Positions 1-64,000 of a DNA stretch of 64,000 nucleotides are shown here, piece by piece. The stretch is from Holothuria scabra (lineage: Eukaryota > Echinodermata > Holothuroidea > Aspidochirotida > Holothuriidae). Both the position numbers and the translations under genes were made by a program. The notes beneath the pieces were generated by a model. The model saw only the letters and a list, made by a program, of their open reading frames with translations, did not search any database and had not been told where the DNA came from. Positions within the stretch are counted from its first letter, which is position 1, and each line of letters opens with the position of its first letter. The DNA lies in assembly GCA_037179385.1 (NCBI GenBank), contig CM074179.1, positions 37,623,224 to 37,687,223 of the forward strand, given 5' to 3'.

Positions 1-2419
1 TCCTAGTAGGGTTGTTAATTTTTATATAAGAAATTTACGTGGAGCAAGACCATAGGCGTATCGGAGCATTTCCAGTTGGGGAAGGAGATTTTTCTGCCCG
101 AAATATATAACTCCTCCCGAAAGACTAAGCGGAGCGAAACCTTCAGTTAGCGCATGAGCATACAGAAAATTTTGAAACACTGCGACCTCTCAGATGGCCG
201 GAAATTGCATTTGCAGGCTCGTGAATAGAATCTAAGCAGTCGTTATTTTGAGTTTTTGTTTACAATAGCATGCTCACTTTGATACAAATGAGAAAATTAG
301 CCTTCACACTGATCAGAATATTACCACATAGAAGGTACCAATGCCATTTTTTCGGGCAAACTTTTAGCACATGCATACACCTGTACAATTCCGTCTTCCC
401 ATACAGGCCTAATCTGGCAACTGAGATCATCTCAGACATTTTTGCAAATTCTGCCCGAAAAGTCTACCATTTCGGGCACAGTGTCGACCAAGACTATGAA
501 ATACTGAGGCTGAATAATACTTGTTTAATAAGCTGCCCGAATGAGTCGAAATTCTTGTAATCGTTTCTATTTTCGTGAAAATTTTACTGTTACTGTAATG
601 CGTTGTTTCGTTCAGACAAATTTTTGAAAAGATTGGGGCTCTCAAGATTGGGGACTCTTGAATAAATGACTACCCTACTTTTTCCAGGCCCTCTCCCGAA
701 ATTCAAGTTAGCTTAGTATACAATTTTTTTTTCGAAAAGTGGGTCACTATAACTACTGATTCTCTGGAGTACGATAACAGAGCTAAACAGCTAAACACAC
801 GATATGACCTGTATGTTATATTACAGTTAGAAAATGGGACCAAAACATTTTTAAGAATTTTCTCTGTATTTATCTGAAGAACATTCATGAAGAATTTCAC
901 TTGTAACTTCCACGGTTTTTTTAGAAAAGGGTCAGAACTTCTCAGTTCCTTTTATATCTGAAGCAGATAAAACCCGCGCCCCACAGTATGAGACAAGTAA
1001 GAATTACTAGGGCAAGTACACTGCTCAGTGTCTCATAGCCCGGGCAAGTATCGTTTGGAAGTCTCCGCCACAAAGGCACACTTACAGTGGACAAATAGAT
1101 ATGCATGCGGATAATGATACTTAAAGAACTGCCAGCCCAATAGACAAGTAACGAAGAAAGAATTCGTGGGAGCCTGTCTGAAGTTAAATAACCTCTTTAC
1201 CGTTCACTCTTCTTCTTTTCCCTTTTCTTTGTTTCTCCCTTTCTTCTTTCCTTAATTTTTCTTTTTTGGAACGCGGTGGATTGAGCTCATTTTCCCGGTC
1301 AAACCAATCGGAAGGGAGGCCCTTTGTTCCCTGCCCCACCCCTGGCAGATAAACTACTGCTCCTCACTATGTAAGGGACACTGAGAATAATTCGGTGAAT
1401 TTCCTGCCCAAAAATGCGAAATTCCGAATTAGTTAGAAAATAATTTTGAGCGTGTCAGTAAAAATTTAATAACGGTTTGCAAATTGTCAACGCTAAATTT
1501 GGAATACTTCAGTTATTTGTTTAATGTTTAGTTAAAGCATTAGCAAAAGAAAGCCTTCTTCTATAGAATAGCTACCTCGAAAAGTTCTCGTGACTAAAGA
1601 CAATTGACGACAATAGTCTTGCCAAATCCAGTAAAAAAAGTAAAAAAATCAGTAGACTTTCAAATACTTTTGTTTTCTTTTTTGTTTTTTGGATTTTCCT
1701 TTTTTTTTGGGGGGGGGGGGGCTTCACTTCAAATGGACCGAAGGGATAAACGTCGACGAATGACTTGTACTTCTTCCGAGTGTGTATGGGTTATGCGATT
1801 TTGATTGATCCCTTGGACCCATATGGCTATGCCAGAATAAATTTCAGAGATTTCTTGGGTATACATTTTACCAAAGGTCAAATGTACGTATAAGTAATAT
1901 GGACAACACCAAGGTAAGGCTAGAAACATTTTGGAAAGATATAGAAAAGGACATAATCAAAATAAACCATTGATTCTGTCGAAGAAATTTCTCAGCCAGG
2001 GTGGTACTTAATATTCTTTAACACGTCTTTTGGGGAAATGAAAAATCGAATGGCACGCGCACCCATTTTACCATGCAAGTTGGTCCCACTGATGTAATGA
2101 AGTGTAAATCATAGCAAGAAAAACGAGATAGAATTATCAATAATATATAAAAGAAAAATTCAAAACAAGCAAAGATTTAAGTACGCGAAACGCAAACAAA
2201 ATTGGCCATTAACAAGCATGACAACATTATTTTGGTTGGTTTCTTACGATCACTTTACCACATTTGTCTCGTTCCGTTTATCAGCCGATTTACATTAAGA
2301 AACAAACCGATCTTTTAGAAAAAGCTTCGTACAGCAGATGAGACTAGTATGTGACAAGATTGGTTGGAAATGTCGCCATTTATGAAATTTGGGACATTTT
2401 TCCTCAAATGCACGATATT
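1..2419. other. Left flank, no gene seen
   Basis: AT-rich single-copy DNA. Apart from the dispersed repeat at 150-225, it holds repeated CCCGAAA/TTTCGGG motifs between 95 and 700 and a T/G homopolymer tract at 1676-1721. Open frames here are at most 96 codons with no recognisable domain. Confidence 0.6.
150..225 (+). repeat. Dispersed GCCGGAAAT-type repeat, member 1
   Basis: CAGAAAATTTTGAAACACTG, then CGACCTCTCAGATGGCCGGA and AATTGCATTTGCAGGC. Members 2-4 lie at 5455-5560, 5695-5780 and 12440-12515. Shared order: CAGAAAATT, a variable GAAA-ACCC stretch, then CAGCCGGAAAT and a GCATTT tail. Confidence 0.5.
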
Positions 2420-2495
2420 AAGTAGGTTAATTATAACATTCAGTAAGCTAATTATAATGTTAAGCAGATTAATTACGATATTAAGTGGGCTAATA
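2420..2495. repeat. 21 bp tandem repeat, about 3.6 units
   Basis: Units begin at 2420, 2441, 2462 and 2483: AAGTAGGTTAATTATAACAT, CAGTAAGCTAATTATAATGT, AAGCAGATTAATTACGATAT, then AAGTGGGCTAAT. The period of 21 shows up in the minus-strand translation as repeated LLN-I-I-L heptads, but there is no other sign of coding. Confidence 0.85.
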
Positions 2496-2503
2496 CGCCA
2501 GAT

Positions 2504-2861
2504 AATTAACATATGACACAGTCATGAAAGAGGGATGCTGTCCTACGTTGGTTCGTTTTTTTCTATTCTTTTCAGATCTCATGGTGTTTGCTATCGTTTT
2601 ATGTGTATTTATATCATCCATTTATTTAGAACCCTTTGGTCACCAAATTTGTGTTACATTCGTTTCATAAATTGATTATGACGGCACCTGTATACATTTG
2701 AAAACGTGCGTTTAATGTTTCTTACAATTTCCTGGAAACTCGATAGAGCAATATGCTAGGATGTCTCCCTACGTTAGAACTGCCTTTAGTTTAGGAATGT
2801 ACAATATGATGATATGTGTACACCAGTAGCATGCACGTATATTTCAAGTGCCGGGCCGGGG
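2504..2861. other. Left flank up to the duplication boundary, no gene seen
   Basis: Non-coding, AT-rich. Single copy: none of it recurs before the post-gap sequence. The duplication starts just after the GGGCCGGGG run. Confidence 0.6.
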
Positions 2862-3204
2862 GTTCGGAGCATGCATCGTAGAAAGCCAGCATGTATACGG
2901 CCCATTGCGATCCGTGTCCAAGCGATGAAACCGATTAAACAAAGTTTTCTAACGTGTCTTAGTAATAAACAAACCTACAGAAGGCAAGAACGATCAAACC
3001 TCAAGTCCGAATTTTCGATGCAAATCTCGTATTTTACCAGATGTATTAACCATTTGATTTTCAATTGGCTTAGGCCATTGCTAAGCTGAAGTCAAACGTA
3101 ATCGTAGCATATTAGCTGTGCGTGCATTTGCAGGGTTCACTTCATTTCGTGCCCTTATTCTAAGTAAGATCAAAGGTTATTAAACACTTGCTGCACTTCA
3201 TGCT

Positions 3205-3305
3205 TGGACAGTGGCGTCAATCCTGGAAGGGGGGGGGGGGCAGGTAGGCAATTGCCACTCCAATGAAAATTTTCATATGGGGGGAAACATGTTTTTGCCC
3301 CTTCA
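3205..3305. repeat. G-run module, GGCGTCAA...GGGG...GCAATTGCC
   Basis: CAGTGGCGTCAATCCTGG leads into a 12-base G run, then CAGGTAGGCAATTGCCACTC. Similar G-run modules occur at 4300-4350 (GGCGTCAGCGGG then GCATGCCCCC), 13865-13885, 57900-57965 (CAGTGGTGTAGCAACGGGG then a C run) and 59805-59850. The length of the G run differs between copies A and B, as expected for hard-to-sequence homopolymers. Confidence 0.45.
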
Positions 3306-4439
3306 ATAATTCAAGTAGATTTCAAATGACAAGAAAAACAACAAGCAGAAAAGACAAAATCTAACATTGTGGGATATGAAGCCCTTCCAGAAAACGTCAA
3401 TTTGAGTGCATGTGCGTATCACTGTGAGTGTGTATGTAAATTTGGTCTTGTGAGTATGTACGTGAGCGCTTGCCTTCGTACGGGTACATTGCTTATAGAT
3501 AAATCCGGTCCTGGACACGATCCAGGGTTCGGCTTACCTGGTTGTAGGCTGTACAGCATGTTCCCTTTTTTTAGTCATATATCTAACGTTTTGAAAGCTG
3601 CCGATAAGCTGAGAAGGCCACGGTCCGCTCCTCGGGGTACTCGGCAGGCTTTTGGAAAATCTTTTTCGAATATTTCCCTTTCCCCTGCCATATACGCCCA
3701 CGGTGATACTGCGTGCTGAGTTGTCACATCCTACTGAAAGTTGGTTCCCTTGAGTTGATAACAGATACAAAAACAATCATTGTACCCTGAGGAAATTTAG
3801 ATATTCTAAACGCCGGGGAAATCACATACAATATGCTTTACTCTTGAATCCATATCCTCCACCACAATCGGGTTTTATGTCGGGTCATGCACTAACGAAT
3901 TGGTGCCTGTACAGTAAGTACAAAGACTGGACAAGCAGGACCGATAATGGATGTTACTGCCCAAACTAAATGATAGACTATTCAGTGCTCTCACCTATTT
4001 TAAAGCTAATAAAATCTGGAAGTAAATTACACTGCATCAGGGCAAATAGGCGTGTCGGGCTTGGCACTCGCGCATCACTTCCCGGTGTATATCTAGGAAC
4101 TTCGCCCTGAGATGTTTTCATTTTTTTTTTCTTTTGAGACACTTAAGAGATGGATGATGATCGCCCCTTACCATTGTCGGAAAATCATTAGTTTATGGCC
4201 CCGGGAATGTGAAGAAATGTTATCTGCACACCTTCTATTCAGGGTAATTTGAGTTTGGTGGTTACATCCTTTTAACACATTGCATCAAAGGGGAAAAACG
4301 AGAAGGGTGGCGTCAGCGGGGGGGGGGGGGGCATGCCCCCGTCGGGAAAGGTCGCCGGTTTCGTCGAGGAAGCCAAAAAATAATAAAAAAAAAAATAATG
4401 AAAAAACCTTCAAGGAATGATGGATGGATGGGTGAGCTT

Positions 4440-4780
4440 TGATATATTTTTTAGTTTGAAATGCTATTTAAATGCATATAGAAATTGATTTTCAATCACT
4501 TCTTACCTCCGTTATAGCTCATCACCTCCCCGTTGGGGAAAGACGGCAATTTCCTTTTTTTTTTTTTGGGGGGGGGGTTAAAATGATCGTTAAGGACTAA
4601 AGTTACTGGATTGATGATCATGAACTTTTTTTCTCTATGAACTATTTTCTTTTTGTAACGCTATTTCAATGCATATACCTGAATTTATTTCAATCACTTA
4701 TTTCTAGCTTAGCTATCCCTCATCCAATCTTCAATACGCGAGGTCACGCCCCCTTCGGGGAAGGCTGTCCTCCTCCTATT
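4440..4780. repeat. Diverged ~199 bp tandem duplication
   Basis: ATGCTATTTAAATGCATATA at 4459 and the similar ACGCTATTTCAATGCATATA at 4659 start matching stretches. Both continue through TTTTCAATCACTT or TTTCAATCACTTA, a GCTCATCACC or GCTATCCCTCATCC run, and CCCGTTGGGGAAAG or CCCTTCGGGGAAGG. The copies are clearly diverged. Counterparts in copy B are at about 30620 and 30825. Confidence 0.6.
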
Positions 4781-4929
4781 GTTGAGAAAAATCCAATTTC
4801 GTCGGGTAGCCTTCATCTACATGCCCCGATAAACCTACAAAAGATGCGGGTCTCATAAACTTCAGTCACATGGACGATCTTCTTAATTTTGTTTACTAGA
4901 AGACCATATTATTCAAGGAAATTTACAAT

Positions 4930-5151
4930 TTCGAATTTTTCTTGCCAAACGGACAAGAGGTTTTTCATGTCCATGCAGTGCCCAATGGTCTGCCATCTGC
5001 CCTGCCCCGACAGCAGAATTCTAGCAAAGAAAATCAGGCTGTTTCAGCTACACATTATGATAAAAAGTACAGTGTGAGAATGTCTCCAAATAAGTCTGAC
5101 TTTATCCGTTTGAGATCACCTTGTAAAGTGACACAAACATGTTGGAAGTAA
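4930..5151 (+). other. Possible terminal coding exon, unrecognised
   Basis: The open frame FFLPNGQEVFHVHAVPNG continues to SVRMSPNKSDFIRLRSPC and stops at TAA 5149-5151. Its composition is less AT-rich and more codon-like than the surroundings. I recognise no family and see no clear acceptor. In copy B (near 31140-31355) extra bases break the frame in the proline-rich part. Confidence 0.2.
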
Positions 5152-5454
5152 AATCATTAAAAATCTGGATTTCAAGCAGTCACGTAGCAAATGTCATCTA
5201 TTTAGCGGACCTTGCAATTGAATACAACGAAGATTCTTCATAGAGACAAAAACACTTGCACGTTTTTAATTCCGTTGCATATTTTTGACCCCGAAAAGAG
5301 ACAGGAACATTACATTTAATTGTAGCAGTACCTTTTACTAGTTTACCTGGTACTTGGTAATTTTCTGATCACTTAACAAGTTGGTTTTCTTCTCTATTGA
5401 AGTGAAACATTCATTTTCAAAGGAAAGACCAAAATAACGACTCCTTCATTTCTT

Positions 5455-5560
5455 ATTACAAATCTGGAAAATGCCATTTCCGGCTGTCCTCGGTGTTAGG
5501 ATTTTTTAAAAATTTTCTGTACGCTCCGCGCCAACTGATGGTGGCGCTCCGCTTAGATAG
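5455..5560 (-). repeat. Dispersed GCCGGAAAT-type repeat, member 2
   Basis: On the minus strand it reads GTACAGAAAATTTTTAAAAA, CCTAACACCGAGGACAGCCG, then GAAATGGCATTTTCCAG. A GCGCC/GGCGC hairpin lies beside it (about 5527-5550). The copy B counterpart is near 31675-31780. Confidence 0.5.
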
Positions 5561-5694
5561 TGTTTTGGTCGAACAGATAACTTAAAAGAACAATTCACGG
5601 TTTGCCAATTATTCTTCGCATTGGGGCAATATTATGAAGTGAAAATTATTGCGGAAGGAAGCCCAAAATAATGGCTGTTTTTTTTTTTTTTTTT

Positions 5695-5780
5695 TTAGTT
5701 AACAGTCCGAAAAATGCCATTTGCTGCTGTCTGGGGTTCTCAAATTTTCCAAAACTCTTGTGCCCTGCACTTTGATAGTC
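5695..5780 (-). repeat. Dispersed GCCGGAAAT-type repeat, member 3
   Basis: On the minus strand it reads GGAAAATTTGAGAACCCCAG, then ACAGCAGCAAATGGCATTTT, matching member 2 in order. It lies inside a 109-codon open frame (5714-6043), which is therefore probably not a gene. Confidence 0.45.
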
Positions 5781-6592
5781 TTTTTTTCGGAAAAAAGACA
5801 ATTCCGCCAATTCCCAACTCAAACACTCCCGTAGGTCTCTGTCAAATTATAAAGTATAAACTTCAAACATATGGGAAGCCAAACTTTTTCCGCGGGAAAA
5901 TTTTCCAATATGGTCCGAGGGCCTTAATCTGCGTGATGATATTAGGTAACCCCAACAAAACTACAGATCACCCCTTCATTAAAACAACAAAATATGTTAT
6001 AAATGAACAACTTCTCTCTATGTTGATAAGAAGAATTGCGTGAAGGGTGCGATAAAGGTGCTTGTTGTCCATTTCGTAAAGCTTATTTCATCGTAAGACC
6101 AACAATACCGTAGTCTTCTGTTGTTACATACCAAACGGTCCTACGTGCCACACCGGCTTACAACTTTTCTAAAATTCTTAATTTATTTTTTTTTAAAACC
6201 TTCTTGGAATATTCGTAGTACGCAAAGAGCATTTAACCAAAGTATTTACCAACACGCAAACTTAACATGGATGATATGTTTCACTGCCATGGCACCCCCA
6301 CCCCCAACACATATCGCAAAAGATTACTTTCTCGTGAGATTAAAGAACAAATGATAGAACAGATAATGGTGGTTGTTTCAGCATTTTTTGCACCGTCTTT
6401 TTTAATATTAAATCAGTATCTTAGACAATAGAGAAACATGGCATGTTTTATTGAGAAAGAAAAAAATGAAACGTCTAATGGACGCACACACTATTGAGAG
6501 GAAAAGCACCTCTCTTGCAAGTTACGCATAATGTTTGTAGACCATATTGCCCTTTTGATAAGTTTAATTTTTAAACAAAAAATTAAACGCTA

Positions 6593-6841
6593 CACTCTTA
6601 AAAAGTTGGTTAAAAAAATCACCAACACTGGTCACGTATGTCAAATACCTGAAATTGGGTAAAGTTTCCCCAATATGTAGTGTTTATTTGGTTACCCCAC
6701 AGGCTGGTTGCCCAATTAAGTTGTAAAAACCTCTCTGATAACCCATTAATCAACAATTATTTATAAACTTTAACTAATTTCAGGTATTTGACATACGTGA
6801 CCAGTGTTGGTAAAGTTTTTTTAACCAACTTTTTTAGAGTG
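6593..6841. mobile_element. 249 bp MITE with long terminal inverted repeats, copy A
   Basis: The left end CACTCTTAAAAAGTTGG and the right end CCAACTTTTTTAGAGTG are inverted repeats. They extend inward for about 65 bases, including ACTGGTCACGTATGTCAAAT and its complement. The core is short and non-coding. It is a non-autonomous DNA transposon by structure. I could not settle the target-site duplication; the flanks themselves are partly palindromic (ACGCTA and GCACGCG). Confidence 0.85.
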
Positions 6842-7547
6842 CACGCGTATTGAACTGTTGAGTGTGAGTTTACAGATACGCATCAGCATTGCCTTTAAGC
6901 AAACATCATTCGTTATGATTTATTCACAGCTTATTGAATACGACTACTTCGCCAACAAAGTCCAACATGTTATAGGAGTGACGACAGATAATGACTACCA
7001 GAAAGAGGTAAGGTTAATATAATTAAGAATATAGACTTTTATTTTTAAGACACCGTAAGCGAGGAGTGACCATCATGTAACGTCTTGAATGAAGTAAGTT
7101 TTTCTACCAAAATACTTTCATAGCTTGATGGAATGACATGTCTAACAAATTGTGTGATATGCCCTTTTTTTTTAAAATAAGCCCATTTTTTGAAGGGAAT
7201 AAAAGTTACAAGAGCGTGGCTCTGTAAGCTTACAGTATAATCAACATTGACGTTACTGAGTTAAGCACACACACATTTTAAGGCTCTGTAGCGCTAATCC
7301 ATGGAATTTGTTCAGTTATAAATATGGAGAAGAAGATGCGGCTATGCCCATCAAAGAAGCTGTTATTGTGTTGGTGCTAACATACAAACTTGCATTATAA
7401 CCTCACACTGACAAGATTGTTCTACTAACTGTTCGAAATGGTACATGCACTGAAAACAATAGGAAGATGACATGAGGAAATAAAAAGTAAACTATGTTGT
7501 CAATTGTTATGAAGCGTCTGTAGTAAGTATTCCATATAATTAACATC

Positions 7548-7593
7548 ACGTTTGACGGTATACGTTTGATGTATACGTTTGACGGTATACGTT
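7548..7593. repeat. 13-14 bp tandem repeat ACGTTTGACGGTAT
   Basis: Three consecutive units, ACGTTTGACGGTAT, ACGTTTGATGTAT and ACGTTTGACGGTAT, plus a partial ACGTTT. The copy B counterpart is about 33760-33805. Confidence 0.85.
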
Positions 7594-9479
7594 TCATCCT
7601 GTGTGATTACCATACAATCTGGAGTTTGCAAATGCACCTCTGGTTTTGGAATAAATTTCCTTTGAATAAATGTTTACAAATTATCTTATATAGTGTCAAT
7701 GAATTTTCGCTCCGGAAAATGCCTTTAGAGCGACTACCGGTTGCGATACATTATTTCAGCATGTGGACGGAATTTTAAATTTCGTATTTCGAATAAGGTT
7801 TTAAAAAGTACCCATCCTGGGTCTGTGGACAACGAGAAGATAAACTGAGCATGATTTTCCGTTAACGAATCTTATGAAACAGGAAGATTTCTTTATGAAC
7901 AGTTACCGGATTATGCCAAGCTTGGACTACGGGTTAGTTGCGTTAATACGTAAATGTGATGTTATGTACTGTCGTGAAATCAATCCCATAGGGCTATCAC
8001 GGGAGTATGAAGTCGATGAAGGTCTTATTAACATAATTTATCCTACCAAATTCCCACAATTGTGATGTGGCGTAAATTTGTAGCTGTAACTGGGCGGAAA
8101 ATGTAAAAAAAGACCGTTTACTTTTGACATAACATTCTCCTTTTGATAAATTCATGCCGTGGTAAGGAAATCTTTGTTAACTAATTAATTGACATCGCAA
8201 CATTCTTTTTACTAGCCCTCGGAGCAGACTCTGTAGTAGTCGAAAGATGGCGCTCTCTCAAAATCATAATACACCACTCTAAACAGTATAATATACAGAG
8301 TCTGCAAACCTTCGTCCAGTTTTCATTTACAGGAATCCCGCATTTTGAGGGACGAATTAGTAAACATGAGATGGTCACGGTGCACGAAACAAGTAGGAAT
8401 AGTGTATTTTGGTACATACAACTGATAAAACGAACGGCGAACAACCTAATTAGCTTTTGTAGGTGGAAAATGTGTACCAGGCCATACGTTCGATGCATAA
8501 TATTACCTATTACGCGAGATATAATTTTGCATTTGTCGTGACGTCATAATTGGTGGTCGTAAATGAGATTCGCTAGAAAGTTGGCAGGCTATTTTATACA
8601 GTAGGTATGCCATGTAACTTAGTTGGAAACGTCGATTGTTCAACAGTGAAGCCGTTGAAAGACCCATAGTATTATGTTTAGTAGCGATTAAGTAAGATTT
8701 TTGATATTTGAATGTAGTAGTTGAAACGCAAACACAATAGCCTGCTTACAGCAGGCTATCTTTTTACCGACACATTCACTGGAAATAAACATGCATTGGC
8801 CAATTTATGTGGTAAGAGAAGCATATCGTTATTAATCTTGTCAATACTTGTGATATACACATTTAACAGTAAGTTGTAATGATGTCTAAAATTTTTGTTT
8901 CTCATGACAACGTAACGGTCAACAATTTATCATTGCGTTCGAGAAAAGACACAACTAAAACGTGAGTGTTGGTTAGTGTTGGTTATTTACATTAGGGGAA
9001 ACATCGCATCCTGCGAAGTTTTTTTCATAAATTAGATATAAATTAGTTTTTGATATTCATTATTAAATATTAAACCACTAATGATAAAAATTATTATATA
9101 TATCACCAAACTTTTTTTTTTAATTTTTGTTAAATTTTCTAGCAAAATCGTTATTGTTTCATCAGAAAAGTAAGTCTTTCATACTTCTATTCCATTGAAT
9201 AATTTTTCGTTTCAGTTTTGTAGCTTATCAGACTTAATATATTTTTAAGAAGAAAGAAGCCTAAATGGCCGCTTTTAGAGCGGTATCCGTCCTTTAGGTG
9301 TCCAAACTGCAAACGAAATTTGGATAATTAATTTAATTAAATATGAAATGCTGAAAATTCCATCTGTTCTTCTTGTGGTTGCGGGAAAATTAAAATAGGG
9401 AATGCGCTCCAAAAATATTCACACAAGGATGACATAGCAGGATTCCCCTGATAATGTGACAAAAAACAGTATAAACAAA
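7594..9479. other. Spacer with short unrecognised frames
   Basis: Frames at 7874-8065 (+, 63 codons) and 8181-8498 (-, 105 codons) are identical or nearly so in copy B but match nothing I know and have no splice context. The 8737-8759 hairpin is the only structure. Confidence 0.5.
8737..8759. other. Perfect 10 bp hairpin
   Basis: ATAGCCTGCT, loop TAC, AGCAGGCTAT, followed by CTTTTT. It is identical in copy B (near 34950). In a eukaryote it is not a rho-independent terminator. It may be the centre of a small palindromic repeat, or chance. Confidence 0.5.
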
Positions 9480-9607
9480 GATGTCAAAGATGTGACTCTA
9501 GTTTGACTCGAGCTTTCACTTAATAAAGACTCGACTTGACTCTAATCACCATTGAATAAATTTCCAAAAGACACAAAACTAAGAGACTCGACTTGACTTG
9601 AGTCATC
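9480..9607. repeat. Degenerate GACTCGACTTGA-type repeat, block 1
   Basis: The units TGACTCTAGTTTGACTCGAG, GACTCGACTTGACTC and GACTCGACTTGACTTGAG recur at irregular spacing. The block ends GACTTGAGTCATCTC, which is nearly the complement of the start of block 2 (GAGATGACTCGACTTG at 10821). The copy B counterpart is 35693-35820. Confidence 0.7.
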
Positions 9608-9819
9608 TCTTCAATCCCTATACTCTCTCAATGGGGAAATCAACCTCTATAGCCGAGTCTTCACATTCTGTATTCACGATCCAGAGTTCGGAATGGAATA
9701 CAACCCTGCAGAAAAGAACCATAAAGTTTTTTTTTACAACTGGCATCTGCTTCCATCGACAAGTTCCATGTCTACATAGCGCGGGGTGTGAAGTACATGG
9801 CTATGCGTTTTCACTAACG

Positions 9820-9964
9820 TCATAGTGAGTTCGAACTCGTATGGAGTTCGAGTCTTAGCCTTGTCATACCTACTGCCGTTGTGCTTGTTGCTCAGCATTA
9901 GCAACGTAGGAGGGAAAACAAGCCAGTGGGCCCCAACTGGAAATGGGCCCGTGGTGGGTATGAC
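9820..9964 (+). mobile_element. Diverged member of the same SINE family, copy A
   Basis: From CATACC at 9865 the sequence follows the 21365-21563 body: CTACTGCCGTTGTGC, then GAAAACAAGCCAGTGGGC, CCCAACTGG and GTGGGTATGAC. Upstream, GAGTTCGAACTCG resembles a decayed B box at the expected distance. No convincing A box remains. Confidence 0.55.
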
Positions 9965-10059
9965 ATAGATAATATGGTTAGAAACTGAGTCGTAAAAATG
10001 CAAATAACTTCCCAAAGGGAAAATTTTACATTTTGAAACGTCCTCCTATATTACGGCAG

Positions 10060-10675
10060 GTTTACCACTTCGGGAAATAACCTCTTATGGGGGAAATAAA
10101 TTTTCACCCGATCGGGGGATTATGTTGCAATGGGTGGCGCCATTTTGAAATATCTCCCACGATGCATTGTGATCCTACCGCGCAAATTCAACGGGGATAA
10201 CGTTCAAAACTGCCTTGCAATTTTTATCGATTTTAGGAAAAATAAATTCGGGCATTTTAAAAAACTCTGTTGATAGGGGATGAAAAAGCTTCGTCATGTT
10301 TGTTGGTTCAACAAGCCGATTTTGAGAAATCGAGCAATTTTGCTGCGTTCTTTGTCCTAAGCTGAATTTATTTACTCCGCGCAGCCGCAAGTTTTGTACA
10401 CCATTTTTCACTTAAAGGTGTGCAAGTTGGTCGTGCTATAGCACATATGTTTGTAAATACGTAGTTGAAGGTCCATGGTAATTTCGTTTTTTTTATGTCT
10501 AAACTATTACCTCACAATTGAATATACACACATTTATTAAAAATTTCGACGACTGTGAAGAGGTAGGCACGAAGTGCTCATAAATATTCATACCGTTGGG
10601 ACAGGCAAATCCCCCCCCCCCTTCGTGGTAATACTCATTTTCTCTCGAAAGCGGTTATCTCCCGAACTGTTTACC
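10060..10675. mobile_element. ~615 bp element with TTCGGGARATAACC ends, copy A
   Basis: The left end GGTTTACCACTTCGGGAAAT continuing AACCTCTT is inverted at the right end, where the complement reads GGGTAAACAGTTCGGGAGAT then AACCGCTTT. The left arm continues with AAATTTTCACCCGATCGGGG. A solo inverted arm of the same family lies at 25310-25440. It is MITE-like by structure, and the middle is non-coding. Confidence 0.6.
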
Positions 10676-10814
10676 CTGAACACGAGTTACAATGGATTCA
10701 GGTGAAGTATGTTTAATGCCGTTCCCTTGTACGTGTGCAACTGGTCATGCACGTAGATACATTACATGGTTACATAATTTAAACATTTAACTAATGTGAA
10801 TCAAATAGAGTTAA

Positions 10815-11052
10815 GGAATCGAGATGACTCGACTTGACTGGGATTTGCTAAAGACTCGACACGACTCTAGACTCGACACCTTGTGACTCGGGGTGACTTG
10901 AACCTTAACAAGGACTCGAAGTGATTCGACTAGAGGTCAAGAAATACTGGAAATATCTCAACTCGACTTGAATGGCTGGATACTCGTCATGACTCGAGAC
11001 TTGACGCCCTGTGACTCTAAGTGACTTAAGACTCGACATCAAGTGACTTGAT
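10815..11052. repeat. Degenerate GACTCGACTTGA-type repeat, block 2
   Basis: About a dozen loose units of GACTCGA, GACTTGA or GTGACTC occupy the whole block. They include GAGATGACTCGACTTGACTG, CACCTTGTGACTC, CGCCCTGTGACTC and CATCAAGTGACTTG. The copy B counterpart is 37029-37266. Confidence 0.75.
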
Positions 11053-12439
11053 AACAGCACTTCAAAATACCCTTGTATTAACTTTAAGCGTATTTGAAAA
11101 CCTTCTTCATATCGACAGGCCATGAAGTTAGAAAAAGCTATTCTGTGACGACATCCAGAATCCAGGAAATGCCTTGTTTCATACTCAAGAGGCGACATGG
11201 CATCGGGTTCAAATGCACCACCGACTGTCCTTTTTTGAAAGTATGGTCCCTCGGATACCGGTTCAACATGCAGGCGGCAAGCTCATTAATTTTAAGTCTC
11301 GCAGACACGTATGTACAGCGTTCACAGACGTTGTGTACACTGAGCTGATCGGTACTCTCGAGCGTGCGCTGTAGAAAGTAGGCGTGGCTTGTGCTACGAA
11401 GCTTGGCAACCAACGCTAATGAGTGTCAATAACGTGTTGCTAAGAAAGCAGACGATAGATTTTTGTTATCAGATAGCTGAAAAAATGACCAGTTTCAGCG
11501 CGGGAAATGCAAAAAATGATGATGTAAATGAATGAACATACATTATACATTTTTCACAACACTCGCCACTGAAAAGGAATGTCAACAACCTCCTCTATGA
11601 CACAAATTTCGTGGTATGACTACGACCTTCCGTGGACTTTTTAAGGTAATTTTTCTTATGGGCAATAGGTCACTGTTATTACGCAAGAGCTTCGACAAGG
11701 TGATATTTGGGTGAAATGTGGATTAACTAGAGTTTTCCCGAGTGTTTAGTTGTGTGTTATGTAATCAGTAAACAATAATCGGTTCATTATGAGTCTTTAC
11801 ACCTAGAGTCAATTTTTTTAGATCTTAATGGCCGTCGTACTGAGGCTTGTTTTGCCATGCATATTTGTGCATGCGTACACAAATGCAACCTATGGGGCAA
11901 TATTTGTCTCCCACTGAAAGTTTTACGATCGATATGAACAGAAAAAACTGTAAACCCAGGAACATGTTACAAGTGTTTGTTCTCAAAACATTCGGCTATA
12001 GGATAATTACTGCATGTTAGTGCTGTAGTCACACATACACTCCTGGTACTTGGTAATTCCAGCTAGCTAGCTCTCCGATCGATCTGGTTGTTCCTCTTAT
12101 CCAGTGTTTTGAATGAACGCATCACAACACAGAATCTAGGTCAGTGCACTGACTACACTGTCTACCCAGCACCCACCCATCTTTACCCCTCTAATCTAGC
12201 CCCACTTACGTAAAATACATCCTATACATTGTCTTAATTCCCCTACCCCCTTCCCCACCCACTCCCAAAGCTGTTGTCAGCCAAGGTACGGATCTATATT
12301 CCGAAGCTACGCGGAGAGGGGGAAAACTTAGAGAAGGCTGGAATGCAGGGCTACGTGGGTTAGATGTAATTTTTTTTTGCTCAAACTATGTATTCTTGCC
12401 TCAGAGATATATCTAATTAAGTGGAACGTACACCACCAC
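11053..12439. other. Spacer upstream of the RAG1-like fossil
   Basis: Overlapping frames on both strands at 11094-11413 (up to 91 codons) carry no recognisable domain. A C-rich tract at 12150-12265 and an inverted GCTAGCTAGC at 12061 are the only distinct features. I found no transposon terminus or RAG-type heptamer/nonamer pair that could be assigned. Confidence 0.5.
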
Positions 12440-12515
12440 TGGTAGGCAGAAAGCGAACAGAAAATTACAGAAATCGCAACCCCTCAGAAAGCCGGAAATA
12501 GCGCTATATCTAGTA
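12440..12515 (+). repeat. Dispersed GCCGGAAAT-type repeat, member 4
   Basis: ACAGAAAATTACAGAAATCG, then CAACCCCTCAGAAAGCCGGA and AATAGCGC. It is closest to member 1 in the left flank. The copy B counterpart is near 38655-38730. Confidence 0.45.
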
Positions 12516-12935
12516 GAAAGTTGTTATTGTTTCGATGTTGCAAAAAGGGTCCGCCTCAAAGAGCTAGGCTTCCATTAATATTCTCGATATATTATTATAT
12601 TATTTATTTATACATACTTCATAATATTTAACTTGATCTCGAAACTTTTGCATATTGGTTATTTTAACATTCTTAATTGCATAAATACTAGGGAAGGTGG
12701 CCGAGGTAAGGAAATCCCATCCTCTTGGACTTGTGCATGGCCTTGAAAAACTTCTGCCCCAAAGAAAATTCAGAATTATCATTGCCTTGATCATGCCTTT
12801 TGGTCCCCACCCCTGGCCCTGCTGATAATATTTCTCCCCATACAAATTTTGGCTATGGCCCAGGTTACCCTCATACTGGCACGATGCCTCTTTCATTAAC
12901 CGAGCCCAAAAATGGCAAGATGCTACAAAAGGTAA

Positions 12936-13614
12936 AGCCCCAAGCGCTGTAAAGACTATGCTGGTAAACTGAAACAGTTTTTCAACATAGATATTGAACT
13001 CGATGAGGATGATATACACGCCACCCTATTATGTCAGCCATGTTACTGTAGAATTTTGCACTGAAAAACAACCACAGCGAAGGAGTGGCTACCTCACCGT
13101 CGAGTCGGGCAGTGCACCACCTGCACATATTTTACCAACCAAAAGAAAGGTGGAAGACCCTCCAAGCCAGCTCATCCAGGGAAAAAAAAGGCTCAGTACA
13201 GTGATAAGGAGTACCCTCTGTCACTCAAATGTGGTCCAGATGCCGTGGTAATTAACACTGAAAACTACCACCTAGATATTCCCACGGAACTTACCTGTGT
13301 CTTGTGCCGTACATTGGTGGACAAAGCCCTATAACTACCCTGCAGTCATGTCATTTGCAAAATGTATATATTGCAATTTTCAGCCAAACCTCAGAAGAAA
13401 ACAAAACTCACATGTTCCTTTTGCGACAGCCATTTTTAAGGTTGCAGACGTTTCATCGCCAAAAGAATATTTTAGCACAGCATACAGTAATCAACTAGTC
13501 ACATGCAAGAAATGCAACCAGTCGATACCTATTTGTAATATACCACAACATGTCTTCTCTGGTGATGCCCTCAATCACTTCAAAAATGGAGGCAGATGGA
13601 ACACATCTTCTTAA
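12936..13614 (+). pseudogene. RAG1-like exon 1 found: zinc-dimerisation and RING region
   Basis: The frame starting at 12936 reads KQFFNIDIELDEDDIH, then CQPCY, then WLPH, CTTC and GGRPSK. This spacing matches the C-rich segment N-terminal to the RAG1 RING. The RING follows: ELTCVLCRTLVDKAL, LPCSHVICKMYIL, then KLTCSFCDSHF. A further zinc segment reads VTCKKCNQSIPICNIPQHVF. In-frame TGA at 13062 sits where vertebrate RAG1 has an Arg codon, and TAA at 13332 lies just before the RING CSH. Copy A has five Ts at 13433-13437 where copy B has four, which puts a TAA in frame in copy A only. The exon's 3' end and any exons upstream of 12936 are unclear. Confidence 0.78.
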
Positions 13615-14051
13615 AATGAAGTTTAAACAAGGTGATGGCTTGACTGCATCATTTAAAAAAAAGGACAGACAAGTGGTAGTGGTCAAACTTTTATGATAAT
13701 GTGTATTCATTTATGCCAGAAGTAACTATCTGGTACTGTTGAAGTTTTGAGTCATGATTCCAGTCCCGTCTACCTCTTATCAGTGTTTGCAATTTCGCAT
13801 TAAGCTACAAGATTGCAGGATTCCTGCAGCTGTTCTCAGAATCCTCTTGCCTCAATGAAATGCAAGGGGGGGGGGGGCATTACCCCTTTCTGTTGCTCAA
13901 ACAAAAAATTGAAATCAAGAAATTCCCCACAATTCCTTGGAAGATCCTGTTTCCCACAATTCCCTGGAAGATGCTGTCACATATTTTCAAGTTTTAATCC
14001 TTCTATAATTTGGCATATGGAACTACCAAATTCTTTGTAATTTCCTTTCAG

Positions 14052-14346
14052 CCTATTAATACAGTACATATTCCAAAGGCCAGAGTAGAAACAAAAAATG
14101 CGCAAATGCACAAAAAAGGGCACTGCCAGAAGAAGATCAAAAATTCTGGCCCTAACCCGGGATATAATAAGCAAAGGGAGCACCAGTCACCAACTCTCAG
14201 ATGAAGTCAAAGCACTTGACCAAGATGACCTCATTGCTACTCTGGCTACCTTAGACAAGGCGAAAGTCATGGTGCCTAAAGGGGACTTTTTGGGATTAAA
14301 GGCAGATATGAACTCCTCCTGGAAAAGAAACAGAGAATTTGAGAAG
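14052..14346 (+). pseudogene. RAG1-like exon 2: basic segment, NBD-like position
   Basis: An acceptor (pyrimidine tract then AG at 14050-14051) opens the exon and GTATGAG at 14347 closes it. The frame from 14098 encodes a basic stretch, KKGTARRRSKILALTRDI, followed by an acidic helical region. Its position after the RING, and the basic LxLTR pattern, match the nonamer-binding domain of RAG1. The sequence match is short, so this assignment is tentative. The frame changes by one base in the A run near 14093, and the downstream frame has a TAG at 14086-14088. Confidence 0.55.
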
Positions 14347-14597
14347 GTATGAGTCAAAACACACAAAGTAATAATCTGCTTTATGCTTAAGTTGTGAAAA
14401 AAAATACAGTATGATGCAAAGACAAAAAACAAAGCCCAGAGCTAGCATTGCCACTTTTTAAAAACACAGAATAGCTTACTCATATGATACTTATATTTGA
14501 AAAGGGTTTTGTATAATGGAAGACTGACACAAACTCCCAGTGGCATTCTCATTGTACAGTCAAATCACCTGATCATTTTCAAATACCTTTTATTTCC

Positions 14598-14821
14598 ATG
14601 TTTCTTTCCCCCGGATGGCTGAAACAGTATGGCATACTAGTTGAGAGCGAGAATAGCACGAGGAAGCAACAGCAGGACATAATTGATGACAACATGAAAG
14701 CTGAATGGCTGCCTTTTGTCCACGACGATGATGAAGGTGTTGCATCGTTAAAGAAGACCCCCAATGTTACTGTGAAGTCCTTACAACAGAAGATTGTCCA
14801 GCTGTTGGAAGGATGCAAAAA
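14598..14821 (+). pseudogene. RAG1-like exon 3: helical linker before the core
   Basis: Open frame containing WLKQYGILVESENSTRKQQQ and, later, SLQQKIVQLLEGCKK. The donor GTAATT starts at 14822 and splits an AA|A lysine codon. The next exon begins with A at 15317, so the phases agree. The acceptor is not canonical: the tract ends CCCCCGG with no AG. I recognise no domain. The position would correspond to the dimerisation/DNA-binding region between NBD and catalytic core. Confidence 0.55.
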
Positions 14822-15316
14822 GTAATTACAAATAGCTACATATAAACTATATTAATCACTAGATTAATTTTTTTCTCACAAAGGCAAGTATTCATACTGA
14901 TCTAGAGTATTTGCAAAAATAGTACTTCCTACAAAATAGTGATTTCACTCGGGCAAAAAAATGCGGAAAGTAGGTTTAGTACCACAAGTCCATGGTCGGT
15001 TGGGTACCAGATAATATAACTTCTATTACGCCAAGAGTTTGTTTTAAAGTCACAATGTGAAATTTTTCTTTGGACATTAAAATTTAAAATAGCACCAATG
15101 TATCTTACATGAGGGTATATGACAATGGTGGTTCTTAGGCATGTACTTGATTAATTTTGCAAAAAAGGTAACATTTTGGGTTTTTTTCTTCACCAATGCC
15201 ATTTACACATCGGATGTGGGTAGCAATTTCAGAACCGGATACTGAAATCTTTAGCAATTAAGATACCCTGGTCCCCGGAGCAAACACTACCACAAAAGCG
15301 ACTTACCTTCATTCAG

Positions 15317-15559
15317 ATTACAGCTGCTGAAAGGGCATGGTATCATTCCCGAGGATGATATCTGGATTAAGTTTGGGGGAGACAAAGGTGGCGGTCTCTT
15401 CAAACAAATGATCCAGGTTGCAAACAGGGATAATCCCAACGCAGAGAGAAATACCACCGTGGTTTGTGCATTTTCAGCTGATGACACCATGATAAATCTC
15501 AAGACAGGATTGCTACGACTACAACAACAGATCGCGGAACTTCAGACAGACCACTGGGG
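15317..15559 (+). pseudogene. RAG1-like exon 4: first catalytic block
   Basis: The exon follows ATTCAG and ends before a strong donor, GTAAGT, at 15560. It encodes DDIWIKFGGDKGGGLFKQ, then NTTVVCAFSADD and a helix LKTGLLRLQQQIAELQ. The Asp of GGDKGG occupies the place of the first catalytic Asp of RAG1 (Asp600 in mouse, in an ESCDGMGD context). Copy A reads through here. Copy B (41529-41770) lacks one G of the TTTGGGGG run and is shifted. Confidence 0.72.
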
Positions 15560-15687
15560 GTAAGTGAAATGAATGATGAAGGGGCATTGAAAAAAATTTC
15601 ATACACAAAATTGTCTTCAACCTTCAAATAAAATTTTCCTTGCGTGAAGTCAACCACCATTTTCTTTCTTTCTTTTTCCTACTTCAG

Positions 15688-15761
15688 ACCCCACAAGTTT
15701 AGAGTCTTTATCTTTGAAGACTATGAGTATTTATGCCGCATATATGGTATAACTGGAGCAA
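15688..15761 (+). pseudogene. RAG1-like exon 5: second catalytic block
   Basis: A short 74-base exon between a good acceptor (CTACTTCAG) and a weak donor (GTGGGA). It encodes PHKFRVFIFEDYEYL then CRIYGITGAS. This parallels the RAG1 segment around the second catalytic Asp, and the window's EDYEYL carries an Asp at the equivalent place. The split Ser codon A|GT joins exactly to the next exon at 15881. Confidence 0.72.
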
Positions 15762-15880
15762 GTGGGAAGGAATTATGAATGTCCTCAAGCTTCTGCACTG
15801 TAAAATGACAAAGCAAATTGTTAATTCATATCACTTGTAGTTGTTCCCTTCATTATTATCTTGATTTACTTTGTGCATAG

Positions 15881-16080
15881 GTCGACACTGCTGCTTGTTT
15901 TGCACATGCACTAAAGCTGAAATGGCCAAGAGTCTGGCAGAAGGACCATCAGCCCGAAAGGACTCTTGAGAGCCTCCATGAAGACTGGTTTAATTTTGCA
16001 AAAGCGGTGGAAAAACTTCCAAGGCAAAACAACACAACAATGTCATACACGAAGCTTTGTTTGACTTCCCCTTAAATCAG
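15881..16080 (+). pseudogene. RAG1-like exon 6: CxxC zinc half-site
   Basis: From the split Ser codon the frame reads RHCCLFCTCTKAEMAK, matching the CxxC that follows the second Asp block in RAG1. Near 15958 the frame shifts to RTLESLHEDWFNFAKAV. Near 16020 it shifts again to KAKQHNNVIHEALFDFPLNQ, which joins in phase to exon 7. Both shifts are present in copy B (42092-42291), so they predate or are shared by the two copies. Confidence 0.7.
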
Positions 16081-16196
16081 GTAAAAACTGCACACATGTT
16101 CACAGTTGTACTTCTGCTTGCTGTTTCTTCTCCAACTTGAGAATTATAATTATCATTTTCTCACTAAATTTAAAGTAATTTATGCTCTCTCCTCAG

Positions 16197-16514
16197 GTTT
16201 GCATTCCTGGGTTGCACATCAGTCTGGGGTTGTATCTCAAACATTTCAATTCATTTGAAGAGGCCTGCCACACACTAGATTTAAAACTGACACACAGGAT
16301 TCCACCACAGGCAACAGACCAAACCACATCTTTTGACAGCAGGATTCAGAAGGCAATAGATAACTACCACGAGGCATGCCGACTCACATCCCAAGCAGAA
16401 GAGTTGGATGAAGGTGCTTCCCTACTAATGGAGCATTTACAAACAGCAGATGAAACGAATGCACCCATTTATGAAGAAGCCATTCGCTCCCACATGTAGG
16501 AAAGAGAAAAACTT
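16197..16514 (+). pseudogene. RAG1-like exon 7: LHISLG block
   Basis: The acceptor CTCCTCAG and donor GTAAGT frame exactly 106 codons. It begins VCIPGLHISLGLYLKHF, resembling the RAG1 block around ALHCDIGNAAEFYKIF, and continues into a long helical, glutamate-rich insert. An in-frame TAG at 16497-16499 interrupts the HM-ER junction five codons before the exon end, in both copies. Confidence 0.72.
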
Positions 16515-16601
16515 GTAAGTCAGTTTTAAAATTGGTGTGAATACAGGCAGTTTTCCAAATAATTGAATACTCATCCTTTGCTTTTTCTGGTATTCTTTCA
16601 G

Positions 16602-16760
16602 CTGAAACTTACTGACAGCATCAAGAGCCAGATTGCCTTCAAGGTTGGTCAGTGTCCATTGTGCCAGCAATTGGAGGCTACCCTCCAAGAATTCAGGGTG
16701 CAGAGACAGGCTTACCATGGGCGCAGCTTTGTGGGTAATCACATCCATCGATGCTGCAAG
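16602..16760 (+). pseudogene. RAG1-like exon 8: AYHGRSFVGN block
   Basis: 53 codons between TTCTTTCAG and GTAACC, fully open in both copies. It contains VGQCPLCQQLEATLQEF and VQRQAYHGRSFVGNHIHRC. I recognise the QxQAYHGxSFxGN signature from uncharacterised invertebrate proteins of this family. It aligns by position with the RAG1 GNFARKLM region. Confidence 0.7.
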
Positions 16761-16881
16761 GTAACCTCACAGAAGCACAGCTTTCTGACTTCCATGCTTT
16801 TGACAGACATTTTCCATATCTGTAAAAGAATGAATAATATACTGATTGACCTGTTTTCTTTTTTGGTCTGTGGAAATATAG

Positions 16882-17066
16882 AAAGAAAACATCAAGCGCA
16901 TGATGACAGCAGTAGTTGAAAAAAACAAAGGAGCTTTGTCCACAATCGACCGAAGATGCCAAAATCATCACCCAAAAATATGAAACCCTCTTCCGCCTTT
17001 TTGGATGCTGCCATCGACTCTACAATAAATCTGCAGAAATGACTGATGAGGACATCAATGCACTAG
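16882..17066 (+). pseudogene. RAG1-like exon 9
   Basis: Follows AATATAG and ends before GTATTA. In copy B (43094-43277) the exon is open and encodes ENIKRMMTAVVEKTKELCP, then ITQKYETLFRLFGCCHRLYN. Copy A has one extra A in the GAAAAAAAC run near 16919-16925 and is shifted downstream of it. Phase 1 at the end (G|AA) agrees with the next exon. Confidence 0.68.
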
Positions 17067-17185
17067 GTATTAAACTCAAATTTTCCTGCAACTGTCTAAA
17101 TGCCTCTCTTTACACCAGAACTGAAGAACCTTTCAAAACTATAACTCTCATGTTATCTTTCATCTTATTATTCTTATTTCATCAG

Positions 17186-17437
17186 AATTAACCATACAGA
17201 GTCATCTGGCATACTTCAGGGCAAATTTCCCACAGGAATCAGTACAACCCAAAATGCATCTCCTGGAAGATCACACCATACATACGTAGGGTTAGGATTT
17301 TTGGGTGAACAGGGAGGAGAGTCAGTACATGCAAGGCTAAATACCATCAAAAGAGATGTCAGGGGGCTTAAAGATGAAATGGAGGTGTTAAAGAGTGTAA
17401 TTACAACTCACTGGGTTCAAACCCGGCCTGGAGCTAA
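17186..17437 (+). pseudogene. RAG1-like exon 10: HxxxxH and catalytic Glu block
   Basis: Begins LTIQSHLAYFRANFPQE, then QPKMHLLEDH, an HxxxxH with the spacing of the RAG1 zinc-binding His pair. After a damaged stretch with two TAGs and a shift (about 17285-17300) it resumes GLGFLGEQGGESVHARLN. The Glu in GEQGGES matches the position of the third catalytic residue of RAG1 (Glu962 in mouse, ASEGNES context). About eight residues expected between the two blocks are missing. Confidence 0.72.
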
Positions 17438-17673
17438 GTAAATTTTTAAAAGTGAGTTTCATTAGCACAAGAGCACCCTTTTTTTACTTTAGATATAATT
17501 ATAATCTTTTACTTATGCTACTTTAATTACTTAATAATGTTTGTAATAATAATATGATAATACCAATAATAATATTATAATAATTTGATGTGCAAAAATT
17601 AATGTGTATAACATCACTATGCATCAAAAAATGAAATTTTTAATTTTTTTATTTATTTTTTCCTTGCTTACAG

Positions 17674-17743
17674 GAAAATCTGTACACCCACAGCTCTCTT
17701 CAAAATCTTGAAAGAAGGCAACAATGAGTCAGGTGGCACCTGA
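17674..17743 (+). pseudogene. RAG1-like exon 11: C-terminus and stop
   Basis: Acceptor CTTGCTTACAG. Joined in phase to the previous exon (GCTAA|G), it reads GAKKICTPTALFKILKEG and stops at TGA 17741-17743. The donor side (AA|GTAAAT) also forms a TAA if unspliced, so an earlier stop at 17439-17441 is an alternative C-terminus. Confidence 0.5.
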
Positions 17744-18879
17744 TGATACCCCCACCTAAGAGTGGCTAATACAGGGACTTTAGCAGTCCTTGGGGGACCT
17801 TCAGCCACAAGAGCTGACAAGAGTTCACATTTAAGGATGGCAAACAGATGGGAATTGCTAGATTAATTACAGCCAAAAGATGCAAATCTATGCCCCAAAC
17901 CAAATTTAAAACATTAATCCCCTTAAAACAGCACACATACTTACCTTGACAGAATTTTTGATGAGTCGGCCATGCATTCTTTCACTTGCCATTTGCCAAG
18001 GATAGGGCGGTTTGAATCCCATTACATTGGTAGATGACTACCTTAGGCTTGCCCAATTTTCCCCTAAGAGTTATAACTTTAGAGATACATGCAAAAGATC
18101 CATGTTGATGTGGTTGACTAGGTACTGCAGGCCTAGAATGAGAATAAATGCCTTATGGGTGCCAAGGAACACAACCACATCAACCACAATCCGTTATTCT
18201 TGCATCCATTCTTCAAAATATACAATAAAATATAATTTAAGAAAATGCCTTTATCAGAAATTTCTTATTACAGTAGCAGTGTTCTCCGGTAGCCTGTGGA
18301 CAGGCGCCAGTGCCCGGTCTTAATGTTGACCCCACGAAATACCTTGCCCGCACAGAAAAAAATTGATTTCATTTTTTTTTTTTTTGGTGACATTGAATTG
18401 TTCCGTTCAATTTTAGCACCAATTACGCAGCACGATTTTGCATCTACCACCTTACATGTGCAAACATTTTCGAACGGGGGACGGTGGTTGGTGTCGTCTG
18501 CTATCAGAGACAAGCCCCGAACAAAATTTGGACTTGATGTGAAGAATACTGCATTGGTATTTAAAGAGCTGGCCTAATTCTGCCATTATACCACAGTCAG
18601 CTATCAACACAATTGCCACAAATGCTGCCAACTTTTTTCCAACCTTGGCCTCAATCAATTTTGATGCAGTATATAGACCTACTCAGGTTAATGATGCGAC
18701 GGTAGCGCAGGGTTAGACTATTAACTGACATTAGAGTATCATGTGTGACCAAGTGCCCACATAAATACACAGTTTTCCACAATAGGCATGATACGTACCC
18801 AATGTGGATGCCCGGGTTAAATAAACCACTAAAACAAAAAAACAAAACCAAAAAAAAAAAAAAATGGTGTTGTTTAGGC
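17744..18879. other. Spacer downstream of the RAG1-like fossil
   Basis: AATAAA at about 18227 could be a polyadenylation signal some 480 bases after the stop. The minus-strand frame 18452-18658 (68 codons) has a hydrophobic stretch but no recognised family. No kelch or PHD (RAG2-like) sequence was seen on either strand. Confidence 0.45.
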
Positions 18880-19390
18880 TTAGGCCTATATATTTGTGTA
18901 GTCTACTCCGCTAAAGAATGGGAAATTTTTTAAAGAAAGAATAGGTTTGGATGCCTGTGATGCTTCCTTATGGTTTAGGCCTAGGCCATTTTGACAAGTA
19001 CATGCTAAGGGTGCTTTCAACAAATCAATGTTCACCCATGATGCCCCCATGTCAATGAAAGCCCCCCTTCCAGATATAGGCTACAGTTGCTGCAAACTAG
19101 GCCTTGAACTTACTTTACAGGCCTACAGGAAGGCTCGAGCATGCATTGCTATGAGCCGCCACTCTAACTTTATTCTAACCGTGGCTGCTCCTCGAGAACC
19201 TGGTTAAGCTTTAGCTTTTACTAGGCTACGCTTACCAGGCAAAGACTGAAATTTAAGAGCATCATGATACATTATAGGCCTTAGCTAAGCTATATTCGGG
19301 CCGTAACTTCGTAAGTATGATCTAGGCCTAGGCATATGCTAGCTATATATATACTGTAGCCTGTAGGCCTAAGCTAAGGCGTACAACAAT
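18880..19390. repeat. Cluster of AGGCCTA palindromes, copy A
   Basis: AGGCCTA or a close variant recurs many times here: TTAGGCCTAGGCCATTTT near 18975, TCTAGGCCTAGGCATATG near 19321, and GTAGGCCTAAGC near 19365, with others in between. Density falls away on both sides. I see no tandem periodicity. The copy B counterpart is about 45095-45600. Confidence 0.5.
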
Positions 19391-21364
19391 GAACAAAACG
19401 AAGTGGATGGTACCTGCCCTGAAATACAACTAAAACCAACAATTTTTTACATGATATGGCTTAAAAAATTTAATTACTTGTCTAATTATCATCCGGTGAA
19501 GAGTTGTAATCCCTTCGTCCATTGTAAGGGCTGCTTACCTTGTAAATTTCTCGGCATTTCTTTCCGTACAGTGGTGCGGAATTTGTACACACGATGTGTA
19601 GCGAGTGTCCAAAATATCAATATTCCTCTTCTTTTTTAAAGGAAATAAAAAAAATGACACTGAAAACTTGGTGAATATTCATGATAAGTAAGTTTCAACG
19701 TGTAAAATTCAGTAGCTCTCCCTATGAGGAAAACTCTATGTGAGGCGTGGTATGTCTTGTTGTTACGGAGCGCTCTTAGGTAAACAAACCAAGATCGTAA
19801 TGGTAGTGCTTCATAAAACTGTTTTTTTTTTTTTGCAATAATTTGACTTCATATTTCCACAAAGACACCATCCATAACGATTTGAGCCTTATTCTTATAA
19901 TTTTAATAAATATTACGAAGTTCTCATGTTAAAAAACTTGAAAAAACTCCAAATTCAGTCACAAAGCGAACCCGGAAGACAAAAAAAAAAAAAACTGTAG
20001 CTCATTAATATTCATTAGGTATTTAACCTGCGCACGCGCAAGCGCTAAGTGGTGCATACAAACATACGTGCAGATGAGAAGACCATCTTGACCAATGACT
20101 AGAAGGTATGCATTGATCGGGTAATAGACTTGCTGAGCACATTTCAAGGTCACTGTGTACTTTAACATAAAATCCACAGCAGCCTGTAATTTCCTTAAAA
20201 GAAATAAAGCAACGGTTTTTCAGAATAATTCGATGTTCTTCGTCTCATTTTTGCTGAAACGTCATTATTCCGTGTGAAATAAGGGGCAGAACTTCACCGA
20301 TCTATGATTTGGTATCTTTTAGGCAGCGTGGAGCTGCAAAGGGAGATTTAATTCAATTATTTGTTCAGAACAACAACAGTTAAAAAAACATTACTGCCAA
20401 ATTGGTAAGGGAAAGTAGCAACCAAGGTATTAAATCGCTGAAACATTTATTACTCAAAAATATGCATTGTAAACTTTCCTTTTTTCAACCGCTGTCCAAT
20501 CATTACAAAAAAAAAAATCCGTTAAATTAACAACTATTAAGAACTTCCTACCGACTTTCGGTTCTAAAATATTCCTTTCAGAATTCAGGTAACAAAATTT
20601 GAATAAAAACACTAAATTTCAGTGTGGTATATTGAGGTAATAAATTGCAAAAGCATGGTATAGGCGGTTTAAACTATTTCAAGTTATTTTCAAATCATTC
20701 AGTCAAAAAAAATTGTATGAAGAAATATTGCCAGACCGCCCCCCCAAACAACAACCTCAAAATTAACGAATGTAAATTGGTCCCCTGAAACAAACATAGA
20801 AAACTTTAAAGTGACTTCCTCCTTGCAGACTTATATGGGATGAGATAATACCCCGAAAAAGGTGAAAAGTCGACTAGACGACGTGGAACTAAAACCTTTA
20901 CATTTTAATTCGAGCCAAATGAAAAGTTAAAGGGTTTTTTTTTTTTTTTGTCTTTTTCAATTGAAAAACTTGGGAATTTTTTTAATATTCTGCTGATGAA
21001 ACTTGTGATATCGACGGTTATAAAGGAAATCCGGATTTTATTTCGCAGGAATCTGCCTTTCTCTGAGAGGAAGGTCAAGCATATTGTCATGGCGATTGCC
21101 GATTGTTGTGTTTGCGTCATATAATCCTACGGATTTCTACTTCACGAAAAAAATTGGAAACCTATGTAACAAAAACCTTTATTAAGAATGCACTCGAAAA
21201 TTTCCTTTTTAAAGATTAACTTGACGTGAAAGTAAGAAATCAATATTTGGAGGAATTTATTAAATAACTAAAGACTACACAAGAAAAATCCTGTCAATAC
21301 TCGGAGGTGATTGCATTTAAAAGTTTCGTGTGGTCTGGCACCAAATGTGACTCACTGATCGCTG
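19391..21364. other. AT-rich spacer, no gene seen
   Basis: Homopolymer-rich non-coding DNA, including a poly-A at 19980-19994 and a T run at 20936-20950 whose length differs in copy B. The frame at 19403-19639 (78 codons) is not recognised. Confidence 0.5.
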
Positions 21365-21563
21365 CCTCCGATGTGTTTGGTCTAACGGTAAAGCAACCGC
21401 CTCTCACGCGGAAGGCCAGGGTTCGATTCCCAGGTCGAGTCATACCAGGAACTCTAAAACTCTGACCTACTGTCGTTCTGCGTGATGCTCCGCATAGGCA
21501 ATGGAGTAGGCAAAACAAGGCAGTGAGCCACAACTGGAAAAAAGGCCATGGCCGGCACGACTT
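21365..21563 (+). mobile_element. tRNA-derived SINE with tRNA-Glu-like head, copy A
   Basis: The head has an A-box-like TTGGTCTAACGG (21377-21388) and a perfect B box, GGTTCGATTCC (21420-21430). An intervening 4 bp stem with a 7-base loop carries CTC in the anticodon position, suggesting a tRNA-Glu ancestor. The acceptor arms do not pair, so it is not a functional tRNA. The body (CATACC through CAAAACAAGGCAGTGAG to CACAACTGG) recurs in diverged form at 9820-9964, which identifies a repeat family. Confidence 0.68.
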
Positions 21564-24330
21564 AAACCCCGGAAGACCGGGCCGTAAAACTATATCCAAC
21601 GAAGTAACAAATCGACGTATAAAGGTGTCAAAACTGAAGAATTTCCAGTATAAGCTAGGGAACATTTCATCATTGACTTCGAAATATGCGTGGGAACGAG
21701 CAGCCGAAGTATATTCCCGTTCCAGTTACGGTGAACATTTTTGTAACCGGCGCATTATCTCAGAGTGAGCATAAATAATCAAAACGGTGTAGCTTTTTCT
21801 CCATGCACCAATTGATTCAATGTAAAAAAAATGATTTTAATATTGCTGTTTATATGACACAATAATCTAAAACGCGCGCTCTGTTTCTTCCGTCACTGGC
21901 GAATTTTAAACTCTAGAATTAATCTCACACGGTAACTCTGGTCAGCATCGTTTTTCTGCCTTTGTTGTCCTAAATATTTGTTGTCATAAATATTTGTTAG
22001 GGTGGTGGGATTTCAAACTAACGCCTCGCTTTCCATTTCTCAAATTATTTCCAGCCATTTTTTTCCCTTTCCATTCATCTTCACAACTAGTATCTCCGTG
22101 GTACAAGCACTGATGGTGCCATCTCTTTTGTAGTAAAACAGGTTCATATGAGGCAACAAACCACGTACAGAGTGGTACAGTACCACCAATACTTTAAAAT
22201 TAAGCTGTGCAGGAAATGTAGAACTTTTCCTCCCCTGGGAAAAAGTGTTGTACTTACTCACCTGCCACATAAACCTTTATATGGGAATGAACGGAATGAT
22301 CCGTACGCCTCATTACTCCTCTCTTATAATTAGTGGTTCGGTGCTGCAATGTACGTCAAGTGTTAGGTTACTATGCTGTTATAGTTAAAATATTGGGGTA
22401 GCATCACTACATTCTTTCCTAGAAGTATTCAATGACAAGATTAGGGAAGCCATATATATTCTTTTTGAACATCTCTGTACGGAATGTGATCGTTTGCAAT
22501 TGAGAGCCTGACAGGGTACTAGTGCTGCTACCAACATGTCCAAGAGAACTATATGATATGGAGTAATGACAGGTAAGTACCAGACAAATTAAGTAATTGC
22601 CACTGAGCCATCCACTCGCATATACCATCCTTCCACCTTCTTATAAAAGGGGAAATATGTGATCACAAATGTTACTTTAAAGTGTATTTAAATCGGCGCC
22701 AATTGAATACAAGTACTCCCAGTTCTTCATTTTTTATTCAGACAGTGTTCTTCTAATTAAGACACCTTCGCTTTAAGGACCAGACGACAGGGATCCTATG
22801 ACATACTAAAAATACGTAAAATATTTTGACGGAAAATTCACTTCGACAACCCCGAAAACCTGCGGCATCGATTATTTCTCGAGAAAACTTGCTTCTGACA
22901 TCGCTGGCAGGCAGATATTAAAAGAGTTTAACTGTTTCAGAATGATTTTAAACTAATTAAGGCAGAGAAACACAGCTATTTCCAAAAATAAAAAAAAGAA
23001 TGAATGAAAAATAGGAAATTTGCTAGTAGGGCTCTCTCATAAATTACTTTAAGTATACTTTTCCGAGCTCTGGAAATAACAAAACGGGAAACTTCCCATA
23101 TGTGGCACCTTGTAATCAAGTGACATCCGCAACTTAAGTGCTATTTTCATTAAAAAAAAAAGAATTAGTTCATAAAAGTTCTAAAACTACAAATTTTCAC
23201 AATAAAAGCTCTTGATTTTAAAATATTTGGCCACCAAAGACAACAAACTTTTCGGAGAGTGAGGTTTTGAGGGTGTGCACACTTAAAAGAAGGGTTTTAA
23301 GGTCACAACAAGATTTGCTATAAAGTTAGAGAGATGCTTATTCTAAGCATTTTGGTAAAATTTTCATTGAAATCCGATGATTGGTTCTCAAGATATGAAC
23401 AGGTAAAGTTTTCACATCTTCAACAAAAAGTGAACTCTAAGCAAGCACATATGACATCACATCCCCACATTAATTGGAAGTCTTTTGTTTTTCTTCAAAC
23501 TTTCTTCAAACTTTCTGGATTTTTTCCTCAACAATCCCATATTATTAAAATGTGATTGCATTAGTGGTATGAAAATTTTTCAAACTTTCCATTCCCCACG
23601 GGGAGGTCACACTCCTATTAACTTCAAGGTCAACACAGCAGTCTGATAAAACAAAGGGAAACAAAGCATTCCTTGTCAATGTGAGGAAGTGATATAAGCT
23701 CTGCTGCCCCCAAACTCACTTTTGAACACAAATCTACTGGCTTCATTTATTGATATTTCAAGAAATACATGCCCGATTAGAATGGGACTTTCACCATACT
23801 GTGTAAGTTTTGTTCCTATTTCAGATATGAAATATGAAAATTAAATTTTTGCATAAACTACCCCTTTAAAAAAAAAAAGACAAGAAGAAAACCAATGAAT
23901 GTTATTTAAATGCGTGATTTACACAAAAATATATGCATCTCTTCATCCCTATAAACAAAAGCAGGGATACAAGAAGTTGAGTATCTTACGAGCATGGGAG
24001 GGGCCACAAACAGAATATAGGCAGGATATTGTAGGTTCGGGAAATAATCGCTTTTTAAGGTAAAATGAGGTTTCCCCAGATCGAGTTAAAATTTGCCTGT
24101 CTCGAGGGTATGAATGTTTATGAGCAGTCAGTGTTTACCTCGCTACAGTGATCGCGTTGTTTAAGAAATTTGTGTGAATTTAAATACGATATCGTAGTTG
24201 AGAGGAAAAAGGCGAAATCACAAGGGACTTTCAAGAACGTATTTACAAAAAAAAAATGCTGGCACGATCTTCGGGCACATCTTTATACAGAAAATATTGC
24301 ACAAAGCTAACGGCTGTGTCGAGTTTATAA
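21564..24330. other. AT-rich spacer, no gene seen
   Basis: Contains only short frames (up to 81 codons), no recognised domain and no inverted repeat that I could define. It is nearly identical to copy B 47788-50545. Confidence 0.5.
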
Positions 24331-25114
24331 CTTAAGCCTGGCCCACACTATACGACTTTGCACATCGCAACTCAACTAAACCGTCGTGACCTAGTGTTGA
24401 ATCGTCGTCATGATTTTTAGTCGCACGACAGGGCCACGCATACTATACGACTGGCTATCGCGCATTGTCAGTCGAACGGTTACACTTGCACACTACTGCT
24501 ATACATATTACGGTACAACAGCACAGAACAGCATACAGTTTGCAACAATACTATACTTTCAGTGTGTAGCTACGCGTACTAGGCCTATGCAAGTTTACAG
24601 CTCACCAGTGATGTCGACTGCCTCGGTAATCTCTTCGTTTTTTTTTTTGTTTTTTTTTCCAAGAATTCCTATAGGAATAGCTTTTTCAGCCACAGTTATA
24701 AAGTACAGGTCGTTGCTCTCACATTTCTAATGGTTTGTCATATCTCTATTCGCCGTACTCGGTCCATATATCCATCTTTTTTAACTGAATATTTACACAA
24801 AGATTACGTCAAAAGTTGTCACCGACACAAGCATCCGACAACTTTCACCGTAGTTATATCACGTGCATATACATCAGCAATTTTGATGGTCAGATTTTTC
24901 AGTCACTTTGCGACTGTCGCCGTACAGAGTCGGGAAGAACCAACATGTTCGTTCTTCCCGACTGGAAGCTGATACGACTTAAAAACTGGTCCTAAAACTG
25001 CCAGTCGCAGTCGTAAACTCACGCACTACTACACGACTGTTGGAGATCCGACTGATCGGAGTTGAGTTGCAACGCGCAAAGTCGTAGAGTATGTGCGGCT
25101 AGCTCTAAGCTTAG
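24331..25114. mobile_element. ~780 bp inverted-repeat element, copy A
   Basis: The left terminus (CTTAAGCCTGGCCCACACTA then TACGACTTTGC and GCAACTCAACT) is repeated inverted at the right end (AGTTGAGTTGCAACGCGCAA, AGTCGTAGAG, then GCTCTAAGCTTAG). Subterminal ACGACT/AGTCGT motifs occur repeatedly inside. At 24929-24962 there is a 12 bp stem hairpin, GTCGGGAAGAAC with its complement. No coding potential is seen apart from short chance frames, so it looks like a non-autonomous DNA element. Confidence 0.75.
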
Positions 25115-25309
25115 GAGAAAGAGACAAATAGCAAAATTGATGCTGATATCTCAATATCGGCGCGTGAGCAATAAAAAATGACAGAGTTTTTCTAAATCAC
25201 TCTATCAACGGAGGTTTTAAATATGCTCGCATTTCTCTTTTCCTAAACTCGATAGGTATCACACGTTTTTTTTTTTTCGTTAGGAGATTTGCGCAGTGTG
25301 ACCGGATTA

Positions 25310-25440
25310 CCATCATGGAAGGTGATGGAAAATGAAATTACCACCCATGGCAAAATATTCCCCCGATCAGGGTGAAAATTGATTTGCCCCTAAAGCGCTT
25401 ATCTCCCGAACTTATTGTAGTCTGAAGTATGATTTCCATA
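25310..25440. mobile_element. Solo arm of the TTCGGGARATAACC element
   Basis: Read on the minus strand it runs TTCGGGAGATAAGCGCTT, CAATTTTCACCCTGATCGGG, then GCCATGGGTGG and CCTTCCATGATG. This closely follows the left arm at 10070-10170 (ACCCGATCGGGG, GCAATGGGTGGCG, CCCACGATGCAT). The copy B counterpart lies at about 51520-51630. Confidence 0.6.
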
Positions 25441-27873
25441 GTTTGTACAATTCGATTGAAATTCACATATTTTCGAGGAATTGACAGACTGCTGGATGAG
25501 CATAGGGCTTTTTTTTAGCAGAAATCTGAATGACAGCGAGAGCTCACCATCCCTATTTATGCAGTTCAAAATTCAGATCGTAATTATAGCATTTATTTTT
25601 TAAAGGTAATTTTTCAAGAAGAAAAAAAAAATAAATTTCCGAATAAAAGTAGAAACGCTGCCTTAACTTTTTGTTGTTTTGCTGGATTATAGGCCGTTAG
25701 AATCTGTAAGTTATTACTTTAATTAAATCCCCCTCAATTTGCGAGGAATGGGAACACATGAACATGTTATTAGGACTATGAATTACAGTTATAGACTTCA
25801 GGTACTTTTTGAGGTATTCTGAATTTGAAAAAAAAATCCATTTGCGAGACAGAAAAACCTTTTATATTCATGTACGCTTGAGTAAAGTTAGCTCCTGGTT
25901 CGTATCAGCCTTTAGTAGATGCTGATAACCATGTACATTAAGGATTTAATATGCTGTAGCAAAACTAATAGTGGTCCGCACGATCTTTCACAGTGAGTCT
26001 TTCTTTAGCTTTATAGGCATATTCAGATTGCTTTTCATTATGATTAAAGCAAGAAAGAGCAAAATATTCCTGAACGATTTCATTCAATGCACTTACTTGT
26101 TGCAGCAACGTTTTTCATCTCATATCAAAATGAAAACTCACCTCCATTAAAGGCTGATTATTGTGTTATTCTTATTTTCTATAAACACATCCATTTTTCA
26201 CACTTTTCAACAAAAGCCTGAGAAAGGAATGTAACTGATGTGCGTAAATTGCGTCAAAATTCCTTTTGTTTTTCTTCATAAATGAAATGTCCTGTTCGCC
26301 TATGGAATATTTGATACTGTTGGAAAGTTTGAATACCTCTTACTATAGATCTAGCAGTACCCAACATCAAGTAGTGTTGTACAACACACAATGTTGCCTT
26401 AATATTATCCAACTGCAGCAATAAAAAATTATTAATAATTTAATGCGATGTTAAATTAACGTTCCGCAATGAGATGAACTTATTCCCAAAACATACCGAT
26501 TCCCAGGAAAAATTTACATTACCTTAAAAATTAACGCTCTACGGAAACGAATGCTATGTGCTATTGCGATGCAGTTTTTACCTCCTGAAAGCGATAATGT
26601 TTCCATTAAACTAAGGTTAGCTGTACATTATCTGGCCTTTCCCTTTGTCGGGGAACCTGACCTATTTTTGAGGAAAGTCCCGAAATCATGCCAAAGATTC
26701 ATTAATGGCTTTATATTTTTATGCCGGGTGTGAATATTTTCAAGGTTAGTTCATATGACATAACTAGACCAGTTTCTAATGTTTTGCTTATTCGCTATGA
26801 ATGGAGCACCTTCTTTAACAGCAAGCCTGTCATTCGCGGCTTCCGTTTAAATGTTCGTGATTGCTTTAAAAGGAGCATCAAGGAAAATATCGTCGATATT
26901 TCTTTCTTCGTTCTCTCTAGAAACCTTTAAACCTTGCGTGATAGGATAAAAGGACATTTTCACATTCTTTGAGTTTTTGAAGGCGAGCGTTGGTTTTTCG
27001 CAGAAGATTTTATGTTAACTGCGGATTTTGAGACATAAGCAAATATGACACATTACATAGGCCGATTTTAGTTTTCATTGAGTCTTATTTTTAGGAGGTT
27101 AAAAAACTTCTACCTTTTTTTGATGGGGCTGCCCCCTGCTTTTTAGAGGGATGATGAACGTTACGAAGAAAATAAAGCACCAAACGTTTCATCATAACAA
27201 CTTCAATCAATTTATCACCATGGCCCCTTCAGGGGCAGCACGGCGTAAACGACAAAAGTTGGGGGGTCGAATGGTCGGAATTTTTTAGGCAAACTACACT
27301 TAACTTACACGTTCTTGATATACGATATATGGATCTCATGTCTACATATTTCCAGTTAAAAAGAGTGACCGGTACTGCTTATAAGATCAGTTGAGATGAT
27401 ACAAGAATCATAATGAATTGTGCATCCTCTTTTATTTATTCTACGGGTATTGCTCTCATATTCGTCTTCTGTATCTTTGTTACCTCTGTCCATCAACCTT
27501 AACATATATATACATTTCTAAATTTCATATCCCTAGATCTTATGCACCATTTGTCCCAAACCAACGTTCCTCATTCTTCTGAGGTCCCCCCCCTTACCTT
27601 CCCTAGGCTACCACCAAATTGCAATACCCGCATATCGTCTTCCTAGATATCTCTGCTACGTTTTTCCACCACGTTATCCGTTCGTGCCCGAGATTCGTAC
27701 CAATTGCACATCCCTTCACTCATTCACCTTCAGATGCATTGTTTTGATATGCGCTGTGTAAACAAAATTGTAGGCCAATGACTTCCACTGCTTTGGTTCT
27801 CTCGGTAGGGGTGTTTGGTCAGCGTTATTCATCCAAATGGTGGCGCGGTCGATACCATCTTGTGAGTAAATTT
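25441..27873. other. Spacer with elevated A/B divergence
   Basis: Non-coding. Copies A and B differ here far more than in the centre, including about 40 bases at 25811-25850 absent from copy B. The frames near 26551 and 26721 are not recognised. Confidence 0.5.
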
Positions 27874-28436
27874 TCACTGTGGCACTGTGTTTTTGAAGGA
27901 GTTTCGTTTCGCCAGAAAGTCATTTTCGTTCTCGCACAGGCGAGCATATCGGAGTACCCCACCTTTGATATAGCCGCTAAAGGTTGCTAGGTGGGCCGAA
28001 TAACGAATAAGGCATCGGAAGGTTTCCGTTGGCATGGTGGAGATTTTTGTGTCAAAGAGGCCACTTGGCAGATACGTTCATCTTTAAAATATTTCCAGAT
28101 GGCGACATGTAACTTTTATGTTTAAAGCTGCAATCGTGACGGTGACCTGAAAAAATGTTCATAAGAGTCATTCAGGGAGATCACCAGGTTTTCAAGTCCC
28201 TCATGTGTGTCATTGTACAGTAGAAGGATGTCATTCCTGTAGCAAAGCCATTTAATTATATTGAAATCCTTCGGCATTATGCGATGTTCTAGGTGATACA
28301 TGACAATATCGCAGACTTCAGAGGAAGACGGACTTACCATTACATCTCCAATTTTTTGTGGGAAAAACTGACCTTCATATACAAAACAGTTCGCTGAGAG
28401 AATTAGTTTGACCAGATTAATTACGCATGGAAGAGG
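27874..28436 (-). pseudogene. Reverse-transcriptase fragment, Penelope-like type, copy A
   Basis: Two pieces of one RT are readable on the minus strand. The upstream piece (28436 down to 28122) encodes LVKLILSANCFVYEGQFFPQ, then a VMVSPSS stretch like the MGSPLSP motif, then IIKWLCYRNDILLLYNDT, a degraded YxDD motif (YRND). The downstream piece (28077 to 27874) encodes SGLFDTKISTMPTETFRC and TFSGYIKGGVLRYARLC, matching the conserved segment after the RT palm (KPTD and RxxRLC motifs). Between them the frame is lost. These motifs are typical of Penelope-like elements, although a related retroelement clade is possible. No endonuclease domain was found downstream. Confidence 0.72.
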
Positions 28437-28876
28437 TTATATATGTTTCCATATCGTAGTGGCTTGGCTCCTTCCGTTAAGCTTCTGTTGACCTTCCTTC
28501 TCGATTTCGATATCTCCTTTTCAGAGCGAAGAAATCCTGTAACAAAAAAAAAAAAAAAATGTAAAGACCGCGCTTTGATCTTTCGGAGTAGCCGACTAAT
28601 GTGAGACGTTTGCATTGTGTTTTAACCAAAACGAATCATCCACTACTTCATTGTCGCAATTCCTGCACCACTCCATGCCTTAATTGAGAAAGAAATATAC
28701 CTCAGTGTTTGGAAACTGGTGGGAGTCTAAATTTTTATGGTAATATTTCGAACGATTTAGGTTCGTTCCTGAAATAAAAAAGGTTTACTTGTCAATCCTC
28801 AAAAAGTATTAAATACATACACTGCACTTCGATAGTGCCGCCCTCTTTTTCAGCAAATTTTCAAATCTTCCGAAAT

Positions 28877-28976
28877 NNNNNNNNNNNNNNNNNNNNNNNN
28901 NNNNNNNNNNNNNNNNNNNNNNNNNNNNNNNNNNNNNNNNNNNNNNNNNNNNNNNNNNNNNNNNNNNNNNNNNNNN
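28877..28976. other. Assembly gap of 100 Ns
   Basis: There are exactly 100 consecutive Ns, the conventional placeholder for a scaffold join of unknown length. The flanking bases are the last base of copy A and the first base of copy B, so the join connects two contigs that contain the same sequence. Confidence 0.99.
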
Positions 28977-31900
28977 GTTCGGAGCATGCATCGTAGAAAG
29001 CCAGCATGTAGCACGACCCATTGCGATCCGTGTCCCAAGCGATGAAACCGATTAAACAAAGTTTTTCCTAACGTGTCTTAGTAATAAACAAACCTACAGA
29101 AGGCAAAAAAGACATGATCAAACCCTCAAATTCGAATTTTTCGTTACAAATCTCGTATTTTACCAGATGTATTAACCATTTTGGAGATTTTCAATTGTGC
29201 ATAGGCCATTGCTAAGCTGAAGTCAAACGTAATCGTAAGCATATTAACTGTGCGTGCATTTGCAGGGTTCACTTCATTTCGTGCCATTATTCTAAGTAAG
29301 ATCAAAGGTTATTAAACACTTGCTGCACTTCATGCTTGGACAGTGGCGTTCAATCCTGGAAGGGGGGGGGCAGGTAGGCAATTACCACTCCAATGAAAAT
29401 TTTTTCATATGGGGGAAACATGTTTTTGCCCCTTCAATAATTCAAGTAGATTTCAAATGACAAAGAAAAACAACAAGCAGAAAAGACAAAATCTAACATT
29501 GGCGGGATATGAAGCCCTTCCAGAAAACGTCAGTTTGAGTGCATGTGCGTATCACTGTGAGTGTGGCATGCGAATTTGGTCTTGTGAGTATACGCGTGAG
29601 CGCTTGCCTTCGTACGGGTACATTGCTTATAGATAAATCCGGTCCTGGACACGATCCAGGGTTCGGCTTACCTGGTTGTAGGCTGTACAGCATGTTCCCT
29701 TTTTTAGTCGCTTTATATCCCTAACGTTTTGAAAGCTGCCGATAAGCTGAGAAGGCCACGATTACGCTCCTCCGGTGCCTTCGGCAGGCTTTTGAAAAAT
29801 CTTTTTGGAATATTTCCCTTTCCCCTGCCATTTGCGCCCACGGTGATACCCGTGCTGCAGGTTGTCGCATCCTACTGAAAGTTGGTTCCCTTGAGTTGAT
29901 AACAGATACAAAAACAATCATTGTACCCTGAGGAAATTTAGATATTCTAAACGCCGGGGAAATCACATACAATATACTTTACTCTAGAATCCATATCCTC
30001 CCACCACAATCGGGTTTTATGTCGGGTCATGCACTAACGAATTGGTGCCTGTACAGTAAGTACGAAAGGAGCCACAGGACAAGCAGGACCGATAATGGAT
30101 GTTACTGCCCAAACTAAATGATAGACTTATTTCAGTGCTCTCACCTATTTTAAAGCTAATAAAAAAATTCTGGAAGTAAATTACACTGCATCAGGGCAAA
30201 TAGGCGTGTCGGGCTTGGCACTTTCTGCGCATCACTTCCAGTGTATATCTAGGAACTTCGCCCTGAGATGTTTTCATTTTTTTTCTTTTGAGACACTTAA
30301 GAGATGGATGATGATCGCCCCTTACCATTGTCGGAAAATCATTAGTTTATGGCCCCGGGAATGTGAAGAAATGTTATCACACACCTTCTATTCAAGGGTA
30401 AATTTGAGTTTTGGTGGTTACATCCTTTTAACACATTTTAGCATCAAGGGAAAAAACGAGAAGAAATTATTGGCGTCAGCGGGGGGGGCATGCCCCCCGT
30501 CGAGGAAAGGTCGCTTCGGTTTCGTCGAGGAAGCCAAAAAATAATAAAAAAAAAAAATAAATGAAAAAACCTTCAAGGAATGATGGATGGATGGGTGAGC
30601 TTTGATATATTTTTTAGTTTGAAATGCTTTTATTTAAATGCATATAGAAATTGATTTTCCAATCCACTTCTTACCTCCGTTATAGCTCATCACCTCCCCG
30701 TTGAGAGGAAAGACGGCAATTTCCTTTTTTTTTTTTTTTGGGGGGGGGTTAAAATGATCGTTAAGGACTAAGAGATTACTGGATTGATGATCATGAACTT
30801 TTTTTCTCTATGAACTATTTTCTTTTTGTAACACGCTATTTCAATGCATATACCTGAATTTATTTCAATCACTTATTTCTACAGCTTAGCTATCCCTCAT
30901 CCAATCTTCAATACGCGAGGTCACGCCCCCTTCAAAAGGGGAGAGGGCTGTCCCTCCTCCCTATTGTTGAGAAAAATCCAATTTCGTCGGGTAGCCTTCA
31001 TCTACATGCCCCGATAAACCTACCACAAAAAAGATGCGGGTCTCATGTAAACTTCAGTCCACATGGACGATCTTGCTTAATAATTTTGTTTACTAGAAGA
31101 CCATATTATTCAAAGGGGAAATTTACAATTTCCGAATTTTTTTCTTGCCAAACGGACAAGAGGTTTTTCATGTCCATGCAGTGCCCAATGGTCTGCCATC
31201 TGCCCTGCCCCCGACAGCAGGAATTCTAGCAAAGAAAATCAGGCTGTTTCAGCTACACATTATGATAAAAAGTACAGTGTGAGAATGTCTCCAAATAAGT
31301 CTGACTTTATCCGTTTGAGATCACCTTGTAAAGTGACACAAACATGTTGGAAGTAAAATCATTAAAAAATCTGGATTTCAAGCAGTCACGTAGCAAATGT
31401 CATCTATTTAGCGGACACTTGCAATTGAATACAACGAAGATTCTTCATGAGAGACAAAAACACTTGCACGTTTTTTAATTCCCGTTGCATATTTTTGACG
31501 GCCCGAAAAGAGACACAGGAACATTACATTTAATTGTAGCAGTACCTTTTACTAGTTTTACCTGGTACTTGGTAATTTTCTGATCACTTAACAAGTTGGT
31601 TTTTCTTCTCTATTGAAGTGAAACATTCATTTTCAAAGGAAAAGACCAAAATAACGACTCCTTCATTTCTTACATTACAAATCTGGAAAAATGCCATTTC
31701 CGGCTGTCCTCGGTGTTAGGATTTTTTAAAAATTTTCTGTACGCTCCGCGCCAACTGATGGTGGCGCTCCGCTTAGATAGTGTTTTGGTCGAACAGATAA
31801 CTTAAAAGAACAATTCACGGTTTGCCAATTATTCTTCGCATTGGGGCAATATTATGAAGTGAAAATTATTGCGGAAGGAAGCCCAAAATAATGGCTGTTT

Positions 31901-32810
31901 TTTTTTTTTTTTTTTTAGTTAACAGTCCGAAAAATGCCATTTGCTGCTGTCTGGGGTTCTCAAATTTTCCAAAACTCTTGTGCCCTGCACTTTGATAGTC
32001 TTTTTTTCGGAAAAAAGACAATTCCGCCAATTCCCAACTCAAACACTCCCGTAGGTCTCTGTCAAATTATAAAGTATAAACTTCAAACATATGGGAAGCC
32101 AAACTTTTTCCGCGGGAAAATTTTCCAATATGGTCCGAGGGCCTTAATCTGCGTGATGATATTAGGTAACCCCAACAAAACTACAGATCACCCCTTCATT
32201 AAAACAACAAAATATGTTATAAATGAACAACTTCTCTCTATGTTGATAAGAAGAATTGCGTGAAGGGTGCGATAAAGGTGCTTGTTGTCCATTTCGTAAA
32301 GCTTATTTCATCGTAAGACCAACAATACCGTAGTCTTCTGTTGTTACATACCAAACGGTCCTACGTGCCACACCGGCTTACAACTTTTCTAAAATTCTTA
32401 ATTTATTTTTTTAAAACCTTCTTGGAATATTCGTAGTACGCAAAGAGCATTTAACCAAAGTATTTACCAACACGCAAACTTAACATGGATGATATGTTTC
32501 ACTGCCATGGCACCCCCACCCCCAACACATATCGCAAAAGATTACTTTCTCGTGAGATTAAAGAACAAATGATAGAACAGATAATGGTGGTTGTTTCAGC
32601 ATTTTTTGCACCGTCTTTTTTAATATTAAATCAGTATCTTAGACAATAGAGAAACATGGCATGTTTTATTGAGAAAGAAAAAAATGAAACGTCTAATGGA
32701 CGCACACACTATTGAGAGGAAAAGCACCTCTCTTGCAAGTTACGCATAATGTTTGTAGACCATATTGCCCTTTTGATAAGTTTAATTTTTAAACAAAAAA
32801 TTAAACGCTA

Positions 32811-33057
32811 CACTCTTAAAAAGTTGGTTAAAAAAATCACCAACACTGGTCACGTATGTCAAATACCTGAAATTGGGTAAAGTTTCCCCAATATGTAGTG
32901 TTTATTTGGTTACCCCACAGGCTGGTTGCCCAATTAAGTTGTAAAAACCTCTCTGATAACCCATTAATCAACAATTATTTATAAACTTTAACTAATTTCA
33001 GGTATTTGACATACGTGACCAGTGTTGGTAAAGTTTTTTTAACCAACTTTTAGAGTG
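32811..33057. mobile_element. 249 bp-type MITE, copy B
   Basis: Counterpart of 6593-6841, 247 bp long. Its right terminus has ACTTTTAGAGTG where copy A has ACTTTTTTAGAGTG, a homopolymer change inside the inverted repeat. Confidence 0.85.
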
Positions 33058-36032
33058 CACGCGTATTGAACTGTTGAGTGTGAGTTTACAGATACGCATC
33101 AGCATTGCCTTTAAGCAAACATCATTCGTTATGATTTATTCACAGCTTATTGAATACGACTACTTCGCCAACAAAGTCCAACATGTTATAGGAGTGACGA
33201 CAGATAATGACTACCAGAAAGAGGTAAGGTTAATATAATTAAGAATATAGACTTTTATTTTTAAGACACCGTAAGCGAGGAGTGACCATCATGTAACGTC
33301 TTGAATGAAGTAAGTTTTTCTACCAAAATACTTTCATAGCTTGATGGAATGACATGTCTAACAAATTGTGTGATATGCCCTTTTTTAAAATAAGCCCATT
33401 TTTTGAAGGGAATAAAAGTTACAAGAGCGTGGCTCTGTAAGCTTACAGTATAATCAACATTGACGTTACTGAGTTAAGCACACACACATTTTAAGGCTCT
33501 GTAGCGCTAATCCATGGAATTTGTTCAGTTATAAATATGGAGAAGAAGATGCGGCTATGCCCATCAAAGAAGCTGTTATTGTGTTGGTGCTAACATACAA
33601 ACTTGCATTATAACCTCACACTGACAAGATTGTTCTACTAACTGTTCGAAATGGTACATGCACTGAAAACAATAGGAAGATGACATGAGGAAATAAAAGT
33701 AAACTATGTTGGCAATTGTTATGAAGCGTCTGTAGTAAGTATTCCATATAATTAACATCACGTTTGACGGTATACGTTTGATGTATACGTTTGACGGTAT
33801 ACGTTTCATCCTGTGTGATTACCATACAATCTGGAGTTTGCAAATGCACCTCTGGTTTTGGAATAAATTTCCTTTGAATAAATGTTTACAAATTATCTTA
33901 TATAGTGTCAATGAATTTTCGCTCCGGAAAATGCCTTTAGAGCGACTACCGGTTGCGATACATTATTTCAGCATGTGGACGGAATTTTAAATTTCGTATT
34001 TCGAATAAGGTTTTAAAAAGTACCCATCCTGGGTCTGTGGACAACGAGAAGATAAACTGAGCATGATTTTCCGTTAACGAATCTTATGAAACAGGAAGAT
34101 TTCTTTATGAACAGTTACCGGATTATGCCAAGCTTGGACTACGGGTTAGTTGCGTTAATACGTAAATGTGATGTTATGTACTGGCGAGAAATCAATCCCA
34201 TAGGGCTATCACGGGAGTATGAAGTCGATGAAGGTCTTATTAACATAATTTATCCTACCAAATTCCCACAATTGTGATGTGGCGTAAATTTGTAGCTGTA
34301 ACTGGGCGGAAAATGTAAAAAAAGACCGTTTACTTTTGACATAACATTCTCCTTTTGATAAATTCATGCCGTGGTAAGGAAATCTTTGTTAACTAATTAA
34401 TTGACATCGCAACATTCTTTTTACTAGCCCTCGGAGCAGACTCTGTAGTAGTCGAAAGATGGCGCTCTCTCAAAATCATAATACACCACTCTAAACAGTA
34501 TAATATACAGAGTCTGCAAACCTTCGTCCAGTTTTCATTTACAGGAATCCCGCATTTTGAGGGACGAATTAGTAAACATGAGATGGTCACGGTGCACGAA
34601 ACAAGTAGGAATAGTGTATTTTGGTACATACAACTGATAAAACGAACGGCGAACAACCTAATTAGCTTTTGTAGGTGGAAAATGTGTACCAGGCCATACG
34701 TTCGATGCATAATATTACCTATTACGCGAGATATAATTTTGCATTTGTCGTGACGTCATAATTGGTGGTCGTAAATGAGATTCGCTAGAAAGTTGGCGGA
34801 GCTATTTTATACAGTAGGTATGCCATGTAACTTAGTTGGAAACGTCGATTGTTCAACAGTGAAGCCGTTGAAAGACCCATAGTATTATGTTTAGTAGCGA
34901 TTAAGTAAGATTTTTGATATTTGAATGTAGTAGTTGAAACGCAAACACAATAGCCTGCTTACAGCAGGCTATCTTTTTACCGACACATTCACTGGAAATA
35001 AACATGCATTGGCCAATTTATGTGGTAAGAGAAGCATATCGTTATTAATCTTGTCAATACTTGTGATATACACATTTAACAGTAAGTTGTAATGATGTCT
35101 AAAATTTTTGTTTCTCATGACAACGTAACGGTCAACAATTTATCATTGCGTTCGAGAAAAGACACAACTAAAACGTGAGTGTTGGTTAGTGTTGGTTATT
35201 TACATTAGGGGAAACATCGCATCCTGCGAAGTTTTTTTCATAAATTAGATATAAATTAGTTTTTGATATTCATTATTAAATATTAAACCACTAATGATAA
35301 AAATTATTATATATATCACCAAACTTTTTTTTTTAATTTTTGTTAAATTTTCTAGCAAAATCGTTATTGTTTCATCAGAAAAGTAAGTCTTTCATACTTC
35401 TATTCCATTGAATAATTTTTCGTTTCAGTTTTGTAGCTTATCAGACTTAATATATTTTTAAGAAGAAAGAAGCCTAAATGGCCGCTTTTAGAGCGGTATC
35501 CGTCCTTTAGGTGTCCAAACTGCAAACGAAATTTGGATAATTAATTTAATTAAATATGAAATGCTGAAAATTCCATCTGTTCTTCTTGTGGTTGCGGGAA
35601 AATTAAAATAGGGAATGCGCTCCAAAAATATTCACACAAGGATGACATAGCAGGATTCCCCTGATAATGTGACAAAAAACAGTATAAACAAAGATGTCAA
35701 AGATGTGACTCTAGTTTGACTCGAGCTTTCACTTAATAAAGACTCGACTTGACTCTAATCACCATTGAATAAATTTCCAAAAGACACAAAACTAAGAGAC
35801 TCGACTTGACTTGAGTCATCTCTTCAATCCCTATACTCTCTCAATGGGGAAATCAACCTCTATAGCCGAGTCTTCACATTCTGTATTCACGATCCAGAGT
35901 TCGGAATGGAATACAACCCTGCAGAAAAGAACCATAAAGTTTTTTTTTACAACTGGCATCTGCTTCCATCGACAAGTTCCATGTCTACATAGCGCGGGGT
36001 GTGAAGTACATGGCTATGCGTTTTCACTAACG

Positions 36033-36177
36033 TCATAGTGAGTTCGAACTCGTATGGAGTTCGAGTCTTAGCCTTGTCATACCTACTGCCGTTGTGCTTG
36101 TTGCTCAGCATTAGCAACGTAGGAGGGAAAACAAGCCAGTGGGCCCCAACTGGAAATGGGCCCGTGGTGGGTATGAC
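36033..36177 (+). mobile_element. Diverged SINE member, copy B
   Basis: Copy B counterpart of 9820-9964, with CATACC at 36078. Confidence 0.55.
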
Positions 36178-36270
36178 ATAGATAATATGGTTAGAAACTG
36201 AGTCGTAAAAATGCAAATAACTTCCCAAAGGGAAAATTTTACATTTTGAAACGTCCTCTATATTACGGCA

Positions 36271-36890
36271 GGTTTACCACTTCGGGAAATAACCTCTTAT
36301 GGGGGAAATAAATTTTCACCCGATCAGGGGGGATTATGTTGCAATGGGTGGCGCCATTTTGAAATATCTCCCACGATGCATTGTGATCCTACCGCGCAAA
36401 TTCAACGGGGATAACGTTCAAAACTGCCTTGCAATTTTTATCGATTTTAGGAAAAATAAATTCGGGCATTTTAAAAAACTCTGTTGATAGGGGATGAAAA
36501 AGCTTCGTCATGTTTGTTGGTTCAACAAGCCGATTTTGAGAAATCGAGCAATTTTGCTGCGTTCTTTGTCCTAAGCTGAATTTATTTACTCCGCGCAGCC
36601 GCAAGTTTTGTACACCATTTTTCACTTAAAGGTGTGCAAGTTGGTCGTGCTATAGCACATATGTTTGTAAATACGTAGTTGAAGGTCCATGGTAATTTCG
36701 TTTTTTTTATGTCTAAACTATTACCTCACAATTGAATATACACACATTTATTAAAAATTTCGACGACTGTGAAGAGGTAGGCACGAAGTGCTCATAAATA
36801 TTCATACCGTTGGGACAGGCAAATCCCCCCCCCCCTTCGTGGTAATACTCATTTTCTCTCGAAAGCGGTTATCTCCCGAACTGTTTACCC
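36271..36890. mobile_element. ~615 bp TTCGGGARATAACC element, copy B
   Basis: Counterpart of 10060-10675 with the same terminal arrangement. Confidence 0.6.
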
Positions 36891-39150
36891 TGAACACGAG
36901 TTACAATGGATTCAGGTGAAGTATGTTTAATGCCGTTCCCTTGTACGTGTGCAACTGGTCATGCACGTAGATACATTACATGGTTACATAATTTAAACAT
37001 TTAACTAATGTGAATCAAATAGAGTTAAGGAATCGAGATGACTCGACTTGACTGGGATTTGCTAAAGACTCGACACGACTCTAGACTCGACACCTTGTGA
37101 CTCGGGGTGACTTGAACCTTAACAAGGACTCGAAGTGATTCGACTAGAGGTCAAGAAATACTGGAAATATCTCAACTCGACTTGAATGGCTGGATACTCG
37201 TCATGACTCGAGACTTGACGCCCTGTGACTCTAAGTGACTTAAGACTCGACATCAAGTGACTTGATAACAGCACTTCAAAATACCCTTGTATTAACTTTA
37301 AGCGTATTTGAAAACCTTCTTCATATCGACAGGCCATGAAGTTAGAAAAAGCTATTCTGTGACGACATCCAGAATCCAGGAAATGCCTTGTTTCATACTC
37401 AAGAGGCGACATGGCATCGGGTTCAAATGCACCACCGACTGTCCTTTTTTGAAAGTATGGTCCCTCGGATACCGGTTCAACATGCAGGCGGCAAGCTCAT
37501 TAATTTTAAGTCTCGCAGACACGTATGTACAGCGTTCACAGACGTTGTGTACACTGAGCTGATCGGTACTCTCGAGCGTGCGCTGTAGAAAGTAGGCGTG
37601 GCTTGTGCTACGAAGCTTGGCAACCAACGCTAATGAGTGTCAATAACGTGTTGCTAAGAAAGCAGACGATAGATTTTTGTTATCAGATAGCTGAAAAAAT
37701 GACCAGTTTCAGCGCGGGAAATGCAAAAAATGATGATGTAAATGAATGAACATACATTATACATTTTTCACAACACTCGCCACTGAAAAGGAATGTCAAC
37801 AACCTCCTCTATGACACAAATTTCGTGGTATGACTACGACCTTCCGTGGACTTTTTAAGGTAATTTTTCTTATGGGCAATAGGTCACTGTTATTACGCAA
37901 GAGCTTCGACAAGGTGATATTTGGGTGAAATGTGGATTAACTAGAGTTTTCCCGAGTGTTTAGTTGTGTGTTATGTAATCAGTAAACAATAATCGGTTCA
38001 TTATGAGTCTTTACACCTAGAGTCAATTTTTTTAGATCTTAATGGCCGTCGTACTGAGGCTTGTTTTGCCATGCATATTTGTGCATGCGTACACAAATGC
38101 AACCTATGGGGCAATATTTGTCTCCCACTGAAAGTTTTACGATCGATATGAACAGAAAAAACTGTAAACCCAGGAACATGTTACAAGTGTTTGTTCTCAA
38201 AACATTCGGCTATAGGATAATTACTGCATGTTAGTGCTGTAGTCACACATACACTCCTGGTACTTGGTAATTCCAGCTAGCTAGCTCTCCGATCGATCTG
38301 GTTGTTCCTCTTATCCAGTGTTTTGAATGAACGCATCACAACACAGAATCTAGGTCAGTGCACTGACTACACTGTCTACCCAGCACCCACCCATCTTTAC
38401 CCCTCTAATCTAGCCCCACTTACGTAAAATACATCCTATACATTGTCTTAATTCCCCTACCCCCTTCCCCACCCACTCCCAAAGCTGTTGTCAGCCAAGG
38501 TACGGATCTATATTCCGAAGCTACGCGGAGAGGGGGAAAACTTAGAGAAGGCTGGAATGCAGGGCTACGTGGGTTAGATGTAATTTTTTTTTGCTCAAAC
38601 TATGTATTCTTGCCTCAGAGATATATCTAATTAAGTGGAACGTACACCACCACTGGTAGGCAGAAAGCGAACAGAAAATTACAGAAATCGCAACCCCTCA
38701 GAAAGCCGGAAATAGCGCTATATCTAGTAGAAAGTTGTTATTGTTTCGATGTTGCAAAAAGGGTCCGCCTCAAAGAGCTAGGCTTCCATTAATATTCTCG
38801 ATATATTATTATATTATTTATTTATACATACTTCATAATATTTAACTTGATCTCGAAACTTTTGCATATTGGTTATTTTAACATTCTTAATTGCATAAAT
38901 ACTAGGGAAGGTGGCCGAGGTAAGGAAATCCCATCCTCTTGGACTTGTGCATGGCCTTGAAAAACTTCTGCCCCAAAGAAAATTCAGAATTATCATTGCC
39001 TTGATCATGCCTTTTGGTCCCCACCCCTGGCCCTGCTGATAATATTTCTCCCCCATACAAATTTTGGCTATGGCCCAGGTTACCCTCATACTGGCACGAT
39101 GCCTCTTTCATTAACCGAGCCCAAAAATGGCAAGATGCTACAAAAGGTAA

Positions 39151-42100
39151 AGCCCCAAGCGCTGTAAAGACTATGCTGGTAAACTGAAACAGTTTTTCAA
39201 CATAGATATTGAACTCGATGAGGATGATATACACGCCACCCTATTATGTCAGCCATGTTACTGTAGAATTTTGCACTGAAAAACAACCACAGCGAAGGAG
39301 TGGCTACCTCACCGTCGAGTCGGGCAGTGCACCACCTGCACATATTTTACCAACCAAAAGAAAGGTGGAAGACCCTCCAAGCCAGCTCATCCAGGGAAAA
39401 AAAAGGCTCAGTACAGTGATAAGGAGTACCCTCTGTCACTCAAATGTGGTCCAGATGCCGTGGTAATTAACACTGAAAACTACCACCTAGATATTCCCAC
39501 GGAACTTACCTGTGTCTTGTGCCGTACATTGGTGGACAAAGCCCTATAACTACCCTGCAGTCATGTCATTTGCAAAATGTATATATTGCAATTTTCAGCC
39601 AAACCTCAGAAGAAAACAAAACTCACATGTTCCTTTTGCGACAGCCATTTTAAGGTTGCAGACGTTTCATCGCCAAAAGAATATTTTAGCACAGCATACA
39701 GTAATCAACTAGTCACATGCAAGAAATGCAACCAGTCGATACCTATTTGTAATATACCACAACATGTCTTCTCTGGTGATGCCCTCAATCACTTCAAAAA
39801 TGGAGGCAGATGGAACACATCTTCTTAAAATGAAGTTTAAACAAGGTGATGGCTTGACTGCATCATTTAAAAAAAAGGACAGACAAGTGGTAGTGGTCAA
39901 ACTTTTATGATAATGTGTATTCATTTATGCCAGAAGTAACTATCTGGTACTGTTGAAGTTTTGAGTCATGATTCCAGTCCCGTCTACCTCTTATCAGTGT
40001 TTGCAATTTCGCATTAAGCTACAAGATTGCAGGATTCCTGCAGCTGTTCTCAGAATCCTCTTGCCTCAATGAAATGCAAGGGGGGGGGGGGCATTACCCC
40101 TTTCTGTTGCTCAAACAAAAAATTGAAATCAAGAAATTCCCCACAATTCCTTGGAAGATCCTGTTTCCCACAATTCCCTGGAAGATGCTGTCACATATTT
40201 TCAAGTTTTAATCCTTCTATAATTTGGCATATGGAACTACCAAATTCTTTGTAATTTCCTTTCAGCCTATTAATACAGTACATATTCCAAAGGCCAGAGT
40301 AGAAACAAAAAATGCGCAAATGCACAAAAAAGGGCACTGCCAGAAGAAGATCAAAAATTCTGGCCCTAACCCGGGATATAATAAGCAAAGGGAGCACCAG
40401 TCACCAACTCTCAGATGAAGTCAAAGCACTTGACCAAGATGACCTCATTGCTACTCTGGCTACCTTAGACAAGGCGAAAGTCATGGTGCCTAAAGGGGAC
40501 TTTTTGGGATTAAAGGCAGATATGAACTCCTCCTGGAAAAGAAACAGAGAATTTGAGAAGGTATGAGTCAAAACACACAAAGTAATAATCTGCTTTATGC
40601 TTAAGTTGTGAAAAAAATACAGTATGATGCAAAGACAAAAACAAAGCCCAGAGCTAGCATTGCCACTTTTTAAAAACACAGAATAGCTTACTCATATGAT
40701 ACTTATATTTGAAAAGGGTTTTGTATAATGGAAGACTGACACAAACTCCCAGTGGCATTCTCATTGTACAGTCAAATCACCTGATCATTTTCAAATACCT
40801 TTTATTTCCATGTTTCTTTCCCCCGGATGGCTGAAACAGTATGGCATACTAGTTGAGAGCGAGAATAGCACGAGGAAGCAACAGCAGGACATAATTGATG
40901 ACAACATGAAAGCTGAATGGCTGCCTTTTGTCCACGACGATGATGAAGGTGTTGCATCGTTAAAGAAGACCCCCAATGTTACTGTGAAGTCCTTACAACA
41001 GAAGATTGTCCAGCTGTTGGAAGGATGCAAAAAGTAATTACAAATAGCTACATATAAACTATATTAATCACTAGATTAATTTTTTTCTCACAAAGGCAAG
41101 TATTCATACTGATCTAGAGTATTTGCAAAAATAGTACTTCCTACAAAATAGTGATTTCACTCGGGCAAAAAAATGCGGAAAGTAGGTTTAGTACCACAAG
41201 TCCATGGTCGGTTGGGTACCAGATAATATAACTTCTATTACGCCAAGAGTTTGTTTTAAAGTCACAATGTGAAATTTTTCTTTGGACATTAAAATTTAAA
41301 ATAGCACCAATGTATCTTACATGAGGGTATATGACAATGGTGGTTCTTAGGCATGTACTTGATTAATTTTGCAAAAAAGGTAACATTTTGGGTTTTTTTC
41401 TTCACCAATGCCATTTACACATCGGATGTGGGTAGCAATTTCAGAACCGGATACTGAAATCTTTAGCAATTAAGATACCCTGGTCCCCGGAGCAAACACT
41501 ACCACAAAAGCGACTTACCTTCATTCAGATTACAGCTGCTGAAAGGGCATGGTATCATTCCCGAGGATGATATCTGGATTAAGTTTGGGGAGACAAAGGT
41601 GGCGGTCTCTTCAAACAAATGATCCAGGTTGCAAACAGGGATAATCCCAACGCAGAGAGAAATACCACCGTGGTTTGTGCATTTTCAGCTGATGACACCA
41701 TGATAAATCTCAAGACAGGATTGCTACGACTACAACAACAGATCGCGGAACTTCAGACAGACCACTGGGGGTAAGTGAAATGAATGATGAAGGGGCATTG
41801 AAAAAAATTTCATACACAAAATTGTCTTCAACCTTCAAATAAAATTTTCCTTGCGTGAAGTCAACCACCATTTTCTTTCTTTCTTTTTCCTACTTCAGAC
41901 CCCACAAGTTTAGAGTCTTTATCTTTGAAGACTATGAGTATTTATGCCGCATATATGGTATAACTGGAGCAAGTGGGAAGGAATTATGAATGTCCTCAAG
42001 CTTCTGCACTGTAAAATGACAAAGCAAATTGTTAATTCATATCACTTGTAGTTGTTCCCTTCATTATTATCTTGATTTACTTTGTGCATAGGTCGACACT

Positions 42101-43956
42101 GCTGCTTGTTTTGCACATGCACTAAAGCTGAAATGGCCAAGAGTCTGGCAGAAGGACCATCAGCCCGAAAGGACTCTTGAGAGCCTCCATGAAGACTGGT
42201 TTAATTTTGCAAAAGCGGTGGAAAAACTTCCAAGGCAAAACAACACAACAATGTCATACACGAAGCTTTGTTTGACTTCCCCTTAAATCAGGTAAAAACT
42301 GCACACATGTTCACAGTTGTACTTCTGCTTGCTGTTTCTTCTCCAACTTGAGAATTATAATTATCATTTTTCTCACTAAATTTAAAGTAATTTATGCTCT
42401 CTCCTCAGGTTTGCATTCCTGGGTTGCACATCAGTCTGGGGTTGTATCTCAAACATTTCAATTCATTTGAAGAGGCCTGCCACACACTAGATTTAAAACT
42501 GACACACAGGATTCCACCACAGGCAACAGACCAAACCACATCTTTTGACAGCAGGATTCAGAAGGCAATAGATAACTACCACGAGGCATGCCGACTCACA
42601 TCCCAAGCAGAAGAGTTGGATGAAGGTGCTTCCCTACTAATGGAGCATTTACAAACAGCAGATGAAACGAATGCACCCATTTATGAAGAAGCCATTCGCT
42701 CCCACATGTAGGAAAGAGAAAAACTTGTAAGTCAGTTTTAAAATTGGTGTGAATACAGGCAGTTTTCCAAATAATTGAATACTCATCCTTTGCTTTTTCT
42801 GGTATTCTTTCAGCTGAAACTTACTGACAGCATCAAGAGCCAGATTGCCTTCAAGGTTGGTCAGTGTCCATTGTGCCAGCAATTGGAGGCTACCCTCCAA
42901 GAATTCAGGGTGCAGAGACAGGCTTACCATGGGCGCAGCTTTGTGGGTAATCACATCCATCGATGCTGCAAGGTAACCTCACAGAAGCACAGCTTTCTGA
43001 CTTCCATGCTTTTGACAGACATTTTCCATATCTGTAAAAGAATGAATAATATACTGATTGACCTGTTTTCTTTTTTGGTCTGTGGAAATATAGAAAGAAA
43101 ACATCAAGCGCATGATGACAGCAGTAGTTGAAAAAACAAAGGAGCTTTGTCCACAATCGACCGAAGATGCCAAAATCATCACCCAAAAATATGAAACCCT
43201 CTTCCGCCTTTTTGGATGCTGCCATCGACTCTACAATAAATCTGCAGAAATGACTGATGAGGACATCAATGCACTAGGTATTAAACTCAAATTTTCCTGC
43301 AACTGTCTAAATGCCTCTCTTTACACCAGAACTGAAGAACCTTTCAAAACTATAACTCTCATGTTATCTTTCATCTTATTATTCTTATTTCATCAGAATT
43401 AACCATACAGAGTCATCTGGCATACTTCAGGGCAAATTTCCCACAGGAATCAGTACAACCCAAAATGCATCTCCTGGAAGATCACACCATACATACGTAG
43501 GGTTAGGATTTTTGGGTGAACAGGGAGGAGAGTCAGTACATGCAAGGCTAAATACCATCAAAAGAGATGTCAGGGGGCTTAAAGATGAAATGGAGGTGTT
43601 AAAGAGTGTAATTACAACTCACTGGGTTCAAACCCGGCCTGGAGCTAAGTAAATTTTTAAAAGTGAGTTTCATTAGCACAAGAGCACCCTTTTTTTACTT
43701 TAGATATAATTATAATCTTTTACTTATGCTACTTTAATTACTTAATAATGTTTGTAATAATAATATGATAATACCAATAATAATATTATAATAATTTGAT
43801 GTGCAAAAATTAATGTGTATAACATCACTATGCATCAAAAAAATGAAATTTTTAATTTTTTTTATTTATTTTTTCCTTGCTTACAGGAAAATCTGTACAC
43901 CCACAGCTCTCTTCAAAATCTTGAAAGAAGGCAACAATGAGTCAGGTGGCACCTGA
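39151..43956 (+). pseudogene. RAG1-like recombinase/transposase fossil, copy B
   Basis: Counterpart of 12936-17743. Exons: 39151-39828, 40266-40560, 40810-41033, 41529-41770, 41899-41972, 42092-42291, 42409-42726, 42814-42972, 43094-43277, 43397-43648 and 43887-43956. It keeps the same stops (TGA 39277, TAA 39547, TAG 42709). Exon 1 reads through the CDSHFKVADVSSPKEYF stretch and exon 9 is open, both unlike copy A. Exon 4 is shifted by one missing G, where copy A is open. The two records are best combined to reconstruct the ancestral exon structure. Confidence 0.8.
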
Positions 43957-46900
43957 TGATACCCCCACCTAAGAGTGGCTAATACAGGGACTTTAGCAGT
44001 CCTTGGGGGACCTTCAGCCACAAGAGCTGACAAGAGTTCACATTTAAGGATGGCAAACAGATGGGAATTGCTAGATTAATTACAGCCAAAAGATGCAAAT
44101 CTATGCCCCAAACCAAATTTAAAACATTAATCCCCTTAAAACAGCACACATACTTACCTTGACAGAATTTTTGATGAGTCGGCCATGCATTCTTTCACTT
44201 GCCATTTGCCAAGGATAGGGCGGTTTGAATCCCATTACATTGGTAGATGACTACCTTAGGCTTGCCCAATTTTCCCCTAAGAGTTATAACTTTAGAGATA
44301 CATGCAAAAGATCCATGTTGATGTGGTTGACTAGGTACTGCAGGCCTAGAATGAGAATAAATGCCTTATGGGTGCCAAGGAACACAACCACATCAACCAC
44401 AATCCGTTATTCTTGCATCCATTCTTCAAAATATACAATAAAATATAATTTAAGAAAATGCCTTTATCAGAAATTTCTTATTACAGTAGCAGTGTTCTCC
44501 GGTAGCCTGTGGACAGGCGCCAGTGCCCGGTCTTAATGTTGACCCCACGAAATACCTTGCCCGCACAGAAAAAATTGATTTCATTTTTTTTTTTTTGGTG
44601 ACATTGAATTGTTCCGTTCAATTTTAGCACCAATTACGCAGCACGATTTTGCATCTACCACCTTACATGTGCAAACATTTTCGAACGGGGGACGGTGGTT
44701 GGTGTCGTCTGCTATCAGAGACAAGCCCCGAACAAAATTTGGACTTGATGTGAAGAATACTGCATTGGTATTTAAAGAGCTGGCCTAATTCTGCCATTAT
44801 ACCACAGTCAGCTATCAACACAATTGCCACAAATGCTGCCAACTTTTTTCCAACCTTGGCCTCAATCAATTTTGATGCAGTATATAGACCTACTCAGGTT
44901 AATGATGCGACGGTAGCGCAGGGTTAGACTATTAACTGACATTAGAGTATCATGTGTGACCAAGTGCCCACATAAATACACAGTTTTCCACAATAGGCAT
45001 GATACGTACCCAATGTGGATGCCCGGGTTAAATAAACCACTAAAACAAAAAAACAAAACCAAAAAAAAAAAAAATGGTGTTGTTTAGGCTTAGGCCTATA
45101 TATTTGTGTAGTCTACTCCGCTAAAGAATGGGAAATTTTTTAAAGAAAGAATAGGTTTGGATGCCTGTGATGCTTCCTTATGGTTTAGGCCTAGGCCATT
45201 TTGACAAGTACATGCTAAGGGTGCTTTCAACAAATCAATGTTCACCCATGATGCCCCCATGTCAATGAAAGCCCCCCTTCCAGATATAGGCTACAGTTGC
45301 TGCAAACTAGGCCTTGAACTTACTTTACAGGCCTACAGGAAGGCTCGAGCATGCATTGCTATGAGCCGCCACTCTAACTTTATTCTAACCGTGGCTGCTC
45401 CTCGAGAACCTGGTTAAGCTTTAGCTTTTACTAGGCTACGCTTACCAGGCAAAGACTGAAATTTAAGAGCATCATGATACATTATAGGCCTTAGCTAAGC
45501 TATATTCGGGCCGTAACTTCGTAAGTATGATCTAGGCCTAGGCATATGCTAGCTATATATATACTGTAGCCTGTAGGCCTAAGCTAAGGCGTACAACAAT
45601 GAACAAAACGAAGTGGATGGTACCTGCCCTGAAATACAACTAAAACCAACAATTTTTTACATGATATGGCTTAAAAAATTTAATTACTTGTCTAATTATC
45701 ATCCGGTGAAGAGTTGTAATCCCTTCGTCCATTGTAAGGGCTGCTTACCTTGTAAATTTCTCGGCATTTCTTTCCGTACAGTGGTGCGGAATTTGTACAC
45801 ACGATGTGTAGCGAGTGTCCAAAATATCAATATTCCTCTTCTTTTTTAAAGGAAATAAAAAAAATGACACTGAAAACTTGGTGAATATTCATGATAAGTA
45901 AGTTTCAACGTGTAAAATTCAGTAGCTCTCCCTATGAGGAAAACTCTATGTGAGGCGTGGTATGTCTTGTTGTTACGGAGCGCTCTTAGGTAAACAAACC
46001 AAGATCGTAATGGTAGTGCTTCATAAAAACTGTTTTTTTTTTTTGCAATAATTTGACTTCATATTTCCACAAAGTCACCATCCATAACGATTTGAGCCTT
46101 ATTCTTATAATTTTAATAAATATTACGAAGTTCTCATGTAAAAAAACTTGAAAAAACTCCAAATTCAGTCACAAAGCGAACCCGGAAGACAAAAAAAAAA
46201 AAAACTGTAGCTCATTAATATTCATTAGGTATTTAACCTGCGCACGCGCAAGCGCTAAGTGGTGCATACAAACATACGTGCAGATGAGAAGACCATCTTG
46301 ACCAATGACTAGAAGGTATGCATTGATCGGGTAATAGACTTGCTGAGCACATTTCAAGGTCACTGTGTACTTTAACATAAAATCCACAGCAGCCTGTAAT
46401 TTCCTTAAAAGAAATAAAGCAACGGTTTTTCAGAATAATTCGATGTTCTTCGTCTCATTTTTGCTGAAACGTCATTATTCCGTGTGAAATAAGGGGCAGA
46501 ACTTCACCGATCTATGATTTGGTATCTTTTAGGCAGCGTGGAGCTGCAAAGGGAGATTTAATTCAATTATTTGTTCAGAACAACAACAGTTAAAAAAACA
46601 TTACTGCCAAATTGGTAAGGGAAAGTAGCAACCAAGGTATTAAATCGCTGAAACATTTATTACTCAAAAATATGCATTGTAAACTTTCCTTTTTTCAACC
46701 GCTGTCCAATCATTACAAAAAAAAAAATCCGTTAAATTAACAACTATTAAGAACTTCCTACCGACTTTCGGTTCTAAAATATTCCTTTCAGAATTCAGGT
46801 AACAAAATTTGAATAAAAACACTAAATTTCAGTGTGGTATATTGAGGTAATAAATTGCAAAAGCATGGTATAGGCGGTTTAAACTATTTCAAGTTATTTT

Positions 46901-47588
46901 CAAATCATTCAGTCAAAAAAAAATTGTATGAAGAAATATTGCCAGACCGCCCCCCCCCCCCCAAACAACAACCTCAAAATTAACGAATGTAAATTGGTCC
47001 CCTGAAACAAACATAGAAAACTTTAAAGTGACTTCCTCCTTGCAGACTTATATGGGATGAGATAATACCCCGAAAAAGGTGAAAAGTCGACTAGACGACG
47101 TGGAACTAAAACCTTTACATTTTAATTCGAGCCAAATGAAAAGTTAACGGGTTTTTTTTTTTTTTTTTTTTGTCTTTTTTCAATTGAAAAACTTGGGAAT
47201 TTTTTTTAATATTCTGCTGATGAAACTTGTGATATCGACGGTTATAAAGGAAATCCGGATTTTATTTCGCAGGAATCTGCCTTTCTCTGAGAGGAAGGTC
47301 AAGCATATTGTCATGGCGATTGCCGATTGTTGTGTTTGCGTCATATAATCCTACGGATTTCTACTTCACGAAAAAAATTGGAAACCTATGTAACAAAAAC
47401 CTTTATTAAGAATGCACTCGAAAATTTCCTTTTTAAAGATTAACTTGACGTGAAAGTAAGAAATCAATATTTGGAGGAATTTATTAAATAACTAAAGACT
47501 ACACAAGAAAAATCCTGTCAATACTCGGAGGTGATTGCATTTAAAAGTTTCGTGTGGTCTGGCACCAAATGTGACTCACTGATCGCTG

Positions 47589-47787
47589 CCTCCGATGTGT
47601 TTGGTCTAACGGTAAAGCAACCGCCTCTCACGCGGAAGGCCAGGGTTCGATTCCCAGGTCGAGTCATACCAGGAACTCTAAAACTCTGACCTACTGTCGT
47701 TCTGCGTGATGCTCCGCATAGGCAATGGAGTAGGCAAAACAAGGCAGTGAGCCACAACTGGAAAAAAGGCCATGGCCGGCACGACTT
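47589..47787 (+). mobile_element. tRNA-derived SINE with tRNA-Glu-like head, copy B
   Basis: Copy B counterpart of 21365-21563, with the B box at 47644-47654 and the same body. I see no independent sequence change in the head. Confidence 0.68.
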
Positions 47788-50545
47788 AAACCCCGGAAGA
47801 CCGGGCCGTAAAACTATATCCAACGAAGTAACAAATCGACGTATAAAGGTGTCAAAACTGAAGAATTTCCAGTATAAGCTAGGAACATTTCATCATTGAC
47901 TTCGAAATATGCGTGGGAACGAGCAGCCGAAGTATATTCCCGTTCCAGTTACGGTGAACATTTTTGTAACCGGCGCATTATCTCAGAGTGAGCATAAATA
48001 ATCAAAACGGTGTAGCTTTTTCTCCATGCACCAATTGATTCAATGTAAAAAAAATGATTTTAATATTGCTGTTTATATGACACAATAATCTAAAACGCGC
48101 GCTCTGTTTCTTCCGTCACTGGCGAATTTTAAACTCTAGAATTAATCTCACACGGTAACTCTGGTCAGCATCGTTTTTCTGCCTTTGTTGTCCTAAATAT
48201 TTGTTGTCATAAATATTTGTTAGGGTGGTGGGATTTCAAACTAACGCCTCGCTTTCCATTTCTCAAATTATTTCCAGCCATTTTTTTCCCTTTCCATTCA
48301 TCTTCACAACTAGTATCTCCGTGGTACAAGCACTGATGGTGCCATCTCTTTTGTAGTAAAACAGGTTCATATGAGGCAACAAACCACGTACAGAGTGGTA
48401 CAGTACCACCAATACTTTAAAATTAAGCTGTGCAGGAAATGTAGAACTTTTCCTCCCCTGGGAAAAGTGTTGTACTTACTCACCTGCCACATAAACCTTT
48501 ATATGGGAATGAACGGAATGATCCGTACGCCTCATTACTCCTCTCTTATAATTAGTGGTTCGGTGCTGCAATGTACGTCAAGTGTTAGGTTACTATGCTG
48601 TTATAGTTAAAATATTGGGGTAGCATCACTACATTCTTTCCTAGAAGTATTCAATGACAAGATTAGGGAAGCCATATATATTCTTTTTGAACATCTCTGT
48701 ACGGAATGTGATCGTTTGCAATTGAGAGCCTGACAGGGTACTAGTGCTGCTACCAACATGTCCAAGAGAACTATATGATATGGAGTAATGACAGGTAAGT
48801 ACCAGACAAATTAAGTAATTGCCACTGAGCCATCCACTCGCATATACCATCCTTCCACCTTCTTATAAAAGGGGAAATATGTGATCACAAATGTTACTTT
48901 AAAGTGTATTTAAATCGGCGCCAATTGAATACAAGTACTCCCAGTTCTTCATTTTTTATTCAGACAGTGTTCTTCTAATTAAGACACCTTCGCTTTAAGG
49001 ACCAGACGACAGGGATCCTATGACATACTAAAAATACGTAAAATATTTTGACGGAAAATTCACTTCGACAACCCCGAAAACCTGCGGCATCGATTATTTC
49101 TCGAGAAAACTTGCTTCTGACATCGCTGGCAGGCAGATATTAAAAGAGTTTAACTGTTTCAGAATGATTTTAAACTAATTAAGGCAGAGAAACACAGCTA
49201 TTTCCAAAAATAAAAAAAAGAATGAATGAAAAATAGGAAATTTGCTAGTAGGGCTCTCTCATAAATTACTTTAAGTATACTTTTCCGAGCTCTGGAAATA
49301 ACAAAACGGGAAACTTCCCATATGTGGCACCTTGTAATCAAGTGACATCCGCAACTTAAGTGCTATTTTCATTAAAAAAAAAAGAATTAGTTCATAAAAG
49401 TTCTAAAACTACAAATTTTCACAATAAAAGCTCTTGATTTTAAAATATTTGGCCACCAAAGACAACAAACTTTTCGGAGAGTGAGGTTTTGAGGGTGTGC
49501 ACACTTAAAAGAAGGGTTTAAGGTCACAACAAGATTTGCTATGTTAGAGAGATGCTTATTCTAAGCATTTTGGTAAAATTTTCATTGAAATCCGATGATT
49601 GGTTCTCAAGATATGAACAGGTAAAGTTTTCACATCTTCAACAAAAAGTGAACTCTAAGCAAGCACATATGACATCACATCCCCACATTAATTGGAAGTC
49701 TTTTGTTTTTCTTCAAACTTTCTTCAAACTTTCTGGATTTTTTCCTCAACAATCCCATATTATTAAAATGTGATTGCATTAGTGGTATGAAAATTTTTCA
49801 AACTTTCCATTCCCCACGGGGAGGTCACACTCCTATTAACTTCAAGGTCAACACAGCAGTCTGATAAAACAAAGGGAAACAAAGCATTCCTTGTCAATGT
49901 GAGGAAGTGATATAAGCTCTGCTGCCCCCAAACTCACTTTTGAACACAAATCTACTGGCTTCATTTATTGATATTTCAAGAAATACATGCCCGATTAGAA
50001 TGGGACTTTCACCATACTGTGTAAGTTTTGTTCCTATTTCAGATATGAAATATGAAAATTAAATTTTTGCATAAACTACCCCTTTAAAAAAAAAAAGACA
50101 AGAAGAAAACCAATGAATGTTATTTAAATGCGTGATTTACACAAAAATATATGCATCTCTTCATCCCTATAAACAAAAGCAGGGATACAAGAAGTTGAGT
50201 ATCTTACGAGCATGGGAGGGGCCACAAACAGAATATAGGCAGGATATTGTAGGTTCGGGAAATAATCGCTTTTTAAGGTAAAATGAGGTTTCCCAGATCG
50301 AGTTAAAATTTGCCTGTCTCGAGGGTATGAATGTTTATGAGCAGTCAGTGTTTACCTCGCTACAGTGATCGCGTTGTTTAAGAAATTTGTGTGAATTTAA
50401 ATACGATATCGTAGTTGAGAGGAAAAAGGCGAAATCACAAGGGACTTTCAAGAACGTATTTACAAAAAAAAAATGCTGGCACGATCTTCGGGCACATCTT
50501 TATACAGAAAATATTGCACAAAGCTAACGGCTGTGTCGAGTTTAT

Positions 50546-51320
50546 AACTTAAGCCTGGCCCACACTATACGACTTTGCACATCGCAACTCAACTAAACCG
50601 TCGTGACCTAGTGTTGAATCGTCGTCATGATTTTTAGTCGCACGACAGGGCCACGCATACTATACGACTGGCTATCGCGCATTGTCAGTCGAACGGTTAC
50701 ACTTGCACACTACTGCTATACATATTACGGTACAACAGCACAGAACAGCATACAGTTTGCAACAATACTATACTTTCAGTGTGTAGCTACGCGTACTAGG
50801 CCTATGCAAGTTTACAGCTCACCAGTGATGTCGACTGCCTCGGTAATCTCTTCGTTTTTTTTTTTGTTTTTTTTCCAAGAATTCCTATAGGAATAGCTTT
50901 TTCAGCCACAGTTATAAAGTACAGGTCGTTGCTCTCACATTTCTAATGGTTTGTCATATCTCTATTCGCCGTACTCGGTCCATATATCCATCTTTTTAAC
51001 TGAATATTTACACAAAGTTACGTCAAAAGTTGTCACCGACACAAGCATCCGACAACTTTCACCGTAGTTATATCACGTGCATATACATCAGCAATTTTGA
51101 TGGTCAGATTTTTCAGTCACTTGCGACTGTCGCCGTACAGAGTCGGGAAGAACCAACATGTTCGTTCTTCCCGACTGAAGGCGATGCGACTTAAAACTGG
51201 TCCTAAAACTGCCAGTCGCAGTCGTAAACTCACGCACACTACACGACTGTTGGAGATCCGACGATCGAGTTGAGTTGCAACGCGCAAAGTCGTAGAGTGT
51301 GCGGCTAGCTCTAAGCTTAG
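50546..51320. mobile_element. ~780 bp inverted-repeat element, copy B
   Basis: Counterpart of 24331-25114. Its right half pairs better with the left terminus than copy A does: for example TAGAGTGTGCGG here against TAGAGTATGTGCGG in copy A. Copy A therefore has small insertions. Confidence 0.75.
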
Positions 51321-53999
51321 GAGAAAGAACAAATAGCAAAATTGTGCTGATATCTCAATATCGGCGCGTGAGCAATAAAAAATGACAGAGTTTTTCTAAT
51401 CCTCTATCAACGGAGGTTTTAAATATGCTCGCATTTCTCTTTCCTAAACTCGATAGGTATCACACGTTTTTTTTTTTTTTTTTTTCGTTAAATTTCGCAG
51501 TGTGACCGGATGCATCATGGAAGGTGATGGAAAATGGTACCACCCATGGCAAAATATTCCCCCGATCGGGTGAAAATTGATTTGCCCCTAAAGCGCTTAT
51601 CTCCCGAACTTATTGTAGTCTAGTATGATTTCATAGTTTGTACAATTCCGATTGAAATTCACATATTTTCGAGGAATTGACAGACTGCGGATGAGCATAG
51701 GGCTTTTTTTTTTAGCAGAAATCTGAATGACAGCGAGAGCTCACCATCCCTATTTATGCAGTTCAAAATTCAGATCGTAATTATAGCATTTATTTTTTAA
51801 AGGTAATTTTTCAAGAAGAAAAAAAAAATAAATTTCGAATAAAGTAGAAGCGCGCCAACTTTTGTTGTTTCTGGATTATAGGCCGTTAGAATCTGTAAGT
51901 TATTACTTTAATTAAAATCCCTCAATTTGCGAGGAATGGGAACACATGAACATGTTATTAGGACTATGAATTACAGTTATAGACTCCATCCATTGCGAGA
52001 AAAGCCTTTTATATTCATGTACGGCAAGAGTAAAGTTAGCTCCTGGTTCATGTCAGCCTTTAGTAGATCATGATAACCATGTACATTAAGGATTTAATAT
52101 ACTGTAGGAAACCCCTTGATGATGCACGATAACTCACATTGAGTCTTTCTTTAGCTTTATAGGCATATTCGGATTGCTTTTCATTATAGTCAAGCAAGAA
52201 AGACAAAAATATTCTAGACGATTTCATCCAAACCGCCCTGTTGCAGCAACGTTTTTAAACTCATATAAGATAGCTCACCCTCATTAAAAACTGATTATTA
52301 TTATTATTATTATTTTTTTATAAAACACCTCCCATTTTCACACTTTTCAACAAAGCCCGAGAAAGGAATGTAACTGATGTGCGTAAATTGCGTCAAATTC
52401 CTTTTGTTTTTCTTCATAATGAAATGTCCTGTTCGCCTATGGAATATTTGATACTGTTGGAAAGTTTGAATACCTCTTACTATAGATCTAGAATTACCCA
52501 ACATCAAGTAGTGTTGTACAACACACAATGTTCCCTAATATTCCCTCCAGCTGCAGCATCAAAATTATTAATAATTTAATGCGATGTTAAATTAACGTTC
52601 CGCAGTAGATCAAACATTTCCCAAAACGCACCGATTCCCAGGAAAAATTTACATTACCTTAAAAATTAACATCTACGGAAACGAATGCTATGTGCTATTG
52701 CGATGCAGTTTTTACCTCCCGAAAGCGATAATGTTTCCATTAAACTAAGGTTAGCTGTACATTATCTGGCCTTTCCCTTTGTCGGGGAACCTGTCCTATT
52801 TTTGAGGAAAGTCTCGAAATCATGCCAAAGATTCATTATGGCTTTATATTTTTATGTCGGGTGTGAATATTTTCAAGGTTAGTTCATATGACATAACTAG
52901 ACCAGTTTCTAATGTTTTGCTTATTTGCTATGAATGGAGCGCCTTCTTTAACAGCAAGCCTGTCATTCGCGGCTTCCGTTTAAATGTTCGTGATTGCTTC
53001 AAAAGGAGCATCAAGGAAAATATCGTCGGTATTTGTTTCTTCGTTCTCTCTAGAAACTTTAAACCTTGCGTGATAGGATAAAGGACATTTTCACATTCTT
53101 TGAGTTTTTGAAGGCGAGCGTTGGTTTTTCGCAGAAGATTTTATGTAACTGCGGATTTTGAGAAATTAGCAAATATGACACGTTACATAGGCCGATTTTA
53201 GTTTTCATTGAGTCTTATTTTTAGGAGGTTAAAAAAACTTCTACCTTTTTTTGATGGGGCTGCCCCCTGCTTTTTAAAGGGATGCTGAACGTTACGAAGA
53301 AAATAAAGCACCAAACGTTTCATCATAACAACTCCAATCAATTTATCGCCATGGCCCCTTCAGGGGCAGCACGGCGTAAACGACAAAAGTTGGGGGGTCG
53401 AATGGTCGGAATTTTTTAGGCAAACTACACTTAACTTACACGTTCTTGATATACGATATATGGATCTCATGTCTACATATTTCCAGTTAAAAAGAGTGAC
53501 CGGTACTGCTTATAAGATCAGTTGAGATGATACAAGAATCATAATGAATTGTGCATCCTCTTTTATTTATTCTACTGGTATTGCTCTCATATTCGTCTTC
53601 TGTATCTTTGTTACCTCTGTCCATCAACCTTAACATATATATACATTTCTAAATTTCATATCCCTAGATCTTGTGCACCATTTGTCCCAAACCAACGTTC
53701 CTCATTCTTCTGAGGTCCCCCCCCCCTTACCTTCCCTAGGCTACCACCAAATTGCAATGCCCGCATATCGTCTTCCTAGATATCTCTGCTACGTTTTTCC
53801 ACCACGTTATCCGTTCGTGCCAGATTCGTACCAATTGCACATCCCTTCACTCATTCACCTTCAAATGCATTGCTTTGATATGCGCCGTGTAAACAAAATT
53901 GTAGGCCAATGATGCTTCCACTGCTTTGGTACTCTCGGTAGGGGTGTTTGGTCAGCGTTATTCATCCAAATGGTAGCGCGGTCGATACCATCTTGTGAG

Positions 54000-54490
54000 T
54001 AAATTTTCACTGTGGCACTGTGTTTTTGAAGGAGTTTCGTTTCGCCAGAAAGTCATTTTCGTTCTCGCACAGGCGAGCATATCGGAGTACCCCACCTTTG
54101 ATATAGCCGCTAAAGGTTGCTAGGGGTGGGCCGAATGACGAATAAGGCATCGGAAGGTTTCCGTTGGCATGGTGGAGATTTTTGTGTCAAAGAGGCCACT
54201 TGGCAGATACGTTCATCTTTAAATATTTCCAGATGGAGACATGTAACTTTTATGTTTAAAGCTGCAATCGTGACGGTGACCTGAAAAAATGTTCATAAGA
54301 GTCATTCAGGGAGATCACCAGGTTTTCAAGTCCCTCATGTGTGTCATTGTACAGTAGAAGGATGTCATTCCTGTAGCAAAGACCGACTTCCCATTACATC
54401 TCCAATTTTTTGTGGGAAAAACTGACCTTCATATACAAAACAGTTCGCTGAGAGAATTAGTTTGACCAGATTAATTACGCATGGAAGAGG
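54000..54490 (-). pseudogene. Reverse-transcriptase fragment, copy B, internally deleted
   Basis: Counterpart of 27874-28436. At 54381 about 80 bp net is missing relative to copy A. That removes the segment running from just after the MGSPLSP-like motif through the YxDD-like motif. The downstream KPTD-like block is present, but two extra Gs near 54123-54128 shift it. Only the start of the upstream piece (about 54391-54490) remains. Confidence 0.65.
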
Positions 54491-54937
54491 TTATATATGT
54501 TTCCATATCGTAGTGGCTTGGCTCCTTCCGTTAAGCTTCTGTTGACCTTTCTTCTCGATTTCGATATCTCCTTTTCAGAGCGAAGAAATCCTGTAACAAA
54601 AAAAAAAAAAAAAAAAAAATGTAAAAACCGCGCTTTGATCTTTCGGAGTAGCCGACTAATGTGAGACGTTTGCATTGTGTTTTAACCAAAACGAATCATC
54701 CACTACTTCATTGTCGCAATTCCTGCACCACTCCATGCCTTAATTGAGAAAGAAATATACCTCAGTTTTTGGAAACTGGTGGGAGTCTAAATTTTTATGG
54801 TAATATTTCGAACGATTTAGGTTCGTTCCTGAAATAAAAAAGGTTTACTTGTCAATCCTCAAAAAGTATTAAATACATACACTGCACTTCAATAGTGCCG
54901 CCCTCTTTTTCAGCAAATTTCCAAATCTTTCCGAAAT

Positions 54938-57899
54938 ATATTTGAACAGAAAGACAGCCTGATGGAAATTTTCTGCTAACTTCAAAAAGCATTATATTAA
55001 ATATAACGAATTAAGACGAAAGGTCAAAAATTTCATACTTTTGAATGGCGGCTGGTAATGAAAAGTTAACGAGTTCATTTACGGGGTGTGTCTTCTCATG
55101 ATATTTTGAGTGTGCTTGATTGAGGTAGGCATATTTTCGTTTTCGAGTCTAAGATAGTTGTATCTTCATCCAAACATTTCCTGTTTCACTTCCTCTGCAA
55201 ACATCAAAATGGATAAAAATGAAAGTGACACACACATCCAGTTAAATGAATTGGTTGGTTCAATTTATTCCAATGAGTGAGACACAGCTGACTTTCATTT
55301 ATTTAGCTACTCAACTAATCAAGTTGAAATTCCTATTATAGCCTTATCTCTTCGACTCAGTGAGAGATGCAATGCAAAGAAAAAGGTTGAGCCTATTGAT
55401 AATTTACGACTTTACTGCGAGAAAGAAATTTTGGATAAATGTTATTTGGGAGAATCAGTTCTTAAAAAAAAGTGAAATTTCTAATAAAACATTTTCAAGA
55501 TCGCGAATAAATGCAATCAGTGGAGAAAAATATCATGTAAAATGGCCGAGGGAGCTGTGAAAAACGAAACAGTCTTTACATTGAGCCTATTACTCAATGA
55601 ACATAATCATCTAGCACAGACAGGTTTGTCTTGTACAGATTTCATGACGATTGCCATCATGCAAAAGTCAGTGTCGTAGTACTCGAGACCGGTTTCCACG
55701 GTTTCTGAAATTGTTCTGGTCTCGCTTCGTCAGTTTTTCTTAAATAAAACGAATAATGTTTCAAATGAAAACGTGAAGTGTTATGCACAATGTATGATGC
55801 CTAGATAACTTGATTTATTTATTCATTCCTTTTTAAGTGAGACCCTCGTTGTCCATTTCACATTTTATGATAGTTATCAATTAATTTTATCTAACCTCAC
55901 ATTACCTTGGTAAACTAATAGTTTACTTTTATAAAACATCAATTGATTTGAGAAATAGGCTTAATCATTGAGAAAGAAGTACTGATCTAATGAGTTCACA
56001 TATCTAAGAGCCTGGTAAACTTTTTCTTTCAGTTGGTTAGAGGGCCTTTAACTTGGTCGCTGGCGCTGGGGATAATGTAACACAGTCAGTGGTGTATGCT
56101 AGGGGAACATTGCGCTGTGTCCCCTTCACGGATGTCATTTTCGAGATCTTAGAAATACGTTCTTTAAAAACACAATTTTCCCTTCAAAAGGTATCATATG
56201 TGGCACCAGATTGCATGTAAGGACATCCAAGTTCTCAAAAATTTGATAACGTAACACAGTCAGTGATGTATCCTCCATTCCCCCTTAGACCCCTCCACCT
56301 GGCCAGCAATCGGTCAACACACCGGGTGCTCCCCCCCCCCCCTCTCCTTTGAGAGAAAACCTGCGTACTCCACTGAACACAGTACTACATTGGATTATCA
56401 CACAGATTAGGTTACTCAGTGTAATCAGTAGTGGCAGTAGTGCACTGCACTGTGTGTGTTGACTTCTTCGTTTTAGTCTTAAGGGCTCGCGATATTTGGG
56501 TATTATGGATTTTGATCAATCTGGCTACTAATAACTAATAATTAATGATTAATTAGACGAAACTGAAAAAAGGGAAGAAAAAATATACCAGCTCGTTATC
56601 ATTTTTTTTTTCAAGTTGTCCCACATCGAGCACTCCTCTCTGTAGACATGCTTTCAGCACACATGTTCCTCCAGTGAAATGTAGGCATTCTTTGAGGGTG
56701 CGAGTCCATCTTCATGTTTAGTTCAAAGGAGAAAACTTGGCATTAAATATATAGAGTTCTACAACTCATTTTTCTGTGGGTTGGAAAACTCGCTTTCATG
56801 TATCAAACGGCATAAAATTCACTACCCTAAACACCTGTAGCATTGGATGACTCCAGTTTGATGACTTATTTAAATAATTTTGAAGGGTGTACCTTCGCAT
56901 TCACATTTTGTCAATGTATCAGTGATTCCAATTGATTCAGGCATTAAGATTAGGAATTTTGTGAAAAAGAACATGATGATTTTCCGCAACAGGCTTTGAA
57001 ACTGCAAAATGATGTTATTTTTGAAAGAGGAATTAATTTAGGAGTAACATTATTATAAGTATACAATGTTTCGAAATTACAAGAAGTTTAGACTGCGTCT
57101 GTCTGTACACTTGTCAAGGGGTTTTAGCTTGGCTTCTTCTGACTATACAATCCTGTTTGGTTGCAAACTCATCTGCATGACCGGAGTAGCATGCGGGTTC
57201 ATGAATCTATGATTGATAATATAACACCTTACAGGCATAGGCAAGTTGATGTGATAAATAGGACGTACATGGACAATCGGCGATTATTGTTTCAAGACAA
57301 ATGTGTGCAGTTGTATGGATTGCCATATTTCAATTAGGGGGATATACGGAATACTTCTTTTTGAATTTATTCCGAATGAAATTCAACTTGAAAACAATCA
57401 TTTGTGTTTATGTTTTCACGGGAGGAGCTCGAATCATTTTATTTTGTTGGTGAAGAAGGGTAAGATATCTTACTTTGTGCTCTTGTTTGTTGAAAATTAT
57501 TCCCTTTCAGTTTAGTCATCAAATTAGTCAACTAATATGAGCCTGTGAGCTCGAGCTATTTAGAAAGTGATTTGCATCATAAATATTTGATTATTTCGTA
57601 ACAAAAAGTGGTTCTTGTGTATAATTTACATTCTAACACTGTTTGGGGTTTTTAAAAGCAGTTATATTTCAGCGTTGCCATTTCCTCCTAAAGGACACAG
57701 GGACGCACCCTGCAAGTTACAGTTCTTCTACAGGTATCAAATAATGAATGTCCCGTTTCAAATGCGATGCATTATAATATAAAGCGGATGCCTTAGGATG
57801 CAAGAAACGTTTTTTCTATTTATTTTTTTGTAACAAAATGAACAACCTGAACATCAGAGCAATCTGAGTCGCGCGTTTGGTGTATGGCAGGAAGCTCAT
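54938..57899. other. Right flank, part 1, no gene seen
   Basis: Single-copy AT-rich DNA. GTAACACAGTCAGTGGTGTA at 56077 recurs as GTAACACAGTCAGTGATGTA at 56250, so a short diverged direct repeat is present. An 11-base C run lies at about 56331-56341. Frames are 70 codons or shorter. Confidence 0.5.
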
Positions 57900-57965
57900 G
57901 CACAGTGGTGTAGCAACGGGGTGGTTTTGTCCTGATCCACCACCCCCCCCCCCCCCCCCGTCACA

Positions 57966-60570
57966 ATCCTGAATATCTGTGAGTCGTGCGCATACGCATG
58001 AGCAAGTTTTTTTCAGCTATACTTCTTGTAATTTATTAAAACTCCTGTTATTATTACATTTCTGTTGTAGAAATACAGAAATAATTGTATTTCATTGATA
58101 CACGGTTTGGTTGATTGAATGAAGCATAGCCTACCGTATTTCTTCAACTAGATTTTCAGAAAGTGTATGTCATTATGTGGTTTCAGTAGAAGCGACTGTA
58201 AAATTATCAATGACAGATAGTAGCCTACATGAAATCGTATGTGATATGACGGTCAATTTTTACAGTGTAACTGACTGGTACAGTTATTAAAGAGCATGAC
58301 ATTGTCCGACTCTCATACATGTACCCTCTGACTCAGTATAATATACGTGTATATTAATTGTTTTAGTGTGTCAGTAAGAATGTATTGAAACTGGTTAAGT
58401 TATCAACTGCATTTATTATTTTGATTGTTATATCTTACATCTGATTTGATGTAAATAACAAACAAGACGTTAATCTTTATAAGCAACATGGACACTTGTA
58501 ATAAAATTTATGTCTAATTATCTCAAACAAGAAATGTCAGAAGAAATGTTTTTATTGCTACTTGTTTCGAAAGCCGTTAACTTGAGACGAAAACTTACTA
58601 GCCTAAAGAACGTTGTACAAAAAAGGATTGTTGGGGCTCAACTTGGGTGTAGCAAGTTCAATATGTGTAATGAAGAACTAATTATTTGTAAGGGTCCTAT
58701 TACAGTCATAAATGAATGCATTTGATCTCTCTAATAACTTTTTAAATTTTCATGATGAATTGGTCACGAAAACATTATACACTTGATTTCCTTCTATGCT
58801 CAATAACACAATTTGATGATTGACAGACAGTAATTTCCCATGCATAGACATGTAATCCAGGTCAAGAAACCCTAGCCACAGTATGCAAAGCAGAGGGGGT
58901 TTTGATTTCAATCCTGACCAAAGACCTGTGTAATTTTTTGTAACCTATGTAGCAAAGAAGCTCGTTGAAGTGATGATAAAAGACCTCCAATGGTGGGTTT
59001 TGAAATTTGATATACCTCACTTGGACAATAGATAACTGAGGTTACAAAACCAACTTTTTAACCGGGATCGAACAGCGTGTGTTCCAGTTTTTCTATGCTC
59101 GCCTAGTGCACCAATGTCATGACGCTTTTCTCGACTCTCACCAGAAGTAAAAAAAAATTGACACTGGTATCATAAGGTGATAATAATTTGCAAATAAAGA
59201 AAAAAAAAACTTTTAATGAATATTTGTGATTTATATGATACCAGAATAAAAATTACAATGTATCATCCTTCGAAATGTATTATCCCTAGGATTTTCAATG
59301 CAAAATGGGACCAACGTACTGCTAGTAAATGACAAGCTATTCCCGTGCTTTCATGTGGGAGGAATTTGTTGATTTCTGCCCACCCCCTCCCGATTCTTGA
59401 AAGGACTAACATTGAAAATAGTGCCATATTTGAAGCGTTTTGAAACACATTTCAATTCGCTAAGTAGTCAAAATGGGATGTGCCTGTTGCTCATTCCGAC
59501 TCGTTCAGACTGCTTCCTACTTCCAACACGCCTTCATATGTTCCGCTATAACTGACAACCGGCCTGACCTGGACTCCAGAGGTCTTTGTCATTTTTAATA
59601 CTTAGTGATACTAAACGAGAACATACCCTACTTCACAGTCCCATAAGAGTGAGAAAGACTGATCACACAATCCTAACGTTTGCCCAGCAAAGTGCTACTT
59701 AAATCCATAGTATAAGACACCTTTTATAAGCAAATATTTCTCAGAGTGGAGGGTACAACCCACCATACCCCCCACTTCTGATGTTTCTACATTTAACATC
59801 ATACCATGGGCGTTGGTTTTGGGGGGAGACAGGGGGAATGTCCTCCCACTTTTTTGAGTTGAAGGGTTACTAACGTAAAAGTCCTCTTCCACAAATATAC
59901 CGATTACCATCAATTTTCAGTATCAGTAATTTCACATGGTTACTTCTCTCACATGTTTACTTCAAATCTCCAAAATTTTCTCGCGTTCCGCGCCCTTCTA
60001 GTCTCATTGGTTTTTTTTCTTGAGTTGCACATCAAAAGACATACTAACATTATTCGATGATCTCTATGATTATGCTGATTGTTCGTAGGCCAACAGTTTT
60101 GCACTGCTACGAAGGAGCACAGCATTTAGGAATTTGAAGAAGAGGAATCGTCTCTTCCTACGGTATGTTCAAATGAAATATGTAATCTTTAGTGAAAGAC
60201 CAGTCTGGCAGGCTGAAATTGGCAAGCACATTTTAAGGAATTTGAAAATGTCTCAATGCACAGTATGCATGCAACTTTTTTGAAAAATAAATCATTTCTA
60301 ATGCAAAATTTCGACAAGCGAAGATCAGACATTCGTATAACGATTCAGCCATTTCGTACTAAGCTCTTTATTAGAAGTAAAATCACACTGGCGTTTGCTA
60401 GATTATAGATGAGAGACTTTAACATCAATCTGGAATTAGCTAGAGGTCGGCCATCCTCTATCTGCAGAAAGTGTATGATAAGGTGTCGTTCGAAAGGACA
60501 TTATTATTGATTAATTATTTATTAATTTATTTTTGTATCACCAATCATACACGGGTAGGCGTATACAACG
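57966..60570. other. Right flank, part 2, no recognised gene
   Basis: The frame 58510-58725 (71 codons, SNYLKQEMSEEMFLLLLVSK onwards) has fairly even amino-acid use but no recognised domain or splice context. A G-run module is at 59805-59850. The rest is non-coding. Confidence 0.4.
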
Positions 60571-60617
60571 GTGTCTCCGTTGCTCTAGTGGGTAGGCCTA
60601 ACAATCGCCTCCCACTT
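60571..60617 (+). other. Weak tRNA-like head fragment
   Basis: TTGCTCTAGTGGGTAGGC resembles an A box and is followed by CAATCGCCTCCCAC, similar to the CAACCGCCTCTCAC of the SINE head at 21365. No B box follows, so this may be a truncated SINE head or chance. Confidence 0.25.
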
Positions 60618-63600
60618 CAATCTGTGATTTTTCCTCAGTAGACTGAAGTGTGCTTTTGATCAATTTATGAATTGAACTTGTAGGGGAAGGCCGTGTAAGT
60701 CAGCCGTGCACCATTTTTTGGAACAAATTCTCCCATTCGTATGTTTCTTTTTAGTAAAATTTAACTCGAAGACTATCTGTAAATAGAGTTACAAGAAATG
60801 AATATCTCTTCAACACCACACTGGAACTTGTCTTTTGAAAAATAAGCGAGCAGTAAAACCAGAGAACTCGCCTAAATGCTGTAGCATGAAAACAATAAAC
60901 TAAATTATTTTTACTGCACGATGTTTTTCATTTATTAAGAAATTAGAGTAACGCTGGGAGTTCTGAAAAACCTTCTTTAAGCCCCCCCCCCCCCACACAC
61001 ACCTTATTGCTTTGAATAATGAACAGTTTATTTCATTGTTTCTGTTTGATTATAAAAGTCCCACTTCAAAGAGTAAGATTAGGGCAAGATATTAAAAGTT
61101 TTCCTACAGTACAAGGTGACACATTACCAAAATGCAAACCAATGGAAATCGTGTAACAGACAGACTAGATTTCGATTAGAACCTGCTTCTGTTCAGAAAG
61201 AAACCAGGATAGTTGTAGCCTTTGTTGGAACTACAGCAACTTGTATGAAAAAACTGACATCAGGATCAAAAAGAACTGAAATTATTCTAAATAAATTTAA
61301 AAGTTAATCCATCATTGGTTCATCATTTTGAACCGGCTTTTCAGAGGGTATGCTCTCCAAAGATTCAGTCAATGTTCTGCTACAATTATCTCGTTTAGTT
61401 TCTTCGGTGATGGATTTTGATTTTTGTTTTTCAAATTATCGAAAAAAAAAAATGAAACTGGTTGTGTGTCACATTCATTATTGTCTACATTGATATTTTG
61501 TAGAGGTGATATAATAGGCTCAGAGGAACATACGGTGGCAAAACCTGACCTGTGGTGTAGCTGTCTTGTGGCGAATCCACAGCAGTGTGGTCATAACACA
61601 CACAACAATTATGCTAAACTCTCAATGGGGGGTAAAATGAAAACATTCTTCGCTGTTCAAATTCTCGCATTTTTTGGTGGAAGACTAATCCCTTGGCTGT
61701 CAAGTGCTGTGTTTTACTCTGTTTAGCCCCTCTGAAGTGTGCTTACAGGTGCGTGCGTGTGTGCGTGTGTATGTGCTTGTGTGTGTTTGTGGTTGCAGGG
61801 GTGGCGGAGGGTTCTGCAATGTCTGGGTTATCCCTTACAATTCGTTCAGAGAGGGGAATATCATCATCTTCGGTTAGAAAAAAGGGTGATCTTCAGGTTC
61901 AAAGACTTACGTCTGGCGAATTTTTGTTTCATTTTTATTGCTTGCGGAATAGAATAAAACGTTTTTTTCTTCTTTACGATAAAACTAATTTCAATAAATA
62001 CCGCACTGAGTTCAGACAAGTGCGTAAAAGTTCTCCAACAAAGTTACCTAGTACTACGGCATCAGTGGGCAAAAGCGTAACAGTACTATGCAGAGGAAGA
62101 GGGATGTGATTTTATAGAGTTGAGGACACGAGGCTAAGAAGGATTATTTTCAACATGGACAACTATGGCGATATATTGTAACGAAATAGTTTTATTTTGT
62201 CTTGAAAACAAAACATAATTTGTTTCATTTGGTTACCTTCCATGGGCGTTTACCGGTTCTTTAAAAATTTGAGGAAAGCTTAGCCAGTATTTATCCTTTC
62301 TTAGAGTTTAGGTTAGGGGGTTACGTTAGGAATTAGCGTCATCGTTAGCCAGAAAGAATTTTTCTTGTTAAACAGTGCGCATCGGAAAAAATTTACTCCA
62401 GAAGTCATGCTCAGTGTGAAGTTGCTACTTGAGATGGTAACACAGACTCCCTTGTAGATCAACAGCTGCAGTGTGAGGTGTAACTGATATCTGAGTTGGT
62501 TACATGATCTAGGCCCTAAAAGGGGTTATGTTTTCATTTTGTTCACACTGCGTGAAAAATGAATTACCTAATGCTTGACTGGACTGTTAGCTAACCCCAA
62601 GTTACGTAACTTTTTATGTATTTTAATTCATCACTGTTACTGCCAATCAATTTATCAGTTATTAAATATTAGAAATGTCACTAAACCTAGCGTGCGTGTA
62701 ATGATTTTCACTTTCTCCACTGAGCGATAATAATAATTTGTAATCAGAGAGAGTAGATAGATGTGGCAGATAAAAAGAAGGAACGTTTTATCGTGAACCA
62801 AATTGCCCTTCGAATGTAAAACGACTATTGAAGATAGAACCCTTTTTTAGTTCCTATCCTCCAGTTTCGAGCCGTCAATTTTCTCGGTTGAACCAGTCGA
62901 AACTCTCTTAAGCCGGTAACATGCTCTTCACAATGAAAATTAGCCTACTAACCTAGGTTTTAAATTGTGGATAGCTTTTAGCAATATCAGTGTAAAAGCT
63001 GTCCTTTCCCCTTTTTAAGTATGACGTCGTCTACGAAACTTCACCTTTCGCCCTTGTTCGATCTTTCACATCAAGAAAATCCTGAGTTAAACTTGTTTCA
63101 GAGCTTCAAACTGTGGGAACTGTATGATAAGAACCGCATAGAATAGGATGAATATTCCTGTACCCTGCTTTGTGGAAAGAAAATGTGCCGGGGGAGGTAA
63201 GAACATTTTCATGCAGTAAAAATGCTGCATGTATCACTTAAGAACATTAGCCTACAAACTAATATTTTAAAAGATGTCCCAATGTTGGTAAAATCAACGC
63301 ACAACCCTCAAAAACATTTTATTCCGGAACTCGTAGTAATATTATGTGAAAAGCTTCGCTTTTGATAGCTTCGTCGTGGTTATTGTCGTGTTTGTACGGG
63401 GTTAGGTGGTGTTCTTCCTTGAACGTGGAATATACGATCAGCCAGCAATCACGAAAAGGAATATTAATCTTGTTTCTTGATTGAATCTTTATTTCACTTA
63501 TCAAACTCTGTACATACAGTTGTGAAGCTGACCTCGGGGTCACCTAAATATATCAAGCTCTGATGACGTCAAAGAATTTTGAATTTTAGTCGCTTATGGA

Positions 63601-64000
63601 AATGTACACTTGGAAAAAAGAATGGTATATTTATTCTGTATACATCCAATTACGATCAATAAAACTATGACAGTTACCAGACTAACTTCGCAAGTTATCG
63701 TAAAACCAATCTTAGGTCAAATTCACGGCCAAAAACCCAAGTATCATCAGGCGATTTTAGTAGGTCAACCTTGCCGAACGTTCGGCGAAGTCCAAAAATT
63801 AAGTAATACACACTTTAAGGTAGGAAATATACTTTCTTACATAGGTCCGTTGATAACTTGTTCCAATATTCCTGAAGACGGGTTACCACGCTTTGTTCAT
63901 GCTACGATTCTGTTTGCAGTGCTGGCATGGAGCACTGCGATATAAGATCGAACACAAAGCCATGATTTGTGTGTATGTGTTCTTACACGCAAGGGATGCG
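60618..64000. other. Right flank, part 3, no recognised gene
   Basis: A degenerate GT-rich microsatellite lies at 61748-61795 and generates part of a 138-codon frame (61693-62109). A C run is at 60981-60994. The frame starting at ATG 63622 and ending at 63945 (107 codons) is not recognised and lies in an AT-rich context. Confidence 0.4.

Follow-up and report, generated by a model that had tools for sequence, protein, structure and literature searches.

The echinoderm Holothuria scabra carries a locus where a RAG1-type N-terminus is followed by a DDE-type transposase core. Is this a relative of RAG1 that could bear on how RAG1 acquired its N-terminus, or is it something else? We analyzed a stretch of 64,000 nucleotides (the window), in which the first-pass annotation had described a RAG1-like gene fossil at 12936..17743.

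Gene parts in the window

All 13 motif strings that were located lie at the locus given by the first-pass annotation, on the + strand and in the order it gave, and WLPH and LALTR were present in the translation. The motifs are not chance matches, as alignments of the exons with further elements in the genome show; the exon carrying GGDKGG aligned with L026 at 62% (E 9e-32) and the exon carrying GEQGGES was found to align at 82% (E 5e-25). It was also correctly seen that a RAG1-type N-terminus and a DDE-type core are joined in one intron-containing gene. The range 12936..17743 holds the motifs but is too narrow, as the element extends from 11306 to 20070. In the window copy the gene is disrupted by in-frame stops and frameshifts.

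All gene parts lie on the + strand. A coding scrap, NRAQKWQDATKGKAP (12898..12942), was assigned to the zinc (Chapa) domain by frame translation against L041, and is in another frame than the rest. The RAG1-type N-terminal zinc domain (Chapa, RAG1_imp_bd) and the start of the RING are found at 12936..13331, with a stop inside; the zinc-head motifs are CQPCY (13032-13046) and CTTC (13113-13124). The head of the relatives has LCRxCG as its first zinc pair; this pair was not found among the translated ORFs of at least 25 aa in the window copy. The RING finger (13296..13424), which also contains a stop, was identified from its motifs CVLCR (13296-13310), CSHVICK (13341-13361) and CSFC (13413-13424) and from RING profiles in the relatives. 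After a frameshift follows a post-RING zinc finger at 13438..13611 (CKKC, 13504-13515), with weak matches to L031 and L037.

The match to Pfam DUF1280 begins in the exon of a basic segment, ILALTR (14089..14349), which has a GT donor. Two core exons, 14616..14822 and 16881..17068, the latter with an internal frame shift, were recognized by alignment with other elements. The first Asp is found in exon 15318..15560 (GGDKGG, 15375-15392) and the second in exon 15686..15769 (FEDYE, 15713-15727; FGDYE in the other aligned cores). Exon 15880..16083 carries the C(2)C motif (CLFC, 15892-15903) in a broken frame, and exon 16194..16514 carries the LH motif (GLHISLG, 16209-16229) and a stop at 16497. They are followed by exon YHGRSFVGNHIHRCC (16599..16763) with the motif YHGRSFVGNHIH (16713-16748). 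Exon 17186..17438, broken near 17287, contains the H(4)H motif (HLLEDH, 17257-17274) and the proposed catalytic Glu (GEQGGES, 17304-17324). A possible C-terminal exon (17675..17743) was proposed from the translation, with no match seen to other families. As regards a RAG2-like partner gene of the kind expected for RAG1 or ProtoRAG, we saw no second gene among the ORFs that the element shares with six other elements (E up to 1e-4).

A second assembly copy of the element is located at 37520..46280 on the + strand. It has the same CAGA flanks and is 99.93% identical over aligned columns. The first-pass annotation had counted on the two copies for a consensus. However, the window was found to contain a 26-kb repeat in two units (2862-28876 and 28977-54937; aligned blocks 98.7, 94.7, and 97.5% identical), with a run of 100 N (28877-28976) between them. 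Since the copies are units of this repeat and show such identity within the element, they do not constitute independent evidence; together with the gap, the identity indicates that a single locus may have been assembled two times.

Catalytic core and N-terminal head

The joined core matched DUF1280 (E 7.8e-13, 49 bits, cut-off 25) over joined-core residues 14-226, ending at the first Asp exon. In the section of PMC3985635 that treats this family, DUF1280 is equated with Chapaev transposases. The RAG1 family PF12940 gave no match in the joined core (Pfam, E up to 10), and a genome search with it gave none in the H. scabra genome or in any of 14 control genomes. A PDB search accepting E up to 10 returned no RAG1 or Transib structure, either with the single joined core or with a 7-row core profile. 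The top PDB matches, HIV gp41 (E 0.22) and M protein (E 3.2), were taken as chance. In the 7-row core alignment D166, D235, C254/C257, H323, H534/H539, and E548 (numbered by its first row) were invariant, and the C, H, and LH residues of the C(2)C, LH, and H(4)H motifs were thus conserved in all seven cores. Since C(2)C and H(3-4)H motifs are common to EnSpm, Mirage, Chapaev, Transib, and RAG1 according to a passage of PMC12730594, they do not single out Chapaev. Judged by sequence, the catalytic half is a Chapaev-type DUF1280 core and not a RAG1/Transib core.

The head gave a different result. An N-terminal profile built from five relatives in the same genome was collinear with full-length RAG1 over residues 101-380 (E 1.4e-16; residue numbers are those of the RAG1 chain in 6oem). 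For the window copy, the joined N-terminal part of 225 aa matched RAG1 of 6oem with a phmmer E of 6.2e-5, while its two RAG1 stretches taken singly were not significant (i-Evalues 0.25 and 0.37). RAG1_imp_bd scored 17.5 bits in the window copy alone, below the Pfam cut-off of 23.3, which was passed by L032, L029, and L026. Homologues of the zinc-domain exons were found in five of the six other elements compared, and the order of a Chapa zinc domain (Pfam PF12560) followed by a RING was found in relatives as well as in the window copy. The similarity thus indicates that the N-terminal half of the gene is RAG1-like in its zinc domain, its RING, and the finger after the RING.

The description of a RAG1-like gene therefore stands for the head but not for the core. 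A gene or transposon of the RAG1/Transib/ProtoRAG lineage, as first proposed, would account for the match to RAG1 residues 101-380 and for the order D, D, CxxC, HxxxxH, E, both shared with vertebrate RAG1 along with the finger that follows the RING. It would also agree with the placement of RAG1 and DUF1280 together in clade II of the RNase H-like superfamily (in the part of PMC3985635 concerned) and with the Figure 2 legend of PMC4411706, where Chapaev is placed within the Transib superfamily as one of its clades. However, the core matches DUF1280 and not PF12940, it matched no RAG1 or Transib structure, and the flanking repeat is 4 bp, compared to the 5 bp stated for Transib in a passage of PMC8355894. 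The first-pass annotation had named a core from another transposase superfamily as evidence against itself; the core was largely found to belong to such a group, with the qualification that Chapaev is counted in print, as a distant clade, within the Transib superfamily. We consider membership of the RAG1/Transib/ProtoRAG lineage very unlikely. Transib, TransibSU, and ProtoRAG share with the window element a DDE core with C(2)C and H motifs and ends of the 5'-CA..TG-3' type (as given in a passage of PMC12730594), but differ in core family and in length of the target site duplication (TSD), and TransibSU is reported without a RING in the portion of PMC4411706 that describes it.

Element ends and relatives in the genome

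The whole degenerate Chapaev-type element spans 11306..20070 on the + strand (8765 bp), as defined by its ends and flanking 4-mers. The ends were derived from copy-to-copy comparison, and the left edge was set by comparison with L041, a copy on another chromosome. The element has CAC...GTG ends, with a 5' terminal inverted repeat CACGTATGT (11306..11314, + strand; 9 bp, perfect) and a 3' repeat on the - strand (20062..20070; ACATACGTG on the + strand). Scoring of CA...TG pairs over 24 bp around the gene gave nothing above five shuffled controls, since the actual repeat is no longer than 9 bp. Both ends are flanked by CAGA (11302..11305 and 20071..20074), a putative TSD. The match is 4 bp long, as the left ...GCAGA and the right CAGAT... 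disagree over 5. CAGA is also found at L041 despite unrelated flanks (24 of 100 bases alike in the left flank), which reflects either a preferred target or chance (odds of roughly 1 in 256).

DUF1280 gave 35 matches in the H. scabra genome (1.19 Gb). Twenty ten-kb stretches were compared, seven of them lengthened. In eight of the 20, ends of the CACGTATG type were accompanied by 4-bp flanks that match each other. The ends were exact in L024, L029, L032, and L041; a looser scan of ten stretches, allowing up to two mismatches in the right end and requiring a matching 4-mer, added L026, L027, L028, and L033, which have one common right-end sequence, and found nothing in L030, L031, L034, L035, and L037. 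Besides CAGA, five flanking 4-mers were seen at the relatives (ACTA, AGCC, CATC, ATCA, and AGTA). L024 is a segmental copy of the window element and has its flanks in common. The other 12 stretches had no paired ends of the CACGTATG type; L039 and L043 among them have different CAC...GTG ends, and the remaining end-less stretches may be decayed or cut before the terminus.

Some copies on different chromosomes exceeded 99% identity in their best block. This was the case for L026, L027, and L028, which are located on three chromosomes, each with its own 4-bp flank. Between families, synonymous differences were near saturation (0.77-0.81) versus nonsynonymous differences of 0.25-0.34 (five pairs), a sign of constraint on the protein. 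Outside the H. scabra genome, 20 pattern stretches in genome contigs yielded no confirmed relative, and viral contigs gave no pattern match. A sister Chapaev-type lineage was found to have a PHD-like finger within the transposase core.

Several dispersed families have the head and core exons in one and the same order, part of these families within one pair of ends. A transposon like N-RAG-TP of Aplysia, mobilised in trans and merely adjoining an unrelated gene, would explain a RAG1-like N-terminal domain within a transposon but not this constant order; moreover, N-RAG-TP consists of RAG1 N-terminal-like sequence throughout (according to a passage of PMC8355894), whereas here the conserved catalytic core lies downstream in the same gene. 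We give this explanation almost no credence. A decayed domesticated host gene, suggested by the many introns and the broken reading frame, is just as improbable in view of the terminal repeats, the matching 4-bp flanks and the dispersed copies on several chromosomes.

Assignment to Chapaev and proposed function

We conclude, with a probability of about 0.94, that the locus holds an autonomous DNA transposon of the Chapaev group, in a copy that has been inactivated. A passage of PMC4079192 gives as hallmarks of Chapaev a TSD of 3-4 bp, 5'-CAC/GTG-3' ends, and C(2)C, LH, and H(4)H motifs. The element has CAC...GTG ends, 4-bp flanks, a DUF1280 core with these three motifs, and a Chapa domain followed by a RING. 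Chapaev subgroups with Chapa, RING, and DDE domains "similar to RAG1" are described in a passage of Kapitonov and Koonin (2015; PMC4411706), which cites Kapitonov and Jurka (2007) for two RING-bearing subgroups. Going by the published description, those elements share with ours the domain order, the CAC...GTG ends, the short TSD, the DUF1280 core, and the C(2)C/LH/H(4)H motifs; they differ in being from another host, and the window copy is inactivated. Since this kind was already reported in 2015, the locus is a degenerate member of it and not a new RAG1 relative.

In the less damaged relatives, one multi-exon gene encodes a three-part transposase. Its Chapa zinc domain, of RAG1 type, is followed by a RING and another zinc finger, and then by a DDE core of the DUF1280/RNase-H-like kind, in which D, D, C(2)C, LH, H(4)H, and E succeed one another. 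The core would cut at the CAC...GTG ends, the cut ends would be joined to target DNA with cuts staggered by 4 bp, and repair would produce the 4-bp duplications. As in RAG1 itself, the RAG1-like head would most likely act in contacts between proteins, in contact with DNA, or in self-ubiquitylation.

Because a Chapaev transposase with a RAG1-type head was reported in 2015, the locus leaves the picture of RAG1 origins unchanged. It adds a measured link to RAG1 (profile E 1.4e-16 over residues 101-380). It also adds a set of elements from one genome, recent copies included, whose boundaries are well defined and which can be used to study the role of the RAG1 N-terminus prior to V(D)J recombination. 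Tentatively, the genome might hold both very recently moved Chapaevs with Chapa, RING, and DDE domains (L026, L027, and L028) and the sister Chapaev-type lineage with a PHD-like finger in its core, although we regard this as rather doubtful. If so, the role of a RAG1-like head could be tested in a present-day transposase, and it would suggest that the RING of RAG1 and the PHD of RAG2, zinc modules of the RAG pair, have both been sampled by Chapaev-type transposases.

Ends, flanks and copies of the element

At positions 11306-20070 of the window (8765 bp) we found a decayed and dispersed Chapaev-type transposon in which a RAG1-like head is followed by a DDE-type core. It has the ends CACGTATGT...ACATACGTG and is flanked on each side by CAGA; its left edge was set by alignment of the window with L041, a stretch from another chromosome. 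DUF1280 matches were found at 35 places in the same genome (from 44 scored candidates), two of them inside the window. For 20 of the 35, 10-kb stretches were taken (handles such as L024), and seven of these were lengthened. Eight of the 20 stretches carry both ends, bordered by matching 4-bp sequences, as exact ends in L024 (CAGA), L041 (CAGA), L029 (ACTA) and L032 (AGCC), and by a looser scan in L026 (CATC), L027 (ACTA), L028 (ATCA) and L033 (AGTA). In the other 12, no such ends with matching flanks were detected at this stage.

The left flank of L024 is identical to that of the window in 98 of 100 bases, so L024 is a segmental copy and not an independent insertion. This third copy of the window segment (G000:C1:38218300-38228299) lies approximately 0.56 Mb away, and its element is 97.4% identical to that of the window, with flanks in common, as for a segmental duplication. 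L041 (with L044) has flanks unrelated to those of the window, yet the 4-mer is again CAGA, which may reflect chance or target preference.

The second element copy (37520-46280) lies within a 26-kb tandem repeat (2862-54937), the units of which are parted by 100 N at 28877-28976. Identity between the two element copies is 99.93% across the aligned columns. A single haplotype placed twice by the assembler, i.e., a possible false duplication, explains the repeat at least as well as tandem duplication, and mutual correction of the two copies therefore carries little independent information. A short near-palindromic, MITE-like repeat containing CACGTATG...CATACGTG was also observed at 6587-6848, with a copy near 32805-33064; by BLAST it shares 77% identity with this other copy read on the opposite strand.

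The RAG1-like head

The 13 motif strings located by translation all lie on the + strand, in the order given by the first-pass annotation. The annotation's proposal of a RAG1-type N-terminus was supported. The joined 225-aa N-part of the window matched RAG1 in PDB (6oem, V(D)J recombination-activating protein 1, the mouse protein) with an E of 6.2e-5, through two collinear stretches that are non-significant singly (i-Evalues 0.25 and 0.37). The head exon is also present in relatives from the same genome, and a profile of five of their head ORFs (L026, L031, L041, L029, and L037; L032, whose ORF is without the RING part, and L039, without such a domain, were omitted) had full-length RAG1 as its best match, over residues 101-380 in one stretch (E 1.4e-16), ranking over TRAF6 and other RING proteins.

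The Chapa domain (Pfam RAG1_imp_bd) was under the cut-off in the window copy. Among six head ORFs scanned with Pfam it was over the cut-off in L032, L029, and L026, under it in L031 and L041, and not found in L037; the RING model was over the cut-off in L031 and L037, under it in L026, L041, and L029, and without a match in L032.

According to PMC4411706, two Chapaev subgroups have, similarly to RAG1, a RING finger behind the Chapa domain, which takes its name from Chapaev; the authors deduce that Chapa, RING and core were joined in an ancient fusion event. Since the window element also shows the Chapaev hallmarks given in PMC4079192, it is another member of an already described kind. Transposition would proceed by DDE cut-and-paste with a 4-bp stagger. 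Dimerisation and DNA contact are among the roles of the RAG1 head. Its ubiquitin-ligase activity is mentioned in PMC4411706. The head of the element may serve as a module for any of these three.

The DUF1280 core and exon conservation

A RAG1/Transib-type core, as first proposed, was not upheld. The window core was assigned to Pfam DUF1280 (E 7.8e-13, over the cut-off; residues 14-226 of 652, the first part of the core), and among PDB chains the core profile matched neither RAG1 nor Transib at E up to 10. We aligned seven cores (window, L029, L032, L026, L031, L037, and L039), all except L039 pieced together from exon matches; L041 (a close copy), L033 (three exons without match), and L036 and L040 (short matches) were omitted. 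D166, D235, C254, C257, H323, H534, H539, and E548 (numbering of the first alignment row) were invariant. The putative catalytic D and E are assigned from the motif pattern, which PMC12730594 describes as common to a wider group including Transib and RAG1.

Several stops and frameshifts interrupt the reading frame of the window copy, which therefore cannot encode a complete protein. At the 10 intron borders inspected, a GT donor and an AG acceptor, at or adjoining the border, were each found in 8; the first border is poorly placed and the fifth has no donor GT. The joined core stretches of L026, L031, L032, and L037, as distinct from their whole genes, have no in-frame stop.

ORFs of the window element were compared with six elements (L029, L032, L026, L031, L037, and L039) at E up to 1e-4. 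The matched ORFs were head and core exons, from 12936 through 17438, with L039 matched in just two core exons. No match was found for 11306-12935 or 17440-20070, and a second conserved gene was thus not seen. For five between-family pairs, synonymous differences (ps) were 0.77-0.81, near saturation, and nonsynonymous differences (pn) far lower (0.25-0.34). The within-family Ka/Ks values of 0.55 (window-L041) and 0.62 (L026-L033) are as expected for partly decayed copies.

A second Chapaev-type lineage

A second lineage was observed at L039:3376-5163 (-) and in L042 and L043, with a length of approximately 12.35 kb in L039. After lengthening, L039 and L043 were found to carry a different CAC...GTG end, CACGGCTTTTACAG, with 4-bp flanks TTTA and TGTA, respectively. 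Neither Chapa nor RING was found by Pfam in four ORFs scanned in L039. The core of this lineage lies in a single 596-aa ORF, which contains DUF1280 and a PHD-like finger (Pfam PHD E 7e-4, under the cut-off) between the LH and YHS...H motifs.
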